This document shows positions 1 through 64,000 of a stretch of DNA of 64,000 nt, piece by piece. Location of the stretch: positions 1 to 64,000 of the forward strand of contig NZ_ATYJ01000014.1 of NCBI RefSeq assembly GCF_000427625.1, given 5' to 3'. A program made the position numbers and the translations under genes. This stretch comes from Methylobacter luteus IMV-B-3098. GTDB lineage: Bacteria; Pseudomonadota; Gammaproteobacteria; Methylococcales; Methylomonadaceae. Each line of letters opens with the position of its first letter. The stretch's first letter is position 1. The notes under the pieces are model-generated. The model searched no databases. It was not told the DNA's origin and worked only from the letters and a program-made list of their open reading frames with translations.

Positions 1-623
1 TGCTCGGCGATGCGGTCAGCGATGACGCTTTTCTTGCACAGACCGGCCGCGAACAGGAACAGGCCCTGGGAGAATTGCCGGGCGTCAAAAACCACGCGTT
101 CGCGCAACTGCGGCATGACGTCCGAATAATGCAGGATCGGGCCGGCGATCAGGTGCGGGAAGAACGAGATCGAGAACGCGAAGCGGCCCAGATCGAAGTC
201 CTCAACATAACCTTTATAGCAATCCACCAGATAAGCGATGACCTGAAAGGTGAAAAACGACAAGCCCAAAGGCAGAACCAGCTGGAGCATGGGGTAGGCC
301 GAGCCGGTGGCCAGATTCCAGTTTTCCAGCAAGAAATCAGCGTACTTGAAATAGCCGAGCAGACCGATGTTGTAGAGCAGTCCTGCAATCAGCAGCGCCC
401 TGGACCGGGTTTTCGCTATTTGCTGGCCCAGATAGAAGTTGCCGATGGCGTTGCCGACCAGCAGCGGCACATAACGCGTGTCCCACCAGCCATAGAAATA
501 GATCGAGCAGAGGATCACGAACCGCTGCGCGTCCTGTTTGCGTTGCAGAGCGTTCAGACCCCACCAGCCCGCGATGACGAAGGGCAGAAAAAAGTAAATG
601 AATTCAGGTGAATTGAAAAGCAT
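1..623 (-). CDS. MBOAT-family O-acyltransferase (AlgI/DltB type), 3' end outside window
   Basis: The minus-strand frame from the ATG at 623 stays open to base 1, so the gene runs off the left edge. About 207 residues are visible. They begin MLFNSPEFIYFFLPFV and continue with YFYGWWD, GYFKYADF, LPLGLSFFTFQVIAYLVD and FPHLIAGPILHY, the hallmark N-terminal half of membrane-bound O-acyltransferases of the AlgI group. These integral inner-membrane proteins acetylate exported polysaccharides or peptidoglycan. The catalytic histidine of the family lies further on and is not in view. The start is chosen because MLFNS is the usual AlgI-type N-terminus. The partner gene (AlgJ/AlgX/PatB type) is not visible, so the substrate is unknown. 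The family call is firm; the polysaccharide is not inferable. Confidence 0.88.
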   Translation of the reverse strand, partial: MLFNSPEFIYFFLPFVIAGWWGLNALQRKQDAQRFVILCSIYFYGWWDTRYVPLLVGNAIGNFYLGQQIAKTRSRALLIAGLLYNIGLLGYFKYADFLLENWNLATGSAYPMLQLVLPLGLSFFTFQVIAYLVDCYKGYVEDFDLGRFAFSISFFPHLIAGPILHYSDVMPQLRERVVFDARQFSQGLFLFAAGLCKKSVIADRIAE

Positions 624-926
624 AAGCAGCCCGAAAAAAAGTTGATCAGGCTGGCTATGTTAATGGTTCTGTTGAATGCCTGTCGGGTCGAAAGACGCCG
701 TTTTTCGCTAGCCTTTCGTTTTAATAGCACAGCGTCGGGATGAGATTACAGGCAGGAATGCAGGAGAGAGGAAAAATGACTGTGCTTTTCCGTTTAGGAA
801 AAGCATATTATATCATTGACATAGGAAAGCCTTGGCCTCCATCCGTGCCACCGCTAAAACTCCCCTTTTCCCATACATAACCCACTTCGCTTAACAACCT
901 TCTCTTTCTATAGAGTCATTTATTTT
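624..926. other. Intergenic region with one hairpin
   Basis: No convincing gene is seen. A perfect inverted repeat, GCTTTTCC (784-791) and GGAAAAGC (797-804) with a 5-nt loop, could be a transcription terminator for the gene stump to its right, although no long T-run follows. The upstream region of the MBOAT gene lies in 624-780. Confidence 0.5.
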
Positions 927-1216
927 TTACTTGGTGAACAATTCAGGAACGAGCTCTCTCACATCAACGACACGAACAGTTGGATCTTTCGGCAATGGTT
1001 TGCCATTAATATCCGTGTTTATAGCGACCTGCATTTTTTCCCGGCTAACAGGTTGAAAATCATTATCGCTAATAATAAGGCCACCCACTGATTTAAGAGG
1101 TATATCGGCAACCGGATCTTTAAGTTTTTCAAACCGTCTGAGGACCACACTTAAATAATAAGGCCGCGGCCAATAGGTGTCCGACAGTGCAGAAATCACC
1201 AGAAATACGGTCCAGC
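927..1216 (-). pseudogene. 3' remnant of an unknown gene cut by an IS5-family element
   Basis: The open frame continues upstream of the apparent GTG start (1199) through WTVFLV and then into the terminal inverted repeat of the IS at 1217. It therefore looks like the C-terminal part of a longer protein whose 5' part was displaced. The remaining ~95 residues (…ISALSDTYWPRPYYLSVVL… to …VVDVRELVPELFTK) start with a hydrophobic stretch that could be the end of a membrane or signal segment, followed by a soluble tail. I do not recognise the family. Alternatively, GTG 1199 could serve as a new start giving a 90-aa product. Confidence 0.45.
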
Positions 1217-2240
1217 GGCGTTGTTGAATAAATCGAAATTTGGCCGAAGCTCACCATTTCTAGCTTTTGCGCTAGATTTTGATAGACACAGGCATACCCA
1301 GATCGGTCATTCTGTTGAGTGCAGACGCACTGATCCATGCTTCAGTTTTTTGTTGCGGCAGCGCGCGCGATTTCATGGTGTTGCCGAAAATGCGCTTATA
1401 ACGCTGCATGGCAAGCTCAACATAGCTTCGAAGGTTGTAACCCGTTTTTCGTTGCCAAGCTAGGCGGCCTTGTTCAGCAAGGGTTTGAATATGCTGGTCT
1501 CGCTGTGTGTCACCAGCGTCTGAACAAACTGCATTCTTGGGCGGTGGAACCACTACTTGCGCATTAGGTTGCTTATTTAAAACCGCTTGAGAAACCGGTT
1601 CACCATCGTAGGCGCCATCGCCCATGAAAGTGTCGAAAGGGGTGATAATTTGGTCGAGGAGATCTGGAACTGCTGTGGGATCACCCACTTCTGGCAGGGT
1701 GAGTTCACAGGCCAGAACGTGATGATCTTCATCGATCGCAAGATGCAGTCTACGCCAGGTACGTCGAGCAGGAACAGCGTGTTTTTCCTGGTGCCATTTG
1801 TCTTTGCCGTAAACCTTGAGTCCGGTGGAATCGACGATGACGATACTACCCGGTTCCACCGCTTTGGTCAGGATAGGCCTGGGTAAAGTAATGCTGCGTT
1901 TGGCAATGCTGCTGAAGTCAGGAATGGTGATTTCAGCTTTTATAACCCAGGCCAGCGAATTCATGAAGCCTTCGGTTTGGCGTAACGACAGATGAAAGAC
2001 CTGGCGAATAAACCCGGCGGTTTCTATCGCAATATCAGAATATTCACGTGGCCGCCCGCGAGCTCCCGTCTTGACTGGATGCCACCCCGCTATCGCTTCA
2101 TCAGTAAACCAGATCGTAAAATCACCGCGTTGACGTAACCCATTAGTGTAGTCATGCCAGTTCGTCACTTGATAACGAGATTTGTTGATTTTATGGCGGC
2201 GGCTCTCGTTATGTTTATACGCCAATCCATGAAGTTTTCC
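1217..2240 (-). mobile_element. IS5-family (IS903-subgroup) insertion sequence, left end unclear
   Basis: One end is clear: GGCGTTGTTGAATAAATC at 1217-1234 is close to the terminal repeat known for IS903-type elements. The matching inverted copy expected just upstream of the transposase start (about 2230-2290) is not recognisable, so the far boundary is approximate and that end may be truncated or diverged. Without a second end, no target-site duplication can be assessed. Confidence 0.7.
1272..2225 (-). CDS. IS5-family transposase (IS903 subgroup)
   Basis: This 317-aa DDE transposase has the IS903-type N-terminal pattern (NWHDYTNGLRQRG…WFTDEAI…GARGRPREYSDIAI) and the helical block FHLSLRQTEGFMNSL. 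The catalytic core has the first Asp in VIVDSTGLKVYG, the second in FMGDGAYDG and a C-terminal Y-R-K/E region around YNLRSYVELAMQRYKRIFG. The length matches the subgroup (about 305-320 aa) and there is no internal stop, so it may be active in cis if the missing left end is tolerated. It is oriented opposite to the numbering and separates an unknown gene stump (927-1216) from hipA. The start at 2225 precedes the conserved HKINKSRYQVTNW block. Confidence 0.9.
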   Translation of the reverse strand: MAYKHNESRRHKINKSRYQVTNWHDYTNGLRQRGDFTIWFTDEAIAGWHPVKTGARGRPREYSDIAIETAGFIRQVFHLSLRQTEGFMNSLAWVIKAEITIPDFSSIAKRSITLPRPILTKAVEPGSIVIVDSTGLKVYGKDKWHQEKHAVPARRTWRRLHLAIDEDHHVLACELTLPEVGDPTAVPDLLDQIITPFDTFMGDGAYDGEPVSQAVLNKQPNAQVVVPPPKNAVCSDAGDTQRDQHIQTLAEQGRLAWQRKTGYNLRSYVELAMQRYKRIFGNTMKSRALPQQKTEAWISASALNRMTDLGMPVSIKI

Positions 2241-2335
2241 ATGCCTGATAAAGTAGTTTAATGATTTGAGTTTCTGCGAATGACAATCAGGTTAAACATG
2301 CCGGCGCCTGTCGAAGAGGCGTTTGTGATGTCTGA

Positions 2336-3604
2336 TCAACCTGAATTTTTCATCCTGGTTTTCATCTGCACGGCAGATGTTCGCACCCGCTCCTGGATTT
2401 GCTCAATCATCAGCCATTCGTCCGGCTTCGAGATTGTCGATCGAAGCATGGTTACCGTATTCGGCAAGGCTGACTCGACGCGTTGAATCATGTCCGTCAT
2501 GGTTTTGTGAACAAACTGCGGTTTAGCGGCGATTTCTTCGGCGAAACGGTCCCAATGGCGGAGCAACAGCCATCGTGGCCGGTTTTCACCGCCAATCTTA
2601 AACGCCAGTTTCTGGCTTAAGTTGGGGTATACGGTGGTACAAACCAGATCGTAAAACGGGGCCAGTCGGGTTCGTTTGCCGATAGTTATCAGCGATAAAT
2701 TTTTAGCGTGGCCATCCATATTGTCGACCAACACATTGAATATCACCCATTCGATCAGGCGCTTTTTATCGAGTGCTGGTTGAGTGCTATGCGCCAATAC
2801 CGTTTCAAAGCAGGTTTTTAAAGAAGGGCCGCCTTCAGACTCGTATTTCTTGCCGGAAGGAATTCCCAGTACCTGGCACAGATCGTTTTGATGCAAACGC
2901 CGGAGCCGCCCGCCAGGACCTGTTTCGCGATCATAGCGCCTGATGACCACGGCGCCCAGTTCGGCAGCATAACGGACTTCAGCGACATCAAGCTTGCTGT
3001 GATGCGCGAGCATCATGATCATCGCTTCGTTAATAGCCGTATTCGGGATGTCATGGCGATGTTGCAAGGACGGCTTGATGATGTGACTGGATGGCGCAGC
3101 CCCTAACGGAATCGAGATATCACCGTTGGCATCGATAAACACCGTCATCTTGTCTTGGGCACCCGATAGTGACATGCGGGCTTGTTCGCCCGAGAGATCG
3201 AGCGGAATGCCTCTGGAACGGTCAAACCATTGCAGTATTGATTCTGGCGTTACCGGAAGATAATGCGGCTGATCGGATGGCCGCATGCCTTCCGGCAAAA
3301 TGGAGAAAGCTCCGGCAGTATCGCCGCCAAAGCGTTCCAGCAAGCCAAAAATATTGCCCGAAGAAATATGTGCGGCCTTGCTAATGAATTCGAGCACATC
3401 GCCTTCCGGCAAAAGATTTTCGAAAAATGCGGTCACCAGGTCTCCTCGAAAGACCTGGTCGGCAAGCGGCAGTTCAGGCGATAAAGGAATAGCCTCAGGG
3501 TTGGCCAGCCAATGCGACGAATAGACAAAGGACATGCCGTTTCCCCCATCTTCGTTTAAGCAGCCGACTAAATGTTCTCCGGCATAAACGGACAGACGCT
3601 TCAT
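2336..3604 (-). CDS. hipA: HipA-type serine/threonine kinase toxin
   Basis: This 422-aa protein has a full HipA layout: an N-terminal HipA_1 domain (about 1-105, with SPELPLADQVFRGDLVTAFFENLLPEG) and a C-terminal kinase domain. The P-loop-like region MSLSGAQDK (144-152) holds S145 at the place of the autophosphorylated serine of E. coli HipA. The catalytic loop is NMDGHAKN (D297, N302), and the metal-binding Asp sits in APFYDLV (D319). E. coli HipA phosphorylates glutamyl-tRNA synthetase to induce growth arrest; other HipA proteins have other targets, so the substrate here is an inference. It overlaps the 3' end of hipB by 4 bp, the usual coupled arrangement. No disruption is seen. Confidence 0.93.
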   Translation of the reverse strand: MKRLSVYAGEHLVGCLNEDGGNGMSFVYSSHWLANPEAIPLSPELPLADQVFRGDLVTAFFENLLPEGDVLEFISKAAHISSGNIFGLLERFGGDTAGAFSILPEGMRPSDQPHYLPVTPESILQWFDRSRGIPLDLSGEQARMSLSGAQDKMTVFIDANGDISIPLGAAPSSHIIKPSLQHRHDIPNTAINEAMIMMLAHHSKLDVAEVRYAAELGAVVIRRYDRETGPGGRLRRLHQNDLCQVLGIPSGKKYESEGGPSLKTCFETVLAHSTQPALDKKRLIEWVIFNVLVDNMDGHAKNLSLITIGKRTRLAPFYDLVCTTVYPNLSQKLAFKIGGENRPRWLLLRHWDRFAEEIAAKPQFVHKTMTDMIQRVESALPNTVTMLRSTISKPDEWLMIEQIQERVRTSAVQMKTRMKNSG

Positions 3605-3840
3605 CGGTTGCGATCCATGATCACAACATCGAGGCCGAGCAAGTCCAAAATATGCATCACCTTGTCGAATTGCACCGTGCCTTTGCCGTTTTCCAGATCA
3701 CTGATAAAACGGGTGCCGGTTTGTCCCAGCCCGGCAAGATCGGCTTGGGTAAGGGCTTGGGCTTTTCTATGGGCAGCAATGATCCGGCCTGCGTCCTTTG
3801 CCGAGCGGATATTACCGTTCGGTCGTTTTTCTGAATTCAT
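3601..3840 (-). CDS. hipB: HipB-type antitoxin / transcriptional repressor
   Basis: This 79-aa protein carries one XRE-family helix-turn-helix (DAGRIIAAHRKAQALTQADLAGLGQTGTRFISDLENGK, about residues 15-50) and a short C-terminal strand region LDVVIMDRNR. By family knowledge it binds and neutralises HipA and represses its own promoter. ATG 3838-3840 is chosen because it lies next to the operator cluster and gives a normal HipB length. Its first codons overlap one of three operator-like palindromes. No strong Shine-Dalgarno is visible upstream, so a weak or nearly leaderless start is possible. Confidence 0.92.
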   Translation of the reverse strand: MNSEKRPNGNIRSAKDAGRIIAAHRKAQALTQADLAGLGQTGTRFISDLENGKGTVQFDKVMHILDLLGLDVVIMDRNR

Positions 3841-3926
3841 GATGTATCATACCCGTTATTATTACCGTTCGGTAATTCTATCTGTTAAGCTAACAGCATG
3901 GCAACTCAATATTCCCGATCGGTATT
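3811..3926. promoter_or_regulatory. Three HipB operator-like palindromes at 50-bp spacing
   Basis: Three related 16-bp palindromes begin at 3811 (ATTACCGTTCGGTCGT), 3861 (ATTACCGTTCGGTAAT, perfect 7-bp arms) and 3911 (ATTCCCGATCGGTATT), exactly 50 bp apart. The first lies inside hipB codons 5-10 and the other two upstream of its start. Repeated palindromes at hipBA promoters are the known binding sites of HipB dimers. The assignment here rests on position and symmetry only. Confidence 0.75.
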
Positions 3927-3932
3927 TTTAAG

Positions 3933-4217
3933 GGTTTTGTTGCGCGTTAATTTCCGTCAATCGCAACTTGGGCATGCCAAATTGGTTTTAGGCGGCCAAT
4001 GAATAAAACTGTCTTGCAGCGGATAGATTTTAGTTATTGACAGAAACCCTCTGGCCTTTCTTGATCCTATGCATCAGCTCGATGCCTTGCAAAGTGGGTC
4101 CTGGCTGAACGGAAGGATTTGAAGCCGAGCATTGGTTTGACGACCCGGTGGTCCTGCTCAATCCGATTGTTCAGATATTGGCTCTGGCGTATCTCGATTT
4201 GCTAACGCAACAGAACC
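3933..4217. mobile_element. Internally deleted IS6-family element (MITE-like, 285 bp)
   Basis: The left end GGTTTTGTTGCGCGTTAA and the right end CTAACGCAACAGAACC match the terminal repeats of the full IS6 elements at 36441, 39593 and 57119. From 3950 to about 4199 the sequence parallels the 3' part of the transposase of the 39593 copy (minus strand), then jumps directly to the opposite terminal repeat. About 0.5 kb of the transposase is missing. It lies just upstream of the hipBA operators and abuts an IS630 stump. Confidence 0.85.
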
Positions 4218-4668
4218 GTTTGGTTTGAGCAATTGATAAATTATTGCCGACTGCCTGCTTCCATGGCCGATTTCCAACATCGGTCTGACCGGCAACTATT
4301 TTCATACGCAATTGAATAACCAATACTGTGCGATAACCCAGCTTGTGCCGAATAAACTTAGCAATGGCCGACATCGAAACGCTGATGTTTTGTTCGTTTT
4401 CCAGCCAATTCTGTAGTTCCTTCAAGGTCATCGACGGGCTATGCGCCAGTTGTTCCCTGATGGCCGCTTCATAAGGTTCCAGCAGGGCATGCCGATAACC
4501 ACCGATCTGCTTGCCCTGAACGCCCCCGGTCTGTTTCCATAGTTGATGCACTTTCGAGACAAAAGAGGGGCTCACTTGATAGATCGCGCTGACTGCGCTG
4601 GTCGTCTTACCGCTTTCAACGGCTTTCACAATACGCAGGCGCAGGTCTTCTGAATAAGGTTTGGGCAT
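4218..4668 (-). pseudogene. N-terminal stump of an IS630-type transposase
   Basis: The frame starting at 4668 gives MPKPYSEDLRLRIVKAVESG, the typical first helix-turn-helix of IS630-family transposases, then a second HTH (SMTLKELQNWLENEQNISVSMSAIAKFIRHKLGYR). After about residue 115 the similarity to the family ends. The DDE domain is missing, and at 4217 the frame runs into an IS6 end. A C-terminal IS630 stump exists at 36223-36440, but whether the two come from the same kind of element cannot be told. Non-functional. Confidence 0.8.
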
Positions 4669-4744
4669 CTTCGATCATGTCCGTTATCAATAAAACTCTA
4701 TTTTAGCAGTACAAGTTGATCTCAAGTAACAGACAATTGCTCTA

Positions 4745-4911
4745 GGTTTACCCATTTTTGCGACGTGCTGACGTCAACTTCGACGATTTGCAACGTGCTG
4801 ACATCGGGTTTGAATGCTACTGACATCGACTATGACATTTTGATTTGCGCCCATCAAGGTGATATGCGGGCTCTGGCCGATTCCTGCTGACAGCGACTTT
4901 GAAAAGTGACA
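4745..4911. repeat. IS21-like element end with repeated GCTGACATCG motifs
   Basis: The motif GCTGAC(A/G)(T/G)C recurs several times (about 4765, 4796, 4817, 4886) and the stretch ends with GCTGACAGCGACTTTGAAAAGTGACA (4886-4911, written here in two halves: GCTGACAGCGACTTT, GAAAAGTGACA). The same end unit appears at 10481, 12027 and, inverted, at 29467. Multiple repeats near a terminus that finishes in TGACA fit the transposase-binding ends of IS21-family elements. No istA/istB genes are present, so these are relic ends. The family label is an inference. Confidence 0.5.
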
Positions 4912-4948
4912 CATGGCGAACATTCCCCATTAATGCCGGAAAGAGCGG

Positions 4949-5064
4949 CAGGGGGTTACGCATTAAAATCATTCCGACTCTAAGCGATAATCTTCCATTT
5001 TTTAAAACAGTGGAAGAAAGTCATCGTGGATGGGATTGTGGCGTCTTTTTCGGAATTATCCGAT
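4949..5064 (+). repeat. Left-end fragment of an ISAs1-family element
   Basis: This stretch matches the first ~115 bp of the intact element at 19192: terminal repeat (with one extra G), the CGACTCTAAGCGATAATCTTCC block, and the first 20 or so codons of the transposase (GTGGATGGGATTGTGG…). It then breaks off after ATTATCCGAT. A right-end fragment in the same orientation lies at 8921-9063. Confidence 0.85.
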
Positions 5065-5078
5065 ACGACTTTCAGCAA

Positions 5079-6017
5079 TTATTGCGGTAACTCAAGGTTG
5101 CGCAGGCGACGCAGTTCATAGGCCTGAAGATGATTGTAGGCTAATGTGAGCAGGGGGAGATCAAGGCCCTTTTTCGTACCCCGGCTAACTATGTCGCCAA
5201 GCACGTGTTCACCCTCCGTTCGTCCGCCATTTTCGATATCTCTTAGCATTGAGGCGGTAGCCAGCGATCCTGGCTCGAGCAGGAAGGAACGATAGTCCAT
5301 CATCTGGCCGCCATCAGGCGCATGCTGGTAAGTCTCGGCAACACTTACACACTCTAATAGTAGCCCGCTTAGAAAATCCTTACCGTTACTCGTGGCCAAT
5401 ATATCGCCGATGCTGGCTCGCATGGTGCAGGTAGCGGCAGCAAATGTTGAAATAAACACGAACTTGTCCCACATGTCTTGTTCGATGTTGTCAGATATAA
5501 GGCACTCGACAGACGCTTCGGATAAAAGATGTGCGAATGGCTCCAGCCACTTGGATTTTTTGAGTGACCTCGAACCGATAACTAGGCGATTTAGCTGGTT
5601 AAGATGCCTAATTTCGCCTGCCTTCAATAGCGTGACCGCAAGATGCGCGAGACAGCCTTGAACAGTACTACAGCCAAAGTGGAAATCGAGGACATCCAAA
5701 TGAGCAAGTCCATTCAGTAATGGTACGAGCATGCTTTCTGGCCCGACGGCTGGCGCCACCGCTTCTATAGCAGAGTCAAGGTCATAGGCCTTACACGACA
5801 AAATTATCACATCGTATGTTTGACCACTTTCAATGTAACTTACGATGTGGGGCGTAATATGGGCATTGCCTAAAGGGCTCAGAACTCGTAGTCCTTCTGT
5901 TCGTAAGCGTACTGCGCGATCAGGCCGCACAAGAAAGGTGACGTTACCCCCCGCTTCCTGGAGTCGGGCTCCAAAGTAACCGCCAATTCCACCCGCACCT
6001 AAAATCAAAATCTGCAT
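5079..6017 (-). CDS. Ketopantoate reductase family protein (PanE/ApbA-like)
   Basis: This 312-aa protein begins MQILILGAGGIGGYFGARL, a Rossmann NADP-binding motif GxGxxG. It continues with VIILSCKAYDLDSAIEAV (the conserved active-site Lys region) and PLLNGLAHLDVL, then the C-terminal helical domain (DMWDKFVFISTFAAATCTMRASIGDI). The start at 6017 is preferred over the longer frame because the Rossmann motif starts there and AAGGAT lies upstream. Canonical PanE makes pantoate from ketopantoate with NADPH. This protein belongs to the divergent WDKFVF…TCTMRAS branch, for which the true substrate is often unknown, so the pantoate role is only possible. A panB gene lies 9 kb away. The gene sits between ISAs1 pieces. 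Confidence 0.85.
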   Translation of the reverse strand: MQILILGAGGIGGYFGARLQEAGGNVTFLVRPDRAVRLRTEGLRVLSPLGNAHITPHIVSYIESGQTYDVIILSCKAYDLDSAIEAVAPAVGPESMLVPLLNGLAHLDVLDFHFGCSTVQGCLAHLAVTLLKAGEIRHLNQLNRLVIGSRSLKKSKWLEPFAHLLSEASVECLISDNIEQDMWDKFVFISTFAAATCTMRASIGDILATSNGKDFLSGLLLECVSVAETYQHAPDGGQMMDYRSFLLEPGSLATASMLRDIENGGRTEGEHVLGDIVSRGTKKGLDLPLLTLAYNHLQAYELRRLRNLELPQ

Positions 6018-6162
6018 CAAATATCCTTTTCTTAAAATTGATTGAAATTCAGCGGCTTGTTTATAGCCATACACTGTCAGCAAAAATCGGCCAGAGCCCG
6101 CATATCATTGCCTTAATGGGCACAAATCAAAATACCATAGTCTGTCAGTAGCGTTCAAACCC

Positions 6163-7401
6163 CAGGGGTTAGGCATTAAAACTATTTCCTTACTGACAAT
6201 GACTTTTTGTGCATCCGAAGAATAGATGAGCCATATAGTCATTGTTCCATTCGGCGTTTTGGCGCCGTCCACGCAGGCTGAATTGGTTGCTCTTATCTTG
6301 CCTGACGATGTTGAGCGCCATCTTGCGTAGCAGCGCAAAGGATCGCGTTGCCACTTTATCGCGACTACGACTATCGTCTTCCCGGAAGGTGACATCCAAC
6401 ACCCAATGCAAGCTGTTTTCAATCGCCCAGTGGCGGCGCACGGCTTGAACCAAGACCTCTGGCGCATCATCGCAACTGGTCAGGTAATAGCGTATCTCTG
6501 CCTGGACTTCATGGCTATGCGCGACGCTGCGGATGGTCTCTATCGCCAGGACATTGCGAATCCCGGGCCAATCCCGTAACGCGTCCAGTTCACTCGCCTC
6601 AGGACAAACCCAGGCCCGCCGCCGGACCAGACGGCCATGGGTTTCATCAAACGCGTCATAGAAGGGCTTGAGAGGGGCTGACCTACTTAAGCAAGCGGCT
6701 TCACAGTAATTCACCACCGCCTTATGCCGGTTTCCCTGATTCCCTTTGAGCGCCAGGATATAGTCGGCTTGCTGATCCAAAATCTTCTGGGCAATGGCAC
6801 GCTGGCAACCCATGGCGTCCAGGGTGACGATGTTGCCGGCCAGGGACAGGCTGTCCAGCAGTTCCGGTACGGCGGTAATTTCGTTGGATTTTCCGTCCAC
6901 CGCCAGTTGCCCGAGGCTTAAACCTTGCTCGGTGGCAAAGGCGCTGACGATATGCAGCGGTCCCTGCTGGGTACCTTTGTTAAAAGAGCGGCGCACGGTT
7001 TTGCCATCGATCGCGATGACTTCCCGATCCAAAGCCTCCGCATAGCCGGTGACCCATCGGTAAAAACACTGTTCGAAGTTGTTGGGGTTAATGAGGGTGA
7101 ACACCCGGCGAAAGGTATCATGCGATGGCACACCATCGCTCAAATCCAGGAAGGTCGCGAGCCAAGCCTGCTTCATGGCGCCGTAATTGGCAATATCTGT
7201 CCAGGTTTCTGCACCGGCAATGACGGCGCTGACCGCAATGACCAGGATATCAATCAGTTTATGCTGGACACGCCCCGGGCGGCGTGGATCGGATAACTCC
7301 GAAAAAGACTCCACAATCCCATCCACCATGACTTGCCTCCACCGTTATAAAAAGTGGAAGATTATCGCTTAGAGTCGGAATGATTTTAATCGTAACCCCT
7401 G
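6163..7401 (-). mobile_element. ISAs1-family insertion sequence, copy A
   Basis: A 1239-bp element bounded by CAGGGGTTAGGCATTAAAA (6163) and its inverse ending at 7401, nearly identical to copy B at 19192-20431. The flanks (…TTCAAACCC and GGGAGGTGTT…) show no target duplication, so this copy may have been involved in later recombination. It is inverted relative to copy B. Confidence 0.92.
6190..7329 (-). CDS. ISAs1-family transposase, copy A
   Basis: This 379-aa transposase has the ISAs1 pattern: N-terminal DPRRPGRVQHKLIDILVIAVSAVIAGAETW, DDE residues in AIDGKTVRRS, TLDAMGCQ and RHWAIENSLHWVLDVTF, plus LKGNQGNRHKAV. It differs from copy B at scattered positions and at the C-terminus (ends FFGCTKSHCQ rather than LLFGGAKKPVSAENGFNA) because of small changes near the right end. 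It is full length and probably active. The long antisense frames inside it are shadows. Confidence 0.93.
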   Translation of the reverse strand: MVDGIVESFSELSDPRRPGRVQHKLIDILVIAVSAVIAGAETWTDIANYGAMKQAWLATFLDLSDGVPSHDTFRRVFTLINPNNFEQCFYRWVTGYAEALDREVIAIDGKTVRRSFNKGTQQGPLHIVSAFATEQGLSLGQLAVDGKSNEITAVPELLDSLSLAGNIVTLDAMGCQRAIAQKILDQQADYILALKGNQGNRHKAVVNYCEAACLSRSAPLKPFYDAFDETHGRLVRRRAWVCPEASELDALRDWPGIRNVLAIETIRSVAHSHEVQAEIRYYLTSCDDAPEVLVQAVRRHWAIENSLHWVLDVTFREDDSRSRDKVATRSFALLRKMALNIVRQDKSNQFSLRGRRQNAEWNNDYMAHLFFGCTKSHCQ

Positions 7402-7439
7402 GGGAGGTGTTCATATAAGTCCATATATAGGTTGAAGCT

Positions 7440-7946
7440 TTAACGGAAACCCTGCATGGGCGGGTTGGCGGTTTCCTGGCAGCTGTTATTCGGCCGTCTA
7501 CGTAATTGCCATACGGCGCGGATCACCAGCAGCACTGCGCCCAAAAAACCAACCGTTGTCAGTGAAAAACTCAGCAAGGCCTGTAGCGGAAAATGCGGTT
7601 CGACCGGCATTACCTCAACGGCTTTAGGGGTGAGGCCCCTGATCAAGAAGGCTAGCGGATTGAAGAACGCGCCGAAGCAGCAGGCGGCTACCAGCCATAG
7701 CGGCGGCTCGATAGCATATTGCCGGAACAGCAGGAAAAAGATGAACAGAAACTGTGCCATCATCAGGTAATCGACATGCGCACGGATGACGTCGTCGCGC
7801 TCCGCCAAATGGCCGGCCAACACGCCGGCTGGAAAAAACAAAGTCACACCCAGCACCCAGGCGATAGCCAGGGCGATGGCCAAACACAGCCCGGCGAACC
7901 CGAGCAGAATCAGATTAGGCGTGGAAATAGTCGGTTGTTGCTTCAT
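7440..7946 (-). CDS. Four-helix membrane protein of unknown function
   Basis: The protein is 168 aa from ATG 7946, which has AGAGGA close upstream. The longer upstream frame has no membrane or domain content and overlaps the promoter region of the divergent AraC gene. Four hydrophobic segments are visible: LILLGFAGLCLAIALAIAWVLG, LMMAQFLFIFFLLF, LWLVAACCFGAFFNPLAFLI and LLSFSLTTVGFLGAVLLVI. Between helices 1 and 2 lies a polar loop with His and acidic residues (AGHLAERDDVIRAHVDY). The size and RAH motif recall small four-helix isomerase/mutase-type membrane proteins, but this is too weak to name it. It is divergent from the AraC regulator at 8098, which may control it. Confidence 0.7.
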   Translation of the reverse strand: MKQQPTISTPNLILLGFAGLCLAIALAIAWVLGVTLFFPAGVLAGHLAERDDVIRAHVDYLMMAQFLFIFFLLFRQYAIEPPLWLVAACCFGAFFNPLAFLIRGLTPKAVEVMPVEPHFPLQALLSFSLTTVGFLGAVLLVIRAVWQLRRRPNNSCQETANPPMQGFR

Positions 7947-8097
7947 TGGTGTCCTCTGCAAATGGTGGGCCGTACGCCCGTTGATATGATGGTTTGTCAT
8001 AGCCAGCGGCCGAGCGTAGCTTGGCATTGCCAGTCCGAGCGGTTTTCGGCTAGACTGCCTCAAACCTGAATGGCTTGTGACAAAAGGAGTGTAAGCA

Positions 8098-8901
8098 ATG
8101 AGGCAACCATCGTGCTTGTACGAACGTGCTGCGGAAAACGGCGAATTGGACGCGCTGTGGGACATCCGCGACAATTGCACCCTTTTTACCGGGCCGTTGT
8201 ACTACAATGCCAGCCACCAACACGGTGCACCGGTGTTTTTGGCGGGCTTGTACGGCAAGTTTCAGTTACGTCTGCACGGCGGCGACTGGTTGTTGTGTCG
8301 CACCGCGATCATACCGGCTGGCGTTTTGCATGAATTGGATGTCGGCGGCGAGCCGATTGCTGTGTTATATATCGAACCGGTCTTCGGCGGTGCCGATGTG
8401 TTTAAGCCGCTAATCGACAACAGCCGGACGCTCAATGGTGCACTGATTGGTAACGGGGGCGAAATAAACTGCATGCGCGATTTATACGAAGGCCGCTACA
8501 AGCCAGACTGGACAACGGACGCGTTACAGGATTTGCTAGGCTATTCCCAGCGACGAGCCCAAGCCGAGGCTATCGATCCACGCCTGACCCGTATTGTCGA
8601 TTATTTGTTCGAACACGGCGACGATCTGACTTCCGTGGCCGCGCTGGCGGCTCAGGTGGGTTTGTCGCCGTCGCGCTTCCAGCACTTGTTTAGCCAGCAA
8701 ATCGGCGTGCCGTTTCGGCGTTACCGGGGGTGGAACCGCATGCGTCAGGCGATACGCGAGATCATCCGCGGGCACAACTTTACGACTGCGGCACATGCTA
8801 CCGGCTTTACCGATTCCGCACACTTCAGCCATGAATACCGCAAGATTTTTGGCACGTCGCCGACGATAGGTTTGCACAGACTGGCAAGGTTGCAGCTATA
8901 G
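8098..8901 (+). CDS. AraC-family transcriptional regulator
   Basis: This 267-aa protein has an N-terminal cupin-like sensor (residues ~15-95, with HGAPVFLAGLYGKFQLRLHGGDWLL…PAGVLHELD) and a C-terminal double HTH (~165-262, LTSVAALAAQVGLSPSRFQHLFSQQIGVPFRRYRGWNRMRQAI and TTAAHATGFTDSAHFSHEYRKIFGTSP), the standard AraC/XylS DNA-binding pattern. AAGGAG lies 8 bp before the ATG. It is divergent from the membrane-protein gene at 7440-7946 with a 151-bp shared intergenic region, so it may regulate that gene; this is inferred from position only. The ligand is unknown. An ISAs1 end fragment begins 20 bp after the stop. Confidence 0.9.
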   Translation: MRQPSCLYERAAENGELDALWDIRDNCTLFTGPLYYNASHQHGAPVFLAGLYGKFQLRLHGGDWLLCRTAIIPAGVLHELDVGGEPIAVLYIEPVFGGADVFKPLIDNSRTLNGALIGNGGEINCMRDLYEGRYKPDWTTDALQDLLGYSQRRAQAEAIDPRLTRIVDYLFEHGDDLTSVAALAAQVGLSPSRFQHLFSQQIGVPFRRYRGWNRMRQAIREIIRGHNFTTAAHATGFTDSAHFSHEYRKIFGTSPTIGLHRLARLQL

Positions 8902-8920
8902 CGCGGTAAGCTGGCGCTCA

Positions 8921-9063
8921 GTCAGAAAAGATAAGAGCAATAAATTCAGTCTACGTGGACGGCGCAAAAGCGCAGGGTGGAACAATGACTATATGGCTCA
9001 TCTACTCTTCGGATGCGCAAAAAGTCAGTGTTAGCAGAAAACAGTTTTAATGCGTAACCCCTG
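8921..9063 (+). repeat. Right-end fragment of an ISAs1-family element
   Basis: This stretch corresponds to the last ~140 bp of copy B (from GATAAGAGCAA through GGAACAATGACTATATGG to GTAACCCCTG), with about ten point differences. It is in the same orientation as the left-end fragment at 4949-5064. It joins directly to a serine-recombinase stump, so it marks a break in that gene. Confidence 0.85.
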
Positions 9064-9356
9064 GGGCAGACACGACCTCGCCGTCTGGCAAGATGGTGCT
9101 GACTGTTTTTGCGGGCATCGCCGAGTTTGAACGCTCTCTGATTGCTGAGCGAACCAGCGCCGGTTGTCTTGCTGCCCAGAAAAAAGGCATACGCTTCGGC
9201 CGTCCACCGAAACTGACCATCGAGCAGATTGCGCTCGGGCACCGATTGTGTGCCGAAGGTACGCCCGTGCGCGATGCCGCCCGCATCCTGAACTGTCATC
9301 AGGCTACTTTATACCGTGCAATCGGTAGATTCGTGCCAGCCTCCGATGGAGATTGA
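9064..9356 (+). pseudogene. C-terminal fragment of a serine recombinase (Tn3-type resolvase)
   Basis: The frame is open from the ISAs1 end and reads …TTSPSGKMVLTVFAGIAEFERSLIAERT, the long E-helix region of resolvase/invertase enzymes. The C-terminal HTH follows (VRDAARILNCHQATLYRAIGRF). The N-terminal catalytic domain with the active-site serine is missing, having been replaced by the IS end at 9063. It cannot be functional. A second, different resolvase stump lies at 12053-12482, so at least two Tn3-like elements have decayed here. Confidence 0.85.
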
Positions 9357-9372
9357 TCGCCGCTCCAACTCC

Positions 9373-10480
9373 TAGTGTTTAATTGCGTAAATTAGTTATT
9401 GTATTTTTGATTTGGCTGCCTTTCACCTCACGACGGCGCCATTTGAACGGTTGAGCCTTTTTGTTATGTCGAACAATAAAAGCCTCAATCGCATTTTTTA
9501 ATTCTTCAGCGCTACTGAAACTGGCTTCTTTCAAAGTCTTACGCGACAAAATACCAAACCAGATTTCGATTTGATTCAGCCAACTGGCCGAGGTCGGCGT
9601 AAAGTGAAACTGCACATGCCCCTCATACTTTTTTAACCATTCATCGTTTTTCTTGTGCGTGCAGTAATTATCCAGAATCACGTGCACGGCTTTATCTTCA
9701 GGCACCTCCTGCAGCACTTGATCCATAAACTGCAGAAAGTCTTCCCGCGTTTTCGTCTGTGTAGTTTGCGCTTGAATATGACCTGTCGCCACATTTAAGG
9801 CGGCAAACAGATTTAACGTGCCGTGACGCTGATAAGTGCTTTGGTAGGCACGAACCGTCTGGTGATCCCGCGTTTCAATATAACCCGTTTTCCTCTCCAG
9901 AGCCTGGATACTGGGTTTCTCATCGACACTTAACACCAAAGCATTCAAGGGCGAGTTCAAATACAGACCAATGATAGCCGCCGATTTTTCGGTAAACTCC
10001 GGGTCGGTGCTGACGCACCAACTCCGGGCTCTATGCAAGTGAATGCCCTCTTTTTTTAAGACCCGCCAAACTGCATGCTTACTGGCGCCTAAGTCCTCGG
10101 CCAAGGTTTGACAGTCCCAGCGGGCCAAGCCTGCTGGCGGCTGGGTTTCCAGTTTGGCCAACAGTTTGTCTCTGAACGCTTGACCATAAATCGCCGGCTG
10201 GCCGGGCCGTTGTTCATCATCAAACCCTGCAAAACCATGCTCGGCAAAGCGCCTGCGCCATTTGCTGACCCGGACAACAGACGTCCCATAATCGGCGGCG
10301 ATCTCTTGGCAAGCTAAAATAATACCGGCTCGTTCAACCAATCTACGCTCTGCGCTATGGCTGCGCGTGATTTTCTCCAACCGGGCTTTTTGTTCATCTG
10401 TTAATAGGATTGCTATGGCTTTTCTAGGCATAAGGCCTAGTATAAATCATAATTAATGCTATTAGCGCAATTAAACACTA
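9373..10480 (-). mobile_element. IS630-family insertion sequence
   Basis: A 1108-bp element with perfect 15-bp terminal repeats, TAGTGTTTAATTGCG (9373-9387) and its inverse (10466-10480). The outermost TA on each side is the target dinucleotide duplicated by IS630-family transposition, and the site was probably CTAG. Its right end touches a GCTGACATCGG…GTGACA IS21-like end at 10481. Confidence 0.95.
9379..10431 (-). CDS. IS630-family transposase
   Basis: This 350-aa transposase has two N-terminal HTH domains (SAERRLVERAGIILAC…YGTSVVRVSKWRRRF, and LARWDCQTLAEDLGASKHAVWRVLKKEGI) and a DDE core: VLSVDEKPSIQAL, VHVILDNYCTHK and SASWLNQIEIWFGILSRKTL. This is the DDE-type IS630 pattern with Glu in the N-Q-I-E motif. 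It is full length with no frameshift, so it is probably active. It is unlike the IS630 stumps at 4218 and 36223, which belong to a different subgroup. Confidence 0.95.
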   Translation of the reverse strand: MPRKAIAILLTDEQKARLEKITRSHSAERRLVERAGIILACQEIAADYGTSVVRVSKWRRRFAEHGFAGFDDEQRPGQPAIYGQAFRDKLLAKLETQPPAGLARWDCQTLAEDLGASKHAVWRVLKKEGIHLHRARSWCVSTDPEFTEKSAAIIGLYLNSPLNALVLSVDEKPSIQALERKTGYIETRDHQTVRAYQSTYQRHGTLNLFAALNVATGHIQAQTTQTKTREDFLQFMDQVLQEVPEDKAVHVILDNYCTHKKNDEWLKKYEGHVQFHFTPTSASWLNQIEIWFGILSRKTLKEASFSSAEELKNAIEAFIVRHNKKAQPFKWRRREVKGSQIKNTITNLRN

Positions 10481-10506
10481 GCTGACATCGGCTTTAAAAA
10501 GTGACA
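10481..10506. repeat. IS21-like terminal unit
   Basis: GCTGACATCGGCTTT followed by AAAAAGTGACA is the same unit as at 4886 and 12027. It directly follows the IS630 copy. Only the end is present. Confidence 0.5.
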
Positions 10507-10571
10507 GTCAGAAAGAGAATGGTTAATGGATTCCAGAAAACAGACATCTTCTGGACTTGTCATTTATCGAA

Positions 10572-10604
10572 GTCTTTGTCGGCAGCGAATTGGCCGACAA
10601 AGAC
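10572..10604. terminator. Strong hairpin downstream of the P-loop kinase gene
   Basis: A perfect 12-bp stem, GTCTTTGTCGGC (10572-10583) and GCCGACAAAGAC (10593-10604), with a 9-nt loop lies 57 bp beyond the stop of the minus-strand kinase gene. There is no T-run, so it may be a weak terminator, an mRNA-stabilising structure or a recombination site. Confidence 0.4.
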
Positions 10605-10660
10605 CGAGCCTAACCAGCCATTGGTCACGCGAAAAGCAGACGTTGGTTGTGAATGGCTCC

Positions 10661-11146
10661 CTAATGTCGAATGATATTGAATCCCTCTTCTTGGCGAGGT
10701 GCCACAAAATGACCTGTGATGATTTCAAAATCTTTATCGCAGACAGAAAACGCATGAGTACCGGCAGCATTTCGTGCACGTAAGCGAGTCATACAGTCGG
10801 CGTCAGTGGTTTCCAGAAGATGCAACAGATGTTCGGATGGAACACCATCAAGAAGACTTGTCATCCATTTTCGGGTTGCGACCGTGTTGGCAGGGATATC
10901 CAGGACAACTGACACTCCCGCCCGAAGCAACGCGGTCACATGTGGGCCAATCGCATTTCGCAAATTGGCGGCGCAACGGACATAGTCTTCTATCGTATTT
11001 ATTTCACCTGGAAAAAGGTGTGCAAGCCAATCATCTTCGCCAATGATCACTGTGCTTGGCTGAGTGGCGAGTTCTTTGGCAAGTGTTGATTTTCCAGAGG
11101 CTATTTTTCCGCATAGCAGGTGTAGCGTAGTTAGTGTCTTTTGCAT
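10661..11146 (-). CDS. P-loop nucleotide kinase (AAA_33-type)
   Basis: This 161-aa protein starts MQKTLTTLHLLCGKIASGKSTLA. The Walker A motif GKIASGKST is at about residues 13-21, an acidic strand end VVLDIPANT comes near residue 84, and a lid-like helix MTRLRARNAAGTHAFSV is rich in Arg. This fits small zeta-toxin/gluconate-kinase-like P-loop phosphotransferases; the substrate is unknown. Its ATG follows the restored stop of the NTF2-like gene by a single base (TGA-T-ATG), so the two are probably translationally coupled. It may be a resistance-type or metabolic kinase, but nothing further can be said. Confidence 0.8.
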   Translation of the reverse strand: MQKTLTTLHLLCGKIASGKSTLAKELATQPSTVIIGEDDWLAHLFPGEINTIEDYVRCAANLRNAIGPHVTALLRAGVSVVLDIPANTVATRKWMTSLLDGVPSEHLLHLLETTDADCMTRLRARNAAGTHAFSVCDKDFEIITGHFVAPRQEEGFNIIRH

Positions 11147-11147
11147 A

Positions 11148-11548
11148 TCACGCTACTCCTAACAGGTCCGTTCCATAAGAATTGTCGACAACGCAAAGCC
11201 ATTTACCGTCCAACTCTTCGCGGAATACGTAGGTAGCGCGACGAGTCGTTCTCGCCTCCCCCCCCCCTTTGAATCAACTGTCTCCAAAATGGTCTCCATG
11301 ATGACCAGTGCCGTATTAGCACCCTGTATGACCTGAATTTCGCCTTGCTTGACAACAAGGTTGTGGCCGAAATAGTCAGCAATGGCGACAAATGCCTTGC
11401 GGATATTTTCCTTGCCTTTCGCGATTAAGCCAGGCTTGATGACAAGTACTGCGTCGTCCGCGTAGAACTCCATCAAAGCGTCGAAGTCCTCGCTGGTAAT
11501 CGCTTCGTCAGCAGCCTTGATTGCCTTTATTATCTGTTGGTATTCCAT
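11148..11548 (-). pseudogene. NTF2/SnoaL-like protein with frameshift at a G10 tract
   Basis: The frame from ATG 11548 encodes a SnoaL/DUF4440-type fold (MEYQQIIKAIKAADEAITSEDFDALMEFYADDAVLVIKPG…). At 11258-11267 a run of ten G (coding strand) interrupts the match. In the given frame the protein ends in an unrelated tail at 11159. With one more G (or two fewer) the frame continues [21 protein letters not shown] and [14 protein letters not shown] to a TGA at 11148-11150, the usual family C-terminus, one base before the downstream kinase ATG. The gene is therefore off-frame here through slippage in vivo, phase variation or a sequencing error. It has a good Shine-Dalgarno (AAGGAGA). NTF2-like proteins can be small enzymes or binding proteins; the function is unknown. 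Confidence 0.85.
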
Positions 11549-11588
11549 GTCAATCTCCTTGGTTAAGTAAGTGCCAGGAGACGGACAT

Positions 11589-11612
11589 AAAAAACCCGCC
11601 TCTTGGCGGGTT
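11589..11612 (-). terminator. Rho-independent terminator or attenuator upstream of the NTF2-like gene
   Basis: Read on the minus strand: AACCCGCC, loop AAGA, GGCGGGTT, then a T-run. It lies about 40 bp before the ATG at 11548 and stops minus-strand transcription arriving from the right, either as the terminator of a lost upstream gene or as a leader attenuator. Confidence 0.75.
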
Positions 11613-12003
11613 GCAGTGAATAATCAAAAGCGCGCTAACCCACCATTTTTAAAATGGTGGAAATAATGGCCAAATTGAATTGGGAGGCGGCTTTCATACA
11701 TTCAATTTACCAAATGCCTAGATACCGGTCAATGCTACGGGTCAGCACGGACGAGTGACAGGCTATCGTATCGAGGCTGTAGCCGTTCGCCATCCCTTAA
11801 AGAATCGCTGATTTATTCGAAACTGGCGGTTGCGCGTCCGGCGAAATCAAAGCCTTACACATGCCGCGTAATGCAAATGTCGATTTATTCAGCGTTTTCC
11901 TAATTGGGGCCGTCCGCTTTCAGGAAACTAGTTGGCACCGCTTTTATCCATGATAACTAATTACCCAATGGTTGTGCGGCCTATTCCACGCTCTTGACTC
12001 TCT
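11613..12003. other. Gene-free stretch with one short palindrome
   Basis: No coding region is supported. CCACCATTTT (11640-11649) and AAAATGGTGG (11651-11660) form a 10-bp hairpin with a single-base centre. The rest resembles eroded IS flank leading into the IS21-like end at 12004. Confidence 0.5.
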
Positions 12004-12052
12004 GCTGACATCGATTTTGACAATCCGCTGACATCGACTTTGAAAAATGACA
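12004..12052. repeat. IS21-like end with two repeat units abutting a resolvase stump
   Basis: Two copies of the GCTGACATCG(A)TTT unit (12004 and 12027), the last ending in GAAAAATGACA at 12052. The resolvase coding sequence starts directly after this point, which marks 12052 as the true boundary of the inserted element. Confidence 0.6.
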
Positions 12053-12482
12053 GGCGATACGCTGCTGGTGTGGAAACTGGACCGACTAGGACGCGATCTG
12101 CGCCATTTGGTCAATACAGTCCATGATCTGACGGGCCGAAGCGTCGGCCTTAAGGTGCTAAATGGGCATGGTGCCGCCATCGACACGACCACTGCTGCCG
12201 GTAAACTTGTGTTCGGCATCTTCGCGGCCCTTTCCGAATTTGAACGGGAACTCATCACTGAGCGCACGGTAGCGGGGCTGGCCTCGGCCCGTGCACGCGG
12301 TCGAAAAGGCGGACGGCCGTTCAAGATGCCGGTGGCCAAGCATGGCGGCCATGGGCCAGCCGGAGACGACCGTCGGGGCTCTCTGCAAGGAATTGGGTAT
12401 TACCCGGCAGACGTTGTACCGACATGTTTCACCGAAAGGAGAACTGCGTCCAGATGGTGTGAAACTGTTATCTCATGGCTAA
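12053..12482 (+). pseudogene. Serine recombinase (Tn3-type resolvase) remnant
   Basis: The frame reads GDTLLVWKLDRLGRDLRHLVNTVHDL, then LVFGIFAALSEFERELITERT and GRKGGRPFK: the second half of the catalytic domain, E-helix and linker of TnpR-like enzymes. The first ~60 residues with the catalytic serine are absent, cut by the IS21-like end at 12052. Near 12335-12340 a small deletion shifts frame, and the final HTH (TVGALCKELGITRQTLYRHVSPKGELRPDG) continues in a second frame to 12482. Doubly broken, so non-functional. Confidence 0.88.
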
Positions 12483-12570
12483 AACCATCGATGGTGACTT
12501 CCTTCACTGGCAGCCTCCTGTTATTATTTAATAATTATTAGGCCATGGCATGGAGTGCGAGCGGTGAACT

Positions 12571-13035
12571 ATGGATTACGAACTTAGACCCGCGACATCT
12601 GATGATTACACCTACTGTTATCGTCTCACCAAAAGGAACATGCAGGATTTGTTCTGTAAACACTGGGGAGGCTGGGTTCCAGCCGAGTTCCGTAAAGGAT
12701 TCGTGGTTGAAAACATAGCCATGGTGATCATTGCCGGTAAACGAGCGGGTTATCTCAATATAATAAGAGAAGCCACCTTCATTTACATAGACAACATCCA
12801 GCTATCTCCCACTTGGCAGAATCAAGGGATTGGCACCAGTCTTTTGAATCGTCTACTCGACACTCATTCAAGAGTCAGCATTCGTCTGACAACCTTTGAA
12901 GACAATCCAGCCAAGCGGCTATATGAGCGAATGGGATTTGTCGTTTTGGAAAGAAATGGCATGACCGTTAAAATGGAAAAAAAAGCCCAACAAGACGGTA
13001 TACCGGAACCGCTAACACGGACTGGCGACCTTTAA
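12571..13035 (+). CDS. GNAT-family N-acetyltransferase
   Basis: This 154-aa protein has the acetyl-CoA-binding signature IQLSPTWQNQGIGTSLLNRLL (Q-x-x-G-x-G at about residues 89-94) and the late motif NPAKRLYERMGFVVLERNG. The N-terminal DYELRPATSDDYTYCYRLTKRNMQDLF is typical of GNATs that modify small molecules. It opens a run of plus-strand metabolic genes. The substrate is unknown. Its start follows a weakly purine-rich GAGCGGTGA. Confidence 0.85.
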   Translation: MDYELRPATSDDYTYCYRLTKRNMQDLFCKHWGGWVPAEFRKGFVVENIAMVIIAGKRAGYLNIIREATFIYIDNIQLSPTWQNQGIGTSLLNRLLDTHSRVSIRLTTFEDNPAKRLYERMGFVVLERNGMTVKMEKKAQQDGIPEPLTRTGDL

Positions 13036-13064
13036 CGTTAGATCAGTGAAGGAACAATTCTCTT

Positions 13065-13991
13065 ATGCGCCACTCAGTAGTTATTGCCGCAGCTTGGATG
13101 GCTGGTACGTTGCTCTCGTTTTCCGCAATGGCCGTGGCGGTACGCGAGCTCTCAGCTGATTTTGGCACGTTCCAGCTTCTAGCCATCCGCAGCTTTATCG
13201 GTTTGCTAGTTATCTCGGCCATACTCACAAGAATGGGCTGGACGCAGATCTCATTGCGGAATATAAGAACGCATTTTGCTCGGAACCTTGTTCACTTCGG
13301 TGGGCAGTTCGGTTGGTTCTATGCTATTGCCCTTATTCCACTGGCTGCAGTGTTTGCTATTGAGTTCACCGTGCCGCTTTGGACAGTGATATTTGCGGCG
13401 CTTCTTCTGGATGAGCGCATCAGCGCGAGTCGGTTGCTAGCCATTGCCCTCGGCATAACCGGCGTCGTCGTTATCCTCCGTCCCGGTTGTTCAGTAGTGC
13501 ATCCAGCCGCCTTTGTCATGCTGTCCGGCGCCTTTGCGTATGGTCTTTCTCATACGCTGACTAAGAAACTGGCAGAGCAGGACACGCCGCTATGTATCCT
13601 CTTTTACATGATGTTGATTCAACTTCCCCTGGGTTTAGTCCCGGCGATCTTTAATTGGGTCACTCCCGCAGCAGCACAGTGGCTTTGGCTGATAGTAGTC
13701 GGCATTATGGGGCTCAGCGCGCACTACTGTATGGTGCGAGCTCTTTCCTTGGCAGATGCATCGGTGGTGGTGCCCTTGGATTTTCTCCGGTTGCCACTTA
13801 TAGCGCTCGTCGGCTATGCACTTTACAACGAACGCATAGATGAGTTTTTGGTTTTGGGCACTGGCTTAATAATGGCAGGCAACCTAATTAATTTGCTTTG
13901 GGAGCAGAAGAGAAATCAGTCTTTGCAGCCTGTCCAGCAGGTAAGCGCCAATTCTGACTCTAGGCCAAGCCGGCGTTGGACATTTCGGTAA
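13065..13991 (+). CDS. EamA/DMT-family transporter (metabolite exporter)
   Basis: This 308-aa protein has about ten hydrophobic segments in two EamA repeats (e.g. VVIAAAWMAGTLLSFSAMAVAV, FYAIALIPLAAVFAIEFTVPLW, LLAIALGITGVVVILRPG, AQWLWLIVVGIMGLSAHYCMV). The characteristic loop LDERISASRLLAIALGITGVVV lies after helix 4. DMT members of this type export amino acids or related metabolites from the cytoplasm. A GAAGGA Shine-Dalgarno lies 12 bp upstream. Its stop codon touches the ATG of the HAD gene, so the two are co-translated. The cargo is unknown. Confidence 0.9.
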   Translation: MRHSVVIAAAWMAGTLLSFSAMAVAVRELSADFGTFQLLAIRSFIGLLVISAILTRMGWTQISLRNIRTHFARNLVHFGGQFGWFYAIALIPLAAVFAIEFTVPLWTVIFAALLLDERISASRLLAIALGITGVVVILRPGCSVVHPAAFVMLSGAFAYGLSHTLTKKLAEQDTPLCILFYMMLIQLPLGLVPAIFNWVTPAAAQWLWLIVVGIMGLSAHYCMVRALSLADASVVVPLDFLRLPLIALVGYALYNERIDEFLVLGTGLIMAGNLINLLWEQKRNQSLQPVQQVSANSDSRPSRRWTFR

Positions 13992-14636
13992 ATGCCCAGG
14001 ATCTGCGTCATATTTGATTTGGACGGTACGCTTGTCGATAGCGAGGGGCTGTGCAATCAAGCGTTTCTCGATCTGCTTCCGCAGTTGAACGAGACGGTGG
14101 CGTCATTGACCCAACGGTACCGAGGCAAAAAATTGGCCCAAATTCTTGCCGATCTTGAACGCCGTCTTTGCCAGAAATTGCCTGATGCTTTTGAACAACA
14201 GTACCGCCAGCGTGTGGCGGAACTCTTTTCTCACGAGCTGAAACCGATGCCCGGGGTTCTTGAAATGCTCGAAGTCATGAACTTCCCTAAGTGCATCGCC
14301 TCAAGCGGGCCGCCATTGAAAATCCGTCAGGCGCTGCAAGTCAGCGGCCTCGCACCTTATTTTGGCGATAACCTCTTCAGTTCGTATGAAGTGGGGTCCT
14401 GGAAGCCGGAGCCTGGGTTATTCCAATATGCCGCCAAGGCGATGGGCTTTATGCCTGGCCAATGCGTGGTGATAGAAGATAGTGAAGTGGGGATTGAGGC
14501 GGCCGCAGCAGCCGGCATGGAAGCTTTCCAATATGTACGAAATGGCGAAACTTCGCCGCGGCGAGCCGGAGAGGCAGTGCTATTTGACGATATGTTGGAG
14601 CTGCCTGAATTGCTCGCTCACTTTGCCAAAGGCTAA
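13992..14636 (+). CDS. HAD-superfamily phosphatase (phosphoglycolate phosphatase-like)
   Basis: This 214-aa protein shows all four HAD motifs: FDLDGTLVDS (I, nucleophile Asp), SSGPP (II), WKPEPGLF (III, Lys) and VIEDSEVGIEAAAAAGM (IV, ED). The alpha-helical cap between residues ~16 and 80 places it in subfamily IA with beta-phosphoglucomutase/phosphoglycolate phosphatase relatives. It hydrolyses a small phosphorylated metabolite of unknown identity. It starts immediately after the EamA stop, so the exporter and phosphatase may serve one pathway. Confidence 0.9.
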   Translation: MPRICVIFDLDGTLVDSEGLCNQAFLDLLPQLNETVASLTQRYRGKKLAQILADLERRLCQKLPDAFEQQYRQRVAELFSHELKPMPGVLEMLEVMNFPKCIASSGPPLKIRQALQVSGLAPYFGDNLFSSYEVGSWKPEPGLFQYAAKAMGFMPGQCVVIEDSEVGIEAAAAAGMEAFQYVRNGETSPRRAGEAVLFDDMLELPELLAHFAKG

Positions 14637-14791
14637 ATGAACAACTATCGATGGCGCAATGGGTTGCGTGTTGGCGGAATAAACCTAACTGTTGAGAAGC
14701 CGTTAATTAGAAAAAATCAATTGTTTGCAGCCCCTTTTTGGGCTAATAACAGGTAATTCCCACTGCTTTGTTATAACTTATAGGAACCGGA
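14637..14791. other. Spacer with possible promoter for panB
   Basis: The stretch contains a small stem AGCCC (14729-14733) / GGGCT (14740-14744) without a following T-run, and an A/T-rich segment TTGTTATAACTTATAGG just before the panB Shine-Dalgarno. A promoter here is possible but not demonstrable by eye. Confidence 0.3.
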
Positions 14792-15619
14792 ATGAGTACA
14801 CACGCAACTTCCCAAAGAATCACTATTCCCCAGATTAGATCGACAAAGGGAAGAGGCCGGCTTGTCTCTCTTACAGCGTACACGACGCCGATGGCGAAAC
14901 TAATGGATGAGTTCGTGGATATCATTATCGTAGGGGATTCCACGGGAATGGTTGCGTATGGCATGGATTCAACCTTGCCGGTTACGCTTGACATGATGAT
15001 CAATCACGGGAAGGCCGTCACTCGCGGGGCATCTCGCGCTTGTGTCATTATCGATATGCCCTTTTCCACATATCAGGAATCTCCTCAACAGGCTTATCGA
15101 AACGCTGCTAAAGTAATGGCGGAGACTGGCGCTCAAGGCCTCAAGTTAGAGGGTGGTATTGAAATGCTGGAAACCGTCGGCTTCCTTACTAGTCGTGGTA
15201 TTCCGGTAATGCCTCATATCGGCCTAATGCCCCAATACGCCAATGCCATGGGGGGATTCAAGTTTCAAGGACGTACACCAGACGAGATAGAACGACTTGT
15301 CGCGCTTTCGTTGGAACTCGAAAAGTGCAACGCATTCAGTCTCCTGATAGAAGGGACATGTGAGGAAGCGGCACGGAAAATCACTAATTCTGTAAAAATT
15401 CCAACCATTGGTATTGGAGCCTCGCCCGAATGCGATGGTCAAGTATTGGTAACTGAAGATGCTCTAGGTCTATTCTCTGACTACACCCCGCGATTCGCGA
15501 AACAGTACATCGACTTGAGTGCATTGATACGGGAATCGTTCGCGAGATTCGAGGATGATGTTCGCTCCGGTGCCTTTCCAACATTGGAACACTGCTTTGA
15601 TGTTGCCAATAAGTCATAA
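14792..15619 (+). CDS. panB: 3-methyl-2-oxobutanoate hydroxymethyltransferase (PanB)
   Basis: This 275-aa protein has the PanB TIM-barrel signature: VSLTAYTTPMAKLMDE, the metal-binding VGDSTGMVAYGMDSTLPVT (Asp, Ser), VIIDMPF, KLEGG, MPHIGLMPQY, the catalytic Glu in SLLIEGTCEEAA, and IPTIGIGASPECDGQVLV. PanB transfers a hydroxymethyl group from methylene-THF to 2-oxoisovalerate to give ketopantoate. The Glu neighbourhood (IEGTCEE) and GAS instead of GAG are slightly atypical. GGAACCGG precedes the ATG. The usual partner panC is absent. It is surrounded by exporters and an HAD phosphatase, which suggests a specialised rather than housekeeping role; that is inference. Confidence 0.92.
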   Translation: MSTHATSQRITIPQIRSTKGRGRLVSLTAYTTPMAKLMDEFVDIIIVGDSTGMVAYGMDSTLPVTLDMMINHGKAVTRGASRACVIIDMPFSTYQESPQQAYRNAAKVMAETGAQGLKLEGGIEMLETVGFLTSRGIPVMPHIGLMPQYANAMGGFKFQGRTPDEIERLVALSLELEKCNAFSLLIEGTCEEAARKITNSVKIPTIGIGASPECDGQVLVTEDALGLFSDYTPRFAKQYIDLSALIRESFARFEDDVRSGAFPTLEHCFDVANKS

Positions 15620-15707
15620 CGCCCCATTTCACCAGACCAACGGGAAAGCCGAGCAGGCCAGTGAATTTCAGGCATTAGGTTAACCAAAGGAACGTAGGAT
15701 AATATCG

Positions 15708-16585
15708 ATGAATCGCAAGGACATAGGACTGGCCATCTTGGTGGTGGCTATTTGGGGATTCAACTTCGTTGTCATTAAAGTGGGTCTGAAAGAAATTCCG
15801 CCCCTTCTGCTTTGCGCGCTCAGATTCTTTCTCGCCGCGTTCCCGGCGGTCTTTTTTATCAAACGCCCCACCGTACCTTTCCGTAGCGTTATGGCCTTCG
15901 GACTGGTGATGTTCGCGTCTCAGTTCGCGCTGCTGTTTTCTGGCATGTATGCCGGAACAACGGCTGGCCTGGCGTCTTTAATGCTTCAGGTTCATGTGTT
16001 TTTCACGGTCGCACTGGCTGTCGTATTTCTGGCTGAACAGCCTCTGTCTGGCAGATCATCGGCGCCTTGACGGCATTTTCGGGCATTGGGCTGGTTGCCG
16101 CCCATACTGGCGGCGAAATCTCGGCGCTGGGCCTGATTTTAATCGTTGCTGCCGCTGCCTCATGGGGCATAGGAAACCTGATTGCCATGAAGCTCGATAA
16201 AGTCGATATGCTGGCACTGGTGGTTTGGGGAAGCCTCGTTGCCTGGCCGCCACTCCTGCTGCTGTCGTATATATTGGAGCAAGGCAGCTGGAGCCTTGAA
16301 GACATGGCTCATCTTTCATGGCCCACTATCGGGGCAGTCGGCTATATCGTCTATCTGTCAACTCTGTTGGGTTTCGCCGTGTGGAGTTGGCTGCTGAGCC
16401 ACTATCCAGCGGCAACAGTGGCGCCGTTTACGTTGCTGGTGCCGGTGTTCGGCTTTACGAGTTCAGCGCTAGCCTTGGGAGAGCCGCTCTACCAGTGGAA
16501 GCTAGCCGCTGCCATATTGATCATTGCAGGGCTGTGCATCAATTTGACTGGCGCTCGCATGGCCATGCGCATCCGCCCGGCATGA
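15708..16585 (+). pseudogene. Second EamA/DMT-family exporter, frameshifted
   Basis: Two overlapping frames (15708-16070 and 16067-16585) together give a complete ~290-aa EamA protein. The first half runs MNRKDIGLAILVVAIWGFNFVVIKVG…VVFLAEQPL; the second continues …VWQIIGALTAFSGIGLVAAHTGGE to RMAMRIRPA. The break lies at about 16042-16050 in CCTCTGTCTGG, where one base more or two fewer would restore the frame. Whether it is a natural mutation or a sequencing error cannot be told. The class is the RhaT/EamA type with 10 helices, predicted to export amino-acid-like compounds. AAAGGAACG precedes the ATG. A terminator follows at 16666. Confidence 0.85.
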
Positions 16586-16665
16586 GCAAGCTGTCGCGGG
16601 AACTGTCCGAGAAGCCGTATTGGCCAAGTTTGAAAAATCAGTTCATGAAAAATCAAATACATGAT

Positions 16666-16689
16666 CCCGCTTTTGGCTAGCGGGTTTTT
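16666..16689 (+). terminator. Rho-independent terminator after the second EamA gene
   Basis: CCCGCT (16666-16671), 7-nt loop, AGCGGG (16679-16684), then TTTTT. It divides the gene run into an upstream unit (12571-16585) and a downstream unit starting at 16728. Confidence 0.85.
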
Positions 16690-16727
16690 CTACCACATCA
16701 TCAGACCACTCAAAGGAGTTGAACGTT

Positions 16728-17441
16728 ATGCGTAAATCGATAGCCCTGCTTGGTGAATATACACCGACATTTCCACCCCATGCTTCAACCGATGCGGCCA
16801 TCAAGCATGCTCGAAACTTTTTGGATATAGACATAACGGCGGAATGGATTTCAACGGAAGACATTGACCAACGCCTGTTTGATAGCCACTCGGGCATATG
16901 GGTGGCGCCTGGCAGTCCGTACAAGAGCATGGAGAAGACTTTATGGGCCATTCGCTATGCGAGGGAAAACAAGATTCCCTGTTTCGGCACTTGTGGCGGG
17001 TTTCAGCATATCGTGATTGAGTACGCCCGTAACGTCCTGGGCTTCAAGGAGGCGCAGCACGCCGAATACGATCCATACGCCTCAAGCCTGTTCATTTCGC
17101 AATTGGCTTGTTCACTCGCTGGCCGTGAGATGCAGCTTAGTTTTGTACCCGGGTCTCAGGTGGCTGTAATTTACGGCAATTTGTCGGCGAAAGAGCGGTA
17201 TTACTGCAATTTCGGCGTCAATCCGGATTGCATCCCTCTATTGAAGCAAGGGCCGATGACTATTTCCGGCTCAGATGCTGAGGGTGAAGTGCGCGTCATT
17301 GAGTATCCGAATCACCCCTTTTTCATTGGCACATTGTTTGTACCGCAGGAGCGCTCTACACCTGAACAGCCACATCCGCTGATTACAGATTTCTTAGCGG
17401 CTGTAGTGATTCAGTTTAACATCCCTAGCTTCCAACATTAG
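16728..17441 (+). CDS. Stand-alone class I amidotransferase-like protein related to the CTP synthase C-terminus
   Basis: This 237-aa protein resembles the glutaminase half of PyrG: MRKSIALLGEYTPTFPPH, IWVAPGSPYKSMEKTLWAIRYARENKIPCFGTCGGFQH (nucleophile-like C89 in GTCGG). Where PyrG has F-H-P-E, this protein has LFVPQ (V205, Q207), so the His and Glu of the triad are missing. That fits the family annotated as CTP synthase C-terminal region-related proteins, whose function is unknown. The start at 16728 is chosen over the upstream TTG because AAAGGAG lies at the right distance. The gene follows a terminator, so it probably starts a second transcription unit with the NIPSNAP-like gene. Confidence 0.85.
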   Translation: MRKSIALLGEYTPTFPPHASTDAAIKHARNFLDIDITAEWISTEDIDQRLFDSHSGIWVAPGSPYKSMEKTLWAIRYARENKIPCFGTCGGFQHIVIEYARNVLGFKEAQHAEYDPYASSLFISQLACSLAGREMQLSFVPGSQVAVIYGNLSAKERYYCNFGVNPDCIPLLKQGPMTISGSDAEGEVRVIEYPNHPFFIGTLFVPQERSTPEQPHPLITDFLAAVVIQFNIPSFQH

Positions 17442-17456
17442 CCATCAAAGACCTAC

Positions 17457-17762
17457 ATGATCACTTGCTATCTGCGTTACATCATTGACCCCTACAAGCT
17501 TAAAGAGTTTGAGCATTACGGAAAGCTGTGGATTCCTCTCGTGGAAAAGTTCGGCGGAAAACACCATGGCTATTTTATGCCTTCGGAGGGTGCGAACAAT
17601 GTTGCGCTGGCTCTGTTTACCTTTCCGAGTTTTGCACTCTATGAGGAATACCGAGCCCAATCGCTCCAGGACCCAGCGTGCCAAGCTGCGTTCGAATACG
17701 CCGAACAGACACGTTGTATCCTGAGTTATGACCGTAGCTTCTTCCGTCCTGTTTTTGGATGA
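17457..17762 (+). CDS. NIPSNAP-family protein
   Basis: This 101-aa protein starts MITCYLRYIIDPYKLKEFEHYGKLWIPLVEKFGGKHHGYFMP, the ferredoxin-like alpha/beta fold typical of NIPSNAP/ABM dimeric barrels, and ends with FEYAEQTRCILSYDRSFFRPV. Such proteins are small cytoplasmic dimers, sometimes monooxygenases or binding proteins; the reaction is unknown. It starts 15 bp after the amidotransferase-like gene, so the two are likely co-transcribed. Only a weak Shine-Dalgarno (AAAGA) precedes ATG 17457. Confidence 0.85.
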   Translation: MITCYLRYIIDPYKLKEFEHYGKLWIPLVEKFGGKHHGYFMPSEGANNVALALFTFPSFALYEEYRAQSLQDPACQAAFEYAEQTRCILSYDRSFFRPVFG

Positions 17763-17886
17763 GCTCAGACGCTATGCACCAATCTGACCGTTCGCATCGC
17801 CTTACACATCCGTTCGGCATCACGACGTACTTCATCCATTAGTTCATCGAAGAACCAACGTTTGACATCACTAGGGAGACTGAATC

Positions 17887-18507
17887 ATGTTTGATATCCA
17901 GAACTATGCGAGCTTTATCGCAGCAATTTTTATTTTTCAGCTGATTCCTGGACCAGGCACACTGGCGATTCTCACAGCCACGGCACGTCACGGTATCGGA
18001 GCAGGATTCGGTGCCGTTATGGGTACCTTGCTCGGTGATTTCATATACATGAGTGGAGCGATTCTCGGACTGGCCGCTGTGATGCATGCGCACCCGCTTG
18101 TGTTCGAGGCACTGCAAGGGTTTGGCGCTGCTTACTTGGGTTGGCTGGGCATTCAGTTGCTTAGGTCGCCTGTTGCCAACGTAGCGAGCACGCCCGTACA
18201 GAAAAAGAGCGGCTGGCGCTATTTTCAGCAGGCCTTCCTGGTCGGCCTCACCAATCCCAAGGTTATTCTGTTCTTCATGGCCTTCTTCCCGCCGTTTCTG
18301 CGTGCGGATGCATCGTCTATTACGCTTGGTGTCCTGATGGCGCATGTTACGCTCATCAGCTTTTTGTATCAGGCAGGCCTCGTGCTCGTTGGCAACGCAT
18401 TGGTTCGCAAGCTGTCGCCATTGCCCTCGGTGCGTAAAATCGCGACTCGGCTTGCGGGCGTAGCGCTCATTGGCTTTGGCGTAAAACTGGCGGCAAATAA
18501 CCGATGA
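17887..18507 (+). CDS. LysE/RhtB-family amino acid exporter
   Basis: This 206-aa protein has the RhtB signature near the N-terminus (FIFQLIPGPGTLAILTATARHGIGAGFGAVMGTLLGDF), GLTNPKVILFFMAFFPPFL in the middle, and about six membrane helices. LysE/RhtB proteins export amino acids (homoserine, threonine, lysine, leucine) from the cytoplasm by proton antiport. GGGAGAC precedes the ATG. It is the third exporter in this cluster, which suggests that the pathway product or a toxic intermediate is amino-acid-like. Confidence 0.92.
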   Translation: MFDIQNYASFIAAIFIFQLIPGPGTLAILTATARHGIGAGFGAVMGTLLGDFIYMSGAILGLAAVMHAHPLVFEALQGFGAAYLGWLGIQLLRSPVANVASTPVQKKSGWRYFQQAFLVGLTNPKVILFFMAFFPPFLRADASSITLGVLMAHVTLISFLYQAGLVLVGNALVRKLSPLPSVRKIATRLAGVALIGFGVKLAANNR

Positions 18508-18574
18508 AGTTAGATTCCATCCCATTATTCCACTAGATTAGGCCGTTGAAGTCGGCATTAAACATCTCATTCTT

Positions 18575-19126
18575 ATGGCTAGAAATATTGAAATCAAAGC
18601 TCGAATTGAAAGTGTCGAATCACTGCTGCCGGTGGCAGCGGAAATCGCCGATGAAGGGCCCATTGAAATAGACCAGGACGATACGTTTTTTGCTTGTCCC
18701 AACGGCAGATTGAAACTTCGCGCTTTCTCTGAACATGATGGACAGCTGATTTTCTATCAGCGCCCAGACAGTGCAGGTCCCAAGGAATCTTTCTATGTCA
18801 TCTCGCCGACCTCTTCCCCTGATACAATCCGTCAGCTGTTGTCGCTGGCCTATGGCGAAATTGGACGTGTGCGCAAACACCGCACCTTATTCTTGGCAGG
18901 ACGAACGCGAATCCATTTGGATAAAGTGGACGAATTGGGAGACTTTCTGGAACTGGAAGTCGTCCTGGCTGAAGGCGAACCTAACGAAGCCGGTGTATCA
19001 GTGGCTCATGAATTGCTGGAAAAGCTAGGTATATCCCCGCATCAGCTGGTAGAAGAGGCCTATGTGGACCTACTGGCAAAATTGCCCAATAAACCGATCC
19101 TTTCACCGACCTCTGCCGGCAGGTGA
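18575..19126 (+). CDS. CYTH-domain protein (class IV adenylate cyclase / triphosphatase-like)
   Basis: This 183-aa protein opens with MARNIEIKARIESVESL, the ExK core of CYTH enzymes. It continues with the tunnel residues expected for a triphosphate-binding beta-tunnel: RLKLRAFSEHDGQLIFYQRP, RKHRTLFLAGRTRIHLDKVDELGDFLELEVVL. Related CyaB/ThTPase enzymes act on ATP, thiamine triphosphate or inorganic triphosphate, and the substrate cannot be told here. It lies between LysE and the interrupted thioesterase gene. Confidence 0.88.
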   Translation: MARNIEIKARIESVESLLPVAAEIADEGPIEIDQDDTFFACPNGRLKLRAFSEHDGQLIFYQRPDSAGPKESFYVISPTSSPDTIRQLLSLAYGEIGRVRKHRTLFLAGRTRIHLDKVDELGDFLELEVVLAEGEPNEAGVSVAHELLEKLGISPHQLVEEAYVDLLAKLPNKPILSPTSAGR

Positions 19127-19191
19127 GTTGAAGCGCTAAATACTATTAAAGAGACAATCATGAATTCCGCTATCAAAATAACTGTCGGGGC

Positions 19192-20431
19192 CAGGGGTTA
19201 CGCATTAAAATCGTTCCGACTCTAAGCGATAATCTTCCACTTTTTAAAACAGTGGAGGCAAGTCATGGTGGATGGGATTGTGGAGTCTTTTTCGGAGTTA
19301 TCCGATCCACGCCGCCCGGGGCGTGTTCAGCATAAACTACTTGATATCCTGGTCATTGCAGTCAGCGCCGTCATTGCCGGTGCAGAAACCTGGACAGATA
19401 TTGCCAATTACGGCGCCATGAAGCAGGCTTGGCTCGCGACCTTCCTGGATTTGAGCGATGGTGTGCCATCGCATGATACCTTTCGCCGGGTGTTCACCCT
19501 CATTAACCCCAACAACTTCGAACAGTGTTTTTACCGATGGGTCACCGGCTATGCGGAGGCTTTGGATCGGGAAGTCATCGCGATCGATGGCAAAACCGTG
19601 CGCCGCTCTTTTAACAAAGGTACCCAGCAGGGACCGCTGCATATCGTCAGCGCCTTTGCCACCGAGCAAGGTTTAAGCCTCGGGCAACTGGCGGTGGACG
19701 GAAAATCCAACGAAATTACCGCCGTACCGGAACTGCTGGACAGCCTGTCCCTGGCCGGCAACATCGTCACCCTGGACGCCATGGGTTGCCAGCGTGCCAT
19801 TGCCCAGAAGATTTTGGATCAGCAAGCCGACTATATCCTGGCGCTCAAAGGGAATCAGGGAAACCGGCATAAGGCGGTGGTGAATTACTGTGAAGCCGCT
19901 TGCTTAAGTAGGTCAGCCCCTCTCAAGCCCTTCTATGACGCGTTTGATGAAACCCATGGCCGTCTGGTCCGGCGGCGGGCCTGGGTTTGTCCTGAGGCGA
20001 GTGAACTGGACGCGTTACGGGATTGGCCCGGGATTCGCAATGTCCTGGCGATAGAGACCATCCGCAGCGTCGCGCATAGCCATGAAGTCCAGGCAGAGAT
20101 ACGCTATTACCTGACCAGTTGCGATGATGCGCCAGAGGTCTTGGTTCAAGCCGTGCGCCGCCACTGGGCGATTGAAAATAGCTTGCATTGGGTGTTGGAT
20201 GTCACTTTCCGGGAAGACGATGCGCGTAGTCGTGATAAAGTGGCAACGCGATCCTTTGCGCTGCTCCGCAAGATGGCGCTCAATAGCGTCAGGCAAGATA
20301 AGAGCAACAAATTCAGTCTACGCGGACGACGCCAAAACGCAGGATGGAACAATGACTATATGGCTCATCTACTCTTCGGAGGCGCAAAAAAGCCAGTGTC
20401 AGCAGAAAATGGTTTTAATGCGTAACCCCTG
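19192..20431 (+). mobile_element. ISAs1-family insertion sequence, copy B, with 10-bp target duplication
   Basis: A 1240-bp element, CAGGGGTTACGCATTAAAA to the inverse at 20431, flanked on both sides by CTGTCGGGGC (19182-19191 and 20432-20441). The clean duplication shows simple transposition into the thioesterase gene and little later change, so this is the most recent-looking insertion in the window. Confidence 0.96.
19265..20425 (+). CDS. ISAs1-family transposase, copy B
   Basis: This 386-aa transposase has the same N-terminal block (DPRRPGRVQHKLLDILVIAV) and DDE residues (AIDGKTVRRS, TLDAMGCQ, HWAIENSLHW) as copy A. It differs at a handful of residues, including a longer C-terminus ending KKPVSAENGFNA. 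An AGGCAAGTC segment precedes the ATG. It is intact and flanked by good terminal repeats, and it could mobilise the solo ISAs1 ends at 4949 and 9063. Confidence 0.94.
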   Translation: MVDGIVESFSELSDPRRPGRVQHKLLDILVIAVSAVIAGAETWTDIANYGAMKQAWLATFLDLSDGVPSHDTFRRVFTLINPNNFEQCFYRWVTGYAEALDREVIAIDGKTVRRSFNKGTQQGPLHIVSAFATEQGLSLGQLAVDGKSNEITAVPELLDSLSLAGNIVTLDAMGCQRAIAQKILDQQADYILALKGNQGNRHKAVVNYCEAACLSRSAPLKPFYDAFDETHGRLVRRRAWVCPEASELDALRDWPGIRNVLAIETIRSVAHSHEVQAEIRYYLTSCDDAPEVLVQAVRRHWAIENSLHWVLDVTFREDDARSRDKVATRSFALLRKMALNSVRQDKSNKFSLRGRRQNAGWNNDYMAHLLFGGAKKPVSAENGFNA

Positions 20432-20893
20432 CTGTCGGGGCCGAAGCAGAGGCAACTACAGTAGTAACCAAGGAGCTAACCGTGCGCCACTTCCATTCAA
20501 ACATGTCGGAGGTCTATGCGACTCCCTGCATGATCCACTTGATGGAAATCGCGGCAAGTAACGCCGTCCAGCCTTACCTGTCGGCCGGCTGGGTCTCTGT
20601 TGGCGTCGACGTCAATATACGTCACTTGGCGCCTACGCCAGTTGGCTGCACCGTCACCGCATATGCTAGAGTTACCAAAGTCACGCACAAGCTAATTGAG
20701 TTCGAAGTGCTGGCACACGATGGCAAAAATCTAATTGGGAAAGGTACACATTCCCGTGCACCAGTCAACCTTGCGCACTTCGAACAAACCCTTTCAGGTC
20801 TCTCTACATGAACGTAGCATATAATCCTATGGCCCGAAAAGCCACTCAGCTCAGTTAGCCTCACATTAGTCACCATTAAGGGAATATCAAGCC

Positions 20894-21250
20894 ATGTTCA
20901 CACCTAGAGTCGGAGTTGGAGTGCTCATCATTAAGAATGGACGCGTATTACTTGAAAAACGAAAAGGATCGCACGGCGCCGGAACGTGGTCTGCGCCCGG
21001 TGGTCATCTTGAGTATGGGGAGTCGATCGAGAATTGTGCTGAACGTGAAGTGCTGGAAGAGGTCGGTATCAGAATCCGTGACCTTCAGTATGGCCTATTC
21101 ACAAACAATGTATTTGAAGCCGAGCAGAAGCACTATGTGACTGTCTTCGTGTTGGCGAAATGGGAATCAGGAGTGGTCGAGACGAAAGAGCCGGAAAAGT
21201 GTGAAGGCTGGGAATGGTTCGATTGGTCCAATCTACCCGAACCGCTGTAG
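20894..21250 (+). CDS. Nudix hydrolase
   Basis: This 118-aa protein carries a complete Nudix box, GGHLEYGESIENCAEREVLEEVGI (about residues 33-56; key G, E, RE-EE). It begins MFTPRVGVGVLIIKNGRVLLEKRKG and has SAPGGHLEY before the box, which recalls the NUDX1/MutT group acting on nucleoside or prenyl diphosphates. The C-terminus ends LPEPL, about 15-20 residues shorter than usual, so the stop at 21248 may be premature. AAGGGAAT precedes the ATG. Confidence 0.88.
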   Translation: MFTPRVGVGVLIIKNGRVLLEKRKGSHGAGTWSAPGGHLEYGESIENCAEREVLEEVGIRIRDLQYGLFTNNVFEAEQKHYVTVFVLAKWESGVVETKEPEKCEGWEWFDWSNLPEPL

Positions 21251-21304
21251 CAGCGTGCCGCCAAGACTTCACTTTGCCGGATAACTCTTGATCCCAGGCA
21301 ATAA

Positions 21305-21829
21305 ATGTCAGCAATAGAAACGGTCAAAATTATGAATCCAAACATCTGTCAAGCCAGTTTCCAAGACTTCGCCCATTTCCAGGCACTCATTTCCAAATCT
21401 GCCCGAATACTTCAGGCGCAATACTATAAACAGTCAGAAATTGAAACAGCGTTGGAGTTAGTGTGCGGCATAGAAGAACTGATTATCTCTGGCAATTTCC
21501 TTGTGGCTAAGCACGAAAAGAGAATCATCGGTTGTGGTGGTTGGGCGATTGATGTCTCTGAGCCTCAAAAAGCTGAACTCAGGAGCTTTTTTGTGCATCC
21601 TGATTTTGCTCGAAAAGGTGTGGCCACACAGCTCTTTACAGCATGCGAAAATGAATGTTCGCATAAAGGGATTGAAATTTTATATCTGACGGCCACGCTT
21701 TCGGGAGAACCCTTTTACCAAAAGTGTGGTTTCTCTGAAATTGAGCGATTCAAGCAAAATTTGTCGAATGGAGAGACCTTTGAATTGGTCAAAATGGTCA
21801 AAGTAATATCAGGCTGTCAGGCATACTAA
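21305..21829 (+). CDS. GNAT-family N-acetyltransferase
   Basis: This 174-aa protein has acetyl-CoA-binding motif A in LRSFFVHPDFARKGVATQLFTACENEC (R-K-G-V-A) and motif B in LYLTATLSGEPFYQKCGFSEIERF. Residues 1-75 (FQDFAHFQALISKSARILQAQYYKQSEIETAL) match the PhnO/YncA-like small-molecule acetyltransferases. ATG 21305 has only a weak Shine-Dalgarno, and ATG 21332 (MNPNICQ) is an alternative start. It closes the plus-strand gene run. The substrate is unknown. Confidence 0.87.
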   Translation: MSAIETVKIMNPNICQASFQDFAHFQALISKSARILQAQYYKQSEIETALELVCGIEELIISGNFLVAKHEKRIIGCGGWAIDVSEPQKAELRSFFVHPDFARKGVATQLFTACENECSHKGIEILYLTATLSGEPFYQKCGFSEIERFKQNLSNGETFELVKMVKVISGCQAY

Positions 21830-22172
21830 TAGCGCAATAGACTAAGTTTTCCGCACTAAACCTATATTTCCTTGTTCTTCATTCAGAAGTTGATCTTTAA
21901 TTTTTAAATTTAATTCCGGAGAGTCATTTTCCGTGATAAAGCCCACTACAGAAAATGACTGAAGAAATGAACAAGATTTTACGGATTGAAGTGAGTCTGC
22001 AAGGGTAAAACTGTAAGTTTCTGTTCAAATGCCCCCGCTAATCCGATTAATCACATAATGATTAGATCCGTATGCCTTCGTGTCTTCGAAATGGATCTGA
22101 TATGGAATCATAAAAAATATAACCTCCATTTATTTGGATTAAGAATCGAAAGAATCTGCAAAGTAATTTGGG
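21830..22172. other. Intergenic region with a convergent hairpin
   Basis: It lies between the plus-strand GNAT and the minus-strand efflux operon. AGTCATTTTC (21922-21931) and GAAAATGACT (21951-21960) form a perfect 10-bp stem with a 19-nt loop, suitable as a bidirectional terminator-like structure. No gene is seen. Confidence 0.5.
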
Positions 22173-23621
22173 TTATTGGAGAGTAACTCCGGCTTTCCAT
22201 CCGCCGCCAAAGGCCCGATAGATGGAGACTAGTGCCACACGCACCGCGGTTTCGGCCTTGACACGCTCATCAGCGGTGGCAAGTTTGCCGCGTTCAGCAT
22301 CCAACACCGACAAATAATCGCTCGCTCCACGATGGTATAAAGCATTGGCAAACCGATAAGTCTGCTCTGCTGCCGTTTCGGCCTGCAAGAGTCGATCTCT
22401 TTGCTCTACCGATGCGGCATATGCGACATAAGCGTTTTCCACGTCTTCCAGGGCGAGGAGGAAAGTCTTCTCGTACTTCGCCGCAACCTGTTCCAGTCTG
22501 GCATCGGCAGCGATTATACGAGCCCGGATGCGTCCGGCATTGAATATCGGCACAGTAAGTCCCGAACCGAGCGTATAAACACTCTCAGCAAGGCTTGGAA
22601 AGCCACCCACAGCCAATGCACCGAAACCACCGCTAGCCGACAGCACTACCTTGGGGAACAGATCGGCTCTCGCCGCACCGAGGCTGGCCGCCATCGCGCT
22701 GACTTCAGTTTGCGCCAAGCGCAGATCCGGCCGTTGTTCCAGCAGTCCAGAAGGCAGAAGTCGAGGGATGGTCGGCGAGTTTGCAGGGAATGGATCCGCA
22801 CTAGCCAATTGATTTTCCATTTTTTCCGGCGATTCCCCCATCAAGATGGCAAGACGATGCATCAGGTTTACCGCCGTACTGGTAAGAGCAGGAAGAGCAC
22901 CTTCGGTAGTATGCAGCAGAGTTTCCTGGCGAGCGATATCCAATTGGTTGATCAAGCCGGTGCGATTGAACGCCTGTAATGTTCTCAGGCGTTCCTGTTG
23001 AATCTTGATATTTTCCCGCAGAATGCCGGTACGTGCCTGCACACCACGCAGTTCCAAATAATTCGTCGCCACTTGAGCCAGCAAACCCACTTGGGTGGCA
23101 TGCAGCGCTTCTTCGGCGCCCTCGGCCTGAGCGGTGGCGGCTTCAGCTTCCAAGCGCCTAGCACCGAACAGGTCGACTTCCCAGCGTGCTGCCAGTCCGC
23201 CGGTAATCATATCGGCAGCGGGGATGAATAATCCGATACCTTGATTGTTCGGCACGCCTATGACCCGGTCGATCTTTTTCTCCCTGCCACCTGACACGAA
23301 CAGATCAATGCTGGGATAGAGCATCGATTCGGCAACGGTGGTCATGGCTTTAGCTTCCCGGACGTGCGCAATGGCGATCCTGAGATCGTGATTGTTGACC
23401 AATGCTTGGCCGATCAGGCCGTTCAGCAGCGGATCATGGAATCCTTTCCACCATGCTTTAAGGTCATCCGGATCAGAAACTGTTCGAATACCCGGGGCAT
23501 GACGCCAATCCTTGGGCGACGCTACCAAGTCCACTTGCCTGTTGACACGGGTCGGGGTGCAAGCACTCAAATCAAGCATCATCACCAGAATTGATACCAC
23601 TAGCCAATGCTGCTTATTCAT
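22173..23621 (-). CDS. Outer-membrane efflux lipoprotein (OprM/NodT family)
   Basis: This 482-aa protein has a lipoprotein signal (WLVVSILVMMLDLSAC, lipidated Cys at 21). Two OEP repeats follow, with the coiled alpha-barrel segments LRIAIAHVREAKAMTTVAESMLYPSIDLFVSGG and LRLAQTEVSAMAASLGAARADLFPKVVLSASGGFG. The product is the outer-membrane channel of a tripartite RND pump. It overlaps the RND permease gene by 8 bp and is the last gene of the operon. It is complete, ending with the usual hydrophobic C-terminal segment. Confidence 0.93.
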   Translation of the reverse strand: MNKQHWLVVSILVMMLDLSACTPTRVNRQVDLVASPKDWRHAPGIRTVSDPDDLKAWWKGFHDPLLNGLIGQALVNNHDLRIAIAHVREAKAMTTVAESMLYPSIDLFVSGGREKKIDRVIGVPNNQGIGLFIPAADMITGGLAARWEVDLFGARRLEAEAATAQAEGAEEALHATQVGLLAQVATNYLELRGVQARTGILRENIKIQQERLRTLQAFNRTGLINQLDIARQETLLHTTEGALPALTSTAVNLMHRLAILMGESPEKMENQLASADPFPANSPTIPRLLPSGLLEQRPDLRLAQTEVSAMAASLGAARADLFPKVVLSASGGFGALAVGGFPSLAESVYTLGSGLTVPIFNAGRIRARIIAADARLEQVAAKYEKTFLLALEDVENAYVAYAASVEQRDRLLQAETAAEQTYRFANALYHRGASDYLSVLDAERGKLATADERVKAETAVRVALVSIYRAFGGGWKAGVTLQ

Positions 23622-26600
23622 CGGTAAGCTCCGTCACAGGCACGGCTACATTAGCGGTTTGCATGATTATTGATTGGGCAATTGTTAACGGCGCACGTTT
23701 GACCCTGAACCAAGCCGCGTAGAGCGCAGGCAGAAAAAAAACCGTCAGCACAGTAGCGATGATGAGTCCACCCATAATGACGATAGCCTGTGGCCCAAAA
23801 AAATCGTTGCGTGATAACGGAATCATGGCCAGAATAGCCGCCATCGCAGTCAGCAAAATGGGCCGAAAGCGTCGTACCGTCGATTCGACGATGGCGCTCC
23901 AAGTATCCAATCCGGCTTTTTGATTTTGCTCGATCTGATCCACCAGAATCACGGAATTGCGCATGATCATGCCGGATAGGGCAATAATGCCCAGTAGAGC
24001 CACGAAGCCGAAAGGCGCCCTGAACAGCAGCAGGGCGAACGCTGCGCCGATTACCCCTAAAGGTGCGGTGACAAACACTAGAAAGGTACGGGATAGATTT
24101 TGCAATTGCATCATGAGCAGGATCAGCATAATGACCAGAACCAGCGGAATCCAAATTAGAATAGACTTCTGGGCGATCCAGGCATCTTCTTTGGAACCGC
24201 CAGTTTCGATGAAATAGCCGACAGGTAATTGATCCTGGATAGGTTTGAGTTCTGGGCTGATCTCAGCCGCCACGTCGGGGGCCATTGCGCCGTCGACCAC
24301 GTCGGCACGCACTGAAATTGCCGGGAAACGGTTGCGGCGCCAGCGCACGCCGTCTTCGAATACGGTTTCGAACTTGACGAACTGAGATAGCTGCTCCGAC
24401 TGGCCACTGTCGGTTCGCACTGTTACGTCGGGTAACCGGTCTGCAGTAGTACGTAAGTTGTCTTGCGCCCGCCAGACGATATCGATGAGCTTGTCGTCTT
24501 CCCGAAACTGCCCTATAGGAATTCCCGTGTAGTGAGCGTGCAAGATTTTCGACAAGCTTGAAGTAGAGATGCCAAGTGCACGAGCCTTGTCTTGATCAAG
24601 TGCCAAGCGTAGCGACGGAATCCGATCATGCCAGTCGTCGTTCACATCCAAGGTATTAGGATTGGCACGCATGATCTCGGATACTCGGTCGGCAATATTG
24701 CGAACGATCATGGGATCTTCGCCAAACACTCGAAACACCAACGGATAATCCATGGGCGGGCCGACATTAAGGCGCATGACACGCCCGCGCACTTCCGGAA
24801 AATCCGTTGCGAAAGCCTGTCGAATGCGCTGCATAACCCGCTCGCGGGCAGCATTGTCCCGTGTCATCACCACAAATTCTGAGAGATTGGTATTGGCTAG
24901 CTGTTGTACGATGAGTAAGAAGAATCGGGGACTACCACCGCCGATATAGGCGGTGTAATTCACCACGTCTTCATCTTTGCTCAAAATCGATTCCATATGC
25001 TTGGCGGCAGCTTCGCTTTGCGCAAAAGAACTGCCTTCAGGCAGCCACAGGTCGACAATGACTTCCGGTCGATTCGACAGCGGGAAAAATTGTTCTGGAA
25101 CTTGAGTCAGCGTTACTAAGCCAATAGAGAAAAGAACGCCCGTTGCGACGATGACTCTTTTACGATGCTCCATGCACCACGTTACCCAATGCCGCAAACG
25201 CTTGTAAAAAGGTGTATCGAACAAATCGTGCTCGTGTGCGCTATTGGGCTGAACCTTGAGCAACAGAAAACCCAGATAGGGCGTAAAAACGACCGCACCG
25301 ACCCACGAAAGCAATAACGAAATGCCCATTACCTGAAATATTGAAACCGTGTATTCACCAGCTTGCGATTCGGCCAAACCTACCGGCAGGAAGCCAACGA
25401 TGGTGATCAAGGTGCCGGTCAACATGGGGAAGGCTGTGGCGCTATAAGCATAAGTTGCCGCATTGATTCTGTCCCAGCCTTCTTCCAGCTTGCGTGCCAT
25501 CATTTCGATAGCAATCATGGCGTCGTCCACTAATAAGCCGAGCGCCAGAATCAAAGCGCCTAATGAAATGCGGTGGATTTCCATGCCAAACAGCAGCATG
25601 CTCAGCAGCGTTCCTGCCAATACCAATGGCACCGTGAGCGCGACCACGGAGCCGGTGCGAAAGCCGAGGCTCGCAAAGCTGACGAGCAGCACTGCCGCCA
25701 ATGCTTCGAAGAAGGTGCTCAAGAATTCGCCATTGGCTGTTTTGACTACGCGCGGTTGATTTGCGACTCGATCGACATCTACTCCCACCGGGAGCTCGCC
25801 CTCGATTCGGATCATGGCGGCTTCCAGCGCTTTGCCCAGCTCCAAGACATCACCTCGTTTGTTCATGGTGATGCCGAGGCCGATGGCTTCCTTGCCGTTG
25901 AAGCGCATTTTGAGTTCCGGCGGGTCAATGTATCCGCGCTTAACTTCTGCAAAATCGCCGACGCGCAAGGTACGCCCATTAATATACAACGGCAGGTTGC
26001 TAACGTTCTCCACAGAATCGAATTGGCCGGTGATATGGATAGGTAAGGTTCTATCGGCTGAGTACACAGCGCCCGACGATGTCATGCTGTTTTGCGCTTG
26101 CAATACTTCAGCGATCAGATTGGCATCCAGTCCCAGTTCAGCCAATTTTTTGTCGGAGAATTCGATATAAATTTTCTCGTCCTGGACGCCAAGTTGATCA
26201 ATTTTTTCGACATTCTTGACGCGCAGGAGTTGTTGGCGTACTGAGTCGGCCATTTTTTTCAGCTCAGCGTAACTAAAGCCTTTTCCCGAAAAGGCATAGA
26301 TCAGGCTATAAGTATCGCCGAATTCGTCATTGAAAAATGGCCCGATGCTGCCGGGCGGCAGCGTCATTCTGATGTCGTCGACCTTTTTGCGCACCTGATA
26401 CCAAAGAGAAGGGATTTCCTTCGGCGGCGTGTCTTCTCGTGGAGTCACGAAAATAACCGACTCGCCCGGTTTCGAGTAGCTGCGCAAAATGTCCAGGTTT
26501 GGCAATTCCTGAATTTTCTTTTCCAGGCGATCGGTTAGTTGCTGTTCGACTTCCAGCGCTGTAGCGCCAGGGTATAGGGTTTTGACGACCATTACCCGAA

Positions 26601-26733
26601 ATGTAAACTCCGGATCTTCCCGTTGACCGAGGCGGAAATAGGCGAAAATCCCGCCCAACAGCAACAGCACCATGATGAAACCGGTGAAAGCGCGATGTTC
26701 CAGCGTCCATGCGCTTAAGTTGAAATCGTTCAT
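23614..26733 (-). CDS. RND-family efflux permease (HAE1 type)
   Basis: This 1039-aa inner-membrane transporter has the first helix RAFTGFIMVLLLLGGIFAYFRLGQREDPEF, a large periplasmic porter loop, and proton-relay helix ALILALGLLVDDAMIAIEMM with its two adjacent Asp. A second periplasmic domain (PEVIVDLWLPEGSSFAQSEA…) and the final helices MIMRNSVILVDQIEQNQ…RPILLTAMAAILAMIPL follow. HAE1-type pumps expel hydrophobic or amphiphilic compounds using the proton gradient. The start overlaps the fusion-protein gene by 4 bp, so the operon order is MFP, RND, OMF. No defect is seen. Confidence 0.96.
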   Translation of the reverse strand: MNDFNLSAWTLEHRAFTGFIMVLLLLGGIFAYFRLGQREDPEFTFRVMVVKTLYPGATALEVEQQLTDRLEKKIQELPNLDILRSYSKPGESVIFVTPREDTPPKEIPSLWYQVRKKVDDIRMTLPPGSIGPFFNDEFGDTYSLIYAFSGKGFSYAELKKMADSVRQQLLRVKNVEKIDQLGVQDEKIYIEFSDKKLAELGLDANLIAEVLQAQNSMTSSGAVYSADRTLPIHITGQFDSVENVSNLPLYINGRTLRVGDFAEVKRGYIDPPELKMRFNGKEAIGLGITMNKRGDVLELGKALEAAMIRIEGELPVGVDVDRVANQPRVVKTANGEFLSTFFEALAAVLLVSFASLGFRTGSVVALTVPLVLAGTLLSMLLFGMEIHRISLGALILALGLLVDDAMIAIEMMARKLEEGWDRINAATYAYSATAFPMLTGTLITIVGFLPVGLAESQAGEYTVSIFQVMGISLLLSWVGAVVFTPYLGFLLLKVQPNSAHEHDLFDTPFYKRLRHWVTWCMEHRKRVIVATGVLFSIGLVTLTQVPEQFFPLSNRPEVIVDLWLPEGSSFAQSEAAAKHMESILSKDEDVVNYTAYIGGGSPRFFLLIVQQLANTNLSEFVVMTRDNAARERVMQRIRQAFATDFPEVRGRVMRLNVGPPMDYPLVFRVFGEDPMIVRNIADRVSEIMRANPNTLDVNDDWHDRIPSLRLALDQDKARALGISTSSLSKILHAHYTGIPIGQFREDDKLIDIVWRAQDNLRTTADRLPDVTVRTDSGQSEQLSQFVKFETVFEDGVRWRRNRFPAISVRADVVDGAMAPDVAAEISPELKPIQDQLPVGYFIETGGSKEDAWIAQKSILIWIPLVLVIMLILLMMQLQNLSRTFLVFVTAPLGVIGAAFALLLFRAPFGFVALLGIIALSGMIMRNSVILVDQIEQNQKAGLDTWSAIVESTVRRFRPILLTAMAAILAMIPLSRNDFFGPQAIVIMGGLIIATVLTVFFLPALYAAWFRVKRAPLTIAQSIIMQTANVAVPVTELTDE

Positions 26734-27917
26734 TGAAGATACTCCTGGCCTGCATCAGTGTAGCGGTCCATGTCCGGTTTAAACTTTTCCGGCAAACGCA
26801 CTGTTTGACCTTCGATCAAACGATTCACGCCGGCACTCACGACCAGTTGCCCAGCAGTCAGTCCAGTGATGACGATCTGTTCGCCGGGTAATGCGGCGCC
26901 AATACGTATCGGTGCTGATTTAACGGTGGAGGTGAGTTCGTCAACCAGCCAGACACAAGTTTGCCCGGGCTGATCCTGGGGCGTAAAGACGGCCGAGAGC
27001 GGAACCGTGAGGTTGGCAGATGCACTTGAAGGTATCCAAACCGTCGCCGTCATGCCGAGCCGCGTGTTATCCTGGCGTTCCAGAAGAGTCACTTTGGCAC
27101 GATAGGTTCGGCTGATTGGGTCGGCTGCTGCTGCGAGCTCTCGAATATGGCCTTTAATTCGCTTGTCGCCGTCGGCCCACAGTGTCACAGTGACTTCCTG
27201 ATAGAGATTGATTCCGGAAACGCGATGTTCGGGGATGTCGATATGAATTTCCTTCTCATTGGATTGGGCTAGCCTGATAACGGGCTGACCAGAGGCGACT
27301 ACTTGCCCCGCCTCAGCCTCCAGCACCGTCACCACGCCGTCGCGGTCGGCCAGCAAATCAGTGTAAGCCAATTGGTTGCTTGTCTGCCCGAGTTGGGCTT
27401 CGAGAGCCACAACCTTTTGCTGTGCGGTAATGTAGAGCGTTTGGTGACGATCTAATTCAGGCTGGCTAATGACATTTTGATCAAACAATTCCCGGTATCT
27501 GTTTAAGTCGTCTTTAATGTAGTCGCGGTCGACTTTAGCGGCTATAAGTTGAGCTTTGATGTTTTGTAGAGCCAACCGGTAATCGCTGGGATCAAGCCTT
27601 GCTAACATCTGGCCTTTGTTTACTCGATCGCCAATGTCGACCGAGCGCTCTATCAGTTTTCCAGCCACGCGGAATGCTAAAGTCGTTTCAAAACGCGCTT
27701 GCACCTCGCCAGGAAACGGTCTGTCGTTCTGCGTTTCTTGACGTATTACTCGGACAACATTGACGGGGCGAAGATATCGTTGGTTTTGATCTTGATGCGT
27801 ACATCCAGCTAATGTCCAAAGCAACGATGAAATCAATGCGATGATAAAAGTAAGTCTAGCGGGAAACGGTAATTGTCCGCTGTCTACTAAATAACAGCGG
27901 GAATTGTGGAAATTCAT
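26730..27917 (-). CDS. RND efflux periplasmic adaptor (membrane fusion) lipoprotein
   Basis: This 395-aa protein has a lipobox LWTLAGC (Cys 39) and the barrel-sandwich hybrid halves AFRVAGKLIERSVDIGDRVNKGQMLARLDPSDY and LLADRDGVVTVLEAEAGQVVASGQPVIRLA. They flank an alpha-hairpin (DDLNRYRELFDQNVISQPELDRHQTLYITAQQKVV) and are followed by the beta-barrel (LGMTATVWIPSS). It links the RND permease and the OMF. It is the first gene of the operon, with GGAG just before the ATG. The LuxR-type gene at 28142 lies upstream on the same strand and may regulate it. Confidence 0.95.
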   Translation of the reverse strand: MNFHNSRCYLVDSGQLPFPARLTFIIALISSLLWTLAGCTHQDQNQRYLRPVNVVRVIRQETQNDRPFPGEVQARFETTLAFRVAGKLIERSVDIGDRVNKGQMLARLDPSDYRLALQNIKAQLIAAKVDRDYIKDDLNRYRELFDQNVISQPELDRHQTLYITAQQKVVALEAQLGQTSNQLAYTDLLADRDGVVTVLEAEAGQVVASGQPVIRLAQSNEKEIHIDIPEHRVSGINLYQEVTVTLWADGDKRIKGHIRELAAAADPISRTYRAKVTLLERQDNTRLGMTATVWIPSSASANLTVPLSAVFTPQDQPGQTCVWLVDELTSTVKSAPIRIGAALPGEQIVITGLTAGQLVVSAGVNRLIEGQTVRLPEKFKPDMDRYTDAGQEYLQ

Positions 27918-28141
27918 CTACACTCCAATTTAATTAGCTACACGTTTGATCATTGGGCACTCTCTGCGGGCATCCATGACAGATTGAGCCGGCAGTAATG
28001 CCCTAGGTGTAAAACAAATTAAACTAAGCGGTTTAACAGCGCGTCACCCGTTCGGGTGAAAAAGGAAAAATTATTGCGGTAAATTTGGGAATGCCGTTTT
28101 CCCAACGAGAACAAATTTGCGGGAGTATAAACAAGAAAGGA

Positions 28142-29308
28142 TCAATCTTTTGTTAAGGCAGCCTCGCCTGGAGATGCAAGCATGCCGAAACCTGTCATCA
28201 GCAATTGGATGAGTTCAGACTGGCGATGTGTTCCCGTTTTTGCCAGCACCTGCTTTAGCTGAGTTTTTACCGTATTGTTGCTGATGCCTCGCGTTTTTGC
28301 ATAATCGCTTGGTGTTTGTCCACGCAGCAAAGCGGTAGCAAGTTTGGCCTCGACAGGAGAAAGGCCGTAGCATTGCGACAACAAATTGCCATCTAAATCG
28401 AATGGTATCTCCGGGTCGCAGATAAATAACGCAACAGATGGCTCCGATCCGGCAAAAGGTAACGGCCGGCTTTGCAGCGGCACGGCTATTGCCGATAACG
28501 GACGCGGACGGTTTGAGGCGTATCGATGCAAACTCATCGCATTGCCTTGCCCCAGCTCTGAGGCATTGCCGATCAATCTGCGCAAGGCGCGAGTTTGGTT
28601 GGCGTTACCCGTCAGGCAGCGACCTGCGGCATTGAGACAAAAACCGTCGGAAGAACGGCTTAGAGTTTCCGCCATGTGATTAACAAATACGGCTTGGCCG
28701 CATTTATCGAACAAGACCAGCCCGACTGGCAAGCGGTTCAAGAGGTCGGTATTCGTAGCAAGCACCCTTTGAAATTCGGAAAATTTTTTATGAATCATGC
28801 AAGAGCGCCGCAAATGCGGCACTAAACGGGCCAATAATATGGTCTCATCCGTAGAAAACGGTTGCCGCTTGGCTCTAAAAATAGACAGACGTACTGCTAG
28901 CGTATCCTGTTTTAGAAGATGACCGATCATGGCATGAAAATAATCCTGCGGTTTAAGCCAATCGTTATACCATTCGGTCTTGATAAGTTCCCGCACAGGA
29001 AACAAGCGATCAGTTGTGATAAGTTTGCCTTCTGGTAAATCCCGCGAGTTTTCAAGCCAGACGTTGACTTTGGAATAATAGCGGTCGTACGACAAGACAG
29101 TTTCAGGATCGGTACGGACGGATTGAATAAAGGAAATTTCATCGCTACGGCAAGTGGCACTGCGGCTGGCAAAATCAACCAGATAAAGTACCGTGCCCTT
29201 GCTTCGGAAAGCATCTGACAGCTGCTCCAAAAAAACTGGCCATAGCTCCGGCATAACAGCAGCGTCATAAATTTTTCCAATTAAATCGTCATATTTGTTT
29301 TCGTCCAT
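28142..29308 (-). CDS. LuxR-type transcriptional regulator
   Basis: This 388-aa protein has a C-terminal LuxR HTH (CYGLSPVEAKLATALLRGQTPSDYAKTRGISNNTVKTQLKQVLAKTGTHRQSELIQLLM, about residues 312-372). It is preceded by a long N-terminal region with a PAS-like segment (NRLPVGLVLFDKCGQAVFVNHMAETLSRS). No response-regulator receiver domain is present, so it probably senses a ligand directly. It lies 225 bp upstream of, and parallel to, the RND operon, which is a likely target by context. The window shows no autoinducer synthase. Confidence 0.88.
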   Translation of the reverse strand: MDENKYDDLIGKIYDAAVMPELWPVFLEQLSDAFRSKGTVLYLVDFASRSATCRSDEISFIQSVRTDPETVLSYDRYYSKVNVWLENSRDLPEGKLITTDRLFPVRELIKTEWYNDWLKPQDYFHAMIGHLLKQDTLAVRLSIFRAKRQPFSTDETILLARLVPHLRRSCMIHKKFSEFQRVLATNTDLLNRLPVGLVLFDKCGQAVFVNHMAETLSRSSDGFCLNAAGRCLTGNANQTRALRRLIGNASELGQGNAMSLHRYASNRPRPLSAIAVPLQSRPLPFAGSEPSVALFICDPEIPFDLDGNLLSQCYGLSPVEAKLATALLRGQTPSDYAKTRGISNNTVKTQLKQVLAKTGTHRQSELIQLLMTGFGMLASPGEAALTKD

Positions 29309-29777
29309 AACTATATTTAGTGTGCTTTATTTAGTACTACAGTTGCAGATTATCTTTCTCCACCCCGCCGGCAGTGGCAGGCGCAGGCCACTGCTTGATG
29401 GCGCATTTGCCACAATGGCTAGCCGATGACATGTATGATCATCCGCAGTTCGATGGCTTGGACGCATGTCACTTTTCAAAGTCGCTGTCAGCAGCAGTCA
29501 ATCTGAACCCGTGTAATCTCTTGATAAACGCAAATTAAAATGTCGCGATAGAACGCGCACGAGGGCATACCAAAACGGTTCACTGGCGGCAATGTGCCAT
29601 TTTGAGACATTCAACGATTTCAGTCTATGGCAGCTGCAACACCATAACCTGTCGTTCAACGATCCAGTTCACCGATCGGGGCCCCATCAGCAACCTGCAT
29701 GTAACGGAAAGCCTACATGCGCCCCAGCCAGGGACAGCGCCTGATTCGGCAGCAGAAATCGCGGCTACCGACGAACA
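29309..29777. other. Gene-free region containing an IS21-like end
   Basis: The only recognisable element is TGTCACTTTTCAAAG/TCGCTGTCAGC at 29467-29492, the inverse of the terminal unit at 4886, 10481 and 12027. No transposase gene follows to the right, so the element is gone. The frame at 29602-29817 lacks a Shine-Dalgarno and any family pattern. Confidence 0.5.
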
Positions 29778-30542
29778 TCACATTATTGTTTGGCCGCCAT
29801 CGATGACCAGAGCGTGACCAACGACGAAGGCGGCCGCATCTGAACACAGCCATAGGACGGCGTTGGCGATCTCTTCGGGCTGGCCCATTCGCCCGATCGG
29901 CTCCTCCGAGATCACCCGTGCCCGCCCCTCGGCGGTACCGCCGGTGAAGCGAGCCATCATCGGCGTGTCGATATAGCCGGGGCAGACGGCATTGATGCGG
30001 ACATTCGCCGCCGCGTAGTCGAGGGCCGCCGCCCGCGTGATACCGATCACGCCGTGCTTCGCGGCGGTGTACGCCGGGTTGCCCTTGATGCCGATTACCC
30101 CCGCACCCGAGGAGGTGTTGACGATCGCACCGCCTCCGTGCTTGAGCATCAGCGGGATCTCGTATTTCATACACAGGAAGACGCTGCGGAGGTCGATGGC
30201 CATGATCCGGTCCCACTCATTTTCGTCTAACTCCGCGAGCGGGACCAGTTGCTTCTGTTCCACGCCTGCATTGTTGAAGGCAGCATCCAGCCGCCCGAAC
30301 GTCCCGACAGTCTGATTCAGCGCCTCCTTCACGTCATCGACCCGCGTGACATCACAGTTGACAGCGAGTGCCCGTCCACCGATGTCTTCGATCATGCGGG
30401 CTGTTTCCTGGTTGCCCTGTTCCGAAACGTCGGCCACCGTCACACTGGCACCCTCACGGGCGAACGCCAGCGCTGCCGCGCGTCCGATGCCATTCGCGGC
30501 TCCGGTTACGAACGCCACTTTGTTTTCAAAAGACAAATTCAT
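29778..30542 (-). CDS. Short-chain dehydrogenase/reductase (SDR)
   Basis: This 254-aa protein has the classical SDR layout: TGAANGIGRAAALAFAREG (NAD(P) motif TGxxxGIG), NNAGVEQ, the catalytic Ser in VNTSSGAGV, YTAAKHGVIG (YxxxK), and CPGYIDTPMM. The Asp after the second strand (TVADVSEQ) suggests NAD preference. The coding sequence is visibly richer in G+C than the flanks and lies 33 bp downstream of the alcohol dehydrogenase stop, so the two probably form an acquired operon. The substrate is unknown. Confidence 0.94.
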   Translation of the reverse strand: MNLSFENKVAFVTGAANGIGRAAALAFAREGASVTVADVSEQGNQETARMIEDIGGRALAVNCDVTRVDDVKEALNQTVGTFGRLDAAFNNAGVEQKQLVPLAELDENEWDRIMAIDLRSVFLCMKYEIPLMLKHGGGAIVNTSSGAGVIGIKGNPAYTAAKHGVIGITRAAALDYAAANVRINAVCPGYIDTPMMARFTGGTAEGRARVISEEPIGRMGQPEEIANAVLWLCSDAAAFVVGHALVIDGGQTIM

Positions 30543-30575
30543 AATCGAACTCCTGTGTTAATGTGGGCATTTCCT

Positions 30576-31634
30576 TCACTCCGACTTAAGAGAAGCCATA
30601 TCAATGCAGAAGCGATATTTCACATCGGACTTGAGCAGTCTTTCGTAAGCTTCATTGACCTTCTGGATGGGGATGACTTCAACGTCGGCGGTGAGGTTAT
30701 GTTCGCCGCAAAAATCGAGCATCTCCTGGGTTTCGGCGATACCGCCGATGTTGGAGCCGGACAGGCTGCGGCGCCCCATGATCAGGCTGAAGGCCGAGAC
30801 GTGCAAGGGCTTTGAGGGAGCGCCGACTAAGGTGATGTTGCCGTCGCGTCGGAGCAGGTTGATGTAGGCGTTGATGTCGTGATCGGCGGAGATGGTGTCG
30901 AGGATGAAGTCAAAGCTGCCGGTGTGCTTCTGCATCTCGTCGGGGTTGCGGGAGACGACGACTGCGTCCGCACCGAGGCGGAGCGCATCTTCCTTCTTGC
31001 CGGGTGACGTGGTGAACACCACGACCTGGGCGCCGAGCGCATGAGCAAACTTCACGCCCATGTGGCCCAATCCGCCGAGACCGACCACGCCAACTTTCTG
31101 GCCCTGGGTAACGCCCCAGTGGCGCATGGGGGAGTAAGTCGTGATCCCTGCGCAGAGCAACGGCGCAACTCCGGCGAGATCGAGGTTGGCAGGGACGCGT
31201 AGAACGAAGCGTTCGTCGACGACAATGCTAGCGGAGTAACCGCCGTAGGTCACGCCTCCGAGGTGCTTGTCCATACCATTGAAGGTGAGCGTCAGGTTCG
31301 GGCAGAACTGCTCGAAGCCAGCCTGGCACTGCGGACAGGTCCTGTCCGAATCGACCAGACAGCCGACCGCCGCGAGATCGCCGGGCTGGTACTTGGTAAC
31401 GGCCGAGCCGACCTGGGTGACACGGCCGACGATCTCATGGCCGGGCACAATTGGGTAGACCGTGGGCATGACGCTGCTCCACTCGTTACGTACCTGGTGC
31501 ACGTCGGAGTGGCAGATGCCGCAGAAGAGAATCTCGATCTGCACATCGCTTTCCGTCGGATCGCGACGGGGGATCGTGGCGGAGGCCAGAGGCGATGCCG
31601 CACTGGCCGCTGAATAAGCCTTCACGTTGTACAT
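30576..31634 (-). CDS. Zinc-dependent alcohol dehydrogenase (YahK/CAD type)
   Basis: This 352-aa MDR protein has catalytic zinc ligands in FCGICHSDVHQ (Cys) and PGHEIVGRV (His-Glu), the four structural-zinc cysteines CLVDSDRTCPQCQAGFEQFC, and the Rossmann motif GVVGLGGLGHMGVKFA. NADP preference is typical for the YahK/cinnamyl-alcohol branch, which reduces broad-range aldehydes. It is upstream of the SDR gene in a G+C-rich block. The ATG is 11 bp after the stop of a decayed cupin gene, indicating an original three-gene operon. Confidence 0.94.
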   Translation of the reverse strand: MYNVKAYSAASAASPLASATIPRRDPTESDVQIEILFCGICHSDVHQVRNEWSSVMPTVYPIVPGHEIVGRVTQVGSAVTKYQPGDLAAVGCLVDSDRTCPQCQAGFEQFCPNLTLTFNGMDKHLGGVTYGGYSASIVVDERFVLRVPANLDLAGVAPLLCAGITTYSPMRHWGVTQGQKVGVVGLGGLGHMGVKFAHALGAQVVVFTTSPGKKEDALRLGADAVVVSRNPDEMQKHTGSFDFILDTISADHDINAYINLLRRDGNITLVGAPSKPLHVSAFSLIMGRRSLSGSNIGGIAETQEMLDFCGEHNLTADVEVIPIQKVNEAYERLLKSDVKYRFCIDMASLKSE

Positions 31635-31645
31635 GGTTTATGCTC

Positions 31646-32055
31646 CTATTCGTTTGCTCTTGGGGCCTGATATTGTTCGTTGCTGACCTCTTCCATCCAG
31701 TCGACGGTCTTGCCATCAAGCTGTTCGACAATCGCGATGTGCGTCATGGCCGTGGTTGGCGTGGCGCCATGCCAATGCTTCTTACCCGGCTGGCACCAGA
31801 CCACGTCACCCGGCCGAATTTCTCAGATAGGACCTCCCCAGCTCTGGGCTAAGCCGCAGCCGGCGGTCACGATCAGGGTTTGGCCCAACGGATGGGTATG
31901 TCATGCTGTTCGAGCGTCGGACTCGAACGTGACACTGACGCTGAGGGCGCGTGCCGGAGCGGTTGCTTAGAACAGCGGGTCGATGCGTACTTACCGGTGA
32001 AATACTCGGCCGGTCCTTGGGTGGAAGATTGAGAACCACTTCGGTTGATGTTCAT
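31646..32055 (-). pseudogene. Decayed cupin-domain protein
   Basis: Pieces in several frames match one small cupin: start MNINRSGSQSSTQGPAEYFTG (32055), then fragments of the RIDPLF region in another frame, [50 protein letters not shown] in a third. An in-frame stop lies just before EIRPGD, and the gene ends at the TAG 31646-31648. It carries at least two frameshifts and one stop, so it is inactive. Such cupins commonly sit beside YahK-like ADH and SDR genes in one operon, in line with this context. Confidence 0.85.
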
Positions 32056-32177
32056 TTGCAGCGTCCTCTGTTTAATCGGAACAAGGGTCTATTTTTCCGA
32101 CTTCTCACAAGGCAGCAAGTTCAGCACCGCGTTATTAGTTGATTGCCCAAGCAACTCAGCAACTGGCCGCTATACGG

Positions 32178-33764
32178 CTAATTGTTGCCATTCAGAAAAT
32201 TCGAATGAAAGGTCACGGTAGGAATACCGGTTGCCCGGTACCCCCCGCACAGATCCCAGCGTGCGCTGCTAACGCACTGGGCTCTCCTCCCTCGAGTACG
32301 AACGTCAAAGCGGTAACAAGGGTGAGGATGTAATAATCGAACTCTCGGGAAGAAACGCGCGGTTATCCGAACAAATCGATTCCAGTTCATAAACCCTTTT
32401 TGGCTGCGCTTTCTAATACGATGCAACCATAGGCGGCGAACTTCATTGAAGAACAGCCAGATACTGGAATCATTGCCTGAAACGGAAAAATAGTTCAAAT
32501 GTCCTTGCAGAACTTTTTGAATCCACTCGCCGGTTTTTGACAGCGGATCATGCCAGCGTTTTCGCAGCTCACTTTTGATCGCGTGCAACGTTGCTCGCAT
32601 GCGCTTCTTTATCGTTTGACGCCCGATCACAAAGGCTCCGTTTTTCCGGGACTGCGTACAGAAATGCGTAAAGCCCAGAAAGTCGAAAGTCTCCGGCTTT
32701 CTTTCTCCCAGCCGATTCCTGTTGCTTATCGCATATCTTCCAAAACGGATCAGCTGTGTTTTGTCGGGGTGTAAAGTCAAACCAAACGCTTGTAAACGTT
32801 CTTGCATATCTTGCAAAAAGCGTTTTGCCTCTTGCTCGAATTCAAAACCGAGCACAGTATCATCCGCATAACGGATAATAATCATGTCGCCTTGGGCTTT
32901 TTGTCGTCGCCATTGATGACTCCATAGATCGAACACATAGTGCAGGTAAATATTCGCCAGGATCGGCGAAACCACAGCCCCTTGCGGGGCACCCTGAACA
33001 CTAGCCTCCCTATGAGAGCCTTTCATGACGCCAATTTTTAACCATTTGGCGATGAGACGCAGTAAACGTTTATCCCCGATTCGGTGTTGAAGAAATCGCA
33101 TCAGCCAGTCATGGTTCATGGCATCAAAGAACTTCTGGATATCCGCGTCCAACACCCAGTTCACCTTCTTTCTATAAATCCCGGCACTGAGGGCATCCAA
33201 CGCATCATGTTGGCTACGTCCCGGCCGAAATCCATACGAAAATCCCATGAAACTCTCTTCATAGATGGCTTCTAGCACATAGACCACCGCCTGTTGGACA
33301 ATTTTGTCTTCCAGGCACAAGATACTCAATGGTCGCTCTGTGCCGTCCGCTTTCGGGATCATCGTCCGTCTAGCGGGTTGGGCACGATAGCTGCCTTGGT
33401 GTATCTGGTTATGTAATGCCGTTAGCTTCTCATGAAGATTGTCGCCATAGGCACGCCACGTCACGCCATCGAGTCCGGGAGCTGAATTTCGCTTGAGCGA
33501 AAAATAACTCTGCTCCAGAAGCTCAAGGGTGATGTGATGCAGTAACGCGGTGAACTGTACATCCTTCTTTTGTCGCGCCGCTTGGCGCACACCAGCCAAT
33601 CCATTCGACGCAGCTCCCCGGCTCTGAGTCCGGACTGCGGTTGCCTGACCGATGTTCCTCTTGGGCAAAGTCCTTCCCTCCACAACCTCCGCCGAGGGCA
33701 AGCCCTCTTTGTTCGATTGCTTCTTCGGTACTACGGCTTTGTCCGACTTCTCATCTGCGTGCAT
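32178..33764 (-). CDS. ltrA: Group II intron reverse transcriptase/maturase
   Basis: This 528-aa frame has an RT domain with palm motif MIIIRYADDTVLGF (YADD at 299-302), the fingers block RRTMIPKADGTERPLSILCLEDKIVQQAVV, and FRPGRSQHDALDAL. A maturase X domain follows, with no HNH endonuclease. It splices and mobilises its own intron. A 2-bp insertion near 32285-32292 (AGGAGAGCCC instead of AGGAGCCC) destroys the usual C-terminal end RGRSPVR-stop: the frame passes the expected TAG at 32269-32271 and runs on through domains V and VI to 32178, past the intron end. The RT core is unaffected. Confidence 0.92.
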   Translation of the reverse strand: MHADEKSDKAVVPKKQSNKEGLPSAEVVEGRTLPKRNIGQATAVRTQSRGAASNGLAGVRQAARQKKDVQFTALLHHITLELLEQSYFSLKRNSAPGLDGVTWRAYGDNLHEKLTALHNQIHQGSYRAQPARRTMIPKADGTERPLSILCLEDKIVQQAVVYVLEAIYEESFMGFSYGFRPGRSQHDALDALSAGIYRKKVNWVLDADIQKFFDAMNHDWLMRFLQHRIGDKRLLRLIAKWLKIGVMKGSHREASVQGAPQGAVVSPILANIYLHYVFDLWSHQWRRQKAQGDMIIIRYADDTVLGFEFEQEAKRFLQDMQERLQAFGLTLHPDKTQLIRFGRYAISNRNRLGERKPETFDFLGFTHFCTQSRKNGAFVIGRQTIKKRMRATLHAIKSELRKRWHDPLSKTGEWIQKVLQGHLNYFSVSGNDSSIWLFFNEVRRLWLHRIRKRSQKGFMNWNRFVRITARFFPRVRLLHPHPCYRFDVRTRGRRAQCVSSARWDLCGGYRATGIPTVTFHSNFLNGNN

Positions 33765-34115
33765 ATTTATCGTTCAGTTTTTACCTTAATAAACCGGCTC
33801 GATATGCCTATCGAGCACAGATGAGACCTCCCAGGTTCCGTACAAAGGACTTCTCCACATGCTTGGGGTCTACGACTGCGCGAGGTTTGGACTCATGCTG
33901 GCCAAATCGCATGAACCAATATTGCCTTCTCCTCAGCAGTACGGAATCAGCACCTCGAAGTTCGACCCATTTCGCAGCTCAATACCCAGCCTATGGTCTC
34001 CCCTGTGAACGTTTCACGTTTACCCTCGCGGGTAACCGCGCATCACTCGGTGGGCTAGACCTTATCTCGTAGAGGACTTTCACCTCCTATCCTTTGCCAG
34101 CTTATCCTGGCGCAC
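32212..34115 (-). mobile_element. Group II intron (class C-like)
   Basis: On the minus strand the intron starts GTGCGCCAGGATAAGCTGG at 34115. Domain V is recognisable as GAGCCCAGTGCGTTAGCAGC…GGGATCTGTGCGGGG (about 32245-32284), and domain VI as GGTACCGGGCAACCGGTATTCC. The 3' end is placed near 32212 (…CCGTGAC), +/- a few bases. The encoded RT lacks an endonuclease domain and the insertion point lies 8 bp after a strong hairpin, both as expected for class C introns. Confidence 0.85.
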
Positions 34116-34123
34116 ACCGCAAT

Positions 34124-34155
34124 GGGTCGCTATGTATAGCTATCCATAGCGACCC
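34124..34155. repeat. Hairpin at the group II intron insertion site
   Basis: GGGTCGCTATG (34124-34134) and CATAGCGACCC (34145-34155) form a perfect 11-bp stem with a 10-nt loop. Read on the minus strand it lies just 5' of the intron, the usual target context for class C introns, which use terminator-like stems. Confidence 0.85.
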
Positions 34156-34506
34156 GAAGGCGACGATCAGGATTTGACAATGAATGACTGCTTATTAGCC
34201 TTGAGCCGCCTCTCAGCTCTAAAAATTTTAAGTCTTAAATGAAATAGCCTTCGAGTGTTTTCTGCGTGCGACACCCGCTTTTTTATTTGTATTCAATCGC
34301 CCACTCCGACCCGTTCACACTATCAACGGCGCTTTGTCAGCGTATAAATGACCAGCGGAAAAGCGGATTCCGCTGAGTTCGAACTCAGCCTGTGAGCGCT
34401 TGAACTTCATTAGCGGTGATGAAATCAAATTTTTCTGTTAAACGAAGCTATCAACATAGCTGTTCAGTGTCGGTCATCTTTAACGTTAGCACGCAGGAGA
34501 GTCCGT
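34156..34506. promoter_or_regulatory. Upstream region of the TrhA-like gene with a perfect 18-bp palindrome
   Basis: No gene is seen in this 351-bp stretch. It contains GCTGAGTTCGAACTCAGC (34372-34389), a perfect palindrome, partly overlapping a second inverted repeat AGCGGAA (34354-34360) / TTCCGCT (34368-34374). These lie 118 bp before the start codon and could be a regulator site or a structured leader. Confidence 0.5.
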
Positions 34507-35163
34507 ATGCGTAAACTATTTTCAGCGCCCAAACGTGAACAATCGCGACGGGAAGAAATCGCTAATAGTGTCAGTCATGGTCTAGGCCTGGTCGGAGCCC
34601 TGGTGGGAACACCGTTTCTGATCACGCAGGCGGAACGCCACGAAAACTCAGCATTTATTATCGGCGCGAGCCTTTTCTCTGCGACCATGGTGGTACTTTA
34701 TTTTCTTTCCACGCTTTACCATGCTTTTCCAACAGGGAAGACCAAACGCGTGCTTCGGGCAATCGAGCAAGCGGTAATCTTTATCTTTATTGCCAGTACT
34801 TATACGCCGTTTACCTTAGGGGTTCTTCAGGGGACCTGGGGTTGGACAATGCTCGGCCTTATCTGGGGGCTTGCTACGGTCGGCGTTGCACTGTTGGCGT
34901 TCGGTAAAATGACGCGTCTGATGATTCCTACCAGCCTTTATTTGCTCATGGGGTGGCTCATCGTGATCATACTCGATCCGTTATTTGCCAAGATGCCACA
35001 ATTCGGCGTGCACTTGCTGATTGCAGGAGGCGTGGCCTACACCGTAGGCGTAGCTTTCCTGGCAATCGATTCTCACCTCCGGTTTGGGCATTTAATCTGG
35101 CACTTGTGCGTTATCGCGGGGACTACATGCCACTACTTTGCAGTACTTTGGTGCGCTGTCTAG
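34507..35163 (+). CDS. Hemolysin III / TrhA-family membrane protein
   Basis: This 218-aa protein has seven hydrophobic segments and the PAQR-type motifs EEIANSVSHGLGLVGALVG (SxxxH), LYFLSTLYHAFP (SxxYH) and the late HLIWHLCVIAGTTCHYFAVLW (HxxxH). Family members in E. coli and Bacillus influence membrane fluidity or energetics. Its Shine-Dalgarno is AGGAGAG. The stop codon TAG lies in the 6-bp target duplication (TCTAGA) of the IS481 copy that follows, so the gene was cleanly spared. Confidence 0.92.
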   Translation: MRKLFSAPKREQSRREEIANSVSHGLGLVGALVGTPFLITQAERHENSAFIIGASLFSATMVVLYFLSTLYHAFPTGKTKRVLRAIEQAVIFIFIASTYTPFTLGVLQGTWGWTMLGLIWGLATVGVALLAFGKMTRLMIPTSLYLLMGWLIVIILDPLFAKMPQFGVHLLIAGGVAYTVGVAFLAIDSHLRFGHLIWHLCVIAGTTCHYFAVLWCAV

Positions 35164-35164
35164 A

Positions 35165-36205
35165 TGTTTAGTCCCACGATGTGCTGGTGTAAAGTATAGC
35201 CAGCTACAACGGGAGGAACTATGGGACAAGTTTTACACGGATGCGCCCGCACGACAGAGGCGGTGCGTCGAGCGATACAACATAGTCAAGAGAGCCTGAA
35301 CAAACTGGCGGCTCGACACGGGATCAACCCGAAAACGGTTGCCAAGTGGCGCAAGCGGCAAACGGTTCAAGATGCCCCTATGGGTCCCAAAGAGGTTCGC
35401 TCAACAGTTCTGACAAAAGAGGAGGAAGCCGCCTGCGTCGCCTTTCGGCAGCATACTCTCCTGTCTTTAGACGACTGCCTTTACAGTTTGCAAGCCAGCA
35501 TTCCTCATCTGACACGGTCATCTCTACATCGTTGTTACCAGCGGCATGGGATAAGTCGCCTACCGGATACGAAAGACGCCACAGATAAAAAGAAATTCAA
35601 AGACTATCCGATCGGCTACTTTCATATCGATATCGCCGAAGTGCGCACTGAGGAGGGCAAGCTCTACATGTTTGTTGCCATTGATCGTACGTCCAAGTTT
35701 GTCTTCGTACAACTTCACGAGACGGCAACCCGTCAAATTGCGGGAAACTTTCTGCAAGAGCTTATCATCGCCGTTCCTTACAAAATCCACACCATTCTCA
35801 CCGACAACGGAACGCACTTCACCACACCGGGCAATCGGCATTCCACCGCAAAAGATCTCAAAGAGGCTTTGGAGGCCGGGCATATCTTCCGCGCACATGC
35901 CTTTGAACTGGCTTGCGCTAAGAACGATATTGATCACCGGCTGACCAAACCTAAGCATCCATGGACAAACGGCCAAGTCGAACGCATGAATCGAACGCTC
36001 AAAGAGGCGACTGTAAAACAGTATCACTACGGCTCACATAATCAACTCAAGCAACATCTGCACGCGTTCGTTATGGTTTACAACTTCGCCAAGCGGCTCA
36101 AAATGCTCAAAGGGCTGACACCCTACGAATACATCTGTCAGATCTGGACAAAAGATCCTGATCGCTTCAGAATCGACCCCATCCAGCACATCGTGGGACT
36201 AAACA
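35165..36205 (+). mobile_element. IS481-family insertion sequence with TCTAGA target duplication
   Basis: A 1041-bp element starting TGTTTAGTCCCACG and ending with its exact inverse, 23-bp perfect terminal repeats, flanked by TCTAGA at 35159-35164 and 36206-36211. The short perfect duplication indicates a simple, fairly recent insertion directly at the stop codon of the TrhA-like gene. Confidence 0.93.
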
Positions 36206-36210
36206 TCTAG
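35221..36210 (+). CDS. IS481-family transposase
   Basis: This 329-aa protein has an N-terminal HTH (SLNKLAARHGINPKTVAKWRKR), then an rve-type integrase core with D in FHIDIAEVRTEEGKLYMFVAIDRTSKF, D in TILTDNGTHF, and E in KHPWTNGQVERMNRTLKEATVK. This is the DDE triad of IS481/IS3-like transposases, here in a single frame. GGGAGGA precedes the ATG. The stop TAG falls in the right-hand target duplication, so the transposase stop is supplied by the target. Intact. Confidence 0.94.
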   Translation: MGQVLHGCARTTEAVRRAIQHSQESLNKLAARHGINPKTVAKWRKRQTVQDAPMGPKEVRSTVLTKEEEAACVAFRQHTLLSLDDCLYSLQASIPHLTRSSLHRCYQRHGISRLPDTKDATDKKKFKDYPIGYFHIDIAEVRTEEGKLYMFVAIDRTSKFVFVQLHETATRQIAGNFLQELIIAVPYKIHTILTDNGTHFTTPGNRHSTAKDLKEALEAGHIFRAHAFELACAKNDIDHRLTKPKHPWTNGQVERMNRTLKEATVKQYHYGSHNQLKQHLHAFVMVYNFAKRLKMLKGLTPYEYICQIWTKDPDRFRIDPIQHIVGLNI

Positions 36211-36222
36211 AGTATTTATCTA

Positions 36223-36440
36223 TTACATAGAAACATAGCCTGAATGCCTGAAAAGATTGAGGCACTCATCCGCATGAAACTCATCCAACAGTTTACCAAT
36301 GAGCCGCCAAAGCTTATCGTAAGTGCGTTCCGCCGCCTTGCGCAGGAGCGCCTTCAGCTTGGAGAAGACTTGCTCGATCGGATTCAGGTCAGGACTGTAG
36401 GGCGGCAGGTATTTGATCGTCGCCCCGTGCGCTTCAATAA
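36223..36440 (-). pseudogene. C-terminal stump of an IS630-type transposase
   Basis: Minus-strand reading gives …LIEAHGATIKYLPPYSPDLNPIEQVFSKLKALLRKAAERTYDKLW… to HSGYVSM-stop (36223-36225). PPYSPDLNPIEQVFSKLK is the terminal E-motif block of IS630 transposases. The frame is cut at 36440 by the left end of an IS6 copy. Only the last ~70 codons remain. Confidence 0.88.
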
Positions 36441-37246
36441 GGTTCTGTTGCGTTAGATTGATAGGCCGCTGTCGGGTAAGCTAAGCACCCAATGAATTGC
36501 ACAGCGAACCACATGATCGACTTCAAAGGCCACCGCATCGAAAAAGCCATCATTCTGATCTGTATCCGCTGGTATCTGGCTTATCCGCTGAGCTACCGGA
36601 ACCTGGAGGAGATGATGGCGGAGCGCGGCGTGACGATCGATCATTCCAACATCTACCGCTGGATTCAGAAATTCACGCCGAAACTGGAGGCCGCTTTCCG
36701 CAAAAGCAAGAAACACTCAGTCGGCAAGAGCTGGAGGATGGACGAGATGGTCATCAAGATCAAAGGCCAGTGGATGTATCTCTACCGCACCGTCGACAAA
36801 GAGGGCCAAACCATTGACTTCCTACTGACGGCTCATCGCAATAAGAAAGCTGCGCTCCGCTTCCTCAAAAAGGCGGTGCGGCAGCACGGCCTGTCGGACA
36901 AGGTCGCGATCGATAAGAGTGGCGCCAATACGGCGGCCCTAGAGACGTTCCAGGAGGAAACCGGCCACAAGATCGAGATTCGCCAGAGCAAGTATCTGAG
37001 CAATCGAATTGAGCAGGACCACCGGGCCATCAAACGTATTGTTCGGCCAATGCTCGCGTTCAAAACCTTCGCCTCAGCTCGCTGCACTTTGCGTGGTATT
37101 GAACTGATGCATATGATCAAGAAGGGACAAATGCTCATGATCGATGGGCAGAGTCTATCTACTGCCGAACAGTTCTATGCTTTGGCAGCTTAATACTGCC
37201 AGCCGATAGTCCATCTGTGCCTATCAAAAATTAACGCAACAGAACC
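36441..37246 (+). mobile_element. IS6-family insertion sequence, copy 1
   Basis: An 806-bp element bounded by GGTTCTGTTGCGTTA and its inverse. The flanks (…CTTCAATAA and AGCATTTTTT…) share no 8-bp duplication, so adjacent sequence was probably deleted or recombined after insertion. It replaces the 5' part of an IS630 transposase gene. Confidence 0.93.
36492..37193 (+). CDS. IS6-family transposase, copy 1
   Basis: This 233-aa transposase is of the IS26/IS6 type: ATILICIRWYLAYPLSYRNLEEMMAERG-like N-terminal HTH (here KAIILICIRWYLAYPLSYRNLEEMM), catalytic D in WRMDEMVIKIKGQWMYLYR, second D in VAIDKSGANTAALE, E in LSNRIEQDHRAIKR. It differs at several positions from copies 2 and 3. Replicative transposition of IS6 elements by cointegrates and adjacent deletions explains the stumps next to the copies. 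Confidence 0.93.
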   Translation: MNCTANHMIDFKGHRIEKAIILICIRWYLAYPLSYRNLEEMMAERGVTIDHSNIYRWIQKFTPKLEAAFRKSKKHSVGKSWRMDEMVIKIKGQWMYLYRTVDKEGQTIDFLLTAHRNKKAALRFLKKAVRQHGLSDKVAIDKSGANTAALETFQEETGHKIEIRQSKYLSNRIEQDHRAIKRIVRPMLAFKTFASARCTLRGIELMHMIKKGQMLMIDGQSLSTAEQFYALAA

Positions 37247-37267
37247 AGCATTTTTTCCCGACCTTAT

Positions 37268-39214
37268 TTAAGGCTGACTATCGTTTCTGATTTTTGCCAC
37301 GAAGGCGTCAGAGCCCTCAGCCAACATGGGCTGCAAGGCGTTTCTGGTCGGGAAGTCGGACGAACTAGTGTATCCCGTCACAACAGCTCATTCTCCTCTC
37401 AAGCACGTAGAATAGCGCAACGCCGAGCCGTCGGCTGAAAACTGGGCGACAAAGGTATTAAGAAAGAAAACATTATCAGCATCACCTCCATGGTCACCGC
37501 AAACAAGCTGCACGGCATTCTTGGTTGGAAAGTCAGTTGAGTTTGTACGCCCCGTTACATAAGCTTGACCGCGCGGATCCACAGCAATACTGTCACCAAA
37601 ATCTTCTTCGTTGCCGCCGAGATAAGTCGCATAGCGTAACGTTCCGCCATCGGCCGAAAGCTTGGCCACAAAGGCATCAAATTCTCCGCCGAAGGTAGGC
37701 TGCACGGCATTCCTGATCGGGAAGTCGGATGATGAATCGGTAACCCCTGTCACATAAGCCTGCCCTCGCGGATCCACGGCGATACTATAACCAATGTCGC
37801 CTTCGCTGCCGCCCAGGTAGGTGGAATAGCGCAGCGCCCCATTGACCGTAAACTGGGCAACAAAGGCATCAGAACGATTATAACCGAGCACAGCGGGCTG
37901 CAAGGCATTGCGAGTTGGAAAGTTTGGTGACTCGGTATACCCTGTCACATAAGCTCGGCCCAATTGATCCACGGCGATACCCCGACCCATGTCATGCAAT
38001 TCTCCTCCCAGGTACGTAGAATAGTTCAGCGCCGAGCCGTCGGCTGAAAGCTGGGCGACAAAGGCATCACCAGCATCACCAGCAAAACCTCCAGGGCCAC
38101 CGAAAACAGGCTGCATGGCGTTCTTGATCGGGAAGTCGGATGATCCGGTTTTCCCTGTCACAACGGCCTGCCCCCGCGGATCCACGGCGATACTATAACC
38201 AATGTCGCCTCCGCTGCCGCCCAGGTAGGTTGAATAAACAAGTGCGGATCCTTGGCGATTGAGTTTCGCTATAAAAACATCGTTATCATCGGCACCACTG
38301 CCACGAGATCTAGGTTGCGGGGCGCTCACGTCCGGGAAATCGGGCGATTTGTTCATCCCTGTCACATAGGCCTGTCCCCGCGGATTCACGGCGATATCGT
38401 TGCCCCAGCGAGTTTTGCCGCTCAGGTAGGAGGAATAGACCAGCACCGGATTGATGATGAGCGGATGGGCGGCGTCATAGGCTGCCACCTGAAAGCCGAT
38501 CGTCTGGCCAGCCTTGAGCACATAGCCGCCGCCGATGGGCTTGCGGGCACCATCGATCTCCTGGTAGATGAGGACCCGCTTGTGCATGCGGATGGTGCCG
38601 TTCGCCATTTGCAGAACCAGTTCTCCTTCCGGGTTGACCTCGATATGACTAGTGCCCTTGAAAGCCAGCTTGACCTGGCGAGGATCGGCGCCCGGCGCCA
38701 CCACGAAGTCATACTCCAGATGCCTTTGATTGCCGTAGTACACCAGGTCCACGCCCGGATAGACGTCTTCATACGCGACCTTGCCATAGGTGGGTATGTT
38801 CGTGCGCCAACTGGCGGGGTCCTTGCCGATCAGATAATTGACCCGTCCGGGCAGCGCTTCCTGGCCCAGAATACGAGGGCTGGGGCTAGCCCAGACCATC
38901 TGCATCCGCAGCACGGCCTCGTCGTTCTCGGGTGCTTTCTTCAGGTGCAGCACTGCCTCAGTGGGTGTCAGAAACAGGGTATCGCCATTCCCCCGGGAAA
39001 GGAATTCGACCTGGGCATCCGTCTGGCCCTGGTTGGCCTCAAAACTGAGCGGCAGCTTGTTGTAGTTGGCTTGAACCCGGGCCTTTACGTCCGCCGCCAT
39101 TTGCGGGGCGGCTGAAGACAGGTCAGACATAAAAGCCAGACAGATTATTACTGCGGCAGCACTGCCTGGAAGCCTACTATCTCTGTTCGATGTAACGCAT
39201 TGAGTTGGTTCCAC
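37268..39214 (-). pseudogene. SBBP-repeat (beta-propeller) exported protein with damaged 3' end
   Basis: From GTG 39214 (AGGAGA upstream) a 608-aa frame encodes a signal peptide (GSAAAVIICLAFMSDLSSA), an N-terminal domain typical of SBBP proteins (YNKLPLSFEANQGQTDAQVEFLSRG … YPGVDLVYYGNQRHLEYDFVV), then about five repeats of the pattern YSTYLGG…GDIGYSIAVDPRGQAYVTG…SSDFP. The frame stops at 37388 in the sixth repeat. In another frame the sequence resumes VVTGYTSSSDFPTRNALQPMLAEGSDAFVAKIRNDSQP to a stop at 37268, so a deletion inside a repeat shifted the frame. The 608-aa product may still be secreted; its function (binding or adhesion) is unknown. Confidence 0.85.
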
Positions 39215-39503
39215 GAGTATCTCCTGATGTCAAATAAATTAAACAAGCGGAAGTCGTGTTGCACAGGATTGAGGTTTGATGCGCAATGGAATGAAAAAGC
39301 CGTGGGGCTATTGGCGTGATGAACAAGCGAATGCAGGCCGCTGTTATCGCGCATACGTTGCTCTCAAGATAGCCCCTGACTGAAAAAACCAGCCCATAAC
39401 CTAGAGAATTGATGGTAAGTGTGGAAGGCAGAACAATCAATACGTTAGACAACGTAATATCAATTCGTCAGAATGGATAATATTGATCCGGCCCTTTGAA
39501 GTT
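39215..39503. other. Upstream region of the SBBP gene, no gene seen
   Basis: No open frame with a Shine-Dalgarno or family pattern is visible. It probably contains the promoter of the SBBP protein gene. Confidence 0.4.
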
Positions 39504-39592
39504 TTAAGCGGCATATTTTACGTGTTTGTCTAGGAAGAAGCTCCGAACCCGTTCCGGCGACTTTTCCAAATAAGCCATATGTGGTTCTGTTG
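39504..39592 (-). pseudogene. C-terminal tail of an alpha/beta hydrolase cut by IS6
   Basis: The minus-strand frame from the IS6 end reads HMAYLEKSPERVRSFFLDKHVKYAA-stop (given here in parts: HMAYLEKSPERV, RSFFLDKHVKYAA). G-H-M-x-Y-L-E-x-P-E-x-V is the usual end of alpha/beta hydrolases, with the catalytic His in HM. Only ~29 codons remain; the rest was removed at the IS6 end (39593). Confidence 0.6.
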
Positions 39593-40389
39593 CGTTAATT
39601 TCAGTCAGCCACAACTTGGGCTATTCCAAACTGGTTTTAGGCGGCCAATGAATAAAATTGTGCTGTGGCAGACAGATTTTGATTATTGTCAGAAGCCATC
39701 TGGCCTTTCTTAATCATGTGCATCAGTTCAATGCCTTGCAAAGTGATTCTGGCCGAACGAAAAGATTTGAAGCCGAGCATCGGTCGAATAATGCGTTTGA
39801 TGGCCCGGTGATCCTGCTCAATCAAATTGTTCAGATACTTGTTCTGGCGGATCTCGATCTTGTAGCCGGTTTCCTCCTGAAGCGCCTCGATAGCGGCCGT
39901 GTTGGCGCCGCTCTTATCGATGGTGACCTTGTCCGGCAGGCCGTGCTGCCGTACCGCTTTCCTGAAAAAGCGCAGAGCGGCCTGCTTGTCCCGGTGGGCC
40001 GTCAGTAGGAAGTCGATGGTCTGGCCATCCCGATCGACGGCACGATAGAGATAGCGCCACTGGCCCTTGATTTTGATGACCATCTCGTCCATCCTCCAGC
40101 TCTTGCCGACTGAGTGTTTCTTGCTTTTGCGGAAAGCGGCCTCCAGCTTAGGCGTGAACTTCTGAACCCAGCGGTAAATACTGGAATGGTCGACTTCGAC
40201 GCCGCGCTCCGCCATCATCTCCTCCAGGTTCCGGTAGCTCAGCGGATAAGCCAGATACCAGCGGATACAGATCAGAATGATGGCTTTTTCGATGCGGCGG
40301 CCTTTGAAGTCGATCATGTGGTTCGCTGTGCAATTCATTGGGTGCTTAGCTTACCCGACAGCGGCCTATCAATCTAACGCAACAGAACC
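39593..40389 (-). mobile_element. IS6-family insertion sequence, copy 2
   Basis: A 797-bp element with GGTTCTGTTGCGTTA ends, inverted relative to copies 1 and 3. No 8-bp duplication is seen in the flanks (…CATATGT and CTAAAAAAC…), so deletion next to the element is likely. Confidence 0.93.
39637..40338 (-). CDS. IS6-family transposase, copy 2
   Basis: This 233-aa protein has the same fold as copy 1 with D in WRMDEMVIKIKGQWRYLYRAVDRDGQ, D in VTIDKSGANTAAIE and E in YLNNLIEQDHRAIKRIIRP. It is closest in the C-terminal part to copy 3 and to the deleted relic at 3933. It is full length and probably active. Confidence 0.93.
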   Translation of the reverse strand: MNCTANHMIDFKGRRIEKAIILICIRWYLAYPLSYRNLEEMMAERGVEVDHSSIYRWVQKFTPKLEAAFRKSKKHSVGKSWRMDEMVIKIKGQWRYLYRAVDRDGQTIDFLLTAHRDKQAALRFFRKAVRQHGLPDKVTIDKSGANTAAIEALQEETGYKIEIRQNKYLNNLIEQDHRAIKRIIRPMLGFKSFRSARITLQGIELMHMIKKGQMASDNNQNLSATAQFYSLAA

Positions 40390-40570
40390 CTAAAAAACAG
40401 GGGCAATTAATGTGAGAAAAACTGAATTTATAAAATCAGTTAATCTGAGATGAAAATCCCGGATATGTGCAAGAAATGGCGATTATGAAATCAAGAAACT
40501 ACAGCTAATTACGGACAATTCAGGGATTCCGGCTTACACCTCCAAGTAAACGTTTTTAAGATTATCATTA

Positions 40571-40591
40571 TGTACTGTCATTGTGTGTACA
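40571..40591. promoter_or_regulatory. Inverted repeat upstream of the TacAT-like pair
   Basis: TGTAC (40571-40575) and GTACA (40587-40591) flank an 11-bp centre, about 30 bp before the antitoxin ATG and next to an A/T-rich TATGCTAAATTAT (possible -10). TacA-type antitoxins with ribbon-helix-helix domains repress their own promoters at such repeats. Confidence 0.5.
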
Positions 40592-40622
40592 TTTATGCTA
40601 AATTATTAAATGGAGGAACTTG

Positions 40623-40916
40623 ATGATGAAAACAACCAAACGTAGTAACCGGATCGATCTTCGAATTGATCCGAAAGCGAAAGAAACCATCCAAGCGGCC
40701 GCTTTATTGCGACACAAGACGATCAGCGAATTCATTTTGGAAAACGCGATGGGGGCGGCCAATGAAATCTTGGCGGAACGTCGGCATTTTCATCTTGACG
40801 CCGAGCAATGGGAAGCCTTTCAAGCGGCTCTTGATGCGCCGCCGCGTCCATTGCCTCGTCTTGAACGTTTGATGCAGGAACCAGGGCTGTTTGATGGGCC
40901 TGAACAAGAAGCATAG
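40623..40916 (+). CDS. DUF1778 (TacA-like) antitoxin
   Basis: This 97-aa protein from ATG 40623 (GGAGG 7 bp upstream) starts with the ribbon-helix-helix region NRIDLRIDPKAKETIQAAALLRHKTISEFILENAMGAANEIL, the hallmark of DUF1778 antitoxins. The C-terminal neutralising segment LDAEQWEAFQAALDAPPRPLPRLERLMQEPGLF follows. It blocks the acetyltransferase toxin encoded by the next gene and represses the operon. Its last 23 bp overlap the toxin start. Confidence 0.93.
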   Translation: MMKTTKRSNRIDLRIDPKAKETIQAAALLRHKTISEFILENAMGAANEILAERRHFHLDAEQWEAFQAALDAPPRPLPRLERLMQEPGLFDGPEQEA

Positions 40917-41412
40917 CCCCTGTATCGAGAAGCTGCAGCGCACTCATGACGTTAACGGTTTTCATTGCGGACAAGAAAACCTTAACCGCTATTTACAACG
41001 TTACGCACTCATGAACCAGCGTGCCGATGGAGCGCAAACTTATGTTGGCGTTTCTTATGGCGGCACGATCATGGGTTATTACACACTGGTCGTGAGCAGC
41101 ATATCCTATGATGATGCGCCCGAGCGTTTGGCTAAAGGCCTATCCCGCCAACCTGTTCCCACGATGTTGTTGGCACGGCTCGCCGTAGACTTGGCATGGC
41201 AGGGAAAAGGTGTGGGTTCAGGCTTGTTGCGGGACGCTATGCGACGAACCGTGCAGGCAGCTGATATTGCTGGCATCCGGGCATTTCTGGTTCACGCCAA
41301 GGATGACCGTGCGCGAGATTTTTACGAACACTTCAATTTCTTTCCTTCGCCAACGGATCCATATCATCTTTTCCTCCTGATTAAAGACATCCGGAAATCC
41401 ATGGGGCTATGA
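40894..41412 (+). CDS. GNAT toxin (TacT-like tRNA acetyltransferase)
   Basis: This 172-aa protein has the TacT-type pattern: IEKLQRTHDVNGFHCGQENLNRYLQRYALMNQRAD at the start, acetyl-CoA motif LARLAVDLAWQGKGVGSGLLRDAM (Q-G-K-G-V-G) and the catalytic Tyr in RDFYEHFNFFPSPTDPYHLFLLIKDI. TacT enzymes acetylate the amino group of charged tRNAs and stop translation. ATG 40894 overlaps the antitoxin gene, the normal coupled arrangement. Intact. Confidence 0.92.
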   Translation: MGLNKKHSPCIEKLQRTHDVNGFHCGQENLNRYLQRYALMNQRADGAQTYVGVSYGGTIMGYYTLVVSSISYDDAPERLAKGLSRQPVPTMLLARLAVDLAWQGKGVGSGLLRDAMRRTVQAADIAGIRAFLVHAKDDRARDFYEHFNFFPSPTDPYHLFLLIKDIRKSMGL

Positions 41413-41429
41413 TTAGGATTAGAGTAACA

Positions 41430-41640
41430 AGGGTGCATTTAAACAAACGACAGAATTGTTTCATAGGATTTTTTGTAACGTCATAGCTGACGTGGCTTTG
41501 AACCCATTTCTAACAACCCCATTTTAGCCCGATTTTCAGTCCGAATTTTCGAGAAGTCCATAATTGACGCCAAGCCTTGTCGTCTATGGGTTTTCTCAAA
41601 ATGCTATGGGACTTTAATGTCGTTTGTTTAAACGCACCCT
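41430..41640. mobile_element. MITE-like element with 23-bp terminal inverted repeats
   Basis: AGGGTGCATTTAAACAAACG (continuing ACA) at 41430-41452 and its inverse at 41618-41640 match with a single mismatch. The 211-bp interior has no coding capacity. No obvious target duplication is present in the flanks. The parent transposase is not in this window. Confidence 0.75.
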
Positions 41641-41830
41641 CCCCTGCTGAAAAACACCTGTTTCCGGGGCCATTCATCGAACTAATAAAAATTTTTTTCA
41701 GTATTTCACTGAAATATTTAATTATTTATAGTTCATACTGCCGATTACTTCACTTATCAGCACTAGGCCGCAAAACCCTAACTGGGGAATTATTCTGGCG
41801 ATTTTTCGAGGAGAAATAAGGACTTGTGTC
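41641..41830. other. Gene-free stretch
   Basis: It is A/T-rich and no gene is supported. The 80-codon frame across 41577-41819 starts within the MITE-like element and has no family pattern. Confidence 0.4.
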
Positions 41831-41929
41831 GGTTCTGTCGCAAAGTTTGTCAGGCTGGGCGATAATTACCCATTTTTAGGCATTGAAAACCTGGATGATC
41901 CGTTTAAAAGGCACCCATTTTCCAAAGGA
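41831..41929 (+). repeat. 5' relic of a second kind of IS6-family element
   Basis: GGTTCTGTCGCAAAGTTTG is a terminal repeat related to, but different from, that of the adjacent element. It is followed by an ATG at 41896 that opens MIRLKGTHFPK, the usual transposase start. The frame is cut at 41929 by the next IS6-family copy. Confidence 0.75.
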
Positions 41930-42725
41930 GGTTGTGTCGCAAAGTTTATCGGTCTGGGGTAATATTTTGCAATTTCTGAATTAATCGATGATCAGTTTTA
42001 GCGGCACCCAATTTCCCAAAGATGTTATTTTGTACGCGGTATTTTTCTACGTCAGATATGGTGTTTCGTATCGAGATGTGGAAGAAATATTTGCCGAACG
42101 AAACGTCAAGGTTGACCACTCGACACTGAATCGCTGGGTAATAAAATATTCTTCATCATTAGCTTTGGCTGCAAAGAAAAATAAACGAGCTGTTGCCACT
42201 TCGTGGAAGATGGATGAGACCTATATCCAGGTCAAAGGCCAGTGGGTCTACTTATACCGTGCTGTTGATAAGTTTGGCGACACCGTTGATTTCATGCTCT
42301 CCGAGAAACGCGATGAAGCCGCGGCCACTGCATTCTTTAAGCAAGCCATAGATAACAATGGCTTTCCAAAGAAAGTAGTCATGGACAAGAGCGGCGCAAA
42401 TTATGTTGGACTAGAAAATCTTAACTTCCTGCTGATGCTGGCCGGAATCATTAGTTTTGTTGAAATTCTTCAGATCAAATAGCTGAAGAATCTGATTGAA
42501 CAGGATCACCGCTTCATCAAGAAAATCACAAAGCCTATGATGGGTTTCAGAGCATTTCATTCGGCCAAAGCAACAATCGATGGCATCGAAACGGCACATA
42601 TGATCCGAAAAGGACAGTTGTCAGATGAGAACATTCCTGCCTACAAGCAATTCATGGCCTTAGCAGGATAGTCTTGCCTCCAGGGTAGGCATTCTCTGAC
42701 TTTAGCTAAACTTTGCGACACAACC
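41930..42725 (+). mobile_element. IS6-family insertion sequence (GGTTGTGTCGCAAAG type)
   Basis: A 796-bp element with perfect 19-bp terminal repeats (GGTTGTGTCGCAAAGTTTA and its inverse). It is nested in the start of another IS6-type relic. Different terminal repeats set it apart from the GGTTCTGTTGCG copies 1-3. Confidence 0.92.
41988..42671 (+). pseudogene. IS6-family transposase with in-frame amber stop
   Basis: The frame opens MISFSGTQFPKDVILYAVFFYVRYGVSYRDVEEIFAERN and contains D in WKMDETYIQVKGQWVYLYRAV and D in VVMDKSGANYVGLE. It stops at TAG 42480-42482, where relatives read QIKY(L)…. After the stop the same frame continues LIEQDHRFIKKITKPMMGFRAF… (the catalytic Glu) to a natural stop at 42669-42671. 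One point mutation of Tyr to amber therefore removes the third catalytic residue. Inactive unless suppressed. Confidence 0.9.
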
Positions 42726-42749
42726 TTTGCATGCTCTCCTAATCGGCGC

Positions 42750-43991
42750 TTACCTCTTACCCTGCATCCGGCCCCATTGAGGTACAGGCGGCGTTCCGTC
42801 CTGCATGAATCTAACCGGCACATAATATTTGGCGTATATCGTCTCGAGCTCAAGGAAAAGATGGTAAAGATCCACGCCGACATACTGATTGCCAATGATC
42901 TCGACGAGTGCAAGATGCAGGTGGGGCGAAATGCCGCCAAATGATACAACCGTACCAAGAAAATCGCCGCGCGCGACTTGTGAATTAACCCCAATATATC
43001 CTGGAACGTTCGTAATGTGGGTATAGAAACCACCCATCATATTATTAGAGTGTCTCATGAAGATTTGGGCGCCGTAGACGCCTCCATGATCTTGAGCCGG
43101 GTTATGTGGGGTGTACCTCGTCACATAACCATCAAATGCGGCGTACACCGCTGTGCCCGTTTGGGCGCCAAGATCCATCCCATACTGGATGTACCAATTC
43201 GGCCCTTGGTGGCCTCCTTGATTCGGTCCACCGTATCCCCTCGTGAATCCGGTCGGATCCACCGAGAACTGCATTTCCACATCGAATGCTGCTCTAACGT
43301 CGAGGGCTCTTTCGGCTGTGGTGTCGGCCTCGAGTCGGCACACAAGACCAAAATCTTCCTTTGAGGGTGCTGTTCGCGCCGGCCACAGCAACTCGCTTGG
43401 ATCGAGTCCCAGTTCTTCGACCAACGCAGCATTATTGAACAGCTGCTGATTACGGTCATTTCTGACCTTGATTGTCCCAACATCGGGATTGAATCGGCAT
43501 TCAGTTGCTGCGTCCGCCCATCGGCGCTCACTAACGTATGCCTGAAACCGTGGAAAATTGAAAGCTGGGCCCATCCCCCATGCCATGCTCAGTAGTCCGA
43601 GTTGCGCGTCTGCGGGCCAGTTTTGAAAGTCTCTGAAGTGCGCTCTACGCTCTAAGTATCTCTCCATCTCGAAAAGCTTGGAGAAGATAAGGTCATCGAT
43701 GGCGGCATCGGTCAGTCGTAGAGATGTAATGTTTTTGAACGCACCTCCCCCAAGCTGGGACAGATCCGTCCTGAGCTTCACTAAATCCCACGCATCATCG
43801 ATTTCATCAATGGAGGCGGTATCGCCAGTATTCTGGTCATACCATGGCAACGCCTCAGCCGTACTGCGTGGCTCAATAATGTTTCCCATTCCTGTTGTAA
43901 CAAAGCTTCTCGTATCCAAGTACATGAACGGAAGGCGGCCTTCGAGCGGATGATTGAATGCTATCCAGGTGGAATTTACGCTTTCTCGCAT
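42750..43991 (-). CDS. GH24-type lysozyme fused to an M23-like domain
   Basis: This 413-aa protein has two wall-hydrolase-like domains. N-terminal: HPLEGRLPFMYLDTRSFVTTGMG has E17, D26 and T32, spaced exactly as E11, D20 and T26 of T4 lysozyme, followed by a helical body (WPADAQLGLLSMAWGMGPAFNFPRFQAYVSERRW). C-terminal (~260-365): YGMDLGAQTGTAVYAAFDGYVTRY and SPHLHLALVEI resemble the LytM/M23 core with D273, H325 and HLH (H357, H359), but the first zinc ligand His is Q269. The lysozyme half should be active on peptidoglycan; the M23 half may be a binding domain. No signal peptide is visible. AGGAG precedes the ATG. It is the last gene of the neprosin cluster. Confidence 0.8.
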   Translation of the reverse strand: MRESVNSTWIAFNHPLEGRLPFMYLDTRSFVTTGMGNIIEPRSTAEALPWYDQNTGDTASIDEIDDAWDLVKLRTDLSQLGGGAFKNITSLRLTDAAIDDLIFSKLFEMERYLERRAHFRDFQNWPADAQLGLLSMAWGMGPAFNFPRFQAYVSERRWADAATECRFNPDVGTIKVRNDRNQQLFNNAALVEELGLDPSELLWPARTAPSKEDFGLVCRLEADTTAERALDVRAAFDVEMQFSVDPTGFTRGYGGPNQGGHQGPNWYIQYGMDLGAQTGTAVYAAFDGYVTRYTPHNPAQDHGGVYGAQIFMRHSNNMMGGFYTHITNVPGYIGVNSQVARGDFLGTVVSFGGISPHLHLALVEIIGNQYVGVDLYHLFLELETIYAKYYVPVRFMQDGTPPVPQWGRMQGKR

Positions 43992-44088
43992 ACAGTATTC
44001 TCCTATTATGCTAATTGGTAATTGCGGTCGATGCAGGCATTGACTGTGTGTTGTAAATTAGGCAAACAGACCGCATATTTCTCATATT

Positions 44089-45801
44089 TCAAGAGCTGGG
44101 AATGACGATTAGGACGGGCGTGGGCATCTGAAGTCCCTTCGTTATTCGGCAAGCGTTTGGTACTGGAATGTACGTACAATCACATGCCAGAAATTCTTTA
44201 TCATGCGTACCAGGCAGATCCTCATTGGGAATAAAATCTATTTTGCAATCAATCGATTGTCCTGTGGGACATCTATGTCCCATCTCGGTACAGTTATTTA
44301 TACATTGAATCCACTCGGAACGTGAGAATCCATGAGGTGGCGCCCTTGATGAGCCTTTCCATTCTGTCCTTTCAGGCTGTATCCCTCCACAGGTTCCATT
44401 TTCTTCCTTGGATGTTTCCTGTATCTCAACAGGATCCGCGATTAAGGCCAATGCAGGTAATTCACCGTGATCAAGGGACATAAATTGGTCTACTATGCCA
44501 GCCGACAATCTTAGGCTTAATCCCGTCGTATTTGATGGATTCACACTGTGACGAGAAACAAACGTTTCGGCTTTTTTCGTCTGTAGAAGCCTTAAAGGCT
44601 TAATTAAGCGAAAATCTGGAATTATAGAAAAACCGGCATTATTTCTCTGTACCGTCAAGGTTAAAATACCATCCCTATTCTGACTATTGCCGGTAGAGGT
44701 AGCTTGGGTGACGATCGCCTTGAACTGAAGCGGTTCGCATAAGGAAGGTGATGCCGTGCCGTGCTGACAATTTCCTAATTTAGTGACAAAGAATTGAATA
44801 AACGGATTGCCTGTATTACCTTTAGCAAAATTGAAATTGAAAGTCGTCTGTATTGATATTGGTGGAGTTTGGAAAACGCCAAATCCGTCATTGGCGAATA
44901 CTTTCAAGCTCATGTCTTCATCATATGTAATGATGTCAAGCTTATCACCTGGTTTATCACCCTTTGCATCATTGGGATCGAGTACGCCGAGCAAAAGCGT
45001 TGGTGCACCGCCTGCACCAACAACTTTCTGAATATTTCTGAAATTGCCATCACCGGAGTTCTGCAAGAATATGATTGATGATCCTCCTTTGATCACCAAA
45101 TCAGTTTTGCCGCCATCCCTGAATCTATCAGAGGCTATCATGGCTTCTGGTTGGAAGTTATCGAGGGAGATGGGAGGCGATGGTTCAAACACGCCATTAC
45201 CATTGTTGTGCAGAATGTTGAGTATCCCATTGGCTGTAGCGATGGCAATATCGAGAGTGTTGGAACTTCGAAAATGGCCTATTGCCATTGCCACGGGTAC
45301 TTCATCGGCTGCTAGCGGAAAAATGGGATCGCGCACAGGCATGAAATGCCCTTGTCCATCGCCGCGGAAAACTCTGAGCCTCGCGCTACGGTTGAATTGA
45401 TCAAGGCCACTGATGATCACAATATCCTCATTATCATCGCCATCGAACTTTCCGGTAGCGATAAGGCTGGGATTCTTGCCTACTGGTGTAGGAGGCTGTC
45501 CTTCAGGGGGAACTGCCGGTGATCTAAAACAGCCATCCTGATTGCTCAATAGCACGGATAAGGCCTCCTCATCGCGCCCCTTGTCTCTGATCGTGCTCAC
45601 ATAAGCAAGATCGCGCACCGGGGCGGTTGACAACTTATTATGGAAATTGCCTGAAACAAACAGGCGCGGATTCTTACCCAACCGCGTTATGGCTACCCCT
45701 GGCTCGGCCGTGCACTCTGGTGCGGCGGCCAGTGCAGAGCCCAGAAAAAACACCAGCATTGGCGCAGCCAAGAAAGTGCTGATTTTATGATGCAAAACCA
45801 T
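44089..45801 (-). CDS. Secreted FG-GAP/VCBS-repeat protein A
   Basis: This 570-aa protein from ATG 45801 (AAGGAGGAAGCT upstream) has a Sec signal (LAAPMLVFFLGSALA-AA). Repeated blade units follow: GKFDGDDNEDIVIISGLDQFNRSARLRVFRGDGQGHF, IGHFRSSNTLDIAIATANGILNILHNNGNGVFEP, DRFRDGGKTDLVIKGGSSIIFLQNSGDGNF, DKLDIITYDEDMSLKVFANDGFGVF. These are FG-GAP/VCBS beta-propeller repeats with calcium-loop-like D-x-D/N patterns. A C-terminal region with Cys residues (CIN…CTEMGHRCPTG…CKIDF…CDCTY) may be disulfide-linked. It is exported, presumably binding or adhesive. It is a tandem paralog of the next gene. Confidence 0.85.
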   Translation of the reverse strand: MVLHHKISTFLAAPMLVFFLGSALAAAPECTAEPGVAITRLGKNPRLFVSGNFHNKLSTAPVRDLAYVSTIRDKGRDEEALSVLLSNQDGCFRSPAVPPEGQPPTPVGKNPSLIATGKFDGDDNEDIVIISGLDQFNRSARLRVFRGDGQGHFMPVRDPIFPLAADEVPVAMAIGHFRSSNTLDIAIATANGILNILHNNGNGVFEPSPPISLDNFQPEAMIASDRFRDGGKTDLVIKGGSSIIFLQNSGDGNFRNIQKVVGAGGAPTLLLGVLDPNDAKGDKPGDKLDIITYDEDMSLKVFANDGFGVFQTPPISIQTTFNFNFAKGNTGNPFIQFFVTKLGNCQHGTASPSLCEPLQFKAIVTQATSTGNSQNRDGILTLTVQRNNAGFSIIPDFRLIKPLRLLQTKKAETFVSRHSVNPSNTTGLSLRLSAGIVDQFMSLDHGELPALALIADPVEIQETSKEENGTCGGIQPERTEWKGSSRAPPHGFSRSEWIQCINNCTEMGHRCPTGQSIDCKIDFIPNEDLPGTHDKEFLACDCTYIPVPNACRITKGLQMPTPVLIVIPSS

Positions 45802-46109
45802 AGCTTCCTCCTTATGTCTTTTGAAAAAGCTGTGAGGGACGGCGCACCTGAATGTGGAACGGTACAAATTCACCTGTTCAAACATACTTCACCAGCACCA
45901 TGCCCTGCCCCATTCTGGTAAACCTGCATGTCAACAAAGGCGTTAAGCCGTCTCTTGCCGCCTTCCGGACAGCTCAAAGATAAAACTACATAAATTCTGG
46001 CGCTCAGCGGTGCACAGAGGTGGTGCACGGGCAAAAGCTTGACGGTTACCACTGACACGGATTCTGGCCATGTAGCGCAAATTCTTTTCGGCAGAGGCCT
46101 CCATACCCC

Positions 46110-47789
46110 TCACCTGATGTCAAAAACCAGCATGACGGGCGTTGACAATTCCTTTGTTATCTCACATGCAGGTGGAGGGAGAGGTTGTTCTATGCAATCA
46201 CAATACCAACCCTCACTCGAATGTCCTTCACAAAAAGGTTTTTCTCCAAAGCCACAGCTACACTCTTCCATACATGCATGAAGAGTTGGATAACGAGTTA
46301 GAGAGTGGGCTGCAACAGGTCGAAGCAGCCCTTCTATTGGTCCCGCTACGGGCTGTATCCCCCTGCAATTCCTATCTATGATCGTTTTCTCAACGAAGTT
46401 CGTGATCAAGGCCAATGCGGGCGGTAGTAGTACGCCACCAGAAGCCATAAACTGGTCCGCCACACCAGCATGTGCCCTTAGTCTCAGCGAGTGATGCCGA
46501 CCATCGGAGCGTATTAGATCAGCTTTTTTCACCACTAATGGGAGCGACGGCAAGGCGAATGCGAATGGCTTAAGTGTCGGGCGCACGGAAATACCATCGT
46601 TATTGCTCTCCAGAGTCAGTATGCCCCTTATGGTGACTGCCTTGAGCCGAAACGGTTCACATGAGGAAGGCGATGTCGAGCTATGCGTCTCAGTACAATC
46701 GCCGGAATTAGCAACAAAGAACCGGGCAAACTGACTGCCCTTGCTATCAGTGTTGTCCTGATGACCAATGTCGGCGTCAACAAAACTGAAATTCTCTTTC
46801 TTGATATTTTCTCCTCCCTTCCATAGTAGGGATTGCGGAGGATTGAAAGCACCTGAGCCATCATTGACGAACACTTTCAAGGTCATATCTCGATCAAAGG
46901 TAATGATGTCAAGCTTATCGCCTGCTTTATTGCCCATTGCATCATTGGGATCGAGCACGCCGAGCAAAAGCGTTGGCACATTGCCGGCACCAGCAATAAC
47001 CTGCCTATTCGGAAAAGTGCCGCTGCCGGAGTTCTTCAAGAACATGATCGCTGATCTCCCTCTGATCACCAAATCAGTATTGCCGCCATCCCTGAATCTA
47101 TCCGAGGCTACTATGGCCTCTGGCCCAAAATTGCCGAGAGAGATGGGCTGTGATGGTTCAAACTCCCCATTGCCTTTGTTGAATAGAATGTTGAGTATTC
47201 CTTTTGAGCTAACGATAGCAAGATCGATAGGCTTATTAGGCATGCTGGAGCTCCGGAAGTGACCTATTGCCATTGCCACAGGTACTTCATTTGCTTGGAG
47301 TGGAAAAAAGGGAGACATGGGCGTGAAATGCCCTTGCCCCTTGCCGCGAAAAATTCTGAGCCTTGCACTACGGTTAAATTGATCAAGGCCATTGCCGATC
47401 ACAATATCCTCATTTTTGTCGCCATCGAACTTTCCGGCAGCGATAAGGCTGGGATTCTCGCCTACCAGTGTAGGAGGCTGGCCTACAGCGGGAGCTGGCG
47501 GTGATCTGAAGCAGCCATTCTGATTGCTCAATAGTACGGATAAGGCCTCCACGGTGCGGTCCTTGTCTCTGATTGTGCTCACATAGGCGAGATCGCGCAC
47601 CTAAACGCCGGGCATCTGGTTCTGGTTGTGGAAATTGCTCGAAACAAACAGGCGCGAGTTTTGACCCAGCCGCGTTATGGCTACCCCTGACTCGGGCGTG
47701 CACTGCGGCGCGGCAGCCAGTGCAGAGCCCAGAAAAAACATCAGTACTGGCACAGCCAAATAAATGCTGATTTTATCATGCAGAATCAT
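46110..47789 (-). pseudogene. Secreted FG-GAP/VCBS-repeat protein B, interrupted by an amber codon
   Basis: The gene starts at ATG 47789 (AAGGAGGACGCT upstream) with signal LAVPVLMFFLGSALA-AA and is strongly similar to the 44089 paralog. After NFHNQNQMPGV an in-frame TAG at 47601-47603 occurs, and the same frame continues VRDLAYVSTIRDKDRTVEALSVLLSNQNGCF to 46110. The paralog has NFHNKLSTAPVRDLAY at this point, so the amber lies exactly in a linker. Repeats match the paralog (GKFDGDKNEDIVIG, LDLAIVSSKGILNILFNKGNGEFEP etc.) and the C-terminus is Cys-rich. Either a fresh mutation or translation restart at the next GTG (which would lack a signal peptide). Confidence 0.85.
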
Positions 47790-47853
47790 AGCGTCCTCCT
47801 TATTCCTCTCGAGCAGATTTCGGTTATACCCTCATGTCAGACACCACCTGTTA

Positions 47854-50800
47854 TCAGTCCACTCTTATGGTATCGGCATAGACGAGCCTACTGGAGGCTC
47901 TGTGGGCTTCCCCACTGGCTCCCATGAGCCATGCTTGGCCGTCCGGACAGTCATTCTCCGGAAAGTGCTCGAATTCCTGAATGACGATGCGGTATTGTTT
48001 CGATCCTGGAGAGGCTGGCAACAACACATATCCAGTCCAAAGTCGCCCTTGAGTTAGAGGCCCATCGGGAATGGGCTGTTGTTGTTGCGCCGCATTCGGC
48101 AGGGTCCAGCCTAAGTTATCGTCCCAATGTTGGTGCGCCATATCGCGTTCCTCAAGGATTACCTCGACAGTGGGCTGGACCGGTGCCGGTGCGAGAGTTT
48201 CGGCGTCAGTCGAAGCGGCACGGATTGCGAGCGCGCTGACAGTTATGGTGAGCTTGCGCTTATCTGGATGACTGGGGCTTGGGCTGAAGGAAAGAGTTGC
48301 CATACGATCGGGGGCCAACTGATGCATGCCGGCATGCACCACAGGTGAGACGTGCATGCCATTGAGCGAATTTTTCTGATAGCGGGCCAGCGCCAGCTCC
48401 TTAAAAGGGAAATATTCGGAGCCAACATTGAATATGATATCGCTATACCAGAGTCCTCGCTCCTCATCAAAATGGACGTCGAAAGGATATATCTTGCCAT
48501 CATACTCTGAACCAGGAGCCCTGGCAGGACTGCCATTAGGTTTGATCGCGTTAATTGCCGAGGAAGGTGTTGCTAAGATTGGATCACGGCCCCACCTGCT
48601 AAAGCCTGGTGCTTGTGAATCAATGACAGCCAGTTTTTCATCTTTCCCGGACGAATACCAAGTCGCGCCGAGATAAACTCTTAAGCCTCCTCCATACCGT
48701 GCACTCTGGATCACGTTTGATTCCTCATCGATCGTCCAGCCAAATGACGGGATAATATATATAATTTCAGGAGCGGCGGGTTTGTCCGAACTGAGAATGG
48801 CAATGGTTTTTGGCTTAGAGGTCTGAATGAGATTGTTGGGATCATTAGTGATGCTGGCTGGAAAATACTCGCGGAAGCGGGTTGTAGCAACCAGTCGATA
48901 AGTTACGAGGCGATACTTGGTGTCGCCGAACTCATGCCTCGCTGAATAGCGCTTTGAAGTAGCCGCCATGTCTGGTGCGAGAAACTCAATGCGCTTTGCT
49001 CCATCATACTTCGCGATCGGCATAACGTTTGAAGGTGGCGATACAGGAATCGTGGTAGGTTCCGGCACGGATCCAGCAGAGCAATTCAGTACCGTGGTCG
49101 GGATTTGCACTTCGAAGACATGGGTATTGATCATTGATGTCTTCTCGCTAGATGTCTCCTGCTCCTCCCACTCTGCGAAGAGGTCGACCTTTGCTGTGCT
49201 ACGAGCATGAATATTGAAGGCGCCGGAGATATAGGCTACCGTACCATGTGGAAACCTGCGGCTATCCAAACGCATATCCCCCGCTTCAATGGGCGGCTTG
49301 ACCGGCTTCTGTACCGCATGCACCAATGTTACCTTTCGGGGTGGAGTAAGCATGGCAAGTGCTCCATGTTCGGCCATATTGAGAAAGTGCTTTTCATCGA
49401 TCGATTCAGAAACCTGCTTGCGCCACCAATCATGAAGCCCGTGCTGTTCGGCATCTTGTCGTAGTGGGTAAGAGCCGATCCAAATCGTGCACATCTGACT
49501 AGGGGCGAGGCGCACCGTCAATACCCGCTCTGCGTTGTTCCATTTAGGCAGGTCCGGCACTACATCGCCTGCGATCTCGTCAAGTCGTAACCGGAACGGC
49601 AAGCGTTCCGGCCATTTGTCGATTGGCCCGAAATGGATCTTGGTCAGAAAACCCAAGTCGGTCTCTACCTGCGCATTGAGGGGTTGGACATCCAACCACT
49701 TCAGCTCACCATCGTCGTTGAGCTCTCCAGTTGTGCCAGTTACGTTGGAGCCTGGCAGCCCAAAAAGAGCGGCACCGTATGCTAACGGGTCCGGCAGATA
49801 GGGGATCCGAAGCTGTTCCTCGTAGTGGACATTATAGCCGCTGTCGGGGCCTTGCAGTTTCACGAAGCGAATGCCGCTCGTAACCGTTTCGCCAGTTCCT
49901 AAATCAATATTGGGGAAATACTCGCGCTTGCCCGTATCGAGGTTGGTTACGAAATTACTCTCGAAGCTGCCATTCTCTCTTCGGCAGATATTGTAGTAAC
50001 GGCCTGGATTTCCGTTCCGGCCGAATGCTCCGTCCAAAAGTCCGTGGTTCTCGATCATCATCAACGCTTGCTTTGGCGGAGCGACGTGGCGTTCGTTCAC
50101 ACCTTTGTACTTTGGATCACCAAGACTGGCTGCGTAAGCTGCCGCAGTCGATCCATTACTGCGGATCACCATCACATCAATCGATTCGCCCTCGGTGAAC
50201 ACTTCTCTCGGGACCAACTCCGGCGCACTGATGGGTTCGAACCGGCGGTAGCGGAAATCTTTCGGTTCTCCGAGCAGAATAGGCGTTCGGCTGCCTTGGG
50301 CTTTTAGCGCTTCAACAACGGCATCGGCTTCTTCAATAGTAGGGCCATTTCCGGCCAGATCCACTGTGCGCGCCCGTACTTGATAATAACTGCCGAATCG
50401 CAGTTGCGGAAGACTGTAATCTGGCGGTTTGAAATCGATCTCCAATTGCGGAAGCCCAACCAAGCCATGAGAATATGCTGGTTCAGCTTGTGGCAACATA
50501 TCAATCGGATTGGCTGGTGGTGATGCCGATAGGCTCCATCCTTTCCAGTGAAACAATGATTCCGGCGCATAAACCGGGTTCGGCTCGTCTGCCGATAGCA
50601 AGTTGGGGGCGTGGCTTTGGACTAATGTCGGTTGAATAAATCCTTCATCAGTACAGTTGATCCGTGTGAATTGTCCTGTGCAGGGATGTTTGTAGTCATA
50701 GGTCCCGATACGTTTGTGTAATGACAGCCACGGTATTTCTGATCCCTGACCGAAACTGTCAAATTGAAAATTAGCGGGGAAACGGCGGATGTCGATGCGA

Positions 50801-52209
50801 TAGCCACGCACGAGGTCTTCCGCAAACAGATTTGTAAATTCGTTGTTTCTTTGCAAGGCATTTTCATGATCCTCAGCCCTACGCATACCCGCGATCAATG
50901 TGGGTACATTATCGCTACGCACTAACGCTATGCCACTCGTGCGGATTGATGGCGCACCTGTCTCATCAGTTTTGTCAATGGGATGGTCTGAGCGATACTC
51001 CTCTGAGACGATTGCCTCAATTGTATTCATGAGCTTAATGGCTGCTCCATCTGTATCGATTTGTATCAGATCATACTGATGCGGCGAACCTAAATTCAGC
51101 AAACCACCGATGATCTCCAGATCATGCGCTGCTGAGGCCGGCTGAGCATCGTCGTCTGCATGTCGGGGAGCGGCGGCGAACATGGGAAACGGTAATGCAC
51201 TGCCGGAGGATCGGAGATCAAGAAGATATTTCGTATTCGGAGTATAGGCATCGTTGCCAATAGGAGCGACTCTAAGTGTTTTGACGTCACCATATATTGA
51301 TATGGGGATCTTATCAGCGTCGACTTCGATGTCAATGACCAATCCTAATTTCCTCAACAGATGCGGATACTCGCCCAAAGCTGATAGTATCTGATGAAAG
51401 TCAATCTTTTTCGAATCATCGCTCGCGTCGGAGAGTTGTGGTCCATTTGAATTGCGCCGCGATGAAACTCGGGCATGAAACGCAGCGAGCTGGGCGAAGG
51501 CTGAAGCCGGGTTCTCGGTTCTGGGAATGATCGGTACAGCTTCCTGTGCACCACTGCGAGCAAGTGCGCTGGCAACTTTAATTGCATGAAAAAGTTTTTC
51601 CTCAAATGATATAGTGGAATCGCGGCGCAGAAGATTGTCACTGAGTATCCGGTGCATCGAGGCAAGCTCATCCTGGGACAAATTTTCCAGATTATTATCT
51701 AAGCGGTCAAAGTTAAGTGTCCCGGTATTTGGAACAATTGACTCATAGATGGGTTGAAAAGCGCGTTTCAATGTTTCGCTACCTACCAGAAGATAGGGTG
51801 ACGCTTTACCTACGTCGCCGTACCCTTTGTAAAGGCTCTCTACTATTTGATTTGCGGCGTACGAGCTGTAGGCTTCATGCCGGACCTGGAACTCATGCGA
51901 GCGTACAAAGATTCTTTTATTGAATAATGCCTGCCAAAATTCTGACTTCGGTTCCGGATCAGTGACGATCTTGGTCTCCACAGGGTTTGCGACATCGTCC
52001 TCTACGATAAGTTTAATAGCAAATGATGGAGCCTGTAATCGCCCTGGCCAATCGAGAAAATCATAAAACTCATCCAAATCCCCTGTCTGCTGAGTTCTAT
52101 CAAATCGCAGTCGCGGCGAAATAAAGACAGACAGCTTGAGTACGTGTCTAGAATCTTCACGGTGGATTCCATTCGGCAGAACAGTCCAGATAATCTGTTG
52201 ATTTACCAT
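47854..52209 (-). CDS. Very large protein of unknown function (1451 aa)
   Basis: It starts at ATG 52209 (MVNQQIIWTVLPNG), preceded by TAGGAGGATTC. The longer frame (52269) reaches into the upstream gene. No signal peptide or membrane helix is seen. Visible features: a beginning with IIWTVLPNGIHRE…LKLSVFISPRLRF; a mid-region FGSYYQVRARTVDLAGNGP (~residue 610) like an Ig/fibronectin-type strand pattern; GLLDGAFGRNGNPGRYYNI; NVHYEEQLRIPYLPDPLAYGAALFGLPG; and a late region SEYFPFKELALARYQKNSLNG…VVHAGMHQLAPDR. The composition is soluble, beta-rich and rich in Pro. I do not recognise a family and suggest no function. It lies 19 bp after the 960-aa gene, so they should be made together. Confidence 0.75.
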   Translation of the reverse strand: MVNQQIIWTVLPNGIHREDSRHVLKLSVFISPRLRFDRTQQTGDLDEFYDFLDWPGRLQAPSFAIKLIVEDDVANPVETKIVTDPEPKSEFWQALFNKRIFVRSHEFQVRHEAYSSYAANQIVESLYKGYGDVGKASPYLLVGSETLKRAFQPIYESIVPNTGTLNFDRLDNNLENLSQDELASMHRILSDNLLRRDSTISFEEKLFHAIKVASALARSGAQEAVPIIPRTENPASAFAQLAAFHARVSSRRNSNGPQLSDASDDSKKIDFHQILSALGEYPHLLRKLGLVIDIEVDADKIPISIYGDVKTLRVAPIGNDAYTPNTKYLLDLRSSGSALPFPMFAAAPRHADDDAQPASAAHDLEIIGGLLNLGSPHQYDLIQIDTDGAAIKLMNTIEAIVSEEYRSDHPIDKTDETGAPSIRTSGIALVRSDNVPTLIAGMRRAEDHENALQRNNEFTNLFAEDLVRGYRIDIRRFPANFQFDSFGQGSEIPWLSLHKRIGTYDYKHPCTGQFTRINCTDEGFIQPTLVQSHAPNLLSADEPNPVYAPESLFHWKGWSLSASPPANPIDMLPQAEPAYSHGLVGLPQLEIDFKPPDYSLPQLRFGSYYQVRARTVDLAGNGPTIEEADAVVEALKAQGSRTPILLGEPKDFRYRRFEPISAPELVPREVFTEGESIDVMVIRSNGSTAAAYAASLGDPKYKGVNERHVAPPKQALMMIENHGLLDGAFGRNGNPGRYYNICRRENGSFESNFVTNLDTGKREYFPNIDLGTGETVTSGIRFVKLQGPDSGYNVHYEEQLRIPYLPDPLAYGAALFGLPGSNVTGTTGELNDDGELKWLDVQPLNAQVETDLGFLTKIHFGPIDKWPERLPFRLRLDEIAGDVVPDLPKWNNAERVLTVRLAPSQMCTIWIGSYPLRQDAEQHGLHDWWRKQVSESIDEKHFLNMAEHGALAMLTPPRKVTLVHAVQKPVKPPIEAGDMRLDSRRFPHGTVAYISGAFNIHARSTAKVDLFAEWEEQETSSEKTSMINTHVFEVQIPTTVLNCSAGSVPEPTTIPVSPPSNVMPIAKYDGAKRIEFLAPDMAATSKRYSARHEFGDTKYRLVTYRLVATTRFREYFPASITNDPNNLIQTSKPKTIAILSSDKPAAPEIIYIIPSFGWTIDEESNVIQSARYGGGLRVYLGATWYSSGKDEKLAVIDSQAPGFSRWGRDPILATPSSAINAIKPNGSPARAPGSEYDGKIYPFDVHFDEERGLWYSDIIFNVGSEYFPFKELALARYQKNSLNGMHVSPVVHAGMHQLAPDRMATLSFSPSPSHPDKRKLTITVSALAIRAASTDAETLAPAPVQPTVEVILEERDMAHQHWDDNLGWTLPNAAQQQQPIPDGPLTQGRLWTGYVLLPASPGSKQYRIVIQEFEHFPENDCPDGQAWLMGASGEAHRASSRLVYADTIRVD

Positions 52210-52228
52210 GAATCCTCCTATCAAAAAT

Positions 52229-55111
52229 TCAGGAAAATGCTCTGCAGTACAGCCCCCATTGCAGTTCATTCATCGTGTCTGTGAAACTTGGCGGCCTGGT
52301 TTCTACGGCTGCCAAGTCAAAGCCGATCAGCGAATCTGTAGGAGGATCTCCGAAACCTTTGATCCTTTTGGATACTTCAAAGGATTGACTTATGCTGAAG
52401 AAAATGATCTTCACGCTGATCATGAAAAAGCCTTTACCAATCAATATTTGACCGTCGTACTGCAGCCCGATGTAGAATTCGATCGAAACAGTGATTAGTC
52501 CTGCCACATCAACATAACCGCCAAATCGTAGATGCCCGGAAACCACAGTGTTTCTGCTGGGATCCACTGAGACAAAAACGCCGGCGAATACATAAACGGC
52601 TCCACGCACGATGTCCAAGAGGTTGATGGATACGATTCCCCCGAACTCGATTGCCGCTTCAACCTGAATTGTCGTGTCTGTTCGTACCTCTAGAGCGAAA
52701 TATCCGGTGCCTCCGAACATCGACACGCTCACCAGAAACGGTTTGCTGCGCTCCGATAACGAGAACCGCACTGCAGCTGGCTTTTCGACAAAAGGTAAGG
52801 AGATTGATGATGAAAGTGCGATATTCTCGATGCTTAGGACTCCAATGGCAAACGATGGAATAGCAGCACCGAAATGAACCACAACCCCATCCGGTCGAGG
52901 CTGAATGGCGGGAGCATCGCCAAGGCTATTGGTCGGAAGCAGTTTGCTTATTTTCTCAATAAAGGCGAGGCCACTTTTGAATTCGACGCCTTGAATATTG
53001 ACCTTGAATTCCATTTTCTTGCCACTGCCGGATTTGAACGCAACTTGATTGAAGTTCACAGTCAGTAAATCTTTATTAAATGCTTTAAAATCGAGTCCGA
53101 AATTGTCAAGTTTGCCGTCAACTTCGAAGGTGGCGCCGTCAACACTGAAGGCTGCGCCGGCGGCTCTACCAAGGCTCTTTCTGACCCGCCCTTTGATGAT
53201 CAGCGTCATAGGTCCACTAATTCTGACTAGGGGGGGCGGAAGGTCCATGGATTTGATGTTTGGCTTCCACAAAAATCGCGCTTCGACATCTGCGCCTGTT
53301 TGCACCATCGTCAAGATGGGTCTCGTAGCGACTACATCTGGTTTTTCTATTCGGTCGAATAGTTTTTGGGACTCAGTGACTGGGACATTATCGAGAGAAC
53401 TGTCGATAATTTTTTTTAGGGGAATTGCGCCGAGGAGCTTAGCGTCGCCAATTAATCGGTCAACGTCAATCGAATTACCCTGCAACAAATTATCGACACC
53501 AGAAACAAGACCCCGTATCCGATCCAGACCATCCATGGAGTCGAACTTCGGCGCTGTGAGACCGCCAGCGCGCTCAGCGGGAATCCGTAACTCCGGCATA
53601 TGGCTATCGAATTTTGCGAATACCTGTTTCCTGGTGTCATCTGAAAATCCAAATTTCAGGTAGGGATCACAGAGAGTTAATATCCTCTCTGGAGGCCCAG
53701 AGGCTAAAGATGCCTGTGCAGCCGGAACACTCCCACTTGCACTACCTCCCACGCTGCCCAATAATTGCTCGATGGCGGGAATACTAACCTTCGCGCTCTG
53801 CATGAATGGCAGAAACGGGGGCTGAACCGGGTCATTGGCAGATAATATTTTGATGTCAAATTTAAGCTGTGTCACGGTGAGAGTCGTATCGCCACGAGCG
53901 CTACGGTCATCGGCCAACGCAATACGCTGAGGGGTTAATAATGCCACCGTGTTGTAATTCTTATAGGTATTATAAGCGCTGTTGAGCTTGTTGGAATCTA
54001 CAACATAGCTCTGCTTGAGAAACAACATGAAGAGATCGCAATTGATAATATTCCCGCTGCTGTCCTCCGCTGTGGCTTTGAGTTGGATGGGAGCTCCTTC
54101 GTTAGGAAGATGAATTGGCGGTTGTGGCACGATTCGTATCCGCTTCAGCGGCATCTCGCGGCCCTGGTTATTATAAAAACTTTGAATTTGAGGTTCGTCG
54201 TAACTTATCTCCGCTTCCTCGGGCGTTAGGAAGCTCTCTTTCTCAAGACGAGCATATCCGCCATTGATATCGCGTCTCGTAATTGTTAGCACAGATGCTC
54301 TGTGGCGAAAAGGAAAGAGAAAGCCTTGTTCTACCACCCGTACAAATCGGTCTCGCCCCACTACGGCTTCGTGTTCCCATGTAGGAAGATCTGAAGCGGG
54401 CCAGTCGCTCTTGAGCTGCGCCGAGCTTCCGAGTGCGGTAAGAATGAATTGGGAGGACGCAATACGGTGAGGAGTCGATTGCGTTACAATCTGCTTTCGG
54501 ATTTCCTGACGGATTGTTGATTCATCTGGGGAGAATCTATCCGTCCTGTCTTTCTCATTGTCCACCGCTCTGAAGTGAATACGCCCCGTCCCGTGCGGAG
54601 GGTCGTCTATTCCGAGGCGTGCATGCCAGATCTCGGTCCACTCTATACCGCTCGTGGAATGCATGCCTGGCTGCGGTATCAAGCTATGAAATAGCCGTGC
54701 ATTCGGCTCCGGAACCAGCAACAGTCGGTCAGGAAATTCTATGAAAGTTGCAGGGGTCGGATTTGGTGCTTGCTCGGAAGTCACTGGCGGCACATTTCTT
54801 ATCAGGCCCAGAATACTGTCCACAGTAAATGGAATAGAGCCTATCATTTCCGGAACTTTGAAAGCAATTCGACTAGGGCAGGAAATGAAGGATGCATAAG
54901 GTGGAGGGGGCAATCTTGTGTTTCCACGATTAAATGCCGGTTCTACGATATGCTGTGGAGGGAAACGGACAACAATGAATGCCGGTGCCCCGGTAGTACG
55001 CTTGAGGAACGGATTGGCCACATCTGACTCGTCGAGGGTCAGATTGACAAACTCAAATTGAACATGTAGCAGGTCCTTGGCTCGCAGAAGATTGACAACG
55101 TATGATGACAT
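52229..55111 (-). CDS. Large protein of unknown function (960 aa)
   Basis: It starts at ATG 55111 (MSSYVVNLLRAKDLLHVQFEF), preceded by AGAGGAAAAC. The first half is soluble and Pro-rich (RFPPQHIVEPAFNRGNTRLPPPPYA…IEWTEIWHARLG…RDINGGYARLEKESFLTPEEAE). A segment with SGSVPAAQASLASGPPERILTL follows. The last ~300 residues are strongly alternating hydrophobic (FEVDGKLDNFGLDFKAFN…GYFALEVRTDTTIQVEAAIEFGGIVSINLLDIVRGAVYVFAGVFVSV…GLITVSIEFYIGLQYDGQILIGKGFFMISVKIIFFS), as in an extended beta-sheet or beta-helix. No signal peptide. I do not recognise the family. It sits between the neprosin gene and the 1451-aa gene on one transcript. Confidence 0.75.
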   Translation of the reverse strand: MSSYVVNLLRAKDLLHVQFEFVNLTLDESDVANPFLKRTTGAPAFIVVRFPPQHIVEPAFNRGNTRLPPPPYASFISCPSRIAFKVPEMIGSIPFTVDSILGLIRNVPPVTSEQAPNPTPATFIEFPDRLLLVPEPNARLFHSLIPQPGMHSTSGIEWTEIWHARLGIDDPPHGTGRIHFRAVDNEKDRTDRFSPDESTIRQEIRKQIVTQSTPHRIASSQFILTALGSSAQLKSDWPASDLPTWEHEAVVGRDRFVRVVEQGFLFPFRHRASVLTITRRDINGGYARLEKESFLTPEEAEISYDEPQIQSFYNNQGREMPLKRIRIVPQPPIHLPNEGAPIQLKATAEDSSGNIINCDLFMLFLKQSYVVDSNKLNSAYNTYKNYNTVALLTPQRIALADDRSARGDTTLTVTQLKFDIKILSANDPVQPPFLPFMQSAKVSIPAIEQLLGSVGGSASGSVPAAQASLASGPPERILTLCDPYLKFGFSDDTRKQVFAKFDSHMPELRIPAERAGGLTAPKFDSMDGLDRIRGLVSGVDNLLQGNSIDVDRLIGDAKLLGAIPLKKIIDSSLDNVPVTESQKLFDRIEKPDVVATRPILTMVQTGADVEARFLWKPNIKSMDLPPPLVRISGPMTLIIKGRVRKSLGRAAGAAFSVDGATFEVDGKLDNFGLDFKAFNKDLLTVNFNQVAFKSGSGKKMEFKVNIQGVEFKSGLAFIEKISKLLPTNSLGDAPAIQPRPDGVVVHFGAAIPSFAIGVLSIENIALSSSISLPFVEKPAAVRFSLSERSKPFLVSVSMFGGTGYFALEVRTDTTIQVEAAIEFGGIVSINLLDIVRGAVYVFAGVFVSVDPSRNTVVSGHLRFGGYVDVAGLITVSIEFYIGLQYDGQILIGKGFFMISVKIIFFSISQSFEVSKRIKGFGDPPTDSLIGFDLAAVETRPPSFTDTMNELQWGLYCRAFS

Positions 55112-55214
55112 ATTGTTTTCCTCTAGAGATAACAAAAACTACTGCCAGACTGTTTGCGGCTCGCCTCACTTAACTACCGATCATGTTGAGGCAAGTCGCA
55201 TATCGATTTGCTAT

Positions 55215-56438
55215 TCAAGGCCTACAGTTAATTCCACCTGGTCCTCCGAAATAAATGTAGGTACCCCATGCCGTGGACGAATTATTTTTAACATCAATAT
55301 TGTAGCAACTCGGAAATTGCTGCCCGGGCGTAAGATTCGCCGGCCGAGCCGCTCCACCTACTGGAGTAACGGTAACGTTGCGCTGATATGCAGCATTTCC
55401 CTCCCCAGCTGACGGGAACTTGCCTGATCCCATGGGTGGGAAAGCTCCGATCCCACTAGTCTCTCCACCGAAACCGATGCTACCTGCATTAGATGCCAGC
55501 GGACCGCCCTGAAATAATGAAGTTCGATAATAGCCAACCCACTTGCCTTCGTAATTAAACCACCAAGCATTTCCAGTGAGAAAAAAACCCATCAAATAAG
55601 AGTACTGATCGCCCCCTGGCTGGGAAACCTTCAATGCTCCACCTAAAAGCACATGGCTATCAGGGTGCTGTTCAAAACTTCCAGGACAAAGAAGGTTATA
55701 ACAGGCATGATTGTTAGCAGTAAAGTAAACAAATAAACGTGGATTGTTGTCAAAAGGCGGCGAAGGTGTTCCGACACGCCAACCACATTCTACGGATTGA
55801 TAAGTGACGAAAGGGGCTTGAGGCGACTGATACCACTGTTGCGAGGCTGAGTTCTGGACGCCAAAGACTTGCGGTTTCCAGACATTCACATAGCTGGAAC
55901 CACCTAGGTTATTTATATGTTCTGCAGCTTGAGCCCAGCATTTCACTCCGCTATTACCCCCGCTTCTGAGAAATTGGTGTAAATTGCTGAAACACGAGAG
56001 TTGTTCGAGGGTAGTGCGAATTATGGGAATCGTTCCCTCAGGGCACCACATCTGGTTTCCGAGGCAATCAAAGTAATCGGGATGTAACTGAGGTGGAGGC
56101 ACTTTTCTGTATTGTGAGGTGGGACCTTTGGGCTTTGAATAAGTCTCAACCGGAACAGGTGGCGGCTCGGACGGAGGGGCTAAAAGTTTGTGGCCCGAGT
56201 TTTTTAGCGATGGTTGCTGCTCGGCAGGAATGCAGTCGACAATTTGCCCCTCACTTTCCAGGAAAGTATGGGGGGCCTCGACGCCTTCGTAGAGGTTCAG
56301 TAGGTGTTGTCTCATCTCCTCGAAGGCTTCCGGACTCTCGACCTTGGCTTGCTCCCTTGCCCGGAATTCATCGTATCTAGCGGAATAAAGCGATTGCACG
56401 AAGTCATGAAAAGCCGGAATCGGATTTTGGTTAGTCAT
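55215..56438 (-). CDS. Bacterial neprosin-domain protein (glutamic peptidase family)
   Basis: This 407-aa protein's residues ~165-330 follow the plant neprosin (DUF239) pattern: SSYVNVWKPQV, VECGWRVGTPSPPFDNNPRLFVYFTANNHACYNLLCPGSF, GGDQYSYLMGFFLTGNAWWFNYEGKWVGYY, SIGFGGETSG. The two putative catalytic glutamates E217 (V-E-x-G-W) and E326 (G-G-E) are 109 residues apart, the same spacing as E188 and E297 of Nepenthes neprosin. The upstream CPEGTIPIIRTTLEQL (132-147) matches the neprosin activation-peptide region. No Sec signal peptide is visible, unlike plant forms. Neprosins cleave after proline at acid pH; whether this one does is inferred. AGAGGATATT precedes the ATG, and it is the first gene of the cluster. 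Confidence 0.88.
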   Translation of the reverse strand: MTNQNPIPAFHDFVQSLYSARYDEFRAREQAKVESPEAFEEMRQHLLNLYEGVEAPHTFLESEGQIVDCIPAEQQPSLKNSGHKLLAPPSEPPPVPVETYSKPKGPTSQYRKVPPPQLHPDYFDCLGNQMWCPEGTIPIIRTTLEQLSCFSNLHQFLRSGGNSGVKCWAQAAEHINNLGGSSYVNVWKPQVFGVQNSASQQWYQSPQAPFVTYQSVECGWRVGTPSPPFDNNPRLFVYFTANNHACYNLLCPGSFEQHPDSHVLLGGALKVSQPGGDQYSYLMGFFLTGNAWWFNYEGKWVGYYRTSLFQGGPLASNAGSIGFGGETSGIGAFPPMGSGKFPSAGEGNAAYQRNVTVTPVGGAARPANLTPGQQFPSCYNIDVKNNSSTAWGTYIYFGGPGGINCRP

Positions 56439-56901
56439 AATATCCTCTTTTGCATTACTCCACTGTTAGAACGTTTTTTGAATTTGCTGTATGGTCCTGT
56501 GGCTCATTTAGTTACATTTCTTTGAACAAGCAAAGAAAAGCAATTTCTTGTAGCTCAGGAAATCTAGCTATGCCCGCCTGGAATGAAGATGCCGGAATCC
56601 AACTTTCGCTATAACATAGTGCACAACCGCAACCGATGACGTGTAACGTTGTCAGTAGTCCAAATTGTGCTGCAATGGTTATTCAGGTTGAACCAGGCTA
56701 GATTGCCGTTTCTGCGACAATTATTGTATATTTTTTAATGAATTACTATTCGTCCAATTACTATGCGTAATATAACTGTCAACCGTAATTACTCTCACAA
56801 ATGGAGAAAAATAGGTTCTGTCGGTTGCGGCTGAGCAATGTCGCGGATTCTAGCGGGTGGAAATCCCGCCTCGGTAACTGCTAGCCACAGGCCGAGTATC
56901 G
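56439..56901. other. Upstream region of the neprosin cluster with a structured fragment at its end
   Basis: No gene is seen. 56439-56800 should contain the promoter of the cluster. At 56822-56900 the sequence (…AGCGGGTGGAAATCCCGCCTCGG… TAACTGCTAGCCACAGGCCG…) has a clear stem GCGGG…CCCGC and resembles structured RNA of group II intron type, but the match is too weak to name it. It stops at an IS6 relic. Confidence 0.4.
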
Positions 56902-57118
56902 GGTTCTGTTGCGTTAATTTCTTTCAGGCACAGCTCGGGTGCTACCCATGGCCGGTTTAGGCGGCCAATGAATAAAATTGTCCTGCAGCGGACAAATCTT
57001 GGCTGTCGGCAGAGATCATCTGTCCTTTCTTAATCATGTGCATGAGTTCAATTCCTTGCAAAGTGACCTTGGCTGAGCGAAAGGTTTTGAACCCATGCAT
57101 TGAGCGAACAATCCGTTT
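56902..57118 (-). repeat. 3' relic of an IS6-family element
   Basis: It begins with the GGTTCTGTTGCGTTAATTT end and includes the C-terminal codons of a minus-strand transposase (compare 39593-39800). It is then cut at 57118 by the left end of another IS6 copy. The two ends are of the same type, so this is a nested or cointegrate-derived structure. Confidence 0.85.
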
Positions 57119-57925
57119 GGTTCTGTTGCGTTAGATTGATAGGCCGCTGTCGGGTAAGCTAAGCACCCAATGAATTGCACAGCGAACCACATGATCGACT
57201 TCAAAGGCCACCGCATCGAAAAAGCTATCATCCTGATCTGTATCCGCTGGTATCTGGCTTATCCGCTGAGCTACCGGAACCTGGAGGAGATGATGGCGGA
57301 GCGCGGCATCGAAGTCGACCATTCCCGTATTTACCGCTGGGTTCAGAAGTTCACACCGAAACTCGAGTCTGCTTTCCGCAAAAGCAAGAAGCGCCCAGTC
57401 GGTAAGAGCTGGCGCATGGACGAGACGTATATCAAAATCAAGGGCCAGTGGCGCTATCTCTACCGTGCTGTCGATCGGGATGGCCAGACCATCGACTTCC
57501 TACTGACGGCCCACCGAGACAAGCAGGCCGCTCTGCGCTTTTTCAGGAAAGCGGTACGGCAGCACGGCCTGCCGGACAAGGTCACCATCGATAAGAGCGG
57601 CGCCAACACGGCCGCTATCGAGGCGCTTCAGGAAGAAACCGGCTACAAGATCGAGATCCGCCAGAACAAGTATCTGAACAATTTGATTGAGCAGGATCAC
57701 CGGGCCATCAAACGCATTATTCGACCAATGCTCGGCTTCAAATCTTTTCGTTCGGCCCAAATTACCCTGCAAGGCATTGAGCTGATGCACCTGATCAAGA
57801 AAAGCCAGAGGATTTCTGGCAATAACCAAAATCTGTCCGCTGCAGGACAGTTTTATTCATTGGCCGCCTAAAATCAGTTTGGAATAGCCCAAGTTGTGGC
57901 TGACTGAAATTAACGCAACAGAACC
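57119..57925 (+). mobile_element. IS6-family insertion sequence, copy 3
   Basis: An 807-bp element with GGTTCTGTTGCGTTA ends, inside an IS6 relic. No 8-bp duplication is visible. It is the same kind as copies 1 and 2. Confidence 0.93.
57170..57871 (+). CDS. IS6-family transposase, copy 3
   Basis: This 233-aa protein has D in WRMDETYIKIKGQWRYLYRAVDRDGQ, D in VTIDKSGANTAAIE and E in NLIEQDHRAIKR. Compared with copies 1 and 2 it has MDETYIKIKG instead of MDEMVIKIKG, which is the more common IS6 form. Full length and probably active. Confidence 0.93.
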   Translation: MNCTANHMIDFKGHRIEKAIILICIRWYLAYPLSYRNLEEMMAERGIEVDHSRIYRWVQKFTPKLESAFRKSKKRPVGKSWRMDETYIKIKGQWRYLYRAVDRDGQTIDFLLTAHRDKQAALRFFRKAVRQHGLPDKVTIDKSGANTAAIEALQEETGYKIEIRQNKYLNNLIEQDHRAIKRIIRPMLGFKSFRSAQITLQGIELMHLIKKSQRISGNNQNLSAAGQFYSLAA

Positions 57926-58015
57926 CGAAATTGGGAGCCTGTACTTGAGGTCTATTTGAACCCTGACCAGAAGGACAAAAATATAATTCGGCAGGCGCTG
58001 AAAAAAGCGGCCTGA
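57926..58015 (+). pseudogene. C-terminal scrap of an unknown gene after IS6
   Basis: An open frame enters from the IS6 end and reads …VYLNPDQKDKNIIRQALKKAA-stop (58013-58015). The polar, helical tail looks coding, but it is too short to assign. The 5' part was lost at the IS6 boundary. Confidence 0.35.
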
Positions 58016-58466
58016 TTTAACTGTTGAGGCGACAGTTATTTTGACAATTACCGTAGAGTCTGTCAGCATTTTTGACTCCTCGGATTTAACGAGATTTATC
58101 GTTGATTCACATGTGTTCACCTTACCTTCTAAGCCTAGCGCCCTACCGCGTAATGCTCGCAGTTCCGCTTTACCCTCACGGGTTCGATTTCATCTTTCGA
58201 TTGGGCTACATTGTCAGAGTGGCTTCAGACATCACATTGCTGTTAATGCCTGCACTCCAAGGCTACTGCCGGAGGAACGGCAGGTTTAGTCAGGATTGCT
58301 CCAGCTAAACAATTACTTATACGACTTCACGTCGCACCACGAAGGAATCCTTACGGTCCCCCATTAAAGTCAATTGATCATGCGGGTAATTTAAGCTATT
58401 TTGGGGACGCTTAATTTACCGTAAGTGGGCTTCTTCCTTTGCTACCACAACAGAACCACTGACTGT
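58016..58466. other. Gene-free region with a possible group II intron relic
   Basis: At about 58150-58215 the text TTCCGCTTTACCCTCACGGG parallels TTTCACGTTTACCCTCGCGGG in the 5' part of the group II intron (34008-34030), in the same orientation, but the rest does not align. It is probably the eroded 5' part of another intron. No gene is supported. Confidence 0.35.
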
Positions 58467-59360
58467 TCATTCAGGCATTGGTAGGGGCATATCTCCATAT
58501 TCGAGACTTTCCTGTAATATGTGTGCGGGTCGATATCTTGGCGCCAGATCGGCAGCAGTCTGATAAGCTTCGAAAGCCCACCCCTCCCGTTGGGAGGCTA
58601 ATCTTACAGCTTCGGTCAAGGCTAGCCGATCCTGAGAGCTTTTGCTTCCGTGTAACTTTAACGTAGGATAAGGCAATTGGCTGGGTGAAACTACATGCAG
58701 GCTCTGAGAAACCATTCCAATTGCATCACTGATTTCTATACGATAAGTGCCTTCTTTTAAGAATAAAGAGTCGATTTTTACTCGCCTATCCATGATATTT
58801 CGGCGTTCAAATACAGTTCTTCGATCGGCTTCTGATACCATGTTTACGCTAAAAGGCTGCTTGCCGCCCTGCCAGCCGATATACACAGGCCGTTGCCCCG
58901 ATACCATCCTCAATCCTCCCTGATTAGCAAGGGGGATAGTAATGCCTCTCGCTTCATCACCTCTTGTGAAAAGAGAGACGACCGAGCGTGTCGTAGTAGA
59001 CTCAATCCGGCTGGTTAGCCAGCGACCTGCCCATTCGGTTAGATTTGAAATTATGGCAGAAGCATTTTCGACATATTTTTCTTTAATGCATTTATTTGAA
59101 ACTCCATCACGGCTGAGCATTTCTCTCGGGCCAGAATCACTAGTAATCCACAAACTGGCCTTGCTGCCAGTCACTTCAATACAGTCCCCATCCTCTAAAG
59201 TTTTATAAATAGTTACCGGATCAGTGTCTCCATTACGCTTGGTAAGCCGATAGTTGTCAGGCTCTTTATCCATGTCATCAATCCAGTATGCAGCCAACGC
59301 ATTGGCAGAGAAGGACGCCATCATCAATAAGAAAATCAGTCGTTTTAAAAAAGAATACAT
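58467..59360 (-). CDS. Small exported protein linked to the CHASE2/adhesin operon
   Basis: This 297-aa protein from ATG 59360 (AGGAG upstream) has a signal peptide (MYSFLKRLIFLLMMASFSANALA). It continues with a beta-rich region containing ITSDSGPREMLSRDGVSNKC and RPVYIGWQGGKQPFSVNMV. A C-terminal TPR-like helical pair (LALTEAVRLASQREGWAFEAYQTAADLAPRYRPAH) follows. It is periplasmic or surface-exposed; the function is not recognised. Proteins of this kind are known as neighbours of haemagglutinin plus CHASE2 genes. It is the last gene of the operon. Confidence 0.75.
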   Translation of the reverse strand: MYSFLKRLIFLLMMASFSANALAAYWIDDMDKEPDNYRLTKRNGDTDPVTIYKTLEDGDCIEVTGSKASLWITSDSGPREMLSRDGVSNKCIKEKYVENASAIISNLTEWAGRWLTSRIESTTTRSVVSLFTRGDEARGITIPLANQGGLRMVSGQRPVYIGWQGGKQPFSVNMVSEADRRTVFERRNIMDRRVKIDSLFLKEGTYRIEISDAIGMVSQSLHVVSPSQLPYPTLKLHGSKSSQDRLALTEAVRLASQREGWAFEAYQTAADLAPRYRPAHILQESLEYGDMPLPMPE

Positions 59361-59466
59361 GGAGAAACTCCTAGGTTGGGTAAACGCCAACACGAATAAC
59401 AGCTAATCACTTAATCACTAACCTAAAAATAACAAGCTTTTACTTTTTTTTGTCCAAGTATCGTGA

Positions 59467-60870
59467 TTATGATGCTCTTGCGCGCGCTCTGTATTCCTCA
59501 AAGGACGTGTATATCTCATACAAGTCCACGATGAAAAGGGGGATTACAAAATTCAGCCAGACACCGTACTTGAATAGATAGAAGCTGAGTGGCAGCATTA
59601 TCATGATGACGGTGATGCTGGAGATCAACATGGCCAGAAATGAATCAAACCAGGCGAAAGCGACGCTCATTATGGCAATCAAAACTATTTCAATGGGAAT
59701 AATCCAATATAGCTCGGGCTTTTTGATTGGCCCATGCTCATAGAGTGAATTGATTGCGTTGACGATTACCATTGCGCCTGGCATTTGGCCAATGGGGGTT
59801 GCATAGATGTCGCGGCTCTCCTTAAAACTTGCGCCTATCACCACCACCTGGTCTTTCAGCCAACTCGAATCAAGATGAGCCATAGCTGTTGCCTTGCTTG
59901 ATGGTGTGCATTGCGCTGAATACTGATCGGCTGGATTTTGTTCGTTGCCAGAAGTTTCTTTTTTAGTAATTGGCAGCACGGATCGTCTAACGAAATTATC
60001 GGGATAGATTTCCCCTGGTTGCAATGTCCATGGAATGCTATATAAAATACGCTGGCCTATACCTTCAGCGCCTTTATCAAATTTCATATTGGCTATTTTG
60101 ATCTTCGTTGAGTTGATGAGATGTTGCGGTTTAGGTGCTGCTTCCGCTTGATCCAATCTCTTGATGTTCTGCTTCACATTTTGAAAAGCAGATGATGGGT
60201 CGTGAGGTTTCCTAAGTAAAGCTACTGTCAACAATTCCACTGACGGTATAACTTCTTGATTACTGGCAATTTCCCACAGGCGCCAACGCCTTAGACGAAA
60301 GTCGTTTTCGTCTACCTCAAAAAGCGGAGATGCAAGGAATACACGGGTGTCCGAACCACTAGGGAGATCCCTTACAAAAAAAGGCTCCCGTAAAGTTCTT
60401 TTGGATTCTCCCTCAACCGGTTCTCGGAAAAGTTGCGGCAGAATAATAGGCGGTTTACCCTGACCATGATATTCCTTCAAGAAGTCGACCAAAGCAAGGT
60501 CATGGTCATGACATTGCCCTAGTCTGCTCAAGTCTACATCTACTACGATCAGTGCGGGGTTTCCAGACACCGCAAATCTGATAATATCCAGTAACTTATC
60601 CCGGGGTATAAGGAGTGGTTCTCCCCAATTCCGATACACTGCTTCATCAATATCTAGTAAAGCAAACGGCACAACAGCTTGCACAGGGTGAGTTCCAAGT
60701 TGCATAGCCATTACCCAATCGATTGCATCATCCTCGGCTTGTTGTAGCAATGGCAATTCATCAAACGAATGCAATAATACGGCACATAATAAACCAATGA
60801 TAAGATTGAAGATCAGACGCCGATAAAATAGCTTTTGAGTCTTCCACCTAGTGCGTATTGAATCAACCAT
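59467..60870 (-). CDS. CHASE2-domain membrane protein
   Basis: This 467-aa protein has an N-terminal membrane helix (LIFNLIIGLLCAVLLHSF), then a large periplasmic CHASE2 domain (DDAIDWVMAM…FALLDIDEAVYRNWGEPLLIPRDKLLDIIRFAVSGNPALIVVDVDLS…GQVVVIGASFKESRDIYATPIGQMPGAMVIVNAINSL-like core). Three helices near the C-terminus follow (IIPIEIVLIAIMSVAFAWF, LAMLISSITVIMIMLPLSF, LNFVIPLFIVDLYEIY). There is no kinase or cyclase domain, so it is a sensor lacking an output domain. It lies 63 bp downstream of the adhesin stop and has GGAGGTGAG upstream, thus the same operon. Confidence 0.92.
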   Translation of the reverse strand: MVDSIRTRWKTQKLFYRRLIFNLIIGLLCAVLLHSFDELPLLQQAEDDAIDWVMAMQLGTHPVQAVVPFALLDIDEAVYRNWGEPLLIPRDKLLDIIRFAVSGNPALIVVDVDLSRLGQCHDHDLALVDFLKEYHGQGKPPIILPQLFREPVEGESKRTLREPFFVRDLPSGSDTRVFLASPLFEVDENDFRLRRWRLWEIASNQEVIPSVELLTVALLRKPHDPSSAFQNVKQNIKRLDQAEAAPKPQHLINSTKIKIANMKFDKGAEGIGQRILYSIPWTLQPGEIYPDNFVRRSVLPITKKETSGNEQNPADQYSAQCTPSSKATAMAHLDSSWLKDQVVVIGASFKESRDIYATPIGQMPGAMVIVNAINSLYEHGPIKKPELYWIIPIEIVLIAIMSVAFAWFDSFLAMLISSITVIMIMLPLSFYLFKYGVWLNFVIPLFIVDLYEIYTSFEEYRARARAS

Positions 60871-60933
60871 ATGCTCACCTCCATGCTCCTAAAGTTTCTG
60901 AAGGACGCGTTATTAAGTATGTAAGCGATTCTA

Positions 60934-63900
60934 TTAATACATCACTGAATCCCGACTGCGGGGCAGTAATCCGCCCTTTCCCTGCCGAATCAGAGAACTG
61001 CCTGTACCCAAAGAACAATAATCCTGACTAATGGCACTAGTATCGAATTGCGGGCCGCCCAAATTGGACAATACGCCACTGAGGTCCAATTGCGGCGCTG
61101 TCGATTGAATATGGCCGCTAATACCATTAGGAGCTGCCGCTTGAATCACGTTGAATCCAAATACATCAGGTTGCCAGTCAATTGGCTCATCACCTCCCTC
61201 AATCAAGCTACCTCCGCTGGGAATAAGCCCATTGAGATTCAGGGTAATATCTCCCCCAGAAGCATGAGGCGCTGCTGTATTGGCTTGAATCAGGCCCGTC
61301 TCCATGACCAAGCTCTCCGCATTGACATTGATGTTTCCGCCGTTTCCATTCTGTAGTCCATGCACACTGGTTTTGAATCCTGAATTGATGAGCTGGATCA
61401 GTTGGCCTCCCCAAATATCGATATTTCCACCATTACCATTATTAGCTTCAGTGCTGACAAAAGATTCTCGGTCCAAAAAAAGCCGGCGGCTGAAATTCAC
61501 CTGAATAGCTCCAGCATTGATGTTCTTTGTCGAGTTGGTCGTAATTTGGCTGTTATTCAGGAAAATATTAGGGGCCGAGATAAATAAACTAGTATCAGAG
61601 GCAGATAAATTTCCTGCGCTGCTCTGCTGGGAAATGATTGCAGAGCCGGCGTTCTCAATACTGATTTTGCTTTGATTGGATAAAACAATGGAATCGTTGG
61701 CAGTGATTCTTACATTGCCAATTCCCCCCCTAGAATCTGTCAATGCTTCCGCAGTGATCCGGCTGCCGTTGTTCATGAAAAGTGTTCCAGTTCCCACCAT
61801 CACGTCCCCAGCCTTTCCTGCGCCTCCAGTCGAGACATTGATCTCGCTATCGTTATCCATCTTCAGATTTTTGGCTGTTATAGAAATATTGCCAGCTGCT
61901 TGGCTTCCTCGTGTGCTGGCGCTAATCTGGCCACTGCCTGTCATGTCCATATCGCCCTTGATAGCTACAGTAAGGTCATTGCCTCTGCCACTCCAGGCTC
62001 TTTCGGCGGCAGTGAAAATACCTGTCTGCAGTGAGCCTCCCAAAAAACTGTCGGTTAATGCACCTTCTCCATCAATCAGAAGCTGGCCGGCGCTCACCGA
62101 TATCTCGCCGGCATGACCGGAGCCAAATGTACTGGAAATGATCCGCCCGCCTCGGATGACTGATAAGCGGTTCGCTATGTCTACCGTTATGTTCCCGGCA
62201 TTACCGGTTCTTTCATTTACTGTTTTACCTTCGCCTGCAATAGTGGAGATGGCTGTATCGGTTTGCCCATTGGCTGTGCGACCATCTATTGTGAGATCAC
62301 TAGCGGAAATACGAACATTGCCAGCCACTCCACGGCCATGAGTACTAGCGCCAATTACTCCGCCATTTTTCATGTTTATATCGCCCTGCACAGTCACAGT
62401 AAGATCGTTGCCCTTACCACTCCAAGCTCTCCCGGCAGCTGTGAAAACACCTGTCTGTACCGGAACCCCAGAACTATCCCTGAATAAGAGAGCATCTTGA
62501 CCGTCGATCAAAAGCTGACCGGCATTTACTGTAACACTGCCAGCGTCTCCCGTACTAAAGGAGCTGGCGCCAATCTGTCCACCTCCGACAAGTGACAGGC
62601 GGTCTGCTATGTCTACCGTTATGTTTCCTGAATTACCGGTTCTTTCTCCAAGCGTATCACCTGAACCTGCGGTACTGGCGATGCGGGTTGGGAGATAAGA
62701 TTTTTTTCCATTCAGAATCGTTTGTCCATCAACTGACAGATTCTTGGCCTTTACATGAAGATTGCCGGCAGCACCGTTTCCGTGTGTGCTAGCAAGAATT
62801 TCACTACCGTCTCTTATATTTATATCGCCTTGACTAGTCACAACGATATCGCCGGCAGCTTGGAGTCCATTTGTACTGACGCTAATTTTGCCGCCGCTTT
62901 GCATTCTGATATCGTTTTGAACAGCCACAGTAATATTGCCACCCTTGCCACTCGAGGCTCTTTCGGCGGCAGTGAAAATCCCTGTCTGCAATGAGCCTCC
63001 CAAAAAACTGTCAGTTAATGCACCTTCTCCATCAATCAGAAGCTGGCCGGCGCTCACCGATATCTCGCCGGCATGACCGGAGCCAAATGTACTGGAAATG
63101 ATCCGCCCGCCTCGGATGACTGATAAGCGGTTCGCTATGTCTACCGTTATGTTCCCGGCATTACCGGTTCTTTCATTAACTGTTTTACCTTCGCCTGCAA
63201 TAGTGGAGATGGCTGTATCGGTTTGCCCATTGGCTGTGCGACCATCTATTGTGAGATCACTTGCGGAAACGCGAATATTGCCAGCAGCCCGGCTTCCGTG
63301 CGTGCTTACACTAATTACGCCACCGCTCTTCATATTCATATCATCCCCAACAGTCACAGCAATATTACCGCCCTTGCCGCTCCAGTTTTTTGCGGCAGCA
63401 GCAAAAATACCGGTCTGTACTGAGCTTCCCAAGTTATCCCTCAGTAAGAGGGCGTCTTGACCGTCAATCAAAAGCTGACCGGCATTTACCGTGATACGGC
63501 CAGCGTCTCCAGTACTAAAGGAGCTGGCATTAATCTGGCCTCCACCAATAAGCGATAGGTGGTCTGCTATGTCTACCGTTATGTTCCCGGCATTACCGAT
63601 TTTTTTATCAGCTGTCTCACCTGAACCAGCGGTACTAGAGATGCGTGTCGGAACATAAGTTTTTTGTCCATTAAGATTTGTTGTTTGTCCATCAATGGAC
63701 AGATTTTTAGCATTAATAATGATATTGCCAGCGGAACCACTACCGAAAGTGCTGGCACTAATTATGCCGCCGCTTTTCATATCCATATCGCCTGTCAGGC
63801 GAACATCAATTTTAGATCCATCTTTCTTGCCATTGGTATCAGCTAATATTTTGGCACCTTGATCCATTTTTAAATCACTGCCACGAATGATGATTTTGCC

Positions 63901-64000
63901 GCCCCCTTCCCCACTGGCGTCTATGGTACTTTCTGTTAAAGCCAGTGTGCCATGCGCTGCTTCTAAAGATTGATTAAGCGGTATATTCGCACTTCCTTGA
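60934..64000 (-). CDS. Filamentous-haemagglutinin-type adhesin, 5' end outside window
   Basis: The frame is open from 64000 to the stop at 60934 (about 1021 codons visible). Typical FHA/TPS repeats fill it: GNITVDIADHLSLIGGGQI, AGRITVNAGQLLIDGQ, LQTGIFTAAERAW, GKGGNIAVTV, with long strings of beta-helix rungs. The C-terminus ISQDYCSLGTGSSLIRQGKGGLLPRSRDSVMY is the usual end of such proteins. The upstream residues (SANIPLNQSLEAAHGTLALTESTIDASGEGGG) show that the gene continues beyond the window, with the secretion domain. Two-partner secretion through a TpsB/ShlB-type barrel is expected; its gene is not in view. It shares an operon with CHASE2. Confidence 0.93.
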   Translation of the reverse strand, partial: QGSANIPLNQSLEAAHGTLALTESTIDASGEGGGKIIIRGSDLKMDQGAKILADTNGKKDGSKIDVRLTGDMDMKSGGIISASTFGSGSAGNIIINAKNLSIDGQTTNLNGQKTYVPTRISSTAGSGETADKKIGNAGNITVDIADHLSLIGGGQINASSFSTGDAGRITVNAGQLLIDGQDALLLRDNLGSSVQTGIFAAAAKNWSGKGGNIAVTVGDDMNMKSGGVISVSTHGSRAAGNIRVSASDLTIDGRTANGQTDTAISTIAGEGKTVNERTGNAGNITVDIANRLSVIRGGRIISSTFGSGHAGEISVSAGQLLIDGEGALTDSFLGGSLQTGIFTAAERASSGKGGNITVAVQNDIRMQSGGKISVSTNGLQAAGDIVVTSQGDINIRDGSEILASTHGNGAAGNLHVKAKNLSVDGQTILNGKKSYLPTRIASTAGSGDTLGERTGNSGNITVDIADRLSLVGGGQIGASSFSTGDAGSVTVNAGQLLIDGQDALLFRDSSGVPVQTGVFTAAGRAWSGKGNDLTVTVQGDINMKNGGVIGASTHGRGVAGNVRISASDLTIDGRTANGQTDTAISTIAGEGKTVNERTGNAGNITVDIANRLSVIRGGRIISSTFGSGHAGEISVSAGQLLIDGEGALTDSFLGGSLQTGIFTAAERAWSGRGNDLTVAIKGDMDMTGSGQISASTRGSQAAGNISITAKNLKMDNDSEINVSTGGAGKAGDVMVGTGTLFMNNGSRITAEALTDSRGGIGNVRITANDSIVLSNQSKISIENAGSAIISQQSSAGNLSASDTSLFISAPNIFLNNSQITTNSTKNINAGAIQVNFSRRLFLDRESFVSTEANNGNGGNIDIWGGQLIQLINSGFKTSVHGLQNGNGGNINVNAESLVMETGLIQANTAAPHASGGDITLNLNGLIPSGGSLIEGGDEPIDWQPDVFGFNVIQAAAPNGISGHIQSTAPQLDLSGVLSNLGGPQFDTSAISQDYCSLGTGSSLIRQGKGGLLPRSRDSVMY
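61985..62944 (-). repeat. Internal 960-bp repeat unit 2 of the adhesin
   Basis: It matches 62945-63904 at a constant offset of 960 bp (320 codons). The part 61985-62300 is nearly identical to its partner, with a handful of differences, while the rest is only similar. Confidence 0.92.
62945..63904 (-). repeat. Internal 960-bp repeat unit 1 of the adhesin
   Basis: Partner of 61985-62944. The shared segments include LSVIRGGRIISSTFGSGHAG and LLIDGEGALTDSFLGGSLQT, present once in each unit. Frame-preserving tandem duplication lengthens the beta-helix. Confidence 0.92.

Follow-up and report, generated by a model that had tools for sequence, protein, structure and literature searches.

The window (the whole stretch of DNA analysed here, 64,000 nucleotides from Methylobacter luteus IMV-B-3098) carries six minus-strand genes that the first-pass annotation read as one system, and the question raised by this locus is which of them belong together.

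Layout of the gene cluster

The ORF check found six ORFs on the minus strand at 42750..56438, in agreement with that annotation. The lengths given for the two giant products, 960 aa and 1451 aa, were correct (ATG at 55111 and 52209, respectively), and their starts were preceded by the Shine-Dalgarno-like sequences AGAGGA (960 aa) and AGGAGG (1451 aa). The description of short gaps was accurate for the two giant genes, separated by 19 nt, but not for the others, at 103, 253, 224, and 97 nt (the 253-nt gap is 64 nt if counted to the signal ORF of the broken FG-GAP copy). Scans were near chance for both promoters (23 versus 18.5) and terminators (16 versus 13.8). The neprosin homologue, both giants, and the lysozyme/M23 protein began without a visible signal peptide, as judged by eye. 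The features are the following.

55215..56438, minus: neprosin-family glutamic peptidase homologue, apparent passenger (PF03080, 9.1e-39)
52229..55111, minus: 960-type giant, first of the pair, 960 aa (homologue upstream of the 1451-type in 85/89 loci)
52358..52888, minus: residues 742-918 of the 960-type, the amphipathic beta-meander at its C terminus
47854..52209, minus: 1451-type giant, second of the pair, 1451 aa (homologues in 89/89 fetched loci)
47857..49311, minus: fragment residues 706-1190 of the 1451-type, its C-terminal third, with FN3/Ig-like sandwiches in the model
47601..47789, minus: 62-codon ORF with the signal peptide of FG-GAP copy 2, closed by TAG
46110..47600, minus: remaining open part of FG-GAP propeller copy 2 (PF13517, 1.7e-14)
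44089..45801, minus: FG-GAP propeller copy 1, bearing a signal peptide and starting at an ATG inside the listed ORF (PF13517, 1.5e-11)
42750..43991, minus: lysozyme-like N-terminal part and degenerate M23 peptidase domain, apparent passenger (PF01551, 2e-10)
39583..40389, minus: IS6-family element, left bracket (inverted repeat of 57119-57925)
57119..57925, plus: IS6-family element, right bracket (inverted repeat of 39583-40389)

The two giant genes recur as a pair

We examined the best-scoring 80 of 162 relatives, and 89 loci were fetched, all of which contain the 1451-type by construction of the search. The 960-type was found directly upstream on the same strand in 85 of the 89, and the four loci without this partner begin at contig ends. 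The gap within the pair was at most 60 nt in 75 of the 79 measured cases (median, 19 nt); the pair of the window has the same order and strand, with a gap of 19 nt. Counts of the 960-type are per ORF, since some loci have split ORFs. When relatives of the neprosin, the two FG-GAP proteins, and the lysozyme were searched for among the ORFs of the same loci (phmmer, E≤1e-3), none was found in any of the 89. The six-gene operon was rejected because only the giant pair recurs: when recurrence elsewhere was checked, the six-gene set failed, and the giants alone passed.

Each giant occurred in 5 of 398 genomes from the phylum of the window, and the five were the same for both: the genome of the window plus four more. 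Among 61 relatives, the only other giant pair was in G006, and the 19.5-kb stretch around it had no relatives of the neprosin, FG-GAP, or lysozyme genes. The pair was present in 14 named phyla, several of them scattered on the tree, and also in Gram-positives without an outer membrane (Paenibacillus, Streptomyces, and Actinoplanes). On the tree, the window copy was closest to Paenibacillus and not to the Methylobacter copy. Complete pairs amounted to roughly 2,200 to 5,200 combined residues. The distances of the 960-type and the 1451-type were correlated with an r of 0.96 over 77 pairs, and none of 999 permutations gave a value as high. For alignments and trees, 1451-type ORFs under 800 bits and 960-type ORFs under 600 bits were excluded; L039, which is the same place as L015, was left out of the alignments and of the Tat counts below. 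Seven plasmid records were found by the 960-type alone, of which six were fetched; a recognisable 1451-type adjoined in four, and in the other two the gene downstream was a giant that did not reach an E of 1e-3 to the 1451-type. From this pattern of sequences, the two giant genes are one two-gene unit that has probably been transferred between bacteria as such, and we infer that their products would form one obligate large complex.

In the window, the cluster is enclosed by an inverted pair of IS6 elements (807 nt, 94%), which match annotated IS6 transposases on other plasmids, and the window DNA is probably on a plasmid of this methane-eating bacterium. A phage origin was rejected because searches of phage records and viral contigs yielded almost no relatives. 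The 1471-aa ORF had no match at an E of 0.01 in 50,697 phage records (tblastn). In viral contigs, the window query gave no relative from three candidate stretches, and an alignment query gave one from 79. A single viral-collection match to the giants was likewise paired.

Tat-like signals in a minority of 960-type proteins

Tat-like signals were scored as an S/T-R-R-x-F/L motif followed by a hydrophobic stretch. The script found them in 24 of 88 960-type ORFs, or 22 after two doubtful ones were dropped, some of the bearers being near-copies (Aminicenantes), and in none of 88 1451-type ORFs; shuffled sets gave 1.95 each. The plasmid giants added four more. The signals were spread over eight named phyla (seven plus Actinomycetota via L007). 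By script, roughly three in four 960-type ORFs, including that of the window, had no Tat signal. The window protein begins MSSYVVNLLRAKDLL, with no Sec signal by eye and only 9 residues before the conserved Arg. In 10 of 81 aligned 960-type rows, 20 or fewer residues precede the conserved position near the start, and there is therefore little room for a Tat signal in these. The N-terminal extensions of 21 960-type proteins matched no Pfam domain except below threshold, TAT_signal in two and Lactonase in one.

Genes resembling tatA were found in two of the scanned loci only, each adjoining the pair: in S. meliloti, 49 nt after it, and in a Zipacnadia MAG, 296 nt before it. A narrow pattern recovered one gene, and a widened pattern recovered two. 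A complex of about 260 kDa would be large for Tat. Since the signal is carried by the 960-type and not by the 1451-type, the folded complex would, in the Tat-bearing members, probably be exported through Tat, the 1451-type travelling along as a hitchhiker. In the members without a signal, including the window copy, the complex may stay in the cell or leave by lysis or another route. Hitchhiking of this kind has precedents in HybO/HybC and PaoABC (PMC4273604).

Predicted structures and family searches

The claim that the giants are of no recognised family was confirmed, with no Pfam or NCBIfam match above cut-off. The best Pfam match was at chance level (E of 0.19; a sub-threshold Vitellinogen beta-sheet match with this E occurred in one of nine members), as was the best PDB chain by profile (E of 0.072). 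PHROGs and PADLOC gave no match at E≤1. None of the family libraries searched has an entry for the pair. In the searchable literature, which comprised a minority of subscription papers and no bioRxiv preprints, no paper was found by six protein accessions of the pair or by keyword; judging from these literature searches alone, the pair seems undescribed so far.

The AlphaFold2 (AF2) model of the 960-type had a mean pLDDT of 81.5 and a pTM of 0.64. Its last ~180 residues form a continuous beta-meander, modelled with a porin-like curvature, of which one face is almost wholly apolar (742-918). The polar fraction on this face was 0.031 across 67 sequences, versus 0.176 to 0.192 for the more apolar face of other strand sets; of the nine strands, two did bear some polar residues on their apolar face (10% and 17%). 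Of the 50 VIA matches listed, nearly all were membrane beta-barrels, with CymA, OmpG, and LptD among the best, although such matches span one domain and the best was at 6.5 Å. Foldseek matches in the PDB reached an E of 2e-5 but a TM-score of only about 0.1 and were for that reason not treated as homology. The viral structure library gave weak matches only. The model points to the 960-type as a membrane- or lipid-contacting subunit; its apolar face could instead be buried against another sheet or the partner.

The start of the 1451-type, MVNQQIIWTVLPNG, is conserved through the family. Modelled by AF2, its last 1190 residues had a mean pLDDT of 78.8 and a pTM of 0.68, and the C-terminal third came out as FN3/Ig-like sandwiches. 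On this model, the 1451-type may act as a scaffold or in binding, as a large subunit of FN3/Ig-like build.

The best reading is that an obligate giant two-subunit complex acts on membranes or hydrophobic surfaces. Taking sequences and models together, we tentatively favor a pair that moves horizontally as a unit, with a lipid-facing 960-type, an FN3/Ig-like 1451-type, and Tat hitchhiking in a minority of members. A more far-reaching version is possible but doubtful: the pair may represent a novel kind of giant two-subunit machine that inserts into membranes or carries lipids, has spread horizontally across the bacterial phyla, and is assembled in the cytoplasm; in some members it would be exported in the folded state by Tat, together with a very large signal-less hitchhiker, and it would sometimes be provided with its own TatA.

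The rival that survives best is a large soluble assembly (a scaffold, a store, or a surface coat) in which the 960-type keeps its apolar face buried, out of contact with any membrane. It would fit the lack of an export signal in most members, the presence of several in Gram-positives, and the overall weakness of the fold matches. However, the low polarity of that face relative to other strand sets, the membrane beta-barrels that make up nearly all VIA matches listed, and the Tat signals in eight named phyla all argue against it, and we regard it as rather unlikely.

Apparent passenger genes and neighbors of the pair

The neprosin-type peptidase proposed in the annotation was borne out by its strong Pfam match (9.1e-39; 133.5 bits versus a cut-off of 22), with the activation-peptide domain below cut-off (31.8 versus 39.2). 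Against the solved neprosin, the E was 9e-25, and both catalytic Glu positions were kept, with VECGW standing opposite IEAGW and FGGE opposite WGGE (E188 and E297, numbering mapped in this analysis). This Glu dyad is described in PMC9343461.

Both FG-GAP proteins matched FG-GAP_3 over cut-off and are tandem duplicates, 59% identical. They had been taken for paired exported proteins, which did not hold: copy 1 alone is intact because an in-frame TAG parts copy 2 (46110-47600) from its signal-peptide start (47601-47789). Copy 1 also matched the BP39L lectin model weakly (5e-4), well short of the cut-off for that model. A tie between the FG-GAP proteins and the N-terminal propellers of two giant-pair loci (L017 and L063) was dropped, as it concerned two members only and was made by eye.

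The GH24/M23-like hydrolase was upheld in part. Its M23 domain matched the profile at 2e-10 (41.1 bits versus a cut-off of 28.7), but the first zinc His (HxxxD), aligned to 3slu/6muk, is replaced by Gln; the His at this position is a zinc ligand. The window gene had no Phage_lysozyme match at E≤1. The G001 region that matches residues 16-166 of the protein hit Phage_lysozyme at 7.4e-7, and the N-terminal part of the window protein shared 43.9% identity with a protein from a Streptomyces plasmid. The neprosin, FG-GAP, and lysozyme genes appear to be passengers, neighbors collected on the IS6-bracketed segment.

The census of neighbors comprised 95 proteins, 88 from the 137 nearest neighbors within 600 nt and 7 added by hand, some of them chosen as enzyme-like; among the latter, patatin (L010), DUF4397, M20 peptidase, and S8 subtilase (L084) were matched once each, and three proteins had no match. 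Pfam families numbered 109, and none was dominant among the top 25 listed. The commonest neighbors were methyltransferases (3/95). No neighbor family was shared across phyla among the 89 loci. The widest neighbor cluster, photolyase-like by our own naming, covered 11 loci (Aminicenantes-type MAGs, one titled Acidobacteria, and one uncultured).

A binary membrane-active factor against other cells, working with whatever lytic enzymes are encoded close by (in this cluster neprosin and lysozyme, at other loci phospholipases and peptidases), would agree with the patchy occurrence (5/398), with the M35 and S8 peptidases near pairs in L140 and L144, and with two Tle1-like phospholipases, two papain C1 peptidases, and two S8 subtilases among the 95 neighbors, these being raw counts in which one of the two S8 subtilases (L084) was hand-picked. 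We consider it improbable: methyltransferases are commoner than any of these, no family recurs across phyla, and two of the parts in the window look degenerate. Plasmid or genome defence was considered since genes of defence type are found close to giant pairs on Rhizobiaceae plasmids: a SIR2-family gene next to L139, HsdR-N near L143, and DpdE near L141. This is very improbable, as PADLOC models matched none of the four proteins scanned, no neighbor family recurs across phyla among the 89 loci, and Tat signals misfit an intracellular role. Scarcely credible is the first proposal, an operon of all six genes serving predation, prey lysis, or the digestion of surfaces, which has in its favor gene content alone (six genes on one strand and a neprosin that keeps both catalytic Glu positions) and against it the absence of the other four from the pair loci, the broken FG-GAP copy, the missing M23 zinc His, and enzymes without visible signals.

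Comparison with known systems

A giant pair kept adjacent in at least 14 phyla is a large uncharacterised protein system and not a local oddity. If the Tat reading is true, the pair would provide Tat with a hitchhiker cargo of very large size, on which the size limit of this pathway could be tested directly. Like the Tat hitchhikers HybO/HybC and PaoABC, the two proteins are co-encoded and, in the Tat-bearing minority, one partner alone has the twin-arginine signal; unlike them, they are giant and mostly beta, match no redox family, and for the most part have no signal. The 960-type shares with the CymA, OmpG, and LptD barrels a long amphipathic beta-meander with one apolar face. In contrast to these outer-membrane proteins, it is multidomain, has no Sec signal in the window copy, and is present in Gram-positives; no sequence relation was found. 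Apolipoprotein B and vitellogenin were among the weak Foldseek matches, with no significant sequence or fold match. Compared with neprosin, the window homologue has no visible signal peptide and differs where it aligns with the auxiliary residues H134 and Y136 (numbering mapped in this analysis). For the 1451-type, the closest likeness is to FN3/Ig tandem proteins, whose sandwiches its C-terminal third is predicted to resemble.

Gene content and setting of the cluster

The six minus-strand open reading frames (ORFs) that the first-pass annotation had placed at 42750..56438 were all present. Pfam agreed with the naming of the neprosin, of both FG-GAP proteins and of the M23 domain in the lysozyme/M23 protein, and it gave no match for either of the two giants, which had been described as belonging to no recognised family. 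The giants and the neighboring IS6-family copies are as follows; homologues of the giants are called 960-type and 1451-type.

52229-55111, minus strand: 960-aa giant, first gene of the pair
47854-52209, minus strand: 1451-aa giant, second gene of the pair
39583-40389: IS6-family copy, inverted pair with 57119-57925
57119-57925: IS6-family copy, inverted pair with 39583-40389
36438-37133: third IS6-family copy

The giant ORFs start at 55111 (960 aa) and 52209 (1451 aa) and are separated by 19 nt; a sequence resembling a ribosome-binding site precedes each. FG-GAP copy 2 is broken, because an in-frame TAG cuts off its signal-peptide start from the remainder. Where 3slu and 6muk have the His that is the first zinc ligand, the M23 domain has a Gln in the alignment. 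According to the alignment, the neprosin homologue kept the two catalytic glutamate positions described in PMC9343461; the positions that we mapped to the auxiliary His and Tyr differed. Promoter-like and terminator-like sites were near chance.

The contig is plausibly a plasmid, since it measures 317,982 bp (the window is its first 64 kb) beside a largest contig of 4.54 Mb in a 5.03-Mb genome. Methylobacter sp. YRD-M1 has a plasmid of 349 kb with 94-95% DNA identity to short stretches of the window, amounting to 6% and 10% of the two queries. The stretch 14637-17654, 94% identical to the YRD-M1 plasmid, has annotation matches to panB and CTP synthase, housekeeping-type genes on a plasmid-like contig. 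At 40504-41640, a toxin-antitoxin-like cassette (GNAT acetyltransferase and DUF1778-type) was 95% identical to a cassette of that plasmid. The inverted IS6 pair flanking the cluster was 94% identical over 807 nt, and the three IS6-family copies were 87-94% alike; an IS6 remnant lies at about 56956-57119, and an IS6-like ORF at 41988-42482 is truncated. Rfam matches to two domains of group II introns, D1D4-6 and D1D4-7, lie at 33866-34080 and 58138-58284; a reverse transcriptase ORF (32178-33764) adjoins the first, and none was noticed by the second. Elsewhere, 37388-39214 encodes a protein of 608 aa that carries DUF7948 and SBBP beta-propeller repeats. A minus-strand run at 58467-63867 encodes a signal-peptide-like protein and a CHASE2 protein, together with a protein of 977 aa that has no Pfam family at E 0.001. 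An Rfam match to Pseudomonas sRNA P9 (11591-11670, 58.4 bits) was over the gathering score.

The pair of giant genes is the recurring unit

A plasmid tblastn search with the 1451-type gene gave nine records (Streptomyces, Rhizobium, Cupriavidus and Diaphorobacter), and a profile scan of species genomes gave 238 candidate stretches, 162 of which encode relatives. We examined 89 loci: the best 80 of the 162 relatives, eight plasmid loci (eight of the nine records were fetched, leaving out a second Cupriavidus) and one stretch of G006, a same-family relative of the window's genome, which is the same place as L039. Among the best 80, 74 loci fell in 14 named phyla and six were unassigned. By construction of the search, the 1451-type was present in 89/89 loci. 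The 960-type was found in 85, though not asked for, and was upstream on the same strand in 85/85; in the other four, the 1451-type ORF starts within 300 nt of a contig end. Of 79 measured gaps between the two genes, 75 did not exceed 60 nt; the median was 19, with values from -16 to 318. Across 398 genomes of the window's phylum, taken as Pseudomonadota, both types occurred in the same five, the window's included; among 61 genomes belonging to the window's genus, family or order, only the window's and G006 had the 1451-type.

In the loci examined, the recurring unit is the pair and not the six genes that had been proposed as one system. No phmmer match to the neprosin, either FG-GAP protein or the lysozyme protein was found among the ORFs of the 89 loci at E 1e-3; in later-fetched loci the matches were limited to the genes of the window itself and to neprosin and lysozyme homologues that had been fetched separately. 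Neighbor clustering gave no family recurring across phyla. Near-full-length relatives of the neprosin, FG-GAP and lysozyme proteins were found only in the window's genome among the 61, other matches being partial. These four genes look like passengers. On a Novosphingobium plasmid (L145:5959-11988), a neprosin 35% identical to the window's precedes 1161-aa and 412-aa proteins with no match to the giant pair.

A plasmid tblastn search with the 960-type gave 16 records, seven of them beyond the 1451-type set. In the six of these that were fetched, the 960-type ORFs were 1161-3311 aa long, with a giant gene next after each. This downstream giant scored as 1451-type in four (Ruegeria, Agrobacterium, where it is split across two ORFs, Sinorhizobium and one Rhizobium); in L139 and L144 it did not reach E 1e-3. 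Pairs on conjugative Rhizobiaceae plasmids (L139, L141 and L143) lie near SIR2-family, DpdE and HsdR-N genes, respectively. One of 10 1451-type members matched PG_binding_1 (0.00018); reading an alignment places this inserted peptidoglycan-binding domain in a Streptomyces 1451-type (L008:8143-13035).

Divergence and probable transfer of the pair

The two genes form a conserved pair that diverges in step, usually without conserved neighbors. Pairwise distances in the two families were correlated at 0.96 over 77 pairs (0/999 permutations as high), and 52/77 pairs had the same nearest relative in both, an agreement raised by near-copies within Aminicenantes. Transfer between phyla is likely, since several phyla are dispersed over the tree, with 26 label changes where 13 is the minimum possible, and since the tree places the window copy, on a long branch, nearest Paenibacillus and Actinomycetota copies; the tree alone is no proof.

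Export signals and possible function

Only one partner carries a twin-arginine (Tat) signal, and in a minority of pairs. A script found it in 24/88 960-type ORFs, or 22/88 once L082 and the L073 stretch that it matched are set aside, vs 0/88 1451-type ORFs and 1.95 per set of 89 shuffled sequences. L073 had a different motif, seen by eye, L075 one that the script missed, and four plasmid giants also had one. The remaining three quarters of the 960-type ORFs had no signal by script, and the window's own had none; in 10/81 aligned 960-type rows, the window's included, no more than 20 residues precede a conserved near-start position. Only two of 13,788 small ORFs were TatA-like, each beside a giant pair: an annotated tatA on an S. 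meliloti plasmid (L142:15293-15460), 49 nt after a pair whose first protein has 3052 aa and a Tat signal, and an ORF 296 nt before the pair in a Zipacnadia MAG. TatC is encoded on the largest contig of the window's genome.

Because both families were absent from every family library searched and the pair was not found in the literature searched, which took in only a minority of subscription papers and no bioRxiv preprints, we call the pair apparently new in kind. It is possible that it acts against other cells: the 95 neighbors scanned gave two matches each to Tle1-like phospholipase, S8 peptidase and C1 peptidase (raw counts). However, seven of these neighbors, including one of the S8 matches, had been chosen by hand, and methyltransferases were commoner. 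The 960-type has a conserved apolar beta-face. The two giant products may form a complex that would contact membrane or lipid, and the signal-less partner could be exported as a hitchhiker, for which HybO/HybC and PaoABC are a precedent (PMC4273604).
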